A stretch of 64,000 nt of DNA, from assembly GCA_037974965.1 (NCBI GenBank), contig JBBPFI010000002.1, positions 2,728,001-2,792,000 of the forward strand, in the 5' to 3' direction. The position numbers and the translations under genes were made by a program. Shown here one piece after another: positions 1 to 64,000 of the stretch. The DNA comes from Dacryopinax spathularia (lineage: Eukaryota > Basidiomycota > Dacrymycetes > Dacrymycetales > Dacrymycetaceae). The notes under the pieces are model-generated. The model was not told the origin of the DNA, ran no database searches, and was given only the letters and a program-made list of their open reading frames with translations. Position 1 is the first letter of the stretch, and each line of letters begins with the position of its first letter.

Positions 1-157
1 CTTCCCTCTTCCAACCATATGTAAGCATACAAACGATATTTGCAACAGAAACAGCGTTTACAAGGAGACCCATGATCTGACTGCTACATCTTGAATATAA
101 TCCCAAGGAAGAAAACGTCTCAGAGTCGTTAGTTCATTACACCGTCGTTGTCGTCTG

Positions 158-2591
158 TCACTCTTCCTGCTTAACAGGCACGCCGGCTTCGGTTGCGTTG
201 TGTACGCCAGCCTGGCCCCGTAGTTGCTGGAGCACGGCAGGAGGAACACGCAGCTTGAACTTCAATGGAGGCTGCGAAGCCGAAGGTACTCCGATTTCCG
301 TCGCTGCGGTGGAAAGCGTCAATTGGGGCTGTGGTGGTTCTGTGGACGGGGTAATCGGTTGATGTTCTACTTGCGGTTCCGCGCTGACGTCGAGCGCACC
401 CATCGAGTGCATCAAGCCGTCTAACCCGGTGACCGGTAATGGCGGCAAAGTTTCCGTGGTCGGGGTCGTCAATGGCGAAGGTCCATCTGCACTCGCCGAC
501 GGCGGAAGGCGCGTGGGCGTGTTCGCACTCGATTTCGCTCCCCGTTTCGCTCGGGTGGGCTTCGAGTGACCCTCCGTGCGTGGGGGTGTGGCGTCGATGA
601 TGGGCGGCTTGAGCGTCTTTCGGTCCCGCAGGCCCATGCGGTGCGGCTGAGCCGGCGTCGTTGGCGCTGAGAAAGGAAGAGGTTGTTCCTCGGGAGACAG
701 AGGAGGAAACACAGAAGGGAGAAGGCTGGATGCGCGAGACAGGTAAGGCGAACCCGCTGCGGAGGCGGACGGCTGCGGTGCCCTGCGATTGCCCTTTGGC
801 GGAGGAAACGTCTTTTCAATCTGCGCTTGATCAGCGATGCGATCAAGCTTTCCACATGTTAGGAACCGACCTTAACTAGCTCTTCCACGCCCCACCAGCT
901 TTGTCGCTCCATCACTTCCTCTGGCGTGGAGAACATACCCACGAGATAGGCCATGGCGCCGCTCTGCAGCGCTCGGTCACCATATCCTCCTTCCAATACG
1001 GTCAAGGTCTTTCCGCCCGCCCGCTTTGCGGCAAGAGCATGTGCATCGGCTGCGAAGCGCCCGTAAAACGTAGGCGGAACGTTGCGCTTGTGCCTCGACA
1101 TAGACACGAGCTCATGCGAGCACGCGTCAAACCCGCAGCTGTCCCTGCGTGAGCCGAAGAATGGACTGCGTGTCCACCAAACCACGCACCTGACGAATAT
1201 CATGCTCTTCCCCGGATCTGCGTCGGTACGTTCGAAGAAGTCGTCCGCCTTCTTCAGCAGCTGAGAATACTTTTCTGGATATAATCTGCCCCAGAAGTCC
1301 TCGTCTGAAGTATACGGCTCAAGATGGATGTTCTCAATATGCTGGCCGTGCGCTCCGTGTATGCAGATAGACGCGGCTTGGGTTAGAGCCGGATCACCGG
1401 TCTGGAGGGAATATGAGACACGTCGGCGGAACGTGATTCATACGCACCTCGCAGGGATAGCTCAAAATATCGTGTATAGATCCATAATAGACTTGCAAGC
1501 CAGGCTTGGCAGCTGGCTCATATGTCTCGAGAGAGCTTGCTTGTTTGTGCGTCTCCGCGTTGATAGCCCAAGTAATGGCCTGAGTGCCGTTGCCGTGATG
1601 CAGATCGATGTCCAAAATGGCCACATGGGTGATCGAGTGATGAAGATGAGCTGTAGCGAGTTCAGAAGAGTTTTCACCAGACAAAAGGCAGCGTACCGTG
1701 GACGGCCGCGATAGCAACGTTATTTAGGAAGCAGAAGCCGGAAGGTTGTGCAGACGAGCAGTGATGACCCGGAGGTCGTACTGCAGCGAAGGCTTGTCGG
1801 GGCCCCTGTAAAGATGTGACCATGTCTACCGCAGCGCAGACTGTAGCGATCGAAGATTGGAACGCCGCCATTGATCCCGGAGACACTATGGATAGAGGAG
1901 GTCAGCCTGAGAAAGCAGCGAGTGCACCTTGCGTACAGTATAGGTCGCCCTGCGGCCATTCTGCGGGAATCTCGCTTTGCTTCAGGGCGATCTTATCCAG
2001 GCAACTTGAGACGAGGTCATGCAGGCGATCAAGGTAAACCTTCTCCGTTGAGTCCGACGTCCGTTCCTCCTCTAAAGCGGCAAGCACGTTGTGAACATAA
2101 CGTGTGGCGTCGTGAGTCCGTATATCAATGTCGCGATACATGGTGGGCGGCACGAGCGCGACGAAGTCCGGGACGGCTATTGTCAAATTGGAGGTGTCAG
2201 AAGCACTTGACGCGTCGTATGAAAAGGTCTCCTCCAGACGTGCGAGAGCGCAGGCTAAACCAACGGCAACTGCTCGAAGTCGTTGGGGACGCTCGACAAT
2301 CGTTGATGAGTTTGAAGTGCGTATGTACGTATGCAATGTACATGCAGGCGCGCTGAACAAAGCGATCTGGGCGCGAGACGGCTCTGGAGTTTGTTGCGAA
2401 TGCCCTGCATTTGCTACGGGGATTTCTGGGGCAGCAGTAGTAGGTGGTTGGCTTGCATCAGGGTCCTCCTTTACCGGCGCGGCTTCGACAGGACCAGGGG
2501 ATGCACGAGAGAGAGTCAGTGCATCGAGAGCCGCCGACAAAGTACGATCGATAGATGTTTCCCGGACATCCGTAGGAGTAAGCTCATCCAT
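158..2591 (-). CDS. Hos3-like histone deacetylase, spliced
   Basis: Zinc-dependent lysine deacetylase of the arginase/deacetylase fold, expected to remove acetyl groups from histone tails in the nucleus. The family hallmarks are readable in order on the minus strand: RPPGHH (near 1771-1787), LDIDLHHGNGTQ (near 1590-1620), SCGFDACSHE (near 1130) and a GGY motif (LEGGYG, near 980). These supply the His pair and the Asp/His zinc ligands. The SCGFDA-x-x-HE form resembles fungal Hos3 more than Rpd3 or Hda1. The first exon (1928-2591) carries a disordered Pro/Glu-rich N-terminus starting MDELTPTD; I chose this ATG because the sequence upstream is arginine-rich and unlike the family. The C-terminal 180 residues are Pro/Thr/Ser-rich with basic patches and end in VPVKQEE. 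At least five introns are implied by frame changes; exact junctions were not all resolved. The assignment to Hos3 rather than another class II enzyme is an inference. Confidence 0.88.
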
Positions 2592-2940
2592 GGGGTTCCC
2601 AGCAGCCGTGTCCGATAAGAAAATGGAACCAAGAGGACGAGGAGCTAGACGCAGACGAGTGGTGGCGGAGAAGCGATATGCGATGTAGCGCTCATGACGC
2701 GCGACGCGACCCCTATAACGGATATAAATTTGTTTACGTAACAACGCGTCGTAGACAGCGCGCTGCCTTGCTTGACGACGGTCGTCAGCCACCAAACCCA
2801 TACGCGACATCAGCATGGTGGGATACCTTGAACGGGTATCCCAGTGGCCGGTCCGTGACAAACGTGCAATTCTAGTGGTCTATCCGAGGCTTTGTTGCAT
2901 CTACAAACGTCTATGTACCGAAAAAAAAGGGATCTATCTG
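2592..2940. other. Intergenic, tail-to-head
   Basis: About 350 bases between the start of the deacetylase gene and the stop of the first ABC transporter gene, both on the minus strand. I see no coding signal or clear TATA box for the deacetylase here. Confidence 0.5.
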
Positions 2941-5900
2941 TCAGTGGGAGTGCGCACTTTGCAGCGCTATGGCTTTGAGCTCATCTCTATCGCCGCTCTC
3001 CTCAACCAAGCCCCTGAAGTATCCTCCATCCTTTGCGAGTAGGGAAACTGGTGTGTCAAATTCGACCAGCCGGCCCGAATCCAGAACTACACAACCGATC
3101 AGGACATTAAGCCACAATCCAAAGTTGTGTACCGCACCCATGATCTTGTCGTAGTCCATGATTGTCCTAAGCCTATGAGCTATGGTCAATAGCGTCGCGC
3201 CCTTCAGCTCTCGGCGGATGCTTTCTTGGATGACCATGTCGCTCTTGTGGTCCACGCTCGCCGTTGCTTCGTCAAGCATCAAAATACGGGTGTTGCGAAC
3301 GATCGCGCGAGAGATTGCAATCAACTGCCGCTCCCCTACGGAGAAGTTGCTTCCAGCGTCCGAAAGAACAGTATCGAGCGACAAGCTATCGTCCCCCCGA
3401 CTCAAGAGTCCGGTGGCGCGCAAAGCATCGTTCAACACCATATCGTCTTGCTGACTGAAGGGGTCGAGATTTGTACGGAGGGTGCCGGACAGCAACACGG
3501 GTTCTTGGGGGATAATTGTCAGGTTGCTCCGCAACGCATCGAGGTTCAGGCGCGAAGTCGGCAAGCCGTCCAAGTAGACTTCGCCTGTAGTAAGGATCAT
3601 CCGGAGGAGAGAGAGGGCCAGGGTGCTTTTCCCACTTCCTGTGCGGCCAACTGAATACAGATCAGTCCGGGACTGGAGCGATGTGAGTATTTCCATGCTG
3701 ACCAATCCCGATTCTTTCGCCACTCTTGACGCTGAAACTGATATCTTGAAGGACGAGCGGGGCGTCCTTGGCATATCTACGCCACGCTGAGCGAATGAAA
3801 ATATCGCAAAAAGTGGGAGCATACCGCGCCGATAGATTTTCAACTCTGAGCGCGCCAGATGCCGGCCAGTACGCCGGCGGTTTGCCAGAATCTGAAGGCT
3901 CAGGTTCATGATCGATTTCGATATAATCACGAATACGTTCCAAGCTGCGCACATGAGCTGAGCCAAGTCCGAGCACGGTGGTCGACAAGGCACACCTATT
4001 TGCCGTAACCTCCATGTTATTCGCCGTGCGAAGCCACCAAAGAATCATGCCGGCAAAGCCGATCGCCATGTTCAGCTAACGGAGAATCAACACGCTGCAC
4101 CCTAGTTCGTCTTGCAGCACTTACGCTAAACTGAAGAAGGATGAGGACAGCGTTACTTCAGCACAAATGACATGCGCACCCCTGTCTGTCCCGCAGCTTC
4201 TACTCTTTTGAAGTATACCAAGTATGTGGCAACACCCGTCGCGAAGAGTGCACCCAGAGCGTCTACTCGAGCAGCGATCCAACGATGGAGATTTTGGAAG
4301 GACCGCGACGGGCGCGAGTACGCATCGAGCCTCTTGAAGAATTCCTGCTTCTGCTGATCTTGTGCGCCGTAAGCTCGAATAGAGACGAGGCCAGTGATGG
4401 CTGCGGAGAAGTGGTTGTAAATAGGCGATTTCCAGTTCGAGCGAAGGCGTTTCAGCGCCATCTGCACATGAAGATATACCCTGCCCACGCCATACGCTAG
4501 GAGAGCAATGGCGAGACCTGGTATGAGAAGTATCGGTGCTGATACCATAACAGCGGAGAACTTGAACAACAGTTGCAGCGTTCGACTGAGGAAAACAATC
4601 AACCACTGGCTCAGCGGTCCGTCCACGTCCCGAATATCCTGGGTTTTCAGAAGCTTCAGGCAAGTAGGATAGTGACAGCAACGCACCTGGGTAAAACGTG
4701 CAATAATCCGACCCCTGGGTGTGGTATCGATCCATCGCATGGTCGAAGACAAGACGCTCTTCATCAGGAGGCCGTGGATCTTGTGACACGCCCGCATGCT
4801 CCTATACACATAGCCGATAGTGCCCATTGTCGTCAAGGCAGTTTGGGAGAACGTAAAGGCGACGAAAACGGCCAGGTACCTAAGCGTTGTCACTCAGAAG
4901 AAATCTAGCGGAGGCGTAAGATCTTACCAAGCAGTGGACATCGCAGCTGAATGGGTCTCGTATGAGCTGGTCCAGATGCCCAGCCACCACGTCGTCCTTC
5001 AAGATTTCAGCTCATGGTAAATACCTGTTTCGAGCTGACGTACATGACGTCCGCAAGCATTGCCAAACAGAAAGTACTGACGACAGGTATCCAAAAGATC
5101 AAGCCGCCGTAGGCGTTGAGCATAAGTTCCACTTTGACCGATGTCAGCAAGCTTGGAGATTGCCCGCGGAGGACAGGCTTACACGCCGCCCACCTCACAC
5201 GTCCTTCAGCTCTCTCTTCCTCGATAACGAGCTGTCCATTATCCATTCGGGCACCAGGCTTCTCATCAAGAGCATCAGGCACCGACTCTGCTTGGATGAT
5301 AGCATCGTTGTCGTTCCCTGCTCTGGTCAGATTGCTACTGTTCTCCATTGGCGGGCCCTGACTGCGAACACGGCCGCTCCAATCCATGTCGATGATATTT
5401 TGTGCTATCGGCCGAATGATTGCTACGGCATGAGTCTGATGAGAGTTTGAGAACTTGACGATGAGATGCGACGACGAGAGCTCACTGCGAGGATCACGGT
5501 CCGTCCGTACACGAGGTCGCCCTGCAGACACTTTTCTACTATCCATCGCGAGGTATGCACGTCCAAAGCTGATAGGATATCGTCCAGGAGGAGAATATCG
5601 GCCATAGAATAGACGGCACGGGCCAGAGTGATTCGCGCTTTCTGGCCACCGGACAATGTGAGACCTTTTTCTCCTACCTGCAGCGGCATGGTCATCGGAC
5701 GACCTGCACGACAAACATAAGATATTTACCTCAGTGTTGTCCCCCGCTGCTAATAAAGCAAGGTCCGGTATAAGGGCGCATTGTTCTATGGCTGGTGCTT
5801 TCCTTAGTGCGATTTTCAGGAGATACGGTTGAAATAGCTTACTCTTTCTGTATCGCTTTTCATCGTAGGGCGAACCAAACAATATATTGTTCTGTTCAGC

Positions 5901-8867
5901 CATGAGTATTGTCCTCCTGGCTGGGTGGATAAGAGCTGACCTTGATGGTTTCATTCATCACCCATGACTCCTGAGCAGCGAACGCAATTCCCTTCTTGCG
6001 AGGCAGATTATACCATCCATCAGGCATAATTGGATCGAAATACATCTCCCCGAGTAAAGCCATCAGAATTGATGTCTTGCCACAGCCGGTCGGTCTTTGC
6101 CGTCAGTAGGTTGCGTCAAGAAAAGTATGACGTTCAACTCACCCGGTAACGAGATTGATCGCACCCCGTTTGAAAATCACGTCGCCATCCAAGGTCAGGC
6201 GGAAGTTCCTGCCGGGAGTGACCACCGCGCGAGAGGGCGTCCATGTGAAGCTCGCGTCATGGAACCCGATAGTATCGTTGTTTTCGTTGCCACAATTTGA
6301 TGTGGAAGACCCTTGCACATTCAGCTCGAACTCATCGAGAAGGGGGGCCTGCTTAAGATGAGCTTCACGAAGAAAAAGAAGGAGCCGACACGTACCTCGC
6401 GCAGAAAGTGGTCAATCCGGTCGAGGGATACCTTAGCTAGCACAGAGCATGTAGACGCGGTATATGTTGCGAGGACTCTAGGAACGTACCGTTTATCATG
6501 AAGTTGAGGTCTCTGGTAATAGCGACGAGATCCATCCTCAACAAATCAAAGATGCTCATGCTGGAGAATACGATAGAGGCTATGAGTTTGGAAGACGTAA
6601 GCACACTATGACTGCCGCAGACGGATGAGGTTTCATTTACCATTAAGGTCATACCCAAAGAGAAGAGTCTGAGGGACAATCAGCTGTCTAGCGTCCCATC
6701 TTACTTGACGAAGGCACTTACATAGGCGCCGTATGTAATGATCATGCTTGTTACGGGAAGCAGCACACTGATTGATTGTTCACCTCGGAGCTCGACAAAA
6801 ATCGGATGTTTTGTGCTTACTTAAGATTCCCAACCACCAGTTCTAGCAGCCGTCGTTTCCGGGTGGAGCCTAGCTCCTGACGCCTCTTCTCTTGTATTCT
6901 CTTTTTCACCATTGGTTCCCAAGCAAACATCTGGCTATGTTCAAGAGAACGCCCTGTCAGACGAACGAAAGGCACACCTTGACCATGCGAAGGATGTTCA
7001 GGGCTTAATAGACTTTCAGCATGTTTTTCTAATGCTCCATCAGGTGGGCGTACTCTCAGTAACCGACTTAACTCGTTCATCGGTCTATAGCAGCATGATG
7101 AGGTTATTTTGGTCAAGGAAAAAAGGAAGAGAGCACGACCTTCTCCATCTGTATCTTCTGGGTCTGGGCGATGCGATTGGTCAACAGCCCGGGAAGCGGC
7201 AATGTCATGACCAAAAAAAGCATGCCGAGTACAGCAGACCATCCCAAGACGGCGGTCAAGAACCACACCGACGAAACGACTTCAAGAGGTAGCTGAATAA
7301 AAAAGAAGACAAACTCTCTTCCGTCCAACACGCTGGGGACATCCGCACCGATCAGAGTGTTGACGTTAATATCCGGTATATCGGTTTGATTATTCCCTTC
7401 GCGTTGAGAGCAATTCGATCCTCCGAGCACAGACGTAGCACTGGATGCTGGAGCACTGCCCTTCGGGGATGACGTGAGGATTCTCATTCTGAGAGCTTGA
7501 GCGAAGATAAGCTGTAGCAGGATGTTCTCCGTGTGCACGTACGCCCTGTTCTGTCGTATGTATGCGTTCAGCAGAAAATCCGGGCAACACAGCGAGTACA
7601 CGCACCGTCACGTACAGGTAGCCATTTTCGCCTGCAGAGAAGAGGATCCGGCTGAGGAATATGAGGACGATCCATACCCTGAAGTGCAGGTTGTCAAGGA
7701 AGAGGCGGCGGAAGCAACGGAGAACATACCAGGGGCGAATCGTTGCACCTTGTCCACCAGTTTCCAGATACCCCAAGAGACGATTAATGGCGATCGGACC
7801 AAGGAAGGTCGCAATGACATTGATCACAATTATAACGGCTTGCCAAACAAGCCGTACACCCAGGAACTCCATAAGGCCGAAGAAGAGGTGACGAGACTCC
7901 AGGCTCATTTGTCGCCTTTGCCATGGATCCATAAGGTCTCGACTTTGTATTTCCAGAATGGATGACTTGTCGTAGTCCGCCAGGGGAGGGAGTGTATCAT
8001 ATGGGATATTCCTCCCGAAGTAAGATCGATAGATAAACGGATCCATAAAACAGAAGGAAATGATGCTGGCGAAGGAGGCGGTTTGCTCCGCTGGAGGTGG
8101 CGAAGGGTGCTATCTTTCCTATTAGCCTTTGGTGAATTTCTTCCACTCCACAGAGCTTACGAGAGGATCTAGGGGAACGTATGGGTTCGGCATCGCAGCC
8201 GGAATGATTACGGCAGCCACCGTTAAGAAAACCAGCTCCGTCCAGATCAAGGCGGGGTGGTAAGAATCGGCTGGAATCCTGTCGAATTGCATTAAAGGCC
8301 AGATGTTCCGCCAAGCAAGAATACAGAGCTGGGCCAGAAGGATTGCTTCCCCGTTATACGTCAGTGTCCTTGCGGTTGTATGGTGCACGGCAAGCACGAT
8401 GGCATGTAAGATGGTGACATATGCCTCGTGCGACGTCAGCTCGCACCGGTGACGGGACAAGTATCCATAGCACCCACATAAGACGCAATGCTAGACACTT
8501 TCACCCTCCCTGCACACCCGAAATAACTTCTGGGGGCAAGATCGTCCGTCATCAGAGCTTCAAGGGAAAACCGAACGGAAGCAAGTATGAGGAGGACAGC
8601 CGATACAACAAAGCGAAGAGCCTGCAGTGTCCAGATGACAGTTCCCCCGCTCCTTCGTGTGTAAATGCGCAGCTTTCTTGCCAGAGGACTCTCTTCCGAG
8701 GATCCGTTGGCGCTGACTTGCGCCCCGTCGTTAGGTCGGTCTGGGCGAAAGCAGACGGTCCAGAGGAGTACCCATAGAGCGGAGAGGGTGGCTAGATAAC
8801 ATGGTATAAGCTGCGGATCGATCCAGCCCGCACAGGTGGTCATCCTTTGCTGATGCGCATGAATCAA
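2941..8867 (-). CDS. ABCC (MRP-type) ABC transporter, copy A
   Basis: Full-length multidrug-resistance-associated ABC exporter, expected in the plasma or vacuolar membrane, pumping organic anions or conjugates with ATP. On the minus strand the parts are in order: N-terminal membrane region (8867-8150), first transmembrane domain (about 8040-6400), NBD1, linker, second transmembrane domain (about 4890-4150) and NBD2. NBD1 has Walker A PTGCGKTS near 6085, signature TLSGGQK near 5655 and Walker [13 protein letters not shown] near 5595. The Asp after the Walker B Asp replaces the catalytic Glu, which is normal for ABCC NBD1. NBD2 has Walker [10 protein letters not shown] near 3640, signature SVGERQ near 3330 and Walker [12 protein letters not shown] near 3270. 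SVGERQ differs from SVGQRQ in copies B and C. Frames jump at many short introns, and I saw no unavoidable break. The start is at 8867, or at an ATG 24 bases downstream. Copy B lies directly upstream in the same direction. Confidence 0.93.
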
Positions 8868-9175
8868 AGCCTTGAATGCGATGGCACACTTTATGAGGAT
8901 CCAACCACAACTGCGGCCATCAGTGAACGCGCTGCGCCATCATCCCGATCTTCCCCGCGTACCCTGACCGCATGCTCCAATAGCTTCCGTCGAGAGAAGT
9001 ATCGTGACTCGTAACAGGACCGGTGCTTGAACAGCATTGAAATTTGAACTGGACGTTCGTGTCGTATCCATTTCCGCATCTGTCTCCACGGTTCGCGTCG
9101 CCTCTCGCATTGTCTCTCTTCCTGAGTGGTTGACCGTGCCTTTGCAATAGACATTTATCTCTGAAACCGAGTACG

Positions 9176-12100
9176 CTAGGGAATTCCTCCGGAATCTACA
9201 GCGATCTCGCGCAATTGTCTAGCATCGGCGCTACCGTCAACCATGGCGCGGAAAACACCTCCATCTGTTTCAAGCAGCCTTGCGGGGCTGTCTGACTCTA
9301 CGATTCTTCCACCGTCCATGACTGGAATGGTCTAAGCACTGAGATCTCGGGGGGCCAAAGGAACATACCGAGGATCTGGTCGTAATCCATGATGGTTTGC
9401 AGCCTGTGTGCGATCGTAAGGAGCGTAGTGCCGTGCAACTCTTTCCTGATGGAGGCCTGGATCAATTTGTCTGTCTCCGCGTCGACGGATGCGGTGGCTT
9501 CGTCCAAAATCAGAACCTTCGTTCCGCGGACCATCGCGCGGGCCAGGGCTATCAATTGGCGCTGCCCCACTGAGAAATTGCTGCCGGCACTCGCAACAGC
9601 AGTGTCAAGGCTGACCTCACTGGCCTTGTTGCCTCCCGGCCGGCCGACAAGACCCACTGCTTGCAATGTCGAGTTAAGTGCGGCGTCATCGTAGGATCCC
9701 GTTGGATCAAGGTTCGACCTTATTGTTCCAGTGAGAAGAGCGGGATCCTGCGGAATGATGGCCATCTTCGACCGTAACATCTCCAAATCGATGTCGGCAG
9801 TCAGGATACCGTCCAGGTACACGTCCCCGGTCGTGGGTATTAACCTTAGCAATGACAACGCCAATGAGCTCTTGCCACTGCCAGTGCGGCCCACTACAGA
9901 CTACTTGAGCAAAATGCGCAAGATTTCATTCGATGGATGGACATACCAATGCCAACGCGTTCTCCCGACTTCACCTTGAAACTGATGTCATGGAGGACCG
10001 CAGGGCCATCTGGAGAGTAACGAGCTTCAAGACTCCGCACTTGTAGCTCTCCCGAGGCGGGCCAGTACGCGGGGGGTCTGCTAGATTGGGGACCGACCGG
10101 CTCTTGATCAATTAGCAAGTAATTCCTGATGCGCTCCACGCTGCACCAGGTGAGTACCTTCGTTTTCCAACGCCAAGTCAGTCGCACCTATTCGCTGAAG
10201 TCTCGACCTCGCTCCACAAGCGAACCCAAAATAACAGAAGGCCGGAGAATCCAAGGGCCATGTTCAGCTGACATCAATTTAGAAATGACCATCGCAGAGT
10301 CGCGACACGTACCGCAAACTGCGACAAGTCAATCACTTCGCTAAGGGCAGCGTCACAGAAGAGAACGTACCCCTGTATCGCTGGCACCGAGTGTCGGGCG
10401 CAGGTACACCAAATATGCAGCCAGACCGGACGTGAATAGGGCACCAAGCATATCTGCACGGACCGCCAACCATCTAATATCCGATAAGCACAGTAACTTC
10501 GTGAAAGAGCTCAGAACGAACCTATCTAGATTGAAGAATGTGCGACACGGTCGAGTATACTCATCTAACCGCTTGAACAGCTCCCGCCGGAATGTTTCTT
10601 CAGCTCCGTAAGCCCGTATAGAAGCTAGTTATAACAATGCTGAGCCGTGATCTTCCAATGATTCCAGGGGAGACGCTCACTTATACCATCGACGGCTGCA
10701 GAAAAATGAGTATAGAGAGGAGAACGCCAGTTTGACATTAGGCGCTTCCGGAAATGCTCAATTACTGATCAACCCGCAGGACCGCAAGACGTACCCGGAC
10801 AGGCAGTCGGGCGGTAATATATACTTGTCCGATTGAGATGCCGGCTAGTGCTACCAAAATGCCGGGGATGACGAAGGCAGGAGCGAAGACAATGACGGCT
10901 CCGAACTGAATGAGCATGCTGAAGCTGAATGAGATAAACATTTGGAGATAGCCAGTCAGAGGCCCATCAACCGTGCTTATGTCCTACAGTACGATGTTCA
11001 GAGACTGTCTCCTACATGTGATGTAATGCTCGCACCTGAGTGAAACGCGACACGATTCGGCCCACAGGCGTAACATCGAGCCATCTAAGCGTTGAATGGA
11101 AGACCTTGCTCGACAAGGCCTCATGAAGAACAGCGCTTGCGCGGAGGCTCCCAAACATATAGACGACGTATGCTACCGCGTATAGCAATGCATCTATCGC
11201 AGCGATGGTTGCGAAGATGCCCAGATAGCTGTGTCCCCGAGGTCCGGTCAGCAAGAAGCTAGTCGGTTGCAGGAGAGCTCCTAGGGCTCACAAGAGAATT
11301 GAAACGCCGCCGGCTGGGGAGGACTCGAACGCACGAGCCCATTCGCCTAACCACCACGTCCCGCTGCAGGCCCTCAGTCCTCGAACACGTCCGAAGAGAA
11401 AACGACGTACATCACGCTCGAGAGATAGACAAGAAGGGAAGTGCTCAAGATAGCAAGCCAGGTCGGGAAGCCGCCAAAGGCTCTGACGAGCAGGTCGACT
11501 TGAAAGAATTAGCAGAAGATCAAAGGAAGGGCCTGGAGATTGGGCATACCTGCCGCCCACCCTAGACGACCAGATTCCAGCTCTTCGTCTAATGTGAGCT
11601 TTCCGAGCGCTTCGTGATCACGTTCCTGACTGGAGTCGAATTTGGGGGGTTCATTTGGGTCCATGTCAGGAGTAATACCAGTAGATGACTGTTTGTATCT
11701 TGGCGTGCTCGTTGAAACGACGAGCTCGCCTCCTCTGGATATGTGCACGAGGAGCGATGCGATCGGACCAGCAACGTCGATGGCGTGAGTCTAGTGGATG
11801 ACGAGATGAGAGCAATATACGGGGGTTAATCATGAACACTTACAGCAAGGATCACGGTCCGATTGGCGAGAAGACTGCCCTGAAGGCATTCGTTCACTAT
11901 CCACTGGGAGGTATGCACGTCCAGTGCAGAGAGAATATCATCCAGGATAACAATTTCGGCCCTTGAGTATACCGCCCGAGCTAATGTTATCCGTGCCTGA
12001 CATATTCAGAGACCGGGTGAGCTGACAATGAGTAGGTGACCTACCTTCTGACCACCGGAGAGTGTTATGCCCTTCTCTCCCACCTGCTACGAGTCAACAT

Positions 12101-15100
12101 TACCCTAACGATGGCTATGAATCTTGGCCTACCTCAGTTTGATCGCCAGCATCGAGTTGCGCAAGGTCCTTCTCCAGCGCACACTGATACAGGACTATTC
12201 ATCATGTCAGAGCTATAACATCCAATTGATGTTATCTCTTGCCTTGCCGATAACGCGCCTCGTCGTAAGGTTCCAGGAATGTGATATTGTTCTGCGAGAC
12301 CTCAGGTGAGATAGGGCGGTACCGTGCCGAAGAGCGCGCATACACGTATAGTAGTATTCTGGACCCACGCTTCTTGGGCTGCATATGCCACTCCGTTCTC
12401 GCGAGGAAGGACTATCCACGAATCCTTGGCTGTCGGTTCTACATGCACCTCACCCAGAAGTCCCATGAGCAGGGTAGTTTTCCCGCATCCGGTCGGACTT
12501 GTATGCATTCAGCTACCAACTCAGTTCAGGTCGGACGGGCTTACCCATTCACTACGTTGATCTTTCCCGATGTGAAAATCAGTTCATTCACCTTCAGACT
12601 GAAAGGGTGATCCGTCCGACGCCCGATTGCGCGTTCCGTCCAGCTGAGCGCTATATTCTTCATGCCGATCATGGTAGGATCCACGTATGAGGAGCGCGAG
12701 CCCTCTTCAGAGCGTTCGGGCTGCTCATACTTGTCGAGTAAAGGCGACTACATCATATTAGTGAAATTCGATGTCGGAGATGCTAAACCCACGTTGCGCA
12801 AGAATTTGTTTAGACGATCTAGTGAGACTTTGGCTACGGAAAGTCAGGGAGATATCGATAGTTACAATCGGCGGCTGACCTTGTAAAACACCATTGATAA
12901 AATGGGGGGCATTCCCGAGATCAAGACGAAGAAGGTCCAGGACAGCGATACTCGAGAAAATGGTAGCGGCTACGTGTCTATCAGTATTGCTTCGTTGGAG
13001 CAGCTAGTGGAACTGACCATCGAGTTCTCGTCGCATGACCAGTGTCTGCGAACAGATCAGCATGTGTAATTGATCGCTCAGACTCCGCGTACATGGAAGC
13101 TGAATGTGACGATGAGGATCATTACTGGCAGAGCGTTGCTGCCCTAGGGTCAGAATCAAGCTATGATGCTAGTTGACGACTCCACGCACTTTAACACCGC
13201 GCCAAACAGCTCCAGCAGCTTCGCAGCGCGCAAGTAGGCCAGTTCTGATTTCCTCAAATCCGACAGTCGTCTTATGGACATGTTTTCCCAACCGAACATC
13301 TTATATGACTCAGCTGAGTCACGTTTCGGATATCATGAGCCGCCTCACCTTGATCATTCGGATAACGTTCATGACTGAGGCCTAGTGAGCGCTGACGGTA
13401 TCTTGTTTCTGAGAAAAGTGCTTACATTCTGTTATCCCCTGCACACGGGCTTCTGTCTGTTATAAAATCGTGAGACTGATCGTGTTCGTTCCTCGAGGGG
13501 AGATATCAGCTTACCTTCTCCATCTTCTTTACCTCTACTTCATTGGTCCATTTCGCCAGAAGACCGGGGATTGGCATCATCGCTAACATAAAGCCCATGC
13601 CCACGATGGCAGACAATCCCAGGATATTTGCCAAGAACCATGTGCTTATCGCCACTTGGAAAGGCAGCATGACAAAGAGGACCAGGAAGTCTCGCGCGCC
13701 CAGGATGTTGGCTACATCAGCACCGACTAAGGTGTTAATGCGACCGGAGAGATGAATAGAGGGCGGCGTGGAGAATACCTCAGCAGGCCCATCGAGGGTC
13801 TCTAAGGAACCCGGCCCAAGCGATTCCGCAACATTCGTCACGGAGGTTTCCGTCCCAAGCAGCGTCAAAGGCGGACTATTCTCGTCAAGGCCATCTTCAT
13901 CTCTAGATCTCTGAGTTGCCGAAGAAGCCGCGACGGAGTTTGTCTCGAATTGATCCTCCGAGATGCGCAAGCGCATTGCATGCCGGAAAATCTGCTGGAG
14001 GAGCATATTCTCTGCTAGTACTTGTACGCGTTCCTGCTCAGGCATTAGAATGCGATTGTACTCTGGAAAAGACAAGCTTACCGCCACGAATATGTACAGA
14101 TGTCGAAAGAATGTGGAGAAGGCGCCACCGAGCAAAAGTACGGCAATCCAAACCCTGGTACTAACGTGAGGAAAGACCGTGGACAGTCTGCATTTTCAAG
14201 CATACCAAGGGCGGATATCTGACCCTTCCGGTCCGTACTGTAGATACCTAATCAAAGAATGTTAGGTAAGCAAGGCAGACAGCAAACAGTACGTACCGCA
14301 GAATGCGGTTCAAAGCGAATGGTGCCATGAAGCGAGATAACACGTCGAATAGTAGATTGAAGCCGAAAAAGACGTATTGCCAGCGGAAGATCCTCATGAT
14401 CCCAAAAAACAAGTGTCTATCCTTCAAGCCCCTTTTGCGCCTTATGATTGGATCCATCTCCTCAATGCTGCGTTGCTCGAGATACCATGACTCGTCATAG
14501 TCCGCCAAAGGTGGAAGTCCGTCGTACGGCAAGCTGGAGTTCCGGTAGGCGGTCATTACAATGGGTTCCATGAAGGTGAACGTTACAAATGATAGGAGTG
14601 ATGCCGTTTGCTCCGGGTTTGGCTGCGGTGCTGGATGCTGCACAAAAGGTTAGGACACCATCCATATTCTCCGGGAGACCAGGGACGTACTGCAGGGTCT
14701 ACGGGAACATACTCCCTTGGAATTAAGGAGGGTACGATGAGGCCGGCTAGAGTGCTCAGGGCCACCCGAGAATACATTAGCCACGGGATTCCGTCGTCCG
14801 CAGGCCTGCCGTGGGCTAGGGCGAGCGGAATGATGTCCCGATACATGAACGCGCCCAGAATAATGAGAAGCACGAATGCCGCATGGGCATTGCAAAGCCT
14901 TGTCTTTCTCGAGGAGCGACCTAGTCCCAGAATGCATAGGAGCACGGCATAGCCCTTCACCGTGCGTAAGAAGTTGTGATCCATGGACAGCTTGGACTCA
15001 TGCTCACCGAAGAAAGAGTGAGAAGGATTTCGGCCACAGTGGTGCATTCTGAGCTCCAGGTGCTGCCAGAGGATCGTCCTGCAAGCACAGTGGCAATGAC

Positions 15101-15418
15101 AGACAAGGTGAAGAGGCATCCGGCGGCTGCAAGCCGCAGCAGGCGGTAGACGAGCACCTTGGGTCCGCGCCGCAGATGCGCTATTCGCCGTAGCCAGCCA
15201 CAGATTGACAGTGTGGGTGTCTCATCATCGTCAATATGAACAGCTGGCGGCGTCTCATGGTGTTCAGGGGCGCCTCGGAGCAGGGCGAAGACAAGTGCCA
15301 GAAGGGATAAAAGACAAGCGTAGGCAGGAACCGTTCGCGGGTCGCGCCACAAGGCTGAGGGTGCTACCGCCCATTCCTCTTCATTCAGCAAGTTGAGTGC
15401 CAGTTGTGAGGAGGCCAT
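9176..15418 (-). CDS. ABCC (MRP-type) ABC transporter, copy B
   Basis: Second ABCC exporter, tandem with copy A and on the same strand, 309 bases upstream of its start. The first exon encodes MASSQLAL and several hydrophobic segments. The first membrane domain runs from about 14640 to 12900, including the conserved [10 protein letters not shown] and [10 protein letters not shown] blocks. A long Ser/Glu-rich insertion (about 13960-13760) precedes the GADVANI helix. NBD1: Walker A PTGCGKT near 12495, [12 protein letters not shown] near 12060, Walker [12 protein letters not shown] near 11945. The second membrane domain (about 11560-10200) contains [10 protein letters not shown] and [19 protein letters not shown]2: GRTGSGKSS near 9890, NFSVGQRQ near 9580, [11 protein letters not shown] near 9510. 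The last exon ends with AVDSGGIP and a TAG at 9176-9178, placed by reading past the final intron. A TATA-like box lies about 60 bases upstream of the ATG. Substrate unknown; family assignment is firm. Confidence 0.93.
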
Positions 15419-15474
15419 GGTCGAAAAGCGGGTTGTGCGAAACAGCTGGTGAGCACATCGTTATTGCCACCGGC

Positions 15475-15482
15475 TTTTTATA
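15475..15482 (-). promoter_or_regulatory. TATA box of ABCC copy B
   Basis: Minus-strand TATAAAAA, 57-64 bases upstream of the ATG at 15418. Position and sequence fit a fungal TATA element. Confidence 0.55.
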
Positions 15483-16301
15483 GATATTGGTGCCAAACAG
15501 TGACGAATGTCCGGGACGCGCGGCCTGGTCGCAGTGCGCAGAGACGCGCCGAAGCAGGGACCGCGTGGTGACTGATTTTTATCACACACGCGTCGGGTTG
15601 GCAGCTCCGACGGCCCACAAAGGTCTGGAATGGCAGATAACGCAATAATAATGAACGGACAAAGTCACTCAATCATCTCCGGATCACAGAGGACGGTCGA
15701 TGAGATCCGAATGACGCTTGCGCGGTCTTTGTGGGCGACTGATCGATGGGTCTTACGCTTGTGCGCGCAGCCCATGCTCCGAGCTGCCTGGGCAGGACGA
15801 GCTGCGGGGAGCAGAATGCGTATCCTCAGCGCCGCGCAGGGACTTTGAGACTCGAGCCCTCACTCGATGTGTTCGCACAGCGACTGCGTGGACGGCAGAA
15901 CGTCTCCAATGAAGACCGCGTACCAGTGTAGCGCGACTCACGCATACCATCCTGCGAAGCCCGTCGCGGCCCAAGCTGCCTGCCCGTTACTTGAGAAGTC
16001 CCACTACGCGTTCCCCTGAACACCTAGTAAGGTGCCGCTAGCACACAGACCTGCGGTTTGCACGGCGGGGGCGATACCGTAATGCAAGTCTGTCAAGAGG
16101 TCTCGGAGCTGATTGATGGAAAGCATGCGTAAATCAGCAGTGTGAGTGAAGAGCGAAGGGACGCGTCCACGGAATCTGTTTGGAATTTCAGAGCGCGAAG
16201 AGCAGGAAGGAGCACCACAAGTGCAGACAACGACTACATATACCCAACGACCTACACTTTCTTCTTAATCATAAGTGGCTGCGGACACGTCGGTGACGAG
16301 A
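15483..16301. other. Divergent intergenic region
   Basis: About 800 bases between ABCC copy B (minus) and the importin gene (plus). No open frame shows family resemblance or codon-like composition, so it presumably holds the two promoters. I see no RNA gene. Confidence 0.5.
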
Positions 16302-19300
16302 TGGATCCCTCTGGCTTGGTGAATCTGTTCACGGCGACGTATGCGGTCGATCAGAATGTCCGCATGGCCGCCGAGGTGGAGATCCGCAAGGTATGCTCTT
16401 ATAGCACAGTCCAGGGCCGCGGTTGACCGTTGCTCTTGCAGATAGCATCCCATGAGGCCTTTATACCCGCACTCGTGCAAATCATTGGAGCAGATGAGGT
16501 ACCGCTGTGAGTGTGAGGTGTAAGTCACAATCATAGCACTGATGCCAGAGCCAGCGCAACGCGTCAAGCTGCGGCAGTCTATCTAAAGAATCGATTCATA
16601 TCTGGACTCGGAGAAGACTCCCCCGACTCGCAGAAAACCATTGCCGTACTCAAATCTTCCATCCTCCCACTGCTGGGACGATCTCCGTCCAAATCCGTCA
16701 CAGCTATTCTTCTGACAACGCTTGGCTTCCTGGTCAAGGCAACTTGGCCGGAGCAATGGCCAGAGCTGGAGGGGAATGTGCGGGCTTTGCTTGGGAGTGG
16801 AGGAGGAAAGGAGACGTTGGTCGGACTGGCATGCTTGTTGGAGATGTTGAAGGCCTTCAGGTAAGCATGGTAGACCTATCATTTGTGCGCGGTCCGCTGA
16901 TCGCATGTCGGAAGGTATGGGAGCAGCCCGCATGTGGCGAATGTCACGGCACATCTCTTCCCGCTTCTCCACCCTCTGGCGAGCCAAGCGTTAACGCCAC
17001 ATCCCTCTCATGACGAGGCAGAAGTCCTCCGGCTCGTTGTCAAATGCTACTGGATGTCAATACAACAAGACCTGGCGCCTTGTCTGCAGGAGTCAGGAAG
17101 CATCATGCAGTGGGGGTGCGCTTGACGTAGTGAACCGCAGGAAAAGTTTCTCACGCTCTTCCCAGAACGTTGTTCCTGCAAGTGGTGTCGCACCAGGTGC
17201 CATTATCCGTACAGGGGGGGTCGCTCGATGATCGCGATGAATTGGCTGGCACGCCTTACTGGAGGGCGAAGAAATGGGCATTCCGAGTATTAAATCGGCT
17301 TTTTGCAAAGTGAGCTTCTCTCAGCCACCCGGCGCATCCAACTAATGTCGGGAATGTCAGGTACGGCAACCCATCCCAGTTGCCATCCGTACATAAGAAG
17401 CTCTACACCCCGTTCGCCACCAAGTTTATAGCCTCGTTCGCGCCTGAAATCCTCCGTCGCTATTTGGCGCAGATAGAACTGTATGCGCAAGCGCAGCAGA
17501 CTCAAAATTGGGAACACGGCTGGATGACGGACCGATGCCTATGTCTCATCCTTGATTTCTTGACCGAGAGGTGAGAGCCTGGACACTCTGTCCGCAACAA
17601 ATTCTGATCATTCCTAATTAGTATCAAGCCTAAATCGACTTGGGAGCTCCTCAAGCCACACGTGGCCACTCTGATTCAACATCTAATCTACCCCATACTC
17701 TGTTTCACCCCACGGAAGGCCGAACTGTGGGAGTCAGATCCAGTCACCTTTGTCCAAGAGTCTCTGGGAAGCTTCGAGGATCTCGGCTGGCCTGATCCGC
17801 ACGCCTCTGGCTTCCTGCTTGGTATCGCCAGAAGTCGTGCGAAGACGTCTTATCAAGTCATTCTAAGCCATATCTCCCATGTCCTTGCACAGTATCCCAG
17901 CTCGCAGGGACCCGAGTCGAAGTACGGTGTCTTGACCATGATCATGGCTCTCGATGATATCTTCCTGAACAACCCGTTATCCAAAGATCATGTCAACAAT
18001 GTGCTCACACAACATGTAATTCCCGAATTTTCCAGCCCGCATGGGTACATGCGAAGTATTGCGTGCGAAGTCATCACGAAGTTCGAGGAGAATGGCATTT
18101 CGTGGGAGGACGGTGTAAGTGCATTAGGCTGCGGATCCGCTATTTTACTGATATGCACACCAAGCAACTACTAGCCACGTTTGGGAAGGTCATGCAGGCT
18201 ATGAGGGATCCTGAATTACCTGTCAGGGTAAACGCATCGTTCGCTTTCTCCAGCATGATGGAACAACCGGAAGGTGTGCCGTGAACATCGTTACGCGGCA
18301 TTTCTGCGCTAACGAGCTGTAGTACGCCCTCTAATCGCTCCGCATGTGGGAGAAATCATCCAGGCCCTGCTCAAACTGTCAGATGAGCTGGGTCTGGATA
18401 CGCTTTCCGCGGCCTTGGACAACGTCGTGGCATATTTTGCCGATGAGCTGAAGACGTTAGCGCTGCCGATCATCGTTCATCTGGTACGAGTACCGTGTCG
18501 GATCCTGTCTTCTGCTGATCGCCTTGCAGCGTGAATCCTACATGACGTTATTCGGTCAAATTGAAGATGCTCGAAGCCAAGGGGAGGAGAAAAACATCGA
18601 TGAGATCACGGACAAGACAATGGCAGCCATTGGTGTCCTGCGCACCATGGGCGTTGTGAGTAGTCTTTCTAGGGAAAAAAAGCGTTGCTGAGAGGTTTGC
18701 CAGATCATAGACTCCCAAAAGGACTCCCCAGATTTGCTCGAATCTATTCAACAAGCTATCTTGCCCATCATTTTGTCCACCCTGGAGCGAGGAAACGTCG
18801 GTAAGCATGGTAGAATGTGCTCGGGTTATCAGGTGTTGAAGGTTTCATAGACATGTTCGATGAGATATACACTCTCACGGATTCCTTGCTTACCCAGCTG
18901 AATCGCATATCATCATATATGTGGCAAGTTTTCGAGGCTACCTACAAGGCCTTCAAGGTCCTTGCGGTCGACTATTTCGAAGGTATTGAGCACGTCCGCC
19001 ATCCAATGACGCTGAGTCCTCATCACGAGGTTATAGATATGATGCCGGTAATAAGCTTCTTCATTGAGCATGGGGCGCAAGCATTCGCCGAGCGGGAAGA
19101 GTATTGCAACATGATTATAGACATGTTTGAGACGGTCGCATTTGAAGAAGGTGCTGGCGCGTGGGATCGCAAAGGCGTCTGCATGATCGCGGAGACATTC
19201 ATTATGCAGCTGCCTGGCTTACTGACGCAAGTACGTGCGACTACACAGCTTACGTCGTCGTCATTGACTGTCTCTCAGTTTGTTCCCAAATTCGTCGCTG

Positions 19301-20205
19301 CCGTCAACCATATTCTGCTTGTTGACGGCAAAGACTCTCCTCAGAGAACACAGAAGATCAATGTCCTCTTGTCTCTTCTTATTGTGTATCCCGGCGAAAC
19401 GCTTCTTGCCCTTGAGACGGCCGGCAAAACGGAATGGGCACTGGAACAATGGCTGCATGAAATCCCGAAACTGGAGCGGGTGCACGATTTGCAGCTTGTC
19501 ATAATCACGGTGGCGAGACTTATGGAGCTCCGTCCCGAGCAGGTTCCTCCAGCGCTCGCTCACCTCTGGACCAGCCTGCTAAACGCTGCTCTCCGCTGCT
19601 TCAAGGCTCTCCCCGCGGCCGAAAAGCGTGCGTTGTTTGTGACACCACAGACTCTCTCTTACAGGATCTCACGGGATGAACAGGCCGCGAGGAGATCGCG
19701 AAAGAAGCTCTGGAAGAGCCGGTTAATGAAATGGAAGATGACGACGATGTGGACGGGAACGGCCATGACGATGACATGGACGACGACGAGGAAGTCAATG
19801 GACAGGATGAGGATGAGGATGGTAGGTTGCGGTCATCCTCAGCTCGTGCGTCAACTCACTCTCTCTCAAGGCGACGTGGTAGACGAGGAGACCGAATACA
19901 TGAATCAGCTTGCGGAGGAAGCTTCTCGACTTCAGGCCAAGGCTCAAGCTCTCTTAGCGGGCAAGGCCGGGCCGGAATCTCCAGCCCTCGATGATGATGA
20001 CCTGGACGAGGAGGAGGAGGAAGATTGGTTCTTCGAGACCGCTGTGGACAGAGTGGATCCATACATTAAGTTCGCCGCTTCGCTAAACGAGTTCCAAGGG
20101 GTGAACCCACATGCGTATGTCATGGCGACGAGCGGAGTGGACCAAGAAGGTCAGGTGGCCTTAATGGAAATAGGGAGAATAGCACTCGAGCGATCGGTGA
20201 GCTAA
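16302..20205 (+). CDS. Importin-7/8-type karyopherin (importin-beta family)
   Basis: HEAT-repeat nuclear import receptor of the importin-beta superfamily, resembling yeast Nmd5/Sxm1 and animal importin-7/8. It should bind Ran-GTP and carry cargo through nuclear pores. The N-terminus starts MDPSGLVNLFTATYAVD and continues into the IBN_N domain (EVEIRK, TRQAAAVYLKNRF), split over exons 16302-16390 and from 16442. The middle exons are rich in helical pairs, for example 17662-18120 and 18817-19230. Near the C-terminus an Asp/Glu-rich stretch (about 19730-19820) is followed by a second acidic patch (about 19990-20030); acidic loops are characteristic of this subgroup. The junction near 19620-19690 changes frame, and an intron ending in an AG just before the acidic exon explains it. 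The stop at 20203-20205 directly follows a GTGAGC, so a further small exon is possible. Member identity (Nmd5 versus Sxm1) is not resolved. Confidence 0.88.
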
Positions 20206-20466
20206 ACATCTTTCCAGAACACGTCGCTCTTTCTCTGGGTTGTGCGATGCACCGATAATGTCATGCCTCGTTAATCTTACGCAGTCACGATTCTGTCCAT
20301 GAAGATGGGAGCACATCCACGGACACATGCAATACGTGTCGAGAAGCGGACAGAGCTTCAGATATTTGGGAAACTCGATCGTATGGATCCCCGCGGTGCT
20401 GTTCCAGTAAATAATGAGAGGCTAAATCTGTCCAAAACCAACAGCCACCAGCTTGGGTGTCTCCCC

Positions 20467-21939
20467 TCATGCCCTCGCTACGGCGGCAGGAGGAGCGGGC
20501 ATCTCCACTTCGCTCAGCGCCTCCTCCAGCTGCCTTGCAAGCTCCGCATCCCTCCTCCCATCCTCATCCAACCCCGCCTCTCCCGCCTCCGCGCCTGCAG
20601 GCGTCCGCCTCCCCGTTTCACCCACATTTCTCCCACTCCCACTGCTTCTACGGCTACTGGTGCTGGCCCCTCTCCTCAATGCTCCTTGAAGCAACAACAC
20701 GCTACCTCGATAATTCCCGTACTCCGGGGGCGCGGGACCTACGATCACTTCGTCTTCCACGTCGCCTGTACCCCGCTCCCGCACACCGATAGCCGCTCGG
20801 TAACTCGGCAGGGCTGGGCGGTTCCACGGGGCGGCATAGCGCATCAGGAAACTTTGCGGGCCGTCGTTCACGGCATCGGCAGCTGAATCGGGCCCTGCAG
20901 AGTCTGTGGATCGCCTGCGCCTGAGGTGTAACACCGCACCCAGAGCGCTACCTGCGTTGCTGGGTGCAACAGAGCCAGGATGCAGATGCTGCCTTCTCTG
21001 CTGGACAAGCTGATATAGCAGTCGGTCCAGTATGAGCAGCTCGAGCAAAACGCCAATGGCGAATGCGACGTGGAGGAATACAACGCCTGATAGCAGCATC
21101 GCTTGTGACGTATTGCTTGAATCGGAGGAGGCGCTGTTCATGGCGGACATGCTGCCGGACGTATTGGAGGGACTGCCGCCGTCCGTCGTGAGTGTAACGT
21201 TCGCGTTGGAGGGCGTTGGAGTTCTACCAATACTCGTGCTATTCGCGCTGGTGGTATTGAAGCCTATGGTCATATTCGTCGGAGATTGCTGGGCGATCTC
21301 CGCAGCGGCCAGTGCGGAATTCGTATACAGCTCAGCTGCAGCTGCAAGACCTGTATTTCCAATACCCGTGCCCCCAGAAAGGGCTGATGACGTAGATCCT
21401 GGGGGTGCAGAGCTGAAATGCATTGCCGCCAGTGCCCACGCAGCAACCGTGCCTGGAAGGGCGAGTACCACCACGATGAAGAACGCGAGACTGGTAAGGT
21501 GTAGTCCGCAGACGGTATATAACTTCTTTTTCCTGGGACTTGACGAACCGGTGGAGACTCGCCGGCTACGAGGGCTTAGGGCGTGTAGCAGACGTGCGCT
21601 TCGTCTTGTTGTGAAGGAATTCGGCGATCCAGACTGCGAGGCGGAAGGAGTGCGAGGGGGAGTGCCGGGTGGTGGTGGTATATAGTTCAGCTCGCCGGGT
21701 TTACGCGGTAAGGGAGGGGCTTCGAATCGTGGCGGTGACGATGACGCGCCAGCCGACGGATTCCGATTCAATGTGATAGAAGACGAAGAAATGGGCGCAA
21801 TAAGAGCCGGTTCGGGGACAGGAGGGGATGTTATGATCGGTTCGGCTGTCATAGTCGGGGTATCAGGGGAGGAGAGCATTGGTGATGCCCGCGGTGGAGT
21901 AATGAGGGAGATGGAGAGATCAGGGGAGGTAGCAGGCAT
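20467..21939 (-). CDS. Two-pass membrane protein, Pro/Ser-rich tails
   Basis: Single exon of 490 codons, unusual among its intron-rich neighbours. The first 140 or so residues are disordered and rich in Pro and Ser, ending in a basic run before a long hydrophobic segment (LTSLAFFIVVVLALPGTV). A Thr/Ser/Asn-rich loop with many N-x-S/T sites follows, then a second hydrophobic segment (LHVAFAIGVLLELLILDRL) and a long tail with RRRRS and a Glu/Ala-rich helical end. The topology suggests both tails in the cytosol and a glycosylated loop outside. I do not recognise a family. It converges tail to tail on the importin gene, about 260 bases apart. Confidence 0.75.
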   Translation of the reverse strand: MPATSPDLSISLITPPRASPMLSSPDTPTMTAEPIITSPPVPEPALIAPISSSSITLNRNPSAGASSSPPRFEAPPLPRKPGELNYIPPPPGTPPRTPSASQSGSPNSFTTRRSARLLHALSPRSRRVSTGSSSPRKKKLYTVCGLHLTSLAFFIVVVLALPGTVAAWALAAMHFSSAPPGSTSSALSGGTGIGNTGLAAAAELYTNSALAAAEIAQQSPTNMTIGFNTTSANSTSIGRTPTPSNANVTLTTDGGSPSNTSGSMSAMNSASSDSSNTSQAMLLSGVVFLHVAFAIGVLLELLILDRLLYQLVQQRRQHLHPGSVAPSNAGSALGAVLHLRRRRSTDSAGPDSAADAVNDGPQSFLMRYAAPWNRPALPSYRAAIGVRERGTGDVEDEVIVGPAPPEYGNYRGSVLLLQGALRRGASTSSRRSSGSGRNVGETGRRTPAGAEAGEAGLDEDGRRDAELARQLEEALSEVEMPAPPAAVARA

Positions 21940-22847
21940 ATTGGCGACCGAAGAGCTGGTGCTGTGCGAACAGACAAGATACGGATACAGAGGACGCAGG
22001 TCTTCGGCAGCGGTAGTACAGTTGCTGGGGCCGGTACTGAGGCAGTAGGTAATCGAGGATGCTTGAAAATGGCGTGCGGCCTTGAGTTCAGTTTCAGATC
22101 GGTGAGGTGGACGAGTATCGCACAGCGAGTCGTCCGTAAACTAGTGTTTCGAATCGTACAGTACGCAATACAGTCGTACTGCCAGCAGCCGGGTCGAAGT
22201 TTGCAGGGCAGAGCCTGAGGGGAAGGAGGACGAGGGCGAGGTAGTCGTCGCGAGAGGGAGAGACGGACGGCTAGGCTGAAGCCAATGCCTCGTGTTATGG
22301 CTACAGAGCAGGGTCGCTGCCAGCCATGCTGGCCTCTCTGTGGTTACCCGCCTCTCGACATCTTGTCGACAATGGACCGACGTGTGGCAGCCTCGACGAC
22401 GACGACGGGTGTATGGGTGACAGCGGCTGGATGAGAAGTGGACGACGGTTGTCTTGTCAATGCGACTCATCAGTTCGTCGCGACGCTCGTCAGGGTCCAG
22501 ACCCTTGGCCGATCAAGAACCGCGCAATAAAATCACGTGATTGTTAAAAGCAGTTCTCCCGCGACTGCGGAGCTTCCTGGATCATCATTCCGTATCACGC
22601 CACCTCAAAACCGTCAACAGCTGACTCTCCGCAAATCTCCGCACGTGCCGCGAGTCTTTCCGATTTCAGCGCACAAGAGCACAGGCAGGGGCATACGGCT
22701 TCTCAGTAATCACTATCAGCGGGTTATCCATCGCCTAATACGAACAATTGGTCGGTGCAGAAGATCGAGTCATTCGGCGAAACCAAACCTGCCGGTCCGA
22801 GCGTAATCTACAATGGCTCGGCCGGCATCAAGCAACCAGTGCACATC
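21940..22847. other. Intergenic region upstream of the two-pass membrane protein
   Basis: About 900 bases with no supported gene. It contains the perfect palindrome at 22531-22542 listed separately. Confidence 0.5.
22531..22542. promoter_or_regulatory. CACGTG palindrome (E-box-like)
   Basis: Perfect 12-base palindrome AATCACGTGATT. CACGTG is the known core of bHLH sites (for example Cbf1/Pho4 type in fungi). It lies about 590 bases upstream of the two-pass membrane protein ATG and 310 bases past the stop of the DUF6533-type gene. Function is inferred from the core only. Confidence 0.35.
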
Positions 22848-24374
22848 TCAGACTGTTCCCCAAGTAGTCGAGGCTGCCGGCGTAGCTACGGAAGTGGAAG
22901 TGATCTGCTTGCCGGTCTCTTCCGGACCTTCATCACCCGGGCTGACGCCTTCCCACGCTCGCGCCTGCGCGTCTTTCAGCCGATAGATGGACTTGCGCAG
23001 GTTCAGGAACATCCTATTAAGGGCCGAATCAGATTGACAGTGCGCTGATGGACTGTGCCGCTCACCTCGCGCACAGCGCTGACGAGATGGATAGCTCCGG
23101 TCTAGGTTAGTGATGAGCGCTCATCAGCCTTTCCCGGCGGACAAACCTACTGCAGTATAGCTCCGTCGTACCCGCCCAGCTGACTCAAAGCGAGTAAGCC
23201 AGGTACTTCGGAACAAACGAGTTGCTCACCCCCGGTAGCCTCATATCCACAGCATTCGCAACCATCAAACCTGCGCCACGTCAGGCACCACCTTAGGAAA
23301 GTAGCCAGAACAACGGACCAAGAACCACTAGAGCAGGGCACCGCCTCAGCATCGCTTGTCTCCGCCAATCAGCCCACTCACCAACGAAGTATAGGCATCC
23401 ACTAATGACATGTCAGGAATCGATTAGCTATTTTAGGCGAAGCAACTCACTCCCGCAGAATGATGGTCAGAGCGGAGCGAACATTTGTCGAGCTCCGGAG
23501 GTGCTGACAGGTCTTGAAGATTGTGAGGATCACAAGCACCACTTCCACGATGATACTGGGAATCCAGATGTAAGTCTGAAGGCTGTGAAGAAGATCAGTC
23601 AGTGATGACTCCTCCCGAAAAGATCCGTAACATTACTTCTCGTTGCGAGCGTTGTCTGCGGCTCCACGTAAGCCCGGAAGATGAGGAAGGGCACGCGGTG
23701 ACTTACTTGTGTATTGACATCCATACAACGGCGGAAGCAGGCTAGGAGAGTCTGCCCAAAGGTCAAAGCGTCATCTAAGAGAAATCCAAGTACGTACATC
23801 CGAATGCAGGCGTGAGAATGGCCGAGAACACCACGGCCACCAGTGTTGATGCGAAGAGAAGTGCCCAAAGCGAGACCGTCACGGTTCGGTCATTGCAAAA
23901 TAGCAAGCAAACGCGGAGAATCAATAGCGCTTTACTTTGATTAACCAATCGGCAAGGCTTCCGGGTGTCCGGACGGATCAGAACGGTGCGAACCTTCGAT
24001 AAGGGCGATTATGATGGGCACAGCCCAGACAGCAGTCAGAATGTTGAGGTAAACGCAGAGACTGGGAGAGAGCCAGGCGTCCATCCAGGAGATAACGTTC
24101 AGGATGCTTTCGATAAGCACGAAGTAGCGCGTGCATAGGTAGAGCAAGGTGCCTGCTTTCCATGGGCGTCGCCAGACAAGGTCGATCTCCGTATCGAGCG
24201 TGATGACGATGTCGTAAACATTGACTACCATTGACGCAAGCTGCATATAGTATGCATTGCCTAAAGCGGTTGTGAGCTTTTTGATAGGAGCGGATAATGC
24301 GGATGTGGACACTTACGCGTTTGGGCGAGGTAGTTTACCCGATTAAACTTGCGTGCTGTGAGGGAGACAGTCAT
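22848..24374 (-). CDS. DUF6533-type multi-pass membrane protein
   Basis: Seven-or-so-helix membrane protein of the kind common in agaricomycetes; the biochemical role is unknown. The first exon encodes MTVSLTARKFNRVNYLAQT and ends at a GTAAGT. The second begins NAYYMQLASMVVNVYD and carries the DUF6533 hallmark: a hydrophobic run followed by LDTEIDLVWRRPW and a Tyr/Phe-rich helix (24240-24140). Another exon (about 24000-23800) encodes the helix WALLFASTLVAVVFSAIL. The last exons read TGAIHLVSAVRE and then RMFLNLRKSIYRLKDAQ, ending STTWGTV and a TGA at 22848-22850. I chose 24374 over the ATG at 24312 because the splice joins two in-frame blocks and a TATA box lies just upstream. Several middle exon borders are approximate. 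Confidence 0.8.
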
Positions 24375-24419
24375 TGTCGAGGTCCGATGGCACAGCAGGA
24401 GAGGCTAGAGTGCAGGACG

Positions 24420-24425
24420 TTTATA
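24420..24425 (-). promoter_or_regulatory. TATA box of the DUF6533-type gene
   Basis: Minus-strand TATAAA, 46-51 bases upstream of the ATG at 24374. Confidence 0.5.
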
Positions 24426-24897
24426 CCCATTGTCACACTCTTGGGATGGAACCTGCGGGCGGACCAGATCATCCATTGTTAAGGTTCAAAGTATCGCTGT
24501 TGGCGGTGCTCCGGTCAGGGCGGTCAACCGAGCTAGTGCTGGTCCCGTTAGTATCACGGGTCCATCTATCAAATGCACGGGCGCTAGGTCTTCCGGACTC
24601 AGAATTAGCGCTGATGAGCCTGACTTGGAAGGGGCCGGGCTCCGCCGGCAGGGACCTAGCTCGTCCGTGTTCGCCGATAGTGGAGCTGATTGGTGTGTCG
24701 GAGGCATCACCGATGAGCGTACCGGATATGAATTGATACTATCCATTGCTGGAAAGAAGGTATTGATTTGTGGGGAAAGGGAAGAAGCAGATTTTTTCTT
24801 CGATTGTGAAGAAGAAAGAAAGAAAGAATTTCATCGCTAGACCGGATGTTGGAATGTCGCGTATACAATATGTAATGGCAACTCTATTGACATTGCT

Positions 24898-26595
<1,698 letters not shown>

Positions 26596-28001
26596 GTTGG
26601 ACTGGCAAGTTCAGTGAGTGATGAGACGGGATGGATATGACGCTAGAAAAGAGAAAGGACGGTGCGAAGGTGGAGCCCACGCGCTGATTCCGTTTCCTTA
26701 TAATCTGCGACGACGTGGTGATGTTGTCGGGACGAGATGACAGCACGAGGATCGTTGCATGGCGGGGCGTAAGATCATCGTCGATGGGTGAGACGACGAG
26801 CGTTATGGCAAGGGCTGCGAAAGGATAACGTTAGCGAATCCATGGAATGAGTTGAGCGCTGCGGGCGCACCGTTCGTTTCATCGTGAGGCGATTCGTGTA
26901 CGCGTTATCTGTGCCAATGTAAATGCCGATCGCCGGAGATTACGATGAGTGGGAGCGTACCGACAACAGCGTATGATCTGCCGACGTCGATAAAGGCATC
27001 GTCGTCGCTGATGTCGATGAATGCGTCGCTGTAGTTAGATGCGATAATTGGAGGTTCGTCGTCGAAGTTGAGGATGCTGTTTGTTCATCGTCGGTGACGA
27101 TGAGTCGAACGTCGTCGTCAAGCTCGACGAAGGGACCGTTGACGTCGGATTCGACGAAAAATGGCGGGATCGTGGAGATCGACGAAGTCACCGTCATCGT
27201 CAGTGCTGAAGAAGACAGTGTTGGCGATGATCATGACACTGATGGCGTCGTCGTCAAAGTCGAGGAGTATGTGGATGCGATCGACTTCGACCCAAGGCGA
27301 AACGTTTTCGAATTCGGCGGAAACGATGATGTCGCTGCTAGCAACGAACACGATAATGTAGCGAATATCGACAAAGGCGTGCATGGCGCTTGAATAACGA
27401 TTGAAGTACGAGTGCTGTGGTGACGTTTCATGGACTGTTTCGTTGGGCAACGCGGTGAAGGAGTGTGGGATACGGCGGATTGAAGCGTTGCCATTGATCG
27501 CTTTGTTTTGAGGCCTGTCGAATGTAAGAACATCTAGCTTCTGCGACGAATGAAGTATTGTCAAATGTAGAAGGAGAGGAAAGAGGAGTTGGTGGGACGG
27601 TTTCGTGGTGGTCGCTGAAATGGCGAACTTCATCATACGGGAGGATGATGACGCCTCGTCGATGTGGCTAAGGATATAGTTAAGTGACATCACGCACCAT
27701 AGAGAAGTTCTTATATAAGTGTACCATAGTTAACCGTACACACCAAGGACATAACTTTGCAGTTTTTAAGAAAGTTATATGAAGTCGTTGTCGCTAAGAT
27801 GTAAGTAGAAGGTTAATATCGATGACGAGCCCTGAAGTCAGGTGCTAACGTCACGTGGTTAGAGGAGACAATAGCGCGTTTGCCTCCGCAAAAGCGGAGG
27901 CATTTGTTTGGATGTACTTTTCGTTAGACGCGGAACAAGGGTTTCTTCAACTTCGACAATGACGATCATCCTTCTTCATCGACCTCGACTTAAATCCATC
28001 T
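26596..28001. other. Actin upstream region and GTC/GAC-rich stretch
   Basis: Holds the presumed actin promoter and, at about 26950-27400, a stretch unusually rich in GTC/GAC triplets. That stretch is open in several frames on both strands and encodes imperfect Val/Asp/Ile blocks, but none looks like a known protein. A perfect hairpin lies at 27881-27902. The left edge of the accessory island is probably in this interval. Confidence 0.4.
27881..27902. repeat. Perfect 9-bp hairpin, 4-base loop
   Basis: TGCCTCCGC, AAAA, GCGGAGGCA: a perfect inverted repeat about 100 bases upstream of the first cysteine-cluster gene. GC-rich hairpins occur near Helitron ends, but no CTRR end follows closely on either strand, so its role is open. 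Confidence 0.7.
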
Positions 28002-29776
28002 ATGGCGATCGCTCTTAGTGATACCGAACGCTTTCAAGCGTTGCTCCTGAAGTCAAAGGATGCTGTTGCGTGGCGTTCTCATGTGCAGGAATTCGGTGAT
28101 GTCGCTAAGGTATGTGCATCTTCGACCGCCTCGTCGTTCCATGATTGATCTTATCTATAGGATGTGATCAATCGCGTAGTGGATAGAGACATCACGATGT
28201 TCCGTTCTCTGACTCAGCCGATGAAGGACTTAATGGGGTCGGAGTGGGTTATGCGTATGAGAGGAAGGATGGCGGACGAGTTGCTGGCTTCGACTGGTAC
28301 GGTTACAAGGGTACGCTTTTGTTTTTCCGTTCACGATGAAGCAGTACTAACTTTGTCGTAGACCGCGCAGAACATGACATCATCTGCTCAGGTTGCGAAT
28401 CGACCTTTGGTTACTGTGAGAGTAGTGAGTTCTCTAAGCGAAGACGGACTTGATCGCTTACGCGCTGTTTGTATGTTAGCCTCGCGGTAATGCTTCTTCG
28501 GCAGCTTCGACGACGAACGTTGTGCCTTTTCCTGTTGGTGTTCGGACGCGTACGCAGGAGAAGAGGGAACAGTTTCTTGCCCGTATTTTCGTCGTCAACG
28601 AAGAGTGGCAAGGAAGGATCATATATGCGTATAGTCGTGTCGCGTTGCCTATGAGGGAAGGTCGTGGCGGAGGACGACCTTGGCATAATCCTGTTCCACC
28701 GCAGATCGAGCTTTCCGAGTTGCATCGTAACGGTAGGTTGACGGATGGCACGTGGCATTATGTTCGTCTCGGTCCGGACGTGAAGTTTCCTGCGTACAAG
28801 TTGCAGGCGGCGAGGGAAGTCTTGCCTACGGCGAACAAGATAGAGGTTCTGGATTGGGTGCGTTTATCTTTTTCTAACATGGAGATATTCTGATTCTTTG
28901 TTGCAGATGACGTATGATCATTCCGAGGTTACCAAAGGAAAAGTGAAACATCGCGGCTGGGTAAGCTGTTCTGTCCTTAGTGCGATAAGAAGGTATTGAA
29001 GTTGATTTAGTGTAACATGTGCGAGTACGATTATTGGGCAGACGTTCTCGCCGGCGTTGTTCCCGACCAACGCACGTCCTGCCCTGGTCCTATTATGGGC
29101 ACGTCGAAGATGGGATTCAGCTGTCATAACTGTAGGGATGTGGGGAGAAAGTGTAGCTTTCAAGTTGGTAAGCATAGATTCAAGCTTTCATTTGTCTATC
29201 GCGTACTGAATAACCTGTAGCCTGGTTTGCGCGTTCGCAGAAGTTGAAGCGTGCTATGCTGGAGGGAGAGAAGAAGCGCAAGCTCGACGCTATCGTCTCG
29301 TCGGACGACGATGAGGAAGACAACGTTCCTCAGGTTATCAACGATACGGTATCCCGTCCTTCCACTATGGTGCCTTCTTCTTCCAGGACTGTTGACAACG
29401 CTGGGGCATCTTCTTCGTCGGCGAGGAAGGAAGCTAATGCATTCGCTGCGGACTTGGAGAAGGACGGGATCGCGTTTATACCTTCGGCGACGGTTACGGG
29501 GAAAAAGAAGAGTACGAAGCCGGAAGGGGAGAGGTCTTTAGATTGGTATCGTAAGTTCCATGGTTACTTATTGCAACGACGTGTATGACAGGGATATCAG
29601 GTGGCTTCATCGAACGTCTCGACGACCAGGTCAAGCGTCTCTCGGCGGATTTCGATGCCGTCCGTAGGTCTAACGGACACGTGAATTTTGAGCAAGTTCC
29701 TATGCGCATGTCGATGCTCGAACAAATGTTGAAGGACGGGAAGGCCAACTTAGCAAAGCTGGCGTCGGGTCTGTAG
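28002..29776 (+). CDS. Six-cysteine cluster protein, island copy 1
   Basis: Eight exons give about 474 residues: 28002-28109, 28161-28310, 28362-28424, 28480-28857, 28907-28960, 29011-29167, 29221-29550 and 29592-29776, all with consistent phases and GT..AG ends. The N-terminal 110 residues look helical (MAIALSDTERFQALLLKS). A middle block contains LSELHRNGRLTDGTWHYVRL. Exon 6 is the cysteine module: C252, C255, C275, C289, C292 and C299, spaced C-x2-C-x19-C-x13-C-x2-C-x6-C. A basic and acidic linker (KKRKLDAIVSSDDDEED) follows, then a helical last exon. The module suggests a zinc-binding, possibly nucleic-acid-binding, nuclear protein; that is inference. It is not a canonical Zn2Cys6 finger, because cysteines 2 and 3 are 19 rather than 6 residues apart. 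Paralogous to the genes at 31109, 41236 and 43456. Confidence 0.8.
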
Positions 29777-30075
29777 ATAAAAAAGGACTTCAATTGCGCT
29801 TTGCGCCAAAAGTATTTTCTTCATCATTTATTTCACATCATTCATCTGTTCCTCGAGGGCTTATGCAAAAGAGACGTGTTCGTGTTCGTGTTGTTATGGT
29901 GACAGGAGGAGGAATCATGCAGTTACAGGCGGTCTTTCTTTTCCAGTTACCCGTTGACTTCCGTAGGAACAGTAATATAGTACGTTTGAACACGTGACAG
30001 CATCTCGTGCGTCATCAATGGTCAGATGCCTCGTCGCGGCAACTAAAGATGTTGTCTTTCCACACTGTGTCGTCA

Positions 30076-30961
30076 ATGGCCCCGGAGGAAGGAAATGCTT
30101 CTTCGTCAAATGCGAAAGTGGTCATACCTGCATGGGTGTTGGATGAGATGTATCGACAAGCGGGAGACCATCCATTACGACGCATGAACATCCTTGCGAG
30201 CATGGAAAGCACCTGGGAGGAGATGACAACAAATGAACCGGGTTTGATTAGGGTGGGTTTGAATGTAATTCTGAGTGTTTCGCATTCTGATGCTCTATAG
30301 ACCATGATTGTTCCTTATCTTGAGAAGAATCCGGATGAAGTACGTCTATTGTTTCCTGAAGTAAGGAGGTTCCTCGGGGAGGACTACGTGGACAGGCTAC
30401 TGGAGAAAGGCCGAGGACGAACCTTTTCGTCAAGAAAGAACACCGAAGTACCGTCATGGTATCCGCTCGATTGGGGTTAGTGGAGCCAAGTGTCTTTCTA
30501 AAGGAAGTACAGTATTCGATGATTCATCTTGGCAGATGAACGACCAGACTTCGTTGGAAGGCATCGCGAACGATCTGGCGGGGAGAGAAGGGAGAAAGAG
30601 GAGAAATCAGTCCAAACATCAGGCGACATGATCATATGTGCGTTGTCAAAATCGTTTAAGTAGTCGTTATTAAGTACTCCTTATTACAGCGACGAACAGA
30701 GCATTGAGTGAGTACTAATTTGAAAGGACGAATTGCGTTGTAATATTTGTAGGATCGGTTATGATGAAGATTGAAGATCAAGTCCTTCGGCTGAATGACG
30801 AATGGAGAACGTTCAAAGCCGTTTTGACGGAAGAGGAGTGGGAAAGGGTACATAGCAGTATTAAGTCGGTGCAAGAGGAAGTACTCGGCATGAAGGAGGA
30901 ATGTAGAGCGGGGACTCCCTCGCATCCATCATTGTCGATGTGGGAAGACAATGATGATTAG
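30076..30961 (+). CDS. Unknown small protein of the island, no cysteine cluster
   Basis: About six exons with matching phases: start MAPEEGNASSSN, then VVIPAWVLDEMYRQAGDH; second exon from 30301 (TMIVPYLEKNPDEVRLLF); an Arg/Lys/Glu-rich exon near 30539; a mini exon near 30713-30731; and a last exon from about 30756 encoding a charged helix (MMKIEDQVLRLNDEWRTF) and the end SMWEDNDD. I recognise no domain. The last exon is amphipathic and could form a coiled coil. It lies between two cysteine-cluster genes on the same strand and may work with them; only position supports this. An upstream in-frame ATG at 30007 is an alternative start. Confidence 0.6.
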
Positions 30962-31108
30962 TAGGGTACATATGCGAGCTCGGAGATGTATGTAAAGTCC
31001 TCCGGACGCGCCGATGAAGCACGCAGTACGCAGACGGAGGCAAACAGACGGAGGTATCACTGAGGGGCGCCGATGGAGACGAACCATCAAATCCTTCCCT
31101 GCAACCAT

Positions 31109-32677
31109 CATGTCAGTGCTTTCGACCAGAGAGAGATTTGAGCTAGAGAATGCTTTTCGCTCATTCTGTGCTGCTTCATGGCAGTCAACGTGGCCGAGCT
31201 ATGTGCGAGCCAACAAGAGTTATATCAGCGTGCGTTTATACTTTGAAGCGGAGGCTGTTGCTGACAGCTTCGTGCTAGTCGAAGATTCAAGGATATGTTG
31301 ACGCTAATCTCCAAGCATTCAGCCGTCTTACGCCTGGAATGGTCGCTGCGGTGGATGAGCAATGGCTCAAGGAGAAAAGGGATGAGTATCGAGAGTTAGA
31401 TCCTCGTCTGTCCTCGATGAAGTACTATATGAGTTTGTCCATCTGGCAATGCAGCGTCTTTGTTACTGATGACGATATGGAAGGGGACGGTGGAAGCTAT
31501 GGCGGTACTGTTCGGAGAGAAGAAGGACGCTCCTGTCACCGAGGTGAAGTTATTTGATGTCTTTAGAAACGAACTGCTGACATTGAGGATGTAGATTGTG
31601 CAAGCTACGAGGAAAGAAAGTTCTATTACTCGTACGTCGTACACGACGGAAAGCATTCCTTCGGCATTCAGAGGGCAACGCGGCTACCTTCTGAAAGCCA
31701 TACCCGAGGAAATCGTCAAGTCCGTCGTTGTTCCGACGACGAATAATCCGTCTGCAGGACCTGTTCATATGGTTCGAATCCCACCAGGTCTTCAGCTATC
31801 ACCGTTGCAAGCGCAAGCCGCTTTGATCGCTCTTCCTTCCGCGGATAAAGTCACGTCGATTTACACGGTGTGTATTCAAGTTGATTGATGGGATGGTTGG
31901 TTGATTCGCCCGTGTGTAGAATGAAAGATTAAAGGACGACGTGCGTCAATTCGAAGGATGGGTAATGGCGTGTATACACGTGGAGGGACTTGGTTGATGA
32001 TAATATTTGCAGTGCTCAACCTGCATCTTCTATTACTGGCAAGATCGCAAGGCCGGTGTTCGTCGTGATAGACGTACTCAGTGTGGTGGACCGATCTTTA
32101 TCAAGGAAATGGATACATTCGCGTGTCACATGTGCTGGGACAGTGGACTCATTTGCGAATTCACATCGCGTAAGTGATCTATTCTGCGTGTGCGTAAGCG
32201 GAAAGAACTAACATTTATGGTAGTTTATAAATTCGAGATTAAGCGAGCAACTTATGACTTCAACGCAGCAGATAAAAGTCTTGCGAACGAGCTACTGAAG
32301 CACATGCAGCAGAAGACCGCGGTACTGAAGCGTCGATATTCCTTCCCCGCGAGCTCCGGAGGAAGTCCCATCAAAGGCGAGCCTACTTTGCCGAAAGAGC
32401 CTAAGAAGGCCGAGATAGGCGAAAATACCATCGAAGCCGAAGGAGGAAAACGTGAATTTGGTAAGTTCTTAGAAGGACGCTATTCTGTATCCGGAAGTAA
32501 TAGTATCTTCTAGGAGGAACGCTCATCGCGATCAAGAGGTCTATCGATCATGCAGACCGTCGTTTGGAGAAAACGATTCAAGAGAATGACGGAATTAACT
32601 GGAAGGTTGCTGCTGATCTGTTCACTCTGATCAAAGATCGCACCAACGAGTCCCTCGTAGCGTTAGGAGCAATGTAG
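31109..32677 (+). CDS. Six-cysteine cluster protein, island copy 2
   Basis: Paralogue of the gene at 28002. Starts MSVLSTRERFELENAFRSF, again helical. Middle exons include GTVEAMAVLFGEKKDAPVTE (about 31480-31545) and a block ending IALPSADKVTSIYT, which aligns with VLPTANKIEVLDW of copy 1. The cysteine exon is 32013-32169, 157 bases, with spacing C-x2-C-x19-C-x13-C-x2-C-x6-C and CGGP after the third cysteine. The following exon carries KRRYSFPASSGGSP and a Lys/Glu-rich stretch. The last exon (32514-32677, 164 bases) encodes a helix (RSIDHADRRLEKTIQEN) and ends ALGAM. Some borders near 31230-31480 are uncertain because more than one frame is open there. Function unknown; metal binding inferred from the cysteines. 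Confidence 0.75.
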
Positions 32678-33046
32678 ATAGGTTTTTTCCGGTGATCACG
32701 AATTAGGTTATTTCGTCCGTAAATGAATGACCGATGAATGTTTTTCAAATATGGACGAAGAACGATAAGAGGTGGAATGCGTTGTCTGACCAAAGTGAAC
32801 CACTCGGAACACGACATAGTGTGATCTATCAGGTCGACGAAAGTAGATGGAAGGATAGCTGTGTCAACGTTAATCAAGGTCGAGAACGAAATTGAGTGCA
32901 AGGCGAAGCACAGAGGCGGCCGTCGAACAGAACATAAATGCCAAGATTGAAAGTAATTTAGACGAAATCGTTATTCAGCTTGCTGTAGCGGAGGGAATGA
33001 TACGTAGCGGCCCCTCCAGTAACATAAGAAGAAAATGCATAGATCG
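32678..33046. other. Convergent intergenic region
   Basis: About 370 bases between two converging genes. Nothing recognisable. Confidence 0.45.
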
Positions 33047-34422
33047 CTACTGAGTCTGCGAAACCGCCCCCCGTCTTCTGGAGCTACCAGAAGGTCCATC
33101 TACGAGGCGTCGCTTCTTTAGTGGGGACGTACTGATTACCGCAGGAGGGGAGACGACGATAATGTCGTAAGGTGTTAGGACGAAGGTACTCTTGTTCTCC
33201 TTTGCGATATGGTAATACTTGAACGTTAACTTGATTTTGACTACAGCGCCTTGTAGCTCGTCCTTCCACAGCGAAGGACTGATAAGACGACCGTTCGATG
33301 CGTAAGCCGGAAGCGGCAACGGCACATGCGTGGCTTTCAAGCGAGCTAGCTCATGTTCGATCGCCGCAGGAACGGTCCAATCGTCCCAGACGTGGTAGTC
33401 TACATTGTCTACAGATGATACATGATAAGCTGATGCGAACGGAATGAACAATAACGTACGCACCTGCCTGACCACCATCATCTCCTCCGCTCAACCAATC
33501 ATCCTTTGTTTGAGCAGTGGGTCGACGCTAGGCGAAGTGCGCATCAGCATATATCATCAAAAAAGCCTGAAGCGAGACCCACCTCGAACAAAGGCCAGCT
33601 GATCCTGATGCATCCTTCCTTTACGACGGACAATATTTCCGTGCCAGGGTATGCAACCCGTTCTTGGAGTTGCTCGATATTCCGAAGGGCGGATTCGTAG
33701 AGCACATCGAAAGGGGCACGATCCGGGTTCGTTAAAAGTGCACTCGCCTTCTGTTTGCTGAAATCCCGTGAGAAGGTACCATCCCGGCGCCATCCACCAT
33801 GGGGCGTAAGATTGAAGTTCTCTTCGGAAATGCGAGCGATGAGGGTTAGATGCGCTGCCGCTTCACCATCATGCAGAATGACGCCGTCGGCTTTATTGAG
33901 CACGCCCCAGGTGAGTAACGACATGTCCTGTGGATCAGAAAGATTGTAACCCGACTCCTTGATCCAAGTAAGAAGCGCTTGTTCACGATAAGACACCGAT
34001 CTGTCGGGCGTGGCCGAACGTTGATTAGGCGACGCAGTAGGCGTGACTGCGGAACCTGACACTGTCGACGTGACGAGGGAACCGGTTTCGCTCAATGGTG
34101 CGTCGTCATCAGACTTGGCTACAAAATTGAATCAGCAAGTCTTTCGTAAAAAGAAGAGATGCTTACACGAGAGGACAGCATGATTCCCGCTATCGGTCGG
34201 GATGGATGATCAACGAATACGGAACAGAAAGAACAGTGGAAACACAGCGCACCAATCGACAGAGTTTGGCAAAGAAGAAATTTGCTCGCCCGAAGGTGCA
34301 TCAGCTTCAATCACGTCCCCGGAGTTGGAGGGTGTAGCTGAATCCGAAGCACTTGGACTGTCGGATGTAACGGTGTCAGCCGACCTATTACGCGGATTAC
34401 GACGAGGTTGTGTTCGAGTCAT
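33047..34422 (-). CDS. Unknown island protein, three or more exons
   Basis: The first exon (34422 to about 34255) is low-complexity, starting MTRTQPRRNPRNRSAD and rich in Ser, Asp and Pro. The second (about 34120-33560) encodes a folded-looking block: QALLTWIKESGYNLSD, LLTWGVLNKADGVILHD, HLTLIARISEENFNLTP, FDVLYESALRNIEQLQERV. The last exon (about 33455-33047) contains HVWDDWTVPAAIEHELARL, HVPLPLPAY, a beta-rich segment (GAVVKIKLTFKYYHIAKE) and a basic tail with KKRRLVDGP that could act as a nuclear signal. I do not recognise the family and see no catalytic motif. It is the only minus-strand gene on the left side of the Helitron and lies 600 bases from it. Confidence 0.65.
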
Positions 34423-35038
34423 GATTATGCGACAGAAGCCGAGGGAAAGGCGTCTGAGAAGGGTAACGGGATATTCAAGGTAGGGGAAAGGTGAAGACAG
34501 GGGGTAAATCCACGACGTTCAAGATGGTGAGTTAGTTATAGGGCAAGCAGTACACCGCACTGGAAAATTCCATAACGATGCACGGAGCGCACGTTGATGA
34601 GCCCAAGAAATAGAAGACCGGTTTTCTATCTAGCTAACATCTTCGTGACAGCCGAATGTGCTGATAGGCTCGGCAACGCGCCCTGCGAAACTGCCGAGTG
34701 AATATAATGATGCGGAAGCGAATACGAAAGCGGGCTACACATTCTTATCAGCTTCCATCCTTTCGAATAAGACGAAATTGAGTTTCGGTTAACTCGGAGA
34801 CGACACGAAAGACGTATTAGCCGGAAAAAATCACGGACACCTTCATAGGCAATCCATCGCATCACCGAATGATGGCAGTCATGGCGATTTGTATACGAAA
34901 GAATCGGGAGTCCACTGGTATCACATCAGCTAGTCTTCGCCTTCTCGTCCAATCACGATGATATGTGACAGTCTAATAGTGCTATATAGCTACAAGTACG
35001 CTAGCCATAGAAGCATGTAAATCAGCACGTCTCTGACC
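34423..35038. other. Region upstream of the Helitron Rep
   Basis: About 615 bases with no supported gene, between the minus-strand orphan and the Rep start. If the Helitron is limited to its own genes, its 5' TC end should be here; I could not single out one. Confidence 0.4.
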
Positions 35039-37409
35039 ATGTCGCTTTCGAGCTTAACTAAGACGGAAATCATTCATGCGCTCCCTCATATACCTTTCAC
35101 CGCATCAGCAAGGCGAAGTAAGCAACGACTGCTCGACGCATTATCTAGCGTCGATGCAAGCGAACTGGAGGCGCTGGAAAGATTCGCAGCGGAGAAAGAA
35201 CTACGAAAGAGCAAAAGACGAGAAGAGCAAAAGAACAATCGAGCTTTGCGACAGCGAGAAAGAAGGCGACGGAAGAGAGAAGAGAACGACGCAGAGTTTG
35301 CCCGGAAGAGAAGACGAGTGGTGGATCAACGCGGAACCAAAACGGCATGGTACTCTGAGACGGAGGAAGATCCACGTGAATTTATGCGCCCGCCCGATGA
35401 TGAAACATTGCGACAGTGCCATCTGGATTTTCTTATGGCGACCGGGAACGATGCACTAATGTCGCAAACATGCTGTTGTTGCGCCGGCGAATTTTTCGCC
35501 CAAGAAATGCAGTCGATGCGATTTGAAGATATACCCAACTCTCAACTGCTTATCCCGGAGAAAAGTATCGAGGGGCATCGGACAAATCTGAGAGACGGCA
35601 AGCTCATAGCAATACCAGCATTGGACAAGGATGTGATCTGGATGTGTCCAGAATGTCTGAAAGATCTTCAAGCAGCACGATTACCGGCTTGGTCATTGGC
35701 GAACTCGATGTGGATCGGCAAAACACCGATCGAGATCTCCCAAATGACGCTTTCCGAGCAACTGCTCGTCGCTCATCATTATCCACGAGTTTTCCAATTC
35801 AAAATGTATCCGAAGACGAAAAGAAGCAATAAATATCTCAACTTCGATAGCGTACCGAATGGCATGCGAGGCAATGTGGTCCTATTTCGGCTTGAGCAGT
35901 CGGAGATCGTCAAAATGCTTGATGGACGTATATTCCCAAGGCCGCTGGAGGTGTTGTCCTCCGTGATCGCGATATCGTTCATTGGATTGATGAAACTGGA
36001 GGACATTCGTAAGCATTGGCTGAAGAAGACATTCAGCGTACGACGCTCGGTAGTATGGAACGCGCTACGGTGGTTAAAGAAGAACAATCGGTTTTATCAT
36101 GAACTGGAGCTGGATGATCGGAGGTTCTATGAACGCATATCATCGTTACCCGAGGATGAGATCCCAACAGAAATATTAGCCATTATTCGGTACGAAGATC
36201 GAACAATCGGGGTGGATATGGAAGATGATCCGTATCAACCCGAGAGGGATGACGACATTCTTCAAGGAAGTGAGCCAAAAACATACCGAATTCCAGATGA
36301 ATCTGCTCACGCGCCATGTCGTAGATCTCGAAACCGATTACGTTGTTCCATTGCGGACACTCGGGGTGGAAGATACGGATCTTACTCGAGCTAGTCAGCA
36401 TGAGCTCATGATGAACGCGCTTGCACGGATGGACGAGTCCACCTCCGAGGGAGGTTACGCCGTTCGCCATGCAAGGAAACCTTTAAACGACTTCGGCAAA
36501 AATCCAGATGGTACGACAAAAGACGGTCATAATCCTTTAGCAGCAGCATTTATCGCATTATTTCCGTACGGAGAAGGGGGTCCGGAGGATTCGAGAAGTG
36601 TGGAGGTTTCTTTCAAAGAGCACATGCGATGGACGCTACGGTATCACGACCAAAGATTCCGTCGGCATGGTTCCTGGATTTTCGTTGCGTTCAGCATAAT
36701 TCAGAAGAGAGAAGCATTACGATCAGCAAGACTACAGATGCGCAAGACAGATTTTCAGAGAGCCACAGCCGAACTTGCCAGTATAACCATAGAGGATCTG
36801 CGACAAGCAGCCGATGAAGAGCAGCGAAATATTCCCTTCTCGAATCCCGCTGTCGCGAAATTACGGAAGCAACTTCAGGCCGTAGGCGCGCGCGTCATGG
36901 GTTCTGATGCGGCGAGAGTAGCTTTGCGCAATCATATATGGGGAACCACATTTTATTTCGGGCCTCCTAACATATGGTTCACTATATCGCCGAACGATCT
37001 CCACGATCCCGTCTTACAAATCTTCGCCGGAGAAGACATCGACATGGATTGTTTTCTGTCCACAGCAGGTCCGAACTGTCACAAGAGAGCCAAGAATGTT
37101 GCGAATGATCCATATGCGGCTGCCAAATTTTTTCAGTATACCATGAACGCATTCCTGAAGCACATGATGCGGGTTGATCACAAGGATGGTATGCGGGGAA
37201 ACGTATTCAGTCAAGGAGGTAGACGACTTGCGAGGTCTACCGGCAACCGGTTTGAATCGGAGATGGGTATATTAGGCGAAATCAAGGCCTATTTCGGACC
37301 GATTGAGATCCAAGGCAAATCAACCTTACATAGCCATTTCATCATCTGGCTAAAAAACTCTCCGTCCGCCTACGAAACGAAGGAACGGCTAAAAGACGCG
37401 GCGTTTTGA
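35039..37409 (+). pseudogene. Helitron Rep, N-terminal and HUH part
   Basis: Begins MSLSSLTKTEIIHALPHI with a short helical, SAP-like motif, then a strongly basic stretch (35160-35330). A cysteine set follows (CCCCAGEF near 35465 and MCPECL near 35645), then LPAWSLANSMWIG and LLVAHHYPRVFQFKMYP, which match the DUF6570-type region found before Helitron Rep domains. The frame shifts by one near 36250-36270. After it comes the Helitron-like N domain: NIWFTISPNDLHDPV, AAKFFQYTMNAFLKHMM, GEIKAYFGPIEIQGK and the HUH-type LHSHFIIWL near 37330. A TGA at 37407-37409 ends this open stretch; the same frame continues directly past it with the rest of Rep. The break lies between the metal-binding His motif and the catalytic tyrosines. 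Confidence 0.88.
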
Positions 37410-38144
37410 GACCGGATGGCGGATTACATTTCCCAAGTGATCAAGGCCGACATTCCGGAACTTCGACCTGAAAATATATCCACAGTTCAGAAAAACTCGG
37501 AATGTTCATATTCTCGACCGCCGAACCCACTCGATCCCAACTATTCCGTGCTTTGCAAGGAGATGGAGAGGGAAATCGTGAGGACCTTACAGCTTCATAC
37601 GTGCTCTACGGATACATGTTTACGGTCAGACCGAAACGGGAAGATGGTGTGCAAACGACATGCACCGTTCCCCTTGAGCGACGAGTCCTATGTTCACCCG
37701 AACGGACAATGGGGAACCCGGCGATTACACCCATACATGAACGGGTGGAACACGGCAACAGCCATTTCGATGCGTTGCAATCATGATATCAAACTCCTCA
37801 CCAATGGAGAGGATACCAAAGACGTCGCTTTCTACATCGCGAACTATGCGGCGAAGAAGCAAGGACGCAGTTACAATATGATGGCACTGCTACCCGACAA
37901 ATTGCTATACCACTTTGAGGAAAACGACAACATCCACGCAGCCAGAGAAAGGAATCAATTACTTATCTATCGATGTTTCAACATCCTTAACAGAGAACAA
38001 GAAAAATCTGCGTCACAATGTGTTATGTATATTATGGGATGGGGAGATGTATGGCAATCGCACGCTTACATCACCGTATATTGGACAACGATTATGGCGG
38101 AGCTATATCGGGTGTATCCCGAGATCGACGAGCATCAAAGGTAA
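37410..38144 (+). pseudogene. Helitron Rep, tyrosine-motif part
   Basis: Continues the HUH domain in the same frame after the TGA (DRMADYISQVIKAD). A His/Cys set (CSTDTCLRSDRNGKMVCKR) precedes NGWNTATAISMRCNHDIK. The catalytic motif is FYIANYAAKK near 37830-37860, with two tyrosines four positions apart as in Helitron Reps. It ends with MGWGDVWQSHAYITVYW and YRVYPEID, then TAA at 38142-38144. A good donor (GTAAGA) overlaps the stop at 38141. Confidence 0.85.
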
Positions 38145-38361
38145 GACAACGCAACCATAATAGACAACGATCAAGACTGACCGCGGAGAACAGACAGTAT
38201 AGGAGGAACGATTCAACTGTTGCTGTGGAAGAAGAAAGACGGGTAGAAGAAGCATATGCAGAGATGGAGTCCAACGATGTGAGAAGACACCCTGTGACGG
38301 GACCATACTCAAACGCTGATCATGACATGTGTTCGTTCATTATTAACAGGATGATATCATC

Positions 38362-40938
38362 ATGGAAACAAATGATGAAGGTCACATGGTACCGCAAGCA
38401 AACCAGCTCCTCCAATACATTCACCGAGGAGATGATCTAGAAGGCTGGTGCCTTCTCAGCTTCCTTCTCGACACCTACGAAGAGAAAGAAGTCGAATCTG
38501 AAGAGAAGCGGCTAGGAAGAAGAAGAAACCGGCGTAGTCGTTACCGATCAACTTACGAACACGCGGAAACGAGGACTCGGATTCATTGTTCAATACATCA
38601 TAACACCCTGCCAAGTTTTTCCGGGCGATGGCCTCCGCGTGCCGACAATCTTCGCACTACAACAGCACATAAAGCAGCCATGATGTGCCTTTTAAAACCA
38701 TGGCGAGCCCTCATGGAGCTCAAAGGCGACGCGTCATCATGGGACGAAGCGTATGAGGAATTTTTGCTCGACGCACCGAAGCGAGTTCACGATATCATCA
38801 GTAATATCCAGTACTTCTATGAATGTCGAACTCGGGCGGAGGAACATGTGGACATAGGACGGGCACCTGGCGAGACAGAGGAGACCATCATCAACCGCAC
38901 AGACATCAGAGACGAACCGTCGAGCGATGATGAATACAATGAAGAAGAATTACCCGAAGGAAGAGTCACAAACTTTGAAGCCCTGACCGAGCTGGACTGG
39001 AGAATACTCGAAGACGCCACCCAACCAGTAAGAGAGCTAAGCTTTGGAATAGAGGCGGTGGCAAAGGCGCTTGGGCTAGGAATCTTCAAGGAGATAAACG
39101 AAACATGGTCTCTCAAAGAAACAGATGAAACAGAACTGCATCTCGGAAATGAAGAATACTTGTCTATTTGGCAGCAGACACTTGCGCTCAATGTACAGCA
39201 TGCGCTTAGCGACAGACTGAACATCAGTCACACCTTGGATGAAGAAAGCAGCACCCTAATACAACCCTTGGTCGAAATCTTAGACCAGCAGATTCAAGGT
39301 CTGCTTCCACAAGACATCGGTCTTAGCGCGCCAATGGACGCCGTCGACATGGAAGGCCTGAAGCCAGAACAGAGAAGAGCTTTCGACATTGTTAGACGAC
39401 ATACCGAAAGAACGTTTCACGGTCAACAACCCCCACAACTACTCATGCTGCTTTATGGAGAGGGAGGAACAGGAAAATCAAGGGTGATTCAAAGCATCAC
39501 ACAACTATTCAACATGCCAGGTAAATGGCATTTGCTCTTGAAAGCAGCATACACGGGAATTGCAGCCTCCTTAATCGATGGACTCACGCTTCACCATATC
39601 ACCATGATACCCGTTAAACGGAAACAACGCACCAATGCAGAAGTGGGGCCACGAACACTAGCGAAAATGGTGTCACTTTGGCGACATCCCGTATATCTCA
39701 TAATTGACGAGATATCAATGTGTTCCAAGGACTTTTTGGCGAAAGTCTCGCGCCATATTTCGATTGCTAAGCTTGCCGCCGACCCAAACACAAATCCGGA
39801 TCTACCGTTCGGCGGAGTTAACGTTATAATCGCTGGAGACTTTCATCAATTCCCACCGGTTGCAAACAAGAGAAATGCGGCTTTGTACACACCGGCACAC
39901 CCGACAAAAGACAACGAGGACGAACGTCTAGGACGACACATCTATCTTCAGTTCAGGACCGTGGTAGTCCTAAAAGAACAATGCCGTGTTCAAGATCCTA
40001 CCTGGTTAGCGTTTCTTCATCGATCACGAAATGGACTATGCACTCAGGACGACATTCAAATGCTGAGAGGTCTGGTTCTTGGGAACGAAGACTGTCCTCC
40101 TACCGACTTTGATAATGTACCCTGGAACAACGCCGTTCTAATTACTTCAAGGCACACTGTACGAGCGAAATGGAACGATGCCGCGGTTTCCAAGCATTGT
40201 CAGCAAAGCGGCCAAATACTACTCATATCGAAAGCATATGACACGGTGGATGGAAAAGAAATATCTGCACAACTACGATATCGAATGCTAACAGAACAAA
40301 GAAAGAAGACACGTGTCGGACGTCAACAAGGAGGACTTCCGAATGAAGTTCCGCTAGCAATCGGCATGAATGTAATGGTGACATTGAATGTCCAAACCGA
40401 GCTTGATATCGCCAACGGCGCGAGAGGCGAAATAGTGGGCATTGGATTGCATGACGATGATTTTCCTTCGTTGGGAACTACGCACCGACAATATCTCCAC
40501 AGACCACCACGATACGTGCTGGTGAAACTGCAAAGAACAAAAGCGAACCCACTACCCGGGCTGCCAGCTGACGTTGTTCCTGTTACGCCGCTTGAAAAGA
40601 GATTCAAAGTACGCCTCAGAAATGGAGAAGAAAAAACCGTAGTACGACAGCAACTTCCCATGACGCCGGCCTATGCCTTTACGGACTATCGCGCTCAAGG
40701 ACAAACGCTGCCCTTCGTAATAGTCGACATTGCTAACCCCCCCTCTGGAGGCATTACGCCATTCAACGCGTACGTTGCACTTTCAAGAAGTCGAGGACGA
40801 GACAGTATCCGTCTATTACGAGATTTTGACACAACGCTATTTACCACGCACGCAAGCGAATTCCTTTGTTTAGAGGATGAGCGTATTAACGAGTTAGACG
40901 AAGAAACGCGAAAGGCATATGAACATAATATATACTAA
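38362..40938 (+). CDS. Helitron Pif1-type DNA helicase domain
   Basis: Open frame of 858 codons. An N-terminal linker (38362-39330) precedes a full superfamily 1B helicase: Walker A GEGGTGKSRVIQS near 39460, Walker B LIIDEISM near 39700, motif III VIIAGDFHQFPPV near 39830, QCRVQDPTW near 39980, and C-terminal motifs TDYRAQGQTLPFVIVD near 40690 and AYVALSRSRGRD near 40770. It unwinds DNA 5' to 3' during transposition. In intact Helitrons this is fused to Rep. Here the join to Rep is lost: the obvious intron (GTAAGA at 38141, TAACAG ending 38349) would be out of phase. The ATG at 38362 is simply the first in the open frame. Confidence 0.93.
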   Translation: METNDEGHMVPQANQLLQYIHRGDDLEGWCLLSFLLDTYEEKEVESEEKRLGRRRNRRSRYRSTYEHAETRTRIHCSIHHNTLPSFSGRWPPRADNLRTTTAHKAAMMCLLKPWRALMELKGDASSWDEAYEEFLLDAPKRVHDIISNIQYFYECRTRAEEHVDIGRAPGETEETIINRTDIRDEPSSDDEYNEEELPEGRVTNFEALTELDWRILEDATQPVRELSFGIEAVAKALGLGIFKEINETWSLKETDETELHLGNEEYLSIWQQTLALNVQHALSDRLNISHTLDEESSTLIQPLVEILDQQIQGLLPQDIGLSAPMDAVDMEGLKPEQRRAFDIVRRHTERTFHGQQPPQLLMLLYGEGGTGKSRVIQSITQLFNMPGKWHLLLKAAYTGIAASLIDGLTLHHITMIPVKRKQRTNAEVGPRTLAKMVSLWRHPVYLIIDEISMCSKDFLAKVSRHISIAKLAADPNTNPDLPFGGVNVIIAGDFHQFPPVANKRNAALYTPAHPTKDNEDERLGRHIYLQFRTVVVLKEQCRVQDPTWLAFLHRSRNGLCTQDDIQMLRGLVLGNEDCPPTDFDNVPWNNAVLITSRHTVRAKWNDAAVSKHCQQSGQILLISKAYDTVDGKEISAQLRYRMLTEQRKKTRVGRQQGGLPNEVPLAIGMNVMVTLNVQTELDIANGARGEIVGIGLHDDDFPSLGTTHRQYLHRPPRYVLVKLQRTKANPLPGLPADVVPVTPLEKRFKVRLRNGEEKTVVRQQLPMTPAYAFTDYRAQGQTLPFVIVDIANPPSGGITPFNAYVALSRSRGRDSIRLLRDFDTTLFTTHASEFLCLEDERINELDEETRKAYEHNIY

Positions 40939-41235
40939 CGAATTTACGATTTAAATATTGACGCATCGCTGTTGCCATCGTCCCGGAACACATCACGACG
41001 ACGGAAACTACAGCACACGACGCGTTCAGCTGAGTGCAACCATTGAAACTGCGAAAAATGAAAGGTCACTTATTAGATAAACACGGCATGTCAGACATAG
41101 ATGGTCCACGACATCCAATCTCTTTACGAATGAAATGCGCTGAATATATTTGCATTACTGCCTATGGATTATAGAGCTCTTTCTGATCGGGCATGACGGT
41201 TATATGGAGAAAACAACACTTAGAAGGATCACGCG
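40939..41235. other. Spacer between helicase and next island gene
   Basis: About 300 AT-richer bases. A Helitron limited to its Rep/helicase would have its CTRR end here; a CTGA occurs near 41030 but without a convincing hairpin before it. Confidence 0.35.
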
Positions 41236-43100
41236 TTACACTTTGACATACACCTTCAGCTCGTCCAACAACGCAATCTCCGCACGTAAGACCTGGTCGA
41301 GAATAGCACCGGGGACCACGCTAGGATACTCATCCATCTTAGCCAACACTTCCGTTTTCAACGACCCGATATACTCTTGCACATCCAGCATATAATGAAC
41401 TATAGAGGGCATGAGCGGAGGATAGACAAACGAAGATGAAGACACATACCTTTTCCCGACTCCCGCTTCACATCCAACATTTTCGCAGCATTGACAGAGG
41501 AGGACTTGGACACGGGCTTCTCCCTCCGACCGGTCGAAGGGCCAGACGTCGCATTAACGGGTAAACCACCGCTGCCGGTTGCAAGTTCATTGATCCCGGA
41601 AATTGATAACAAGGAACGCTTTTTCATCGTCCCCTCCTTGGATGTATACCACACCGGATGATCATAATGACGATTGTGATGGAGAGGAGCGTTTTCTTCG
41701 GTTACGTTAAGCGCACGCAAAGCACCCATTTCATGTTGAACATCTATACGATACATGACCAAACGTAAGCTTCACAGAATCGCAGGGAAGAAGAAACACA
41801 AGCAGCATACCTCTGGCAAATTCGCATCGTATACCGCGCTCAAGGCAATTGTAGCAAGACCACGCAGTCTCACCCTCCACCATCTTGATCGGTCCCCCAC
41901 AGACTGTGCGCAGCTCCCTGAATACCCCGCGCTTCTTCTCCGCAGCATACTGATCATCGCACTCGGAACACTTCGAAACGGCATCAGTTCGGCACGCAAC
42001 CACGCCACTGGATAAAGCATACCCAGCCGCGGTGCATATCACCTACTTCCGACACATCATCGGCAGTCTGCAAGACGAATAAGATCACCCAGAAGGAAAG
42101 AAAAGAAAGACGATAACCTCTGCGATGTCTTCCACCTCCAGGGCGGACGGCAACGAATTATAAGCCGCGACCTCTTCAACAGCTGATACCAAAGCGTTGC
42201 GGGTCATACGGTAGTGGAATTTCGCCTCAACTTCACCATCCACCCGCATCGCGAAGAGGTCCGCATCTTCTACAACCGACGGAATCTTGGGTACTCCTTC
42301 GCCGTCTTTCAACCGGCTTCCGATCCAACCCCAACCGGATCGAACGGCTTTAGACACAACAGCAAGAGCCTCTTCACGGGATCTGTGGGCAATGAAGGAC
42401 GTTTACGAGGCAAGAACAATACACTCTTACAGGAAGACCCCACTCGGATTACTCATCACAAGCCCTTCATCATCCGAAGAGATTTCGATGACCTCAGCAT
42501 TAATTCCTATATAACACGTCAGATTCCAGTGATTCCAATATCGATATTAAATAGACCCACTCGGAGAAACGGAAGGATCCTGATTCAACCGACGCTTCTT
42601 CGACATCCTACCCGAAGAAGGATCCTAGATGCAAAACAGACGTCAGCCAAAAAGAGCGATACAACAATATCGAAATAAAGTACATCTACCTTATTACGAG
42701 AAACAGCCGCGCTCGTTTCTGAGGACTCGATCGTATCATCGCCATCATAGAGTTCTTTAAACTGCTCCTCAGCAGCATCACCCATATCATCGCCGAACAC
42801 GCTAGAGAGATAGAGTCGATGCGCCCTGAGACTGAACTCGCGACCCAGGAGATGCATCAGAGGACGCGCAGATGATACATCAGACCACAGATCGATATTC
42901 TCGGCCAGCAACGCTTTCACCGAGGACTGCAAAGCCATCAACATCTCAAACCACGATGATGAATCCAACAAGATGCTTACACGGAGTCGCTCCCGTCCTT
43001 TCTCCGTACCCGTCAAGAGCCTCCACTTCGCCTCATCAGAGACAGACGCCATCAATGAACAAAAGATCTTCACGTTTGAATCATCAGCAGAGGGCGCCAT
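41236..43100 (-). CDS. Six-cysteine cluster protein, island copy 3
   Basis: Paralogue on the minus strand, facing the Helitron. First exon from 43100 to about 42690, MAPSADDSNVKIFCSLMA, helical, ending in Asp/Glu/Ser-rich sequence. A middle exon (about 42350-42120) encodes AVRSGWGWIGSRLKDGEG and YNSLPSALEVEDIAE, corresponding to the block before the cysteine exon in copies 1 and 2. The cysteine exon is 41811-41970, 160 bases, one codon longer than the others: C-x2-C-x19-C-x14-C-x2-C-x6-C, with CGGPI after the third cysteine. The next exon has HPVWYTSKEGTMKKRSLLS. The last exon (41236-41399) is 164 bases, the same length as in copy 2, and encodes a helical end (YIGSLKTEVLAKMDEYP ... LKVYVKV). 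Probably a nuclear zinc-binding protein; unproven. Confidence 0.75.
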
Positions 43101-43455
43101 GTCGACGAGCACGAAGGGGAAAGGTATTAGTTCGACAAAAGCGAAACAGGAGACAGGCGGTATATCGAGTTTTCGAAACAGAAGCGGAATCAAACATCTG
43201 AACCCGTGCCGAAGGGCAAAATGTCAGCTAACAGGAGTAAAGAACAACGATGACACATCACTTATCACGTAAGCAGCCAGAATATTTACAGGATCGGAAA
43301 GAAGCATTGATCCTCTAGACTGTTTGAGGAGAGCAAGAACATCAATACTACAACCGAGCGTTTATCAAAACTAGTGTCATACAAGAGGAATACGATTACA
43401 GTCGCGCTAGATTGCAGCACGGCATACAATAGAAAACACAACAAGCACGACCAAT

Positions 43456-45541
43456 TCAAGATCCTCCGTTACTACGATGATTGCGCGCTTCCGTCAACAG
43501 CAAGGCCATGTTTCCCGCGAGAACCAAAGTTTCATCGAGATAATCCAAAAACAGCGAACGATCTATGTCGGACTGATGCGCAATAAGCTTTATACACTGC
43601 AAGCGACCCTGCAAGACATCCAGATAAATGCCTGCCATCAAACACGATCAGCCCGAATGCCATAAGAACAATTATCAAACTGACTGGATTCATCAGACGT
43701 AGATACGCCAACACCAACGACGTGACCGTCGTCATTTACGACCTTTCGCCTCTTCGCCGAGACATGCTTAGAAGACCGTATCTGTGATACGCGTTTGGCG
43801 GTGCGAGATGAACCGGAGCGGGAGCGTAAATCCGCCGCGGCGGCGTTAATCTTTGCCTCTAACGCAGACGTAAGAACCAAACACAATATCATCATCAACG
43901 ACACGTACCCCGTTGCAATGAACACGTCAAGTTGCCCTTTCTACAATGGTCACACCCATGACCAGCTTTTTTGCTATACTTGAGAGAACCAGAACAGCGA
44001 ACGCGGGCACCTTCCACGACCTGATCCTGCTTCTGCCGGATGTGCTTCTTGATGCACTTTTCACACTAAAAATAGCGGGATAAGCACCTTCACACAACAA
44101 ACCGACAAGCAACAAACCCAGCCATGCGGGAAAACCGACGCAGCACCTCCGGAAGACTACTCATCGAATCAGACACGACAAGTCAACACCCCATTGAATC
44201 ACGAAAGGCGCACCACATCAGTGCCAGATGGAGACAAAGCAGCCACGGCATCCAGCTATAATACATGAGCACTCTTCCAACCGAACTAGACAGGGACACT
44301 GTAATAATTCAGCAAAGCGAATTAACCAACTAACAGAGATTACGGACCTCACCGAATGGACGGACGGTGACCGATCCGCAACATCCAAAGAGGCTGATAA
44401 GTCCGTCGAAACCACAGTGGAAGAGACAGCAGACGAATCCGGGTCCTCCATCCGTGCGCCATCCACATATGGAGAGCGCGAGCCCGAAACATCATCTCCA
44501 CGCAACTAGATAAGAGTGTCAAGAATAACGACGACATAAAGACAGAAGACAAAGCATACTCCACCGGATGTGGTAGACAGCAAAGACGCAGCCACAAAGG
44601 ACAACGCATCTCCACCACCGCGACCAGTCTTGCGTACGTCAACAACCACCCGACTATAATCCAAACATCACATACCGACGAGACACCATTTCCAGAGCCA
44701 ACAGGATAACCATTTGAACCGGACGCCAACCAATCCTGCGCGCCTACATCAACACAAACACAATCCGAGAACGAAACACAGAGCAAGACTCACCGATCCA
44801 ACTCCGTTAGACGATACAGGCACCGCATTCCTCACAGGCTCTTCTGGAGGCTACAACAAAATCAACTCACTGCCGCATATAGAACGAAACTATTCACCAT
44901 TAAGGCAACAGCATTTCCCTTGCCCCCGGAACCGACATCCAAGACTTCATCCTCGTCCAAAAACATATTCGAAAGCTACGATCTCATATAAGATCGAAGA
45001 CACGAAGGGACGAGAGAGTAAAACGAGGCTGACAATGTAGCTTGGATCACAATCCACCCCACCCTCACCGACCCGCTCCAGGGACTTCCTCAGCTTTTGA
45101 GCCTTCAGAGCCACCTCGTAACGACTCTTAGCCGCATCGATCCAGCCCTTGTCAAAGAGCCCGAGAACTGCCGACGGAAGACGCTCCCAGGACAGAGGCG
45201 CAGCACGAAGACTCTCGTCAACCAAGGACTTGAACACAGCAATCCAACCTTCTCCCAAAAACGACACCACCTTAGAGGGAACCGACTCGAACAAGGTCCA
45301 ATTCGCCTCCAAAACAGACGTCAACACGACCTAAACAAACGATCGCATCAGTACATCATCGAGATTAACGAAGTAGACCCACCCTAGTCGACCGCTCCAT
45401 AGGCGACGACGTTACAAAGTCCCAAAACGCCTCGCTCTCCGGCGCCGCCGCCCGAAGTATATTCTTGAACTGCTTCAACAGATTGTTCGAAAGACGAGCA
45501 TCTCCACCAGGTTTGACAAAGGAGGACGAAGACTCCATCAT
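43456..45541 (-). CDS. Six-cysteine cluster protein, island copy 4
   Basis: Most divergent paralogue. The first exon starts MMESSSSFVKPGGDARLS at 45541 (or 45538) with helix NNLLKQFKNILRAA. The second (about 45329-45040) encodes SVLEANWTLFESVPSKVV and AVLGLFDKGWIDAAKSRYE. Then comes a long linker of small Ser/Gly/Asp-rich exons (44930-44390), for example PPEEPVRNAVPVSS and STDLSASLDVADRSPS. The cysteine exon is 43909-44065, 157 bases: CEKC, C-SGS, CDHC, C with the same spacing C-x2-C-x19-C-x13-C-x2-C-x6-C. After it come KINAAAADLRSRSGSS and a basic VSAKRRKVV patch. The last exon (43456-43631) is helical and ends RNHRSNGGS. The middle exon chain is less sure than in the other copies. Confidence 0.65.
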
Positions 45542-46014
45542 CGCAGGGGCAGAAGGACGTTCAATCAATGTCCTGCAGACAGAAAGAAGACCCCTCTTAA
45601 CGAAAGATGCACCATATCGCCATGCGAAGGAAGCAAATGAATCACATGCACACTCCAATAACTCCGACGAAGCGAATCACGTCATGGAAGCAATGCAACT
45701 CGCAACGGAAACAAATACGGGAAAACCTTGAAACTGCATCGACGGCCGAGGGGAAACCTCCCCACCGCAGGGAAGAAGCACAGATAATCATCCCAAACGG
45801 AGACAAAAAATCAAAACGTTTCCGACGAATTTACATTACCTTTCCCTGGACCCTTACCCCCTGCACGAAAACAGGGCACGCATTCAGGACGGGGGAAAGA
45901 CCTACCTCTAACGAGCTAGGTAATTGCACAGCCGCGTTGAACCCTCACTGCTTTCGGCCAACTTCCCTCTGTCGTGCGCACCTCTGCTCTACAGCCAAGT
46001 GCAACTTCTGTTGT

Positions 46015-46064
46015 CCTGACAGTTGGGCGCTGCTTGAAATCAGCTTGCACAGCGCCATGTCAGG
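46015..46064. repeat. Imperfect inverted repeat, 14 paired bases
   Basis: CCTGACA-gttg-GGCGCTG at 46015-46032 pairs with CAGCGCC-a-TGTCAGG at 46050-46064; the loop is 17 bases. No coding sequence overlaps it convincingly. It could be a terminal hairpin of the island or a hairpin RNA; neither is shown. Confidence 0.6.
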
Positions 46065-46283
46065 TATCATGAGTTCACTGCATACGCCGCAGACAGAGCC
46101 CTTCTCTGGACATCAGAGCTAGCTCGGACGAACAGACACCGCAAAACGTCCTCGAGCATGCTTCGGCGCTTGCAACATGAACCCTAGTCGACGCGTCTTC
46201 CCTAGGGCAGATCCCGCCACATGACTCCAAAGGTGTCAACTTGTCGGCTCTACCAGCCATGGCCCGGTCCGTGTGAGCTCGCA

Positions 46284-46291
46284 TATAAATA
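46284..46291 (+). promoter_or_regulatory. TATA box
   Basis: TATAAATA about 185 bases before the ATG at 46474, followed by pyrimidine-rich sequence as in many fungal promoters. Confidence 0.5.
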
Positions 46292-46473
46292 CCGAGCAAT
46301 GATTATCGCATTTGCAAGTGGAACCTCAAACACTGCTCGCTCAACAACCACAACCTACCATTGTTATCAGTCTGCCATTTTTGCTCTGATCTGCACCAAG
46401 TACTCCATATCTTTCGTAAGGGCATACCTCAAGGCCTTCTGTCGATACTTACCGACAACATGCTTTGTAGATA

Positions 46474-47043
46474 ATGTCCTATATCGAACCAAAAGTCAAC
46501 CAGGTCGCTATAGTTCGGGACGGCGAGCTCGTCATCAATATCACGGTCAAACTGTCTCTGGCTGGTATCACTGTCAATGTCGGCAACGAAGTGCAATCCA
46601 ACGAGAACGGCGCGGAAGGTCAGCCGGCCCCATGCCAAACGCATTCTCGAACCAAGCAGGACGAACACCACGAACCGCTTTCTACGCTTCCGAAGGGATC
46701 GAACGACGTCTCCCCCACCCCGGCGGACGACACGGCGCCTCACGAGCCTCAGAACGGTGTCCCCACTGCGGACACTGACAAGCAGAAGACCCCCATCCAC
46801 ATTGTGGAAGGTCAGCCCGTCTGCAATGGTACAAATTCTGGCTATTGCAAGGAAGTACCGGAAGGTCAGAACACCATTCCTCGCGAGGAAGGCGAGCGCA
46901 CTCTAGGCCAACCAGTCAACTGTGGAACCCATTCCGACGTCGTTTCGAGCGAAGCAGGGAAGAAGGGCAATGAATCCCTCCTCTCACCTCCGAAAGATGG
47001 CAATTACGCCGGGCCGGTTTGCAATGGAACGAATTCCGGTTGA
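46474..47043 (+). CDS. Unknown protein with internal Cys/Asn/Thr repeats
   Basis: Single exon of 189 codons. The first 50 residues look folded (VAIVRDGELVINITVKLSL, alternating beta pattern). The rest is low-complexity and carries at least four degenerate copies of G-x-P-x-x-C/N-x-T-x-S: GQPAPCQTHS, GQPVCNGTNSG, GQPVNCGTHS and AGPVCNGTNSG, the last two residues before the stop being SG. The repeats are visible at DNA level too (GGAAGGTCAGCC recurs). No signal peptide or known domain. A TATA box upstream and a clean open frame support it as a gene. It lies between the island and the third ABC transporter and converges on the latter. Confidence 0.6.
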   Translation: MSYIEPKVNQVAIVRDGELVINITVKLSLAGITVNVGNEVQSNENGAEGQPAPCQTHSRTKQDEHHEPLSTLPKGSNDVSPTPADDTAPHEPQNGVPTADTDKQKTPIHIVEGQPVCNGTNSGYCKEVPEGQNTIPREEGERTLGQPVNCGTHSDVVSSEAGKKGNESLLSPPKDGNYAGPVCNGTNSG

Positions 47044-47429
47044 TTATCGCCGGACGCCCAGGAAAGGAACACGGGTTGTACTTCTCGTCCTGAATCTTCC
47101 AGTACTACAATTCGGTCACCTGCTGGAGACATGCCCATACAACCTTGCCTGCTGCTGTTTGTACAAATCATGGAGCATTTTCTGTCTTATTCCCAATCCT
47201 TAAAGCATTCGCGCAAGGTTGCCCAGCTTCATTCCTAGTATTCCTCAAATGTCCATGTATTTCTGCAAGTCCGTGTGTAATTAAGTCCGAGTTCTCATTG
47301 CACATATGTATGCACTGTCTTGTGAATAGAAGTACGTCTCGTGCGTAGGTGCCTCAAACAGCGAGGTGACGGTTAGGCAACCTTACCCAGGCACGATATC
47401 CGCTCCAGGAGACGAGGAACGACCAACAT
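47044..47429. other. Convergent 3' region
   Basis: About 385 T-rich bases between two converging genes, probably 3' untranslated sequence of both. Nothing else seen. Confidence 0.45.
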
Positions 47430-50400
47430 CTAAATGGGGTGGGCTTGATACGCAAGTCGGATGAGTTCCTCGGACTCGTTGCTCTTTTCCACCAGAGAGC
47501 GGAAATAGCCATTGGCGTCTGCCAGGAGAGCAACTGGAGAATCGAACTCTACAATTCGGCCGTCGGACAGAACTGTACTAGCTCTAGATCACGTGTGATA
47601 CGGTATTGGATGGGACACGCACCCATTATTCTATCGTAGTCCATGATAGTCGATAATCGATGAGCAACCGTCAGCAGAGTTGCGTGTTGCAATTCAGTAC
47701 GGATCGATGATTGAATAGCAGTATCTGTTTGGTAGTCGATAGAAGCCGTGGCCTCGTCCAGGATGACAACCCGCGTTCGTCGAAGTATTGCTCGGGCCAG
47801 GGCGATCAATTGTCTTTGCCCAACGGAGAAGTTATTTCCACCGTGGGCGACGATCGTCTCCAACGAGACGCGGTCCGCTGCCCCATCGTGTGCCTGACCC
47901 ATCAATCCCGTAACCTTGAGGGCGTTATGCAGAGTGGCGTCTTCATGTTGGTCGTACGGATCGAGATTGGAGCGTATTGTACCTGATAGAAGTGCTGGCT
48001 CCTGTGGAATTATGGTAATATTTGATCTCCAATCTTGGAGGTTGGTATTCTTCGCTTCACGGCCATCCAGATAGAGTTCTCCATCCACGGGTATCAGTTG
48101 TAACAGTGCCAGCGTCAGTGTGCTCTTGCCACTGCCGGTCCTGCCCACTGAAGCTGTGTCACGGAGTGCGCGATGAGGATGAACAAGACTACTTACCGAT
48201 TCCAATCCGTTCCCCAGACTTGATGGTGAAGTTGAGATCTTTCAAAATGAATGGTCCTCCCCCGGAGTATCTGAGCGGGCCATTAGAGTGCTGACCAGAC
48301 CTCAACCAGGAGCCGAACCTTGCGCAAAGTCCCCTGGCTTGCATAGATCCAGATGCAGGCCAATATGCGGGGGCCCTCTTCTGCTCGACGGGCGAAGGCT
48401 CGTGTGGAATAGAGAGGTAGTCGCGGATGCGCTCCAGACTATTTTACAATGATGAGCGTAGTTTCTCCACGCGGCCTTAGTAATGCTGACCTATTTGCGG
48501 ATATTTCCAGCCCATTGACATTTCTTATCCACCACAGAATCATGCCTGAGAATTCCACCGCCATGTGCAACTACCAAAGGAGGTGAGTTTACAAGCCTTA
48601 CTTAAGCCTGGTCCATCTTACACTGAACTACAGTTGTGGTCAGGTGCGAGTTCACATGATAATCTGATTGGGACGCACTCCTGTGTTGCTGGCGCTCACA
48701 TTTCTTCTCGTGTACGTCAAGTATGCTGCAAGACTTGCGGAGAAGGTTGCACCAAGGAGAGGCATACGAACTCCGATCCACCTATGGAGTAGTCTGAGTA
48801 GCGCTCCTCGGCTATCCCTCAGGGAGATCACCTGTTTAGGATCCAGAAGGCTCGGCTGGTCCGAGAATAACGATCCGCACGCTGACGAAGAATAGCTTCG
48901 AACCTGTCCTGCGCCGCGAACGCGCGGATGGATACTGTCCATCATCTTAGCATATGTGTCAGTTCGACCAGAGAATTGCTCATACCGAGCCCCGCGATCG
49001 ACGCCCCAAGATGATTGTAGAGAGGTGATCTCCAGTTAGAGCGGATACGCTAGTAGCACAGCGTAAGGTGAGATACGAAAGCATTGCATTTTGATTGCGA
49101 CTTACTTTGACGGACATCTGAGCAATCATATAGACATGCCCTAGCCACATTCCCAGCACTGTGACAAGTACCCCCGGGAGAGTGAACGCGGGAGAAAACG
49201 CTATAGCCGCGCTGAACTTTAAGATTAGCTTGACTGATAAGAAAGTCAAGGTTTTCTCAAAGCATTTCATTTGTAGAGAATGCGTACTTGATAGCCGGAT
49301 TACGCTTTGTCCAGTGTCTGCTATGGTGTTGTCCAGATCGGTGATATCCTAGAAGGCTTGAATACGCAGGCATTTCGATCAGCCCAGAAACTGCACACCT
49401 GGGTGAAGCGAGAGATAATTCGTCCCATTGGAGTGCTGTCCAACCACCTGAAAGTTGAACTCAGGATGCTATCGCTAAGCTTCGCATGGATTGTTCGACT
49501 GGCTCGCGTCGTGCCGAAGGTGTATATGGCGGATCCAGCTCCGTTGGACAGCTGCTGTATCATAACGAGCCCTACAAAGATAGAAAGATAGCTGCAATCG
49601 AAGTCAGAACGGCTGCGCGCTTTGTTGGTACTAGACGCCATACTATGCGACATTCACTCTGGTCCCGGCGCTTGAATAGGCTTCAGCCCAGTGTCCTAAC
49701 CACCACATGGCACTACGAGCGGCCAGTAAGAAAGAGATACGGAGCTATGATACACGCTCACATGGTGTCAGCAGCCACGGCAGCCACCAGACCGGCAAGG
49801 GAGGAAAGCCAAGGCAGCATGCCGCCGAAGGCTTCCAGCATCAATCCCACTAGAGAATGTTAGTGGGAGTGCTATGCGGCCGCGGCCAAGCCCCATAACG
49901 GCGTACTTGTCGTCCACCGGAATCGGCCTTCTGCCATCTCCTCTTGTAGAATTAGGGCCCCTGCTTGCCTGGCTTTCTTATCGGTATCGATTCTGTCCTC
50001 ATGCTCACTGGAACGGATTTCTGTTTCGCTTTGCTCCAGCTCTTCTCGGAGAATGGGATCCTGTGAGAGAGTGCTGGACAAAGGTCCCTGGCTACGAACA
50101 TGACCACTGGCATCCATCGAGACAATCTTTCGTGCGAGGGGTGCAACAAGAGCTACGGCGTGCGTCTAACTCGGCGAATCAGAATTTCAGCGCCCCATGA
50201 AGCTTAGTGACTCACAACCAGAATCACCGTTCGACCCGCAAGTAAACCGCCTTTGAAGCAATTTTCCACGACGCAGCGCGCTGTATGGACGTCCAAAGCA
50301 GAAAGAACATCATCCAGCAGGACGGTTTCAGCAGGCGAATATACCGCGCGTGCGAGGGTTATGCGAGCCTGTGTTGCATTCATATGGATCTGCTTTCCCG

Positions 50401-53400
50401 TGTAACGGGACCAACCTTTTGCCCTCCAGACAAAGTAAGTCCTTTCTCTCCAACCTATAGACTCAATGAGCAAGCGCCGATGCAATATGCGGCTCACCGA
50501 CGGACCTCGGTTTGATCGCCCGCCGCAAAAAGAGCAAGGTCCGGCTCCAGCCCGCATTGACGTAGAACTACATAGTTCCAAGTGAGTTGTTGGACACGAT
50601 TAACATCGACCCTCATACCGCTTTTGTACCGGCTTTCATCGTACAGATTGCCAAATATAATGTTATCCTACTCAGTCGTCAAGCTTCTTCGTTGGGTGGA
50701 TTGAATGCGCACTAGCGGCTAGCTTACCTTTATCGTTTCGTTTTGCACCCAAGTCTCTTGTGCGGCATATGCTACGCCGGCGTCTCTGGGTAGACTGTAC
50801 CAAGAATCCGATGCTTGCGGTATGAAATGCATTTCGCCCAGCAATGCCATCAGTATGGATGTTTTTCCGCAACCAGTGGGCCTGTTCTTGTCAGCGATAG
50901 TAGGATCGCGTCGAAATGGGTGTTGCCTACCCAACGATAATATTTATATGTCCCCTTTCGAAGATCAGCTCGTCCAAGTTCAGGGAGTACGGTCTAAGCG
51001 GAGGTGATGGATCGCGTGATAGATCCTTCCACGTAAAACGTGCTCGATGGAAACCGATTTTGCCCTCCGGCGATGGAGAAGGCTGCCCCTCTATCGGGGA
51101 GTGCGTGGCGAATCGATCCAATAACGAGCTCTATGCAGACATCATCAATACCGTCGTGGCGAAACCTCGGGCACGCCTAACCTCGTATAGAAAAGCCGTC
51201 ACGCGGTCCAGAGAAACCTTCGCTGCAAGACCCATCAGGACCGAGGGAAATCAATAACAGAGCCCCACAGACCTTTGATGGTTCCAGAAACCTTCTCAAG
51301 AGTGAACGACAAATTGTCGCTAAGGTCGTCGAAAACAGGAAGGCTGGAGAAAACCTTGGATGCTTGAATAAGGTATTGCGTAAATGGCTCCTGCAGCAAC
51401 AACCGATGATATTTCTCATACCATCGAGTTCCTGTCGCATCACTAAAGTCTGCGATTTTTGTGAGTTGGCCGCGGTTGTATCCAAAAGGGTACACGTACG
51501 TAAATTGCATACGACAATGTCATTGATAGCATTGGTAGCAAAGACCTGCTTCAACAGTCAAACCTCTGATCTCAAGCTCGAACGGTATGCACGCTTACAG
51601 CAAGATATCAGTAGCAAGATTCAGAAGTTTTCGCTTCTGCAGGTAGTGCAGTTCGTCATCACGCCGTGCAGATACCTGGTTCTTGACGATAGGCTCCCAG
51701 GCAAACATCTATTCCAGTAAATTATCAGTATGAAGCTCTGTACAGACACCGGACACGAGCCTTGATCATCCGAATGAGGTTAATGGCTGCGATACAATCT
51801 TTCTTTCAGTCAGTATCCGCCTCAACGAAAGCCTCACTCACATTCCGTGATCGTCTGTACTCGCTGATCTGTCTTCTGCATCTGGACACGCTGAACAGCT
51901 TGCATGCGCCGAATGATAAGCCCAGGCAAGGGCAAGGTGATGATCATGAAGAAGATTCCGACCAAGGCTGACCATCCCAACACGAGGTAAAGGAAAGCGA
52001 CGCAGAGCGCAAATTGAAGAGGGACGTTAGACACCAATGCAGCGGCGTCTGACCCTTTCCCTGCAGAACGGGAAGTAAGTCGCCGAAATCCGAGGCGGTT
52101 AAAACGGTTTCGCACCAATGTTGCCAATGTCGGTCCCAAACATGTTGTTTATTTTTGCCGACAAGTGCACGGACTTGCTGACGGGAGCTTTGGGAGCGCT
52201 CGCCTTGACCTTTGGGACAAGAAGTGACTTGGATGCTGACAACTCGGTCTTTTGGGGTCCAGCTGGTGGCTTGACAGCTCCCTGATCCCCATCGGAGCCA
52301 ACAGGGAGGGTATCGCTGCCGGTGGAGCTGGAGCTTCCAACAGGGGTTGTATGGCCTGAGGATTGCGACGATTCTGCAGCGACGGTTGCTATCGGTGCAT
52401 CATCCGTTATGCGTATACGGAAGGCATGGCGGAGCAGAAGCTGCACAAGTATGCTTTCCACCTGAACGATCAACCTCGTCTATTATTGAAGAGATTGAGT
52501 CGGTCGGAAGACTCTGCTAAAATGGCAAACGTACCGCTACGTAGACGTGAAGGCTGAAGAACATCGTGTTCACCGTGGGCGCGAGGAAGATGCAAAGGAT
52601 CCAGACCCTGATGGAGTGTCAGAACAGTTGCGAACGACGTGCATGTGTCGCACATACCAAGGCCTTACAACAGCTCCTTGTCCGTCGGTCTCCAAATAGC
52701 TAACATCATCATGTGAGATTGATCAGTTGTCGCTGACCATAGACCTTACTTCAACAACCGGTTGATACCAATAGGACCCAGAAACTTGGCCAACACCTGC
52801 GCAACCAAGAACAACGCCATCTGCACGTACTCCCATCTGAAAACCCAGAGCAGCCCCAAGCCTAAGTGTTGTCGCTGCAGGCCCTGTTCGCGTCGCCGGA
52901 TCGGATCGATGGTGTCCATTGACCGTGCAGCAAGTGTGGAAGCGTAATCTTCGTCAGGAAGGGGCGGGAGGTCCTCAAACGGCAGAGATCGAGCGCGATT
53001 TGCTGCAATGATGAGGTCGTCTACCCAGATATAGTACAGCCACGAGAAGAGGCATGCCGTCTGCTCAGGCGAAGGAACCGACATCGGATTCTGAAGTGTG
53101 TTAGCAAGGCCCTCGTTTGAACTCATAGATGTACCTTTGGGTCGACAGGAACGTATTGTCGGGGAACGAATAGCGGAATTATCACGCCAACGAGGGTAAT
53201 CAGGACGCCTCGCGACCATAGCAACCACGGTGTCTGTCCGTCCGCTGGCTCTCCACCGAACATGGTGAGTGGAACCAGGTTCCTCCATGCAAAGATGGCA
53301 AACTGGGCGAAGAGCACCGAGGCGACCGCGTTCTTCCATTTCCTCCATGTAGCCGGTTGAACAATGAAGTAGAGCCCGGACAATATGGCAGCATAGACCT

Positions 53401-53812
53401 AATAAGATCGTCAGCAATCCTCCGCAATACAAGACTAGCCTTTTCCTACATAAGCCGCAGTGACTGCAACCTCCGCATAAAGAGACCCAGAGCCATTTTC
53501 GACGCTCCTTCTTGCGAGACATGCAGCAATGCCGGAAAGGACCGTCAGAGCCACACAGCCGAGCAGCCGCGCCAGGTTGAACGCGGCGATCGTCCACCCA
53601 CCCCGGGCTCGCACTTGAGTCTCAATCTTCTGCCAGTTCGACTTGTCTTCAAGAGATTCGGACGAAGACCCTTGGTCGATCTTGCTCGACAAACGTCGCC
53701 GCCAGGAAACGCAGAACGCGACAGTTGAGAGCAGGCAAACGACCGCCGGCAGAAAGCGAATGTCCAGCCATGTAGCTCCTTCAGTCTCTAGGCTGAGACC
53801 GAAAACGAGCAT
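47430..53812 (-). CDS. ABCC (MRP-type) ABC transporter, copy C
   Basis: Third ABCC exporter. First exon [18 protein letters not shown] with hydrophobic helices. The first membrane domain (about 53080-51200) includes [20 protein letters not shown] and [12 protein letters not shown]; a Ser/Thr/Pro-rich insertion (52400-52180) precedes [17 protein letters not shown], which is nearly identical in copy D. NBD1: [10 protein letters not shown] near 50890, [12 protein letters not shown] near 50440, [16 protein letters not shown] near 50310, with the usual Asp in place of the catalytic Glu. The second membrane domain (about 49870-48500) has [10 protein letters not shown] and [16 protein letters not shown]2: [10 protein letters not shown] near 48135, NFSVGQRQ near 47820, [13 protein letters not shown] near 47765. 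The final exon, after the intron at about 47580-47620, reads [16 protein letters not shown] and ends AYQAHPI with TAG at 47430-47432. More than 20 introns are implied. Divergently placed relative to the Rpb9 gene. Confidence 0.93.
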
Positions 53813-54172
53813 AGCTCCCTCCTCCAGTCCAGAAAGTACGGTCGTAAGTCAAGCAAGATGTAAGGCAACAACGAAGGCTGGCGCGTTTTAAGGTCATGCG
53901 CCAGATAAGGAGAGCCAGCTACTCCAGTTCTCCGGCCACACCGGAAATGTCTTCCCAGAGAAAGCCAGAAGCCCGTTCCTTTCGGAGCACCTCGCGTCTC
54001 AGCGCCGCCTTTACTTTCAGCAAGTACAGCCCAGTGCTAGAAACGAAAGAACACCATATTGCACAATCTTCGAAGCAGTATGGGCAGCCCCAGTGGTCCA
54101 CATGGCACAATCGCGAGCTGGAATGAATTGCTGAGAGGGACCCCGGTTTTCGACCGCGCCGCGCCGTGCTGC

Positions 54173-54182
54173 ATCACGTGAT
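54173..54182. promoter_or_regulatory. CACGTG palindrome between copy C and Rpb9
   Basis: Perfect palindrome ATCACGTGAT, 123 bases before the Rpb9 ATG and 361 bases from the ABCC copy C ATG, in their shared divergent promoter. bHLH-type core by known consensus; use is inferred. Confidence 0.4.
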
Positions 54183-54304
54183 ATGACCCCTTATGTAAGA
54201 GAGGGGGGGTGATCGAAGAATGATCCAGCAAAAACCCTTGCATCGCCACCCCGCCGCCTCAGCTTCTCGTCCTCGCCATCCATTCTCAAGCCAAAACGAC
54301 CAGG

Positions 54305-54827
54305 ATGTCGGGCGAGTCTATCCAGTTCTGCACAGAATGGTATGTACATTACTTCCCAGGAACGTGGGGAAGTAGACTGATCGGGTGGACAGCAACAACC
54401 TCCTCTATCCGCGGGCGGACGATAATCATAAGGTCCTTATGTACGCATGTCGGAACTGTGATTTCGAGTATCAAGCGACGGATCCGTGTGTGTACAAGAA
54501 CGATCTGTTTACTGTCACGAAGTACGCTTCTCTCCCTTTATGCCTTAGACTGCAGAGGACTGACGAGGGGGCAGGGAACAACCTGGTGTGACGGAGGACG
54601 TGAATAAGGACATTACATTACCAAGGGATAGTGAGGCTGTTTGTCCTGTTTGTCATCATGAAGGGTACGTAGTTCTCCTCCTCCTTCTCCCACTCAGGCC
54701 GGCTGACACGTCTGTTAGGGCAGTGACATTCCAAGACCAAGGAAAACGAAAAGAGACCCGGATGACTCTGTTCTACGTGTGTCTGCAATGCGGACATTCC
54801 TACGTCGATCCAAGCGTACCGCAGTAG
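54305..54827 (+). CDS. RPB9: RNA polymerase II subunit Rpb9
   Basis: Small polymerase II subunit that aids start-site choice, transcript cleavage and fidelity. Exon 1 (54305-54339) encodes MSGESIQFCTE and half of the second Cys; after the intron CNNLLYPRADD and YACRNCDFEYQA complete the first zinc ribbon. A third exon, joined from a donor at about 54523 to an acceptor at about 54575, reads KEQPGVTEDVNKDITLPRD, then CPVCHHEG. The last exon (from about 54720) reads AVTFQDQGKRKETRMTLFY and closes the second ribbon with CLQCGHSYVDP. All eight zinc-binding cysteines are present, and the LPR before the second ribbon is a family mark. About 115 residues, the normal length for the family. Confidence 0.93.
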
Positions 54828-54935
54828 CCTCTCCTCTCAACCCCGTCACTCTCCTTCTTGTGCTGGTATCCAAGTCCTTCTTCATTGTATTATACACAAC
54901 ATGTGCTCTAGATCTAATACAACCACTCTGTGTGG

Positions 54936-56040
54936 TCACAGCCTGCTCTTCTCTTCCTTGTCGTCCTCGAACTCGCCGGGTTCTGGATGGTATGGAGGTG
55001 CCCAGCCGCCTTTCACGGTTCCGTCCTCGACTGTCTTCCACCATCGGATGATCGTATCGTTGAGTTCATGATAATGCTGCCTCCTACTCAGCTTGAGATC
55101 CCCAGAGAACGAGAGGGGAAAGGACGCACCCCCTGATAATTATGATCGCACCCCTCAACCAGCTGCACCGTACTCGTCCCCCTCCCTCCCCTCTCCCTCC
55201 GTCTCTCGAAAACCCGCGCATAGATGACCCCATCATAAGTCGGCACCACCTGGTCCCTCATCCCATGCACCGTCAGCACATGCACATCGAGTGGAAAGTC
55301 ACGGGCGACACGGGTGATATCGTATGCTGCGAAACGGTCTATGTCCTGTGCGTGGACGCGGGCGGTGATGTGGCGCCCCGCGACGCGGACGGGCCAGTCG
55401 TAGTAGCCTTGTTTCTCGAAGTGGGGTATCATATGTTTCGAGATATCTGCGCTTGCTCGTGCATCAGTCTCTCGCTCTTACACCACGCACGGTGGAGACG
55501 AAGATATGCGCACCACGAATCTTATGCATCCTATACCTCCCACTAACATTAACCATCCCCCACACCTCTCCCTCCTCCTCTCCCCTCTCCCTCCTCCTCG
55601 CAGAATCCTCCCAGATCCACTTCATACCCACCACAGCACCCCTCGAATGCCCCACCACCAGCCTCACCCTATATCCCCATTCCCTTCTCAGCCATCCCGC
55701 AACAACGTGTAGGTCCTCGACGTCTTTGTCGAACCCGGCGTAGTCCCATGCTGGCCCCGGAGAACGGGCGTTAGAGCAGAAGTCGAATGCGAAGGTATCG
55801 ATTGGGAGGGCGGGGATGAGGGTGCGTTGATAGAGGTAGTTGCGGTGACCCAGGGCGCCGTGCAGTATCTGTCGTCGCTCATCAGCCTGGTCCATGACAC
55901 AGGAAAATGGGGAGACGCACCAGGGCGATGGGCCGACCGGCGGTGGGTTCGGACGGACCGGCTTTGCGAGACAGTGTGCCTTCGATATACCATTCGCCTT
56001 CATGACCAGGAAACGGTATCTGGTGCACGGAGGTGGTCAT
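54936..56040 (-). CDS. Alpha/beta hydrolase (serine hydrolase)
   Basis: Cytosolic alpha/beta-fold hydrolase, probably an esterase or acyl hydrolase; the substrate is not evident. The spliced start reads MTTSVHQIPFPGHEGEWYI, then an intron joins RPIAL to ILHGALGHRNYLYQ (oxyanion HG). The nucleophile elbow is GHSRGA near 55640-55653. The Asp is likely in HGMRDQVVPTYD near 55240 and the His in CDHNYQG near 55150. After an intron of about 75 bases the last exon reads HYHELNDTIIRWWKTVED, then a Pro/Glu-rich end, KEEKSRL, and TGA at 54936-54938. The low-complexity Arg/Glu stretch near 55600 is an insertion after the elbow helix. An additional upstream exon (MNDHLVEVTRQ at about 56200) is possible but not needed. 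Converges tail to tail on Rpb9. Confidence 0.85.
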
Positions 56041-57024
56041 CCGTTTCGCTTCTCCTAGCTCGAGGAAGACCAGACGAGGACGGTCTCCCTGCAGAACCGG
56101 ATGTTAGGGGAAACAATCGGGAAGCGCCATGCTGTCGATCAGGGTTCGCCGGTCGAAGGTGAATTTGGCTTGCCGGGTCACCTCCACCAGGTGATCGTTC
56201 ATATATTGAGCGAACAAGGATACTAGTTTGATTGATTGCTTTGTGGTTCTGCTGGGTTTATCTCTCTCTATGGGTGGTCTAATCGTTGTTCGTCGTTGTC
56301 CTGTTCGCAAGGTGCTCAGTGCTTTACAGCTTCATGCTCGTCTCCCAGCCTGTTGGCTCCCCAACGGGATGGGATCGGGTCGTTCGGCAAGACACGTTTT
56401 CAGCAACCCGGATCATCCTGTCTCAATCCGCGCACATCTCCATCAATCAATCAGAAGATGGTGGATACCGCGGTCCCGCTTCTCGCTCTTCCTCGGGCGC
56501 TTTTCTCCAAGTCAACAAATCCCTCTGGGCTGATTTGGCAGCGACCGCTCTCGTTTTGGAATATGAAGATCTTCCCGCTCACGTGAATGCCCAAACTCGC
56601 ATCCCGCTTCTTCTCGTATATGAAGAGGGACGAACGTCTCGGAGTCTGACCGTGTTCCTCGCTCTCAGCGTCTGTGCGAGACCAGAGACCATGTCGATCA
56701 ACGATGACCGCATCGGGCGAGGAAAACGCGGTGCGGTGAGCCTGGCCCCTTCGGTCTGCGATCTGTGCTCTAGATCCATCCGCACATATATCACCCCGTC
56801 GCTCCGTGCTCCGTGTATGCGCTTTCGTTGCTCGCCTGCGTCCTGCCCTTCACAACGCCTTTTGCACGCCCACCTCCGGCGACCGTCTGTCTCATCTCCC
56901 CCTTACTCTCCGGCCCCACCTAATCAACTTCTTGCTAATCCTCCTCGTGGCCGTCTGCCCGCGCATATATCTATCGCGCTCTCTACGCAACACCTCCAGT
57001 CCTGATCATTGACAAGTATCCACC
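56041..57024. other. Divergent intergenic region
   Basis: About 980 bases. A long open plus-strand frame (56286-57005) has no domain or codon-like character and probably reflects the CT-rich composition and untranslated leader of the next gene. Confidence 0.45.
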
Positions 57025-57777
57025 ATGTCCACAGGCGCGTCTACTACTTCTCTCCTTGCTGACTCGTTCGTCTTACGCTCTATGCCTGTCTTGCCTTATT
57101 CTTCCCATCGACCATCGACTGATGACGAACCCATACCCGGCTTCTGCATGTGCTTTCGCTTTCCCTCCCCATCCTGCCCCACTTCCTCCCAACCAACGCC
57201 TCGACCTTCGCCTGCTACATCACCCGCACTACGACACGCAACAACAGTCCACAGCACCGCCTCGCACGCCTCGGCCGACGCGTGGCAAATGCCTCTGCAG
57301 AACAAAGACCGTCTTTTCCTCGTCCTCCTGCCCTCTTCCAGCAGCTACAACAACGAAGAATGGGCGTTCCTGCTCTCTCCCAAACGCGAGCGAAAGGGAC
57401 ATAAGGAGAGCACACTCTTCCGGCTCATGTGGGAAGAAGGCGAGAAGGGGCTCGAGCTGGTCTATCGTTCCAGGGGGAACATCGACCCTACTAGCATGCC
57501 GATCCTCGCAAGATGGCTCTTGCTTAAGGTCCGACCGGGGCAAGCAGAGTTCTTCGACGACGAGTTTGACGGTGTGGCCGTGGTGCAGGATAAAGAGTGG
57601 GGAAGCCGAGGATGGGTGGGGAGCTGTCTGGCCAGGCTGAGACACGTAGGGTTCGAGGAGGTCATGCAGCCAGAGGACGTGATGGAGGAAGTAAAACGGT
57701 GGATGGTCAGTACCTGGGAAAGGGGGCCGAAGGCGAAGGTGGGGGAGGTGGTCGCTGATCTGCGCTTGCGTGGATGA
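57025..57777 (+). CDS. Unknown fungal protein, possibly DUF6914-like
   Basis: Single exon of 250 codons starting MSTGASTTSLLADSF. The first 90 residues are Ser/Pro/Thr-rich. From NKDRLFLVLLPSSSSYNNEE onward it looks folded: EWAFLLSPKRERK, FRLMWEEGEKGLELVYRS, ILARWLLLKVRPGQAEFF, then WGSRGWVGSCLARLRHVGF and a helical end. The pattern (KDRLF, hydrophobic strand, W-x-F-L-x-S-P-K, then a later strand and GW-V-x-x-L) resembles small fungal proteins grouped as DUF6914; I hold this loosely. No catalytic residues or targeting signal seen. Confidence 0.65.
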   Translation: MSTGASTTSLLADSFVLRSMPVLPYSSHRPSTDDEPIPGFCMCFRFPSPSCPTSSQPTPRPSPATSPALRHATTVHSTASHASADAWQMPLQNKDRLFLVLLPSSSSYNNEEWAFLLSPKRERKGHKESTLFRLMWEEGEKGLELVYRSRGNIDPTSMPILARWLLLKVRPGQAEFFDDEFDGVAVVQDKEWGSRGWVGSCLARLRHVGFEEVMQPEDVMEEVKRWMVSTWERGPKAKVGEVVADLRLRG

Positions 57778-59088
57778 GACGAGGTGCCGCTGGTTCGGCG
57801 TGGGTGATCACGCCTCGTCTCTCGTTTGCTTGTGTTGCTGCCGCTTGTGGGGAGCGCTCTACTGTAGCCTCTGTTTTGATTCTTGGTATTCTTGTCGCCT
57901 TTTCTTCCTCTATCTTGTTCGTACTATACTAGTCGTACCCCGTAATATCCAAATTAATGCCCTTCGTCAACATGCGAAAATGATGATGCGCTCTCAGCAC
58001 CAGGTCAAAATAATAAACAGTGACTCGCGCACATAAGCAGATCATCGACTCGCATCACCGAGCAGAGAACATCCCAAAAAGCGGTAAACGGATCAGCACA
58101 GCTTTGGTCGCTTCTGCAACAACGGATCGCGGATCCACAGAACAGGGAGCGATCATATACAGTACAGTATCACCTTTCTGCCCACTTCTAGCAATTTCAC
58201 AACGTTTTGACTCTGTTCCTCCAAATTTGCTGCTTACGAGGCTCCGAAATGTATGATATGACGGTGCTGGGAGCTTATTTACCCTTCAACACCGACTCTT
58301 CTGATACAGTATTCATGTGTAGGGAAAGCCCGCTGGCAAGCTTATCGCACTGCCTCCTCCTCCCAACCTTCCCTCACATAGCGAAGCACGAACAACGTGT
58401 ACTTTTCTTTATCATACGCATGACTCATACCGAGTCACTCGCATCACATCAACCTCCTGCACTTCCGTCAAAAACTAATGAACGACTCTTCGTCGAGCAG
58501 AAGCAGAGGCAGAAAAGTAAGACGCGTAATCCCCGACGCGCGTCCATGTGGCGCGTGTTCCAGGAATAGAATCGCGCCGCGCAACGCGGTCGTCGTCACC
58601 ACAAGGTACGGGGAGGACGGAGGGCGCGGGGTGGCACCATATGGACACATCATTTATCTGTGCATATAGTTGGTGCTCGTCGGCGTGTGCTCGCCGTTCC
58701 TCGCCGTTTCTCGTACCGTACGGGACAGCAGGCGCAAGTGCAAGATAACCCAGCCTCTGTTGCTGGTGAAGACAAAGTTGAGCAGACGTCACCCAACACG
58801 CGACGTCTGCGCTGGCCCCTACTGCTCCCACCCGGCTTGCCATCAGCAGCAACACGAATTAGAGTGCATTTCAGTTCAGGGCACGCATTCGGACCATCAG
58901 ATACCGAGTTTTCCCGCTCTGTACGGACGGTGTTGGGAAGGAGGACGTACGTGGCCGTTTCGTTGTTGTGCAATTGTGCAGTGCTGCGTAACGCCAGCGA
59001 GCCGACTTCGCGAGGTCATAAACCGGTACCCTTGTCATCTTCAACGTCTCTTGCCAAGTGAACCCCTACACCCTCGAAGACTACGAGG
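57778..59088. other. Intergenic region upstream of ABCC copy D
   Basis: About 1.3 kb with short open frames on both strands but no conserved motif, RNA gene or repeat that I can support. Presumably the promoter of copy D and the 3' end of the preceding gene. Confidence 0.5.
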
Positions 59089-62000
59089 ATGGCGGAGTTG
59101 GACACGCTCGAGCACCTGCTTGCACGAGTTTCCATTTCCGGTCTCGGGGCTCATGGAGTAGACGGGAACGAGGGCTGTTCAGCCCAGTCAATATGGCTCG
59201 ACCCCCGGCTCATACCCGCCTACGCGTCGGTCGCGTCTCTTCTCCTCCTACTAGCCATCACCGGCTCCCGCGCAAGTGTCAAGCCCACCTCCGTACCGAC
59301 GTTGCTCTCGACCGAGCCCGACCCCCGACCTATATGGAAGCGTGTGAAGGATTGGGTCAAGGAGAGGGGAGGATGGGTCATATATGCGTTCAATGTTACC
59401 CGGGTGCTTGGGGTGGGGGCTCTGATTGGGTTGACGGCGGCTGCGGTGGTTATGAGTAGGCGGCAGAGGCCGGAGGTTGTGGTTGGAACGGCGCAGATCC
59501 CTCTGGGCGGTGGCAGGAGATGGGATGGGATGTGGGATTGTACGGGCAGGGCGGAGGTTGCGCTGTTGGTTGGATATGTGCGTCCACGACCTGGCTCCTT
59601 CATGACGGGAGTACTGATACCATGCGACAGGTCTATGCTGGCGCGCTCTCCCTCCTGGCAGTCACGCTTAAGGGCTCCGTCCGCTCCGCCTGCTCGTTCC
59701 ACGCCTCCTGGATCCTCTTCATCCAGTTCCTCGTCTTCTTCTGGCGCAACCTCCTCCCCCTAACGACATTCACCGGCCACCCAGCGGACAGCTCCATCCC
59801 CTGGCTCCTCTGGACACGCGGCTCATTCATCGCCCTCGTCGGTCTTGCGATCCCCGCCCTAGTCCCACGTCAATACGTGCCGTTCGACCCTGCCAACCCC
59901 GCTCCCAAGCCAGCACCAGAACAAACCGCCTCCATAGTCAGCTTCATGTTCTTCCTTTTCCTTGAGCCGATCGTCTTTGCCGCATGGCGCGTCCCGCAAC
60001 TGCCATACGAGAAACTCCCACCTTTGCCAGACACAGACTGGAGCGACAACCTCCGCTCGCGAGCCATGGACGCACTCGATCCTCTCAGGCGAAGAGATCT
60101 AGGCAAGAAAGAACGTCACCTCTTCTGGGGACTGATGGATGTCTTCCGCTGGGAGTACACGCGTATGACCTGCTTCCTCGTCATGGAGGTGCTCTGTCGA
60201 TTCCTCGGCCCAATTGGCATCAACCGCCTGTTGACGTACATGGAACGAGGAGGGGAGGGCGCGACCGTCCGCCCTTGGGTTTGGATATTGTTCATGTTCC
60301 TCGCTCCGACACTCAATACCCTTGCGCTCAACCTGTATATCTTCACCAGCACCCGTATGACCGTTCAGGCGGAGAGCATCCTCGCCCAGGTCATCTTCGA
60401 GCATGCCCTCCGGATTCGTCTCACGGATGATTCGGTCATTTCTGCGTCGCCTGCCCCCACCCCGGGGACTAGCACGCCTAGGCCTGATGTGGATCCGACG
60501 GCGGAAACACACGCTCCAAGTGCGTCAGGCACCGAGACTGCGACACTTGTCGAAACCGAGGGGAACAGTGATGAAGGCAGCCCTGGCCCTTCATCCTCCA
60601 CTGCGGCAGGGCCTCCAAGCTCGAACGGATCCAACAAGGCTAAGGACAAGGACACAGTAAAAGACAACGGAAAAGATGCTAAGCCTGCTTCGTCTACACC
60701 CGCCCCGACGGCCAAAGCCACTCACCTTTCGGCCAAGATCAACAACATGTTCGGCACCGATATTGGCAACATGATCGACGGAAGGGACTTCCTGGTCATG
60801 ATCCTCGACGCTCCCTTCGAGGCTCTCCTCTGCATGTGGTTCCTCTGGGTAATCCTCGACTGGGCCGCTGTAGTAGGGATGCTTTTCATTTTCGTCACTC
60901 TGCCCATACCCGGTTTGCTCGCGAACAAGATCCAGGACGCGCAGAAGAAGATGATGCAGAAGACTGATCTGAGGGTACAGGCCGTGACGGAATGTGAGTC
61001 GTACTGTTGCCCAGCTGGTGGCAAGCTCACTGTTTGGATCGCTGGCAGCGCTCGGCATCATCCGCATGATTAAGATGTTCGGATGGGAACCGCTGGTCAG
61101 GAAGCAGATCGGCGCAGTCCGGAATGATGAGTTGCACTATGTCCGCCTGCGCAAGATCCTGGGAACGGCGAATAGTATCATTACGTATGTTGGTTCCTTC
61201 ACCTTCCGGGGACGGCGACTGAGTTCGATACAGTGCGTTGCTGCCTATGATCACCATGATCATCACTTACGCCTTCTACGTGAGTGTGCAGCATTTTTTG
61301 GTCAATAAAAGCTGACGACGATCGACAGACCATGGTCCTTGGCAAGGAACTAGACGGTATGTCTTTCCTGCGCCGAGTGATCGAGGAAAACTGACGTGCA
61401 CGGCAGCTGCAAGGGTATTCTCAAGCGTTCCTGTTTTCGACACACTCCGGAATGATATGGGCACCGCAATCGCGATGCTGACAAATGCCATCAAAGGTGA
61501 GAGGGTCTCATTGCACGAAAGGCCTATCTAATGGAACCATAGCCAAGGTATCGCTTGATCGCGTGAGCGACTTCCTCAGATCAGTACGCTTTCGCGCCAC
61601 AGCACGGTGTTCCCCATGCTGAGGCAGTCCCTCAGAGCCACCTTTTGGACAGATTCCGCCGAACTCCGGTAGAAGCTGCCGTTGTCACCGCCTCGGCTCC
61701 AGACGATAATGTCATCGGCTTCCATAACGCTTCTTTCAGCTGGATCGACCCAGCCGACGGCGCGATCCAGGCCGGTCAACGCAACTTCCGTCTTCATATT
61801 GATGACCTGATCTTCAAGAATGGAGAAGTCAACGTGATCGTGGGGTATGCCCACACTACGATGGTTGTGTTCCCGTTCTGACAGGTTATAGACCTACCGG
61901 CTGTGGAAAGACTTCCATCTTGATGGCTTTGCTGGGAGAGATGCACTTTGAGCCTCTTGGTATCGATTCGTGGTTCAGTCTGCCCCGCGCAAGTGGGATC

Positions 62001-64000
62001 GCATATGCCGCACAAGAGTCTTGGGTTCAGAACGATACGATCAAGGCGCGCTGAACAGTTTATATCTATGCACCTGACCTTATCGGATATTTAGGCGAAT
62101 GTCTTGTTCGGAAGCCCGTATGATGAGGAACGGTACAAGAAAGGTGCGCATCTCATTGTGTCCGCAACGCTCAAATCTAAATATGCCTATTAGTCCTCTA
62201 CCAATGCGGTCTCGAGCCCGATTTGGCAATGTTCACTGCAGGAGATGCCACGGAGGTACCTACTGGACGGCCCCAAATACATGTCATGCTTACGTTTCCG
62301 CCTAGGTTGGCGAACGCGGACTGACTCTCTCCGGCGGTCAAAAGGTCCGATCATATCTGGTACATCTCGAAACCCATCGGTCTTATCATATATCCAGGCA
62401 CGCATCACTCTGGCTAGGGCCGTCTACTCGCCAGCCCAGATCCTTCTGCTCGATGATGTTGTATCTGCTCTGGACGTGCATACAGCGCGTTGGGTGGTTG
62501 ACAAATGCTTGCAAGGCGATCTGATCAAGGGTCGAACCGTACTATTGGTTGTAAGTAGCATGTAAAGCCGCGAAGTACAGTCGCTGAGGTTTTCATAGAC
62601 GCATGCTGTCGCTTTGATAGCCCCGATCGCCACGAACGTAATATCGCTGAGTGCACATGGCCGCATCATCAGTCAAGGTCCCCTAGAAGCCAGCCTTCGC
62701 ACGGACCCAGCGCTCAGGGAGGAACTGAAGGAGAGCGAGATGGCGGAGGAAACGGTTGACACCCTCGCTGGCGATCAACCGAGGGCTGCTGAAGACAAGG
62801 GTGCGGCCGGCAAGCTGGTTGTCAAGGAGGAAATGGCTGAAGGAAGGATACGATGGGCGTCAGGTATTTCCATCTCGATCAGAACCCATGGCTTTGGCTG
62901 ACCAATTATAGTGAAACTGTTCACTGACGCCTTCGGCGGCCCCTTATATTGGTTGGCTCTGGCATGTGGCTACGTATTCGGGCTAGGACTAGATATTGGG
63001 TAAGCCCTTCCGAATGTTCACCCTTGCTGTTCTGAGTTAGTAAACACAGCGGTACATGGTGGTTGGGCCACTGGTCTTCAGCGTACGAACACCCTACCGG
63101 TCCCGTCAACGTCGTATAGTGAGTTTGGCCACCCAAACCTGTCCAGTCCCTGCTGATGACTTTCTCAAGCTATTTGGCCGTGTTCATCGGCATAGTCACA
63201 TTCCAAGAGATCACCTCGCTTGTCGTTCAAATTGTCCATGCTCTCGTTAGCATCAAAGCCTGTCGTCGTATCCACGACGCACTCTGTGAAAGCGTCTTGG
63301 GCTCGACCTTGCGCTGGATTGATACCACGCCGGTCGGAAGGATCGTGTCGAGATTCACTCAGGTACAACTATTTGCGTGCACCCTCTTGTTCAGCCCACA
63401 TTGACGGTTTCTTCATCAGGATGTGAGAGAAATCGACGGGCCTCTGACCGGCCTCGTGCAAATCCTGCTTAGACAAACGAGTCAGTGAAGTCGCGTATGT
63501 CTGTTGAATTGTTCTGATGTTCCTCAGTCTCCCTCACCATGAAATTTGTGGTTGTCATCGTTGTCTCGCCCATCTTCAGTATTCCAGCTCTCCTTATCGT
63601 GATTCTCGGTATGACCCTTGGGCAAATATACATCGCTGCGCAAATGTGCGTGAAGGTGAGTGGTTTCCGACTGATCACTGAAGCAGTCTGACCTGTGTTC
63701 CGGAACTAGCGTTTGCGGTCGAATTGGCGCTCTCCCGTGTACAATCACCTCAACGCTGCGGTCGCTGGACTCAGTAAGCATAATGAATCGGACTTCTCAT
63801 CGCTTCTGACGCACCATTTCAGTCTCGGTCCGTGCCTATGGTGCTGAAGAGTCATTCAAAGCGGAGCTCAGGAAGCGGGCTGATGCTTATTCACGCCCAT
63901 CGCGGACATTCTATAACCTGAACAGGTGAGATCATGCAGACTTCACAACGCACGGACACGTATTCACACTGACTTAAGATGGATCAATACACGCGCCGAT
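59089..64000 (+). CDS. ABCC (MRP-type) ABC transporter, copy D, cut by window end
   Basis: Fourth ABCC exporter, opposite in strand to the others. Starts MAELDTLEHLLARVSISG; the long exon 59600-60990 holds the first membrane domain, with PEQTASIVSFMFFLF, YEKLPPLPDTDW and [16 protein letters not shown]. An acidic, Ser/Thr/Pro-rich insertion (60440-60710) precedes [20 protein letters not shown]1: [17 protein letters not shown] near 61895-61945, [12 protein letters not shown] near 62310-62343, [16 protein letters not shown] near 62445-62490 (Asp for the catalytic Glu, usual here). The linker (62640-62860) is Glu-rich. The second membrane domain has [19 protein letters not shown] near 63300-63360 and VSVRAYGAEESFK near 63822. 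The window stops inside this domain at RWINTRA, so NBD2 and the stop codon are outside. Most similar to copy C by eye. Confidence 0.92.

What the first reader, a model, noticed from the sequence alone, without database searches (positions are those of the whole stretch)
28002..45541. A four-member family with a six-cysteine module C-x2-C-x19-C-x13/14-C-x2-C-x6-C
Seen: four genes (28002, 31109 on plus; 41236, 43456 on minus) share exactly this spacing, with CPGP, CGGP, CGGP and CSGS at the third cysteine and C-x2-C-x6-C at the end. Outside the module they are strongly diverged, so the spacing is under constraint. Known: Zn2Cys6 fungal factors use C-x2-C-x6-C-x5-12-C-x2-C-x6-8-C; the 19-residue gap does not fit. 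Inference: a separate zinc-binding module, probably nuclear and DNA- or RNA-binding, that I cannot match to a described family.
Basis: partly seen in the sequence, partly recalled or inferred. Interest (0 to 1): 0.85.

Follow-up and report, generated by a model that had tools for sequence, protein, structure and literature searches.

The report
Helitron transposon's own six-cysteine proteins
The four six-cysteine genes are real, but they lie inside a 21-kilobase rolling-circle transposon (a Helitron), and every element of that lineage found in this genome carries its own set, so they look like dedicated helper proteins of the transposon rather than ordinary fungal genes.

Summary
The spacing is confirmed in four genes (4 hits; 0 in 300 shuffles). 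The module fills one exon that starts at the first cysteine, after a conserved W|C intron. The genes sit inside a ~21.3-kb Helitron2-like element, window ~24624-45923: a ~99% copy of equal span lies on contig C1 with unrelated flanks, five small relatives share both tips, the tips hold an asymmetric 11-bp inverted repeat and a hairpin, and a DUF6570/Helitron_like_N/PIF1 gene lies between them. Genome-wide, 21 module places lie at 7 of 45 Helitron Rep loci; in a tree of 44 Rep rows those 7 form one group, support 99/100. Gene order recurs, the module is constrained between elements, and most of the genes share an N-terminal motif. No Pfam, NCBIfam or PDB match is significant; DUF3716 and Zn2Cys6 are sub-threshold leads. 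Best reading: element-encoded, probably zinc- and DNA-binding helpers of Helitron transposition or regulation. Location and linkage are shown; zinc, DNA binding and role are inferred. A new accessory-gene variant of a known transposon kind.

The parts
24624..45923 (.). whole Helitron2-like element, about 21.3 kb (tips uncertain by 1-2 nt)
   Evidence: ~99% copy at C1:1860724-1882028 with unrelated flanks (its middle was read only in part); tips aligned over the copies and small relatives
24624..24665 (-). element end with GC-rich hairpin and the inner copy of the 11-bp asymmetric inverted repeat (24654-24664); read on the minus strand this is the 3' end by the Helitron convention
45903..45923 (-). 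element end with the outer copy of the 11-bp inverted repeat (45911-45921), 2 nt from the tip
25200..26480 (-). captured host actin gene piece (wider DNA match 24874-26714, 96% to C1:233729-235571); limits approximate
   Evidence: PF00022 E=8.4e-49 on 25763-26311; DNA match
28002..29776 (+). gene A, type I module gene (471 aa)
29011..29154 (+). six-cysteine module of A (CPGP)
30076..30961 (+). gene E: probable relative (226 aa), weak N-terminal motif, no cysteine module
   Evidence: open spliced frame; motif at 30307-30396, i-E 0.02
31110..32677 (+). gene B, type I module gene (407 aa)
32013..32156 (+). six-cysteine module of B (CGGP)
33047..34422 (-). OrfX: conserved companion gene, no Pfam match; exons 34118-33583, 33527-33464, 33408-33047, first exon(s) not settled
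   Evidence: matched in the C10, C1b and C14 elements at 38-43% identity; model; Pfam none
35021..40938 (+). Rep/helicase gene of the Helitron, its frames interrupted in this copy
   Evidence: DUF6570 E=2.7e-34, Helitron_like_N E=7.3e-33, PIF1 E=5.4e-23; frames
41236..43100 (-). gene C, type I module gene (476 aa)
41824..41970 (-). six-cysteine module of C (CGGP)
43456..45541 (-). gene D, type II module gene (492 aa)
43922..44065 (-). six-cysteine module of D (CSGS)

Best explanation
The four genes are accessory genes of a large Helitron2-like rolling-circle transposon (window ~24624-45923), not host genes. They belong to a protein family found at every member of one Helitron lineage in this genome, most simply gained once on its stem, with a type I gene (CGGP) and a type II gene (CSGS) around the Rep/helicase gene. 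The proteins typically have an N-terminal motif, the six-cysteine module and a tail that looks helix-rich by eye. Most likely the six cysteines hold zinc and the module binds DNA, and the proteins work in the nucleus with Rep/helicase: they recognise the element's own ends or promoters, to help start or control rolling-circle transposition. SHOWN: location in the element, element anatomy, one-group distribution, recurring arrangement, constraint on the module between elements. INFERRED: zinc, DNA binding, nuclear site, and the choice between a transposition helper and a regulator of the element's genes.
For: Window 24620-30000 and 45600-45923 match C1 at 99%, the match stops at the element edges, and the two spans differ by 1 nt in length; four further ~3.15-kb stretches of the copy are 99.1-99.4% identical without gaps. 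Both tips are shared with 5 small relatives on C6, C4, C10, C14, C2. 11-bp asymmetric inverted repeat plus hairpin, as described for Helitron2 in PMC5148889 (passages). Rep/helicase domains. Of 45 PF14214 loci in the genome, 7 have module genes and at 38 none was found; the 7 form one side of a branch, support 99/100, in a tree of 44 of the 45. Same convergent layout around Rep/helicase and OrfX in the C10, C1b and C14 elements. Module pN 0.12-0.29 against pS 0.76-0.96 in six type II pairs, and pN 0.32-0.51 against pS 0.84-0.97 in six type I pairs. Genes A-D show no indel and no stop change between the two window-type copies. N-terminal motif: of 15 module genes (young copies not counted) 7 built the profile, 5 held-out ones hit at i-E 1.1e-5 or better, 2 weakly (0.015, 0.08), 1 (C) not; nothing below E 0.3 in the ~62 kb of sequence outside elements.
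Against: No direct evidence of zinc, DNA binding or expression. AF2 on the four window modules: mean pLDDT 63, pTM 0.34, no fold match. Between the two young window-type copies changes in A-D are mostly non-synonymous (31 against 17 synonymous), i.e. no sign of purifying selection on that short time scale. One of the 21 module places (C3:1595491) has lost the sixth cysteine and runs into a stop. The window copy's Rep/helicase frame is interrupted, so this copy may not be autonomous. Helitrons capture genes, as the actin piece shows.
Confidence: 0.6

Rival explanations
1. Passenger cargo: a host zinc-finger gene family was captured by a Helitron and is carried along without a function for the element, perhaps serving the host.
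For: The same element carries a captured actin piece 96% identical to another copy on C1; Helitrons of Pleurotus carry captured genes (PMC4289320, title and abstract listing, passages); mostly non-synonymous changes between the young copies.
Against: No module copy outside the 7 element loci in four searches of the genome (the only other hit is C7:876484, E 0.2; the searches score only the best candidates); one-group distribution; kept in the same layout while Rep/helicase blocks diverged to 41-73% identity; constraint on the module between elements.
Confidence: 0.17
2. Diverged member of a known fungal zinc family (Zn2Cys6 PF00172 or DUF3716 PF12511) recruited as an element transcription factor; the 19-residue gap is an insertion in an old fold.
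For: DUF3716 aligns over nearly the whole of module C (E 0.041, residues 3-51, profile 10-49 of 59); Zn_clus is hit weakly by 3 of 14 members (best E 0.057); the profile against PDB sequences is topped by the Zn2Cys6 factor AlcR (E 0.024, over the second half).
Against: All below curated cut-offs (DUF3716 14.2 bits against 22); DUF3716 hits only 1 of 14 members and the full C protein only at E 0.68; profile-profile comparison with six Zn2Cys6 domains aligns only 14 columns, C-x2-C-x6-C, at probability 46%.
Confidence: 0.15
3. The module binds protein partners (RING- or ribbon-like) and counters host silencing of the element rather than binding DNA.
For: Weak RING-like hits (zf_RING_Vps8, 2 of 14 members, best E 0.066); other fungal DNA transposons carry a presumed anti-silencing enzyme, TET/JBP, including Helitron1 and Helitron2 (PMC12730594, passages).
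Against: No conserved histidine and no RING-like spacing in the alignment; basic residues inside the module, which suit nucleic acid (by eye).
Confidence: 0.08

Closest known systems
Helitron2 elements, such as FoHeli of Fusarium oxysporum (PMC5148889, passages read)
   Same: Rep plus helicase protein; asymmetric terminal inverted repeats with one copy set back from the tip; hairpin
   Different: about 18-22 kb against ~5-11 kb in the passages; intron-rich accessory genes with a six-cysteine module; different tip sequences
Plant Helitrons with RPA, and animal Helitrons with zinc-finger, endonuclease or protease domains (as summarised in PMC4289320, passage)
   Same: extra protein functions beside Rep/helicase in the same element
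   Different: here separate genes of a family with no significant Pfam match
Fungal DNA transposons with TET/JBP genes, incl. Helitron1 and Helitron2 (PMC12730594, passages)
   Same: an accessory gene kept by transposon lineages in fungi
   Different: the accessory protein here carries a small cysteine module, not a dioxygenase
Zn2Cys6 fungal factors (PF00172)
   Same: six cysteines, second half C-x2-C-x6-C
   Different: first half C-x2-C-x19-C instead of C-x2-C-x6-C; no significant profile match
DUF3716 (PF12511)
   Same: aligned over most of the profile in one member
   Different: below cut-off, 1 of 14 members

Membership tests
Helitron (rolling-circle transposon) | Rep domain and PIF1-type helicase in one gene region | tested here: met
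   Helitron_like_N E=7.3e-33, PIF1 E=5.4e-23, DUF6570 E=2.7e-34
Helitron (rolling-circle transposon) | defined ends found at several loci, with non-autonomous copies | tested here: met
   two ~99% large copies and five small relatives share the tips
Helitron (rolling-circle transposon) | insertion without target duplication | tested here: inconclusive
   no duplicated stretch seen by eye at the flanks of the copies, but no empty site was available
Helitron1 (canonical) | 5'-TC and 3'-CTRR ends | tested here: not met
   tips read TTACCTAG... and ...TTCCAAG(T); the second subfamily starts with TC but does not end in CTRR
Helitron2 | asymmetric terminal inverted repeats with hairpin | tested here: met
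   11-bp repeat 2 nt from one tip and ~30 nt from the other; GCCGG/CCGGC hairpin
Helitron2 | Rep groups with reference Helitron2 proteins | not tested
   no reference Helitron2 proteins were at hand; the tree holds this genome only
Zn2Cys6 (PF00172) | C-x2-C-x6-C-x5-12-C-x2-C-x6-8-C spacing (as the finding states it) | tested here: not met
   19-20 residues between Cys2 and Cys3 in the 14 aligned modules
Zn2Cys6 (PF00172) | score above the curated cut-off | tested here: not met
   3 of 14 members listed, best E 0.057; module D 10.6 bits against cut-off 21
DUF3716 (PF12511) | score above the curated cut-off of 22 bits | tested here: not met
   best 14.2 bits; 1 of 14 members
zinc-binding module | metal bound by the six cysteines | not testable with these tools
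   AF2 model of low confidence

The most novel reading that the evidence does not exclude
This clade of Helitrons runs a dedicated two-protein DNA-recognition system: type I and type II six-cysteine proteins bind the two different ends (or the element's promoters) and load or license Rep/helicase, making it a Helitron lineage with its own end-recognition factors and a zinc module of a new type.
Probability: 0.25. Interest if true: 0.8.

Novelty: new variant of a known kind. Interest (0 to 1): 0.6.

Why it matters
How Helitrons find their ends and regulate themselves is, to my knowledge (recalled), poorly known, and accessory genes are few. Here a group of large fungal Helitrons keeps a family of six-cysteine proteins that matches no described domain significantly, in a recurring place beside Rep/helicase and constrained between elements. 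If the proteins bind the element's ends, the initiation step of Helitron transposition becomes open to test. It also warns that an apparent host zinc-finger family in a fungal genome can be transposon-encoded.

Tried and rejected
Diploid or dikaryon reading: at first C1 ~1862-1878k looked like the other allele of the window. Rejected: the C1/C2 match stops at window 24620 and 45923, and C1:1799001-1838000 matches C2:2728001-2812000 only in three diverged Rep/helicase stretches.

Tandem host gene family: rejected by the element boundaries and by the distribution.

KDZ-type CxC domains: considered from recall; no such family appears among the Pfam matches listed up to E 10.

Lowest Pfam E-values of all were short partial matches below cut-off and not taken as homology: DNA_ligase_ZBD 0.0034 (17.7 bits, cut-off 25.8; residues 30-50 of module C) and C1_1 0.0076 (16.5 bits, cut-off 26.5; residues 31-49 of module A); each was met in one module only.

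Protein homologues elsewhere: none for full-length A or the 14-module profile; the viral-contig scan could not run with this alignment. To my understanding the collections are mainly prokaryotic, so this says nothing about other fungi. PF12511 was not found in the genome, but the control was silent too, so that is uninformative.

Fold: AF2 on four modules too poor; Foldseek best E 5.

Nearest other Helitron (C3:1392368): no module or N-terminal motif in 12 kb of its surroundings (best E 0.18 and 1.3); only part of its neighbourhood was read, and it has a long branch.

Ab initio splicing: my gene finder ran genes together or missed the GTTTGT donor in some runs; final A-D introns and frames were printed. 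The model of C used for the substitution counts was 480 aa and differs slightly at one exon end from the final one (476 aa). A first check of gene E used a wrong start and did not read through; the corrected one does.

Papers: searches listed no report that I recognised of a six-cysteine accessory family in Helitrons; I read passages of five papers only, and subscription papers are mostly not held, so this is not proof of absence.
Full report
OBSERVATION. Splicing gives proteins of 471, 407, 476 and 492 aa. In each gene the module is one exon that begins with the first cysteine, after an intron that interrupts ...W|C... between codons.

WHERE THE GENES LIVE. A search of the window's own assembly (29.2 Mb, 24 contigs, unnamed; the host was not identified) shows that window 24620-30000 matches C1:1876647-1882028 at 99% and window 45600-45923 matches C1:1860724-1861047 at 99%, each stopping at the outer edge. 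The two spans are 21,304 and 21,305 bp, with unrelated flanks. Of the copy's interior I read four ~3.15-kb stretches (99.1-99.4%, no gaps) and the Rep domain. The two tips also occur together in four ~320-370-bp elements on C6, C4, C10 and C14 and one 3-kb element on C2. They carry an 11-bp inverted repeat, 2 nt from the right tip but ~30 nt from the left tip, and a GC hairpin at the left. Between genes B and C lies a Rep/helicase gene: DUF6570, Helitron_like_N and PIF1. Asymmetric repeats are what PMC5148889 (passages) gives for Helitron2; the canonical TC...CTRR ends are absent. If the hairpin end is the 3' end, Rep/helicase reads against the element's 5'-3' direction; PMC5148889 (figure legend passage) notes ORFs of opposite orientation in some FoHeli groups.

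THE FAMILY IN THE GENOME. Three module queries give 21 places in all (the searches score only the best candidates): four in the window, four in its C1 copy, two each in elements on C10 (C10:~481366-499450), C1 (C1:~1808897-1831245, here 'C1b'), C14 (C14:840886-859417) and C11 (C11:491649-510217), and five on C3 around 1576-1606k. C14 and C11 are a second pair of 98-99% copies with sharp ends. The C10 and C1b ends were set by likeness of their tips only. The C3 ends were not determined. A pattern scan collected 16 sequence variants, each starting right after AG; 14 were aligned, the two young C1-copy variants being left out. In these 14 the six cysteines and one glycine are invariant. One place, C3:1595491, fits the profile (i-E 1.2e-9) but lacks the sixth cysteine and runs into a stop, so it is probably decayed; it is not in the alignment.

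LINKAGE TO ONE HELITRON LINEAGE. The genome holds 45 Helitron_like_N loci, all above the Pfam cut-off. Seven are the Rep genes of the module-bearing elements; no module was found at the other 38 (one of them, C14:821165, lies ~22 kb from a module but outside that element's ends). In a tree of 44 of the 45 (C12:842453 was not fetched) the seven form one group with 99/100 support, one change of label, 0 of 500 shuffles as low. Near-copies (window/C1, C14/C11) are among the seven, so about five lineages count as independent. The nearest other Rep, C3:1392368, shows no module or N-terminal motif in 12 kb around it.

LAYOUT AND CONSTRAINT. The C10, C1b and C14 elements align with the window's element: Rep/helicase 41-59% identical per block, OrfX 38-43%, a type II gene just beyond the helicase end and a type I gene on the far side of OrfX. 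The C3 locus has the window-like order, two genes on one side of Rep and three on the other (positions and strands). Among type II modules of four element types (six pairs) pS is 0.76-0.96 (saturated) and pN 0.12-0.29; among four type I modules (six pairs) pS is 0.84-0.97 and pN 0.32-0.51. So amino acids were held while silent sites were randomised, more tightly in type II. Against this, between the two young copies of the window's element changes in A-D are mostly non-synonymous (17 synonymous, 31 non-synonymous base changes), although no frame is broken; this fits relaxed constraint since the last copying.

THE PROTEINS. A profile of seven N-terminal segments (around F-M-G-x-x-W) finds five held-out module genes: C1b type II (i-E 9.6e-12) and four on C3 (1.7e-9, 3.2e-10, 1.1e-5, 1.1e-5). 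It finds B (0.015) and the C3 type I gene (0.08) only weakly, and did not report C, where the likeness is by eye. Module-less relatives are hit at C14:858628 (4.7e-7), C1b:1827184 (8.7e-5), C10:498743 (0.0016) and window 30307-30396 (0.02). Nothing falls below E 0.3 in the ~62 kb outside elements. No full model reaches a Pfam cut-off (A and B; D and E; C).

WHAT THE MODULE IS. Whole-module lead: DUF3716, E 0.041 for module C with flank, 1 of 14 members, E 0.68 in the full C protein. Zn_clus: 3 of 14, best E 0.057. Lower E-values were short partial hits (DNA_ligase_ZBD 0.0034, C1_1 0.0076), also under cut-off. PDB sequences: AlcR, E 0.024, over the second half only. A profile comparison with six Zn2Cys6 domains aligns 14 columns at 46%. 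NCBIfam: none; PHROGs: three families at E 0.06-0.28, one member each. I therefore file it under none of these; a distant link to fungal zinc clusters stays open. The AF2 model is not good enough to judge a metal site.

HOW IT MAY WORK. Conservation beside Rep/helicase in two subtypes, basic stretches and six invariant cysteines point to an element-encoded nuclear DNA-binding helper: end recognition for rolling-circle transposition, or control of the element's genes. The evidence does not separate the two. Parallels are transposons with extra DNA-binding or anti-silencing genes (PMC12730594, passages; PMC4289320, passages).

VERDICT.

Noticed in passing
window 24874-26714 (minus): Piece of an actin gene captured inside the Helitron, 96% identical to C1:233729-235571.
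   Followed up: partly
window 35021-40938: The Rep/helicase frame of this copy is interrupted, while the copy on C1 has a longer open frame over the Rep domain (654 against 409 aa).
   Followed up: partly
window 33047-34422 (minus): OrfX, a second conserved gene of this Helitron clade with no Pfam match; present in all four element types compared.
   Followed up: partly
own genome: 45 Helitron Rep loci in 29 Mb, in at least three groups by Rep match and frame length, many with open frames of about 2000 aa.
   Followed up: partly
window 3566-3652, 9809-9895, 48063-48149 and 5519-5638, 11877-11996, 50249-50368: Repeated stretches (68-73%) on both sides of the element that look by eye like ABC-transporter nucleotide-binding parts; the far right of the window also has 68-69% relatives at C2:2865466 and C2:2795694.
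   Followed up: no
C14:858530-858628, C10:498654-498743, C1:1827080-1827184: Further element genes with the N-terminal motif, no cysteine module seen with them, near the far end of the elements.
   Followed up: no
C14:838002-838614: A 613-bp stretch beside the C14 element is 95% identical to C3:1360890-1361502 with inverted ends, probably another small repeat.
   Followed up: no
C5:764337-764594, C17:~431000: Small relatives carrying the tips of the second Helitron subfamily.
   Followed up: partly
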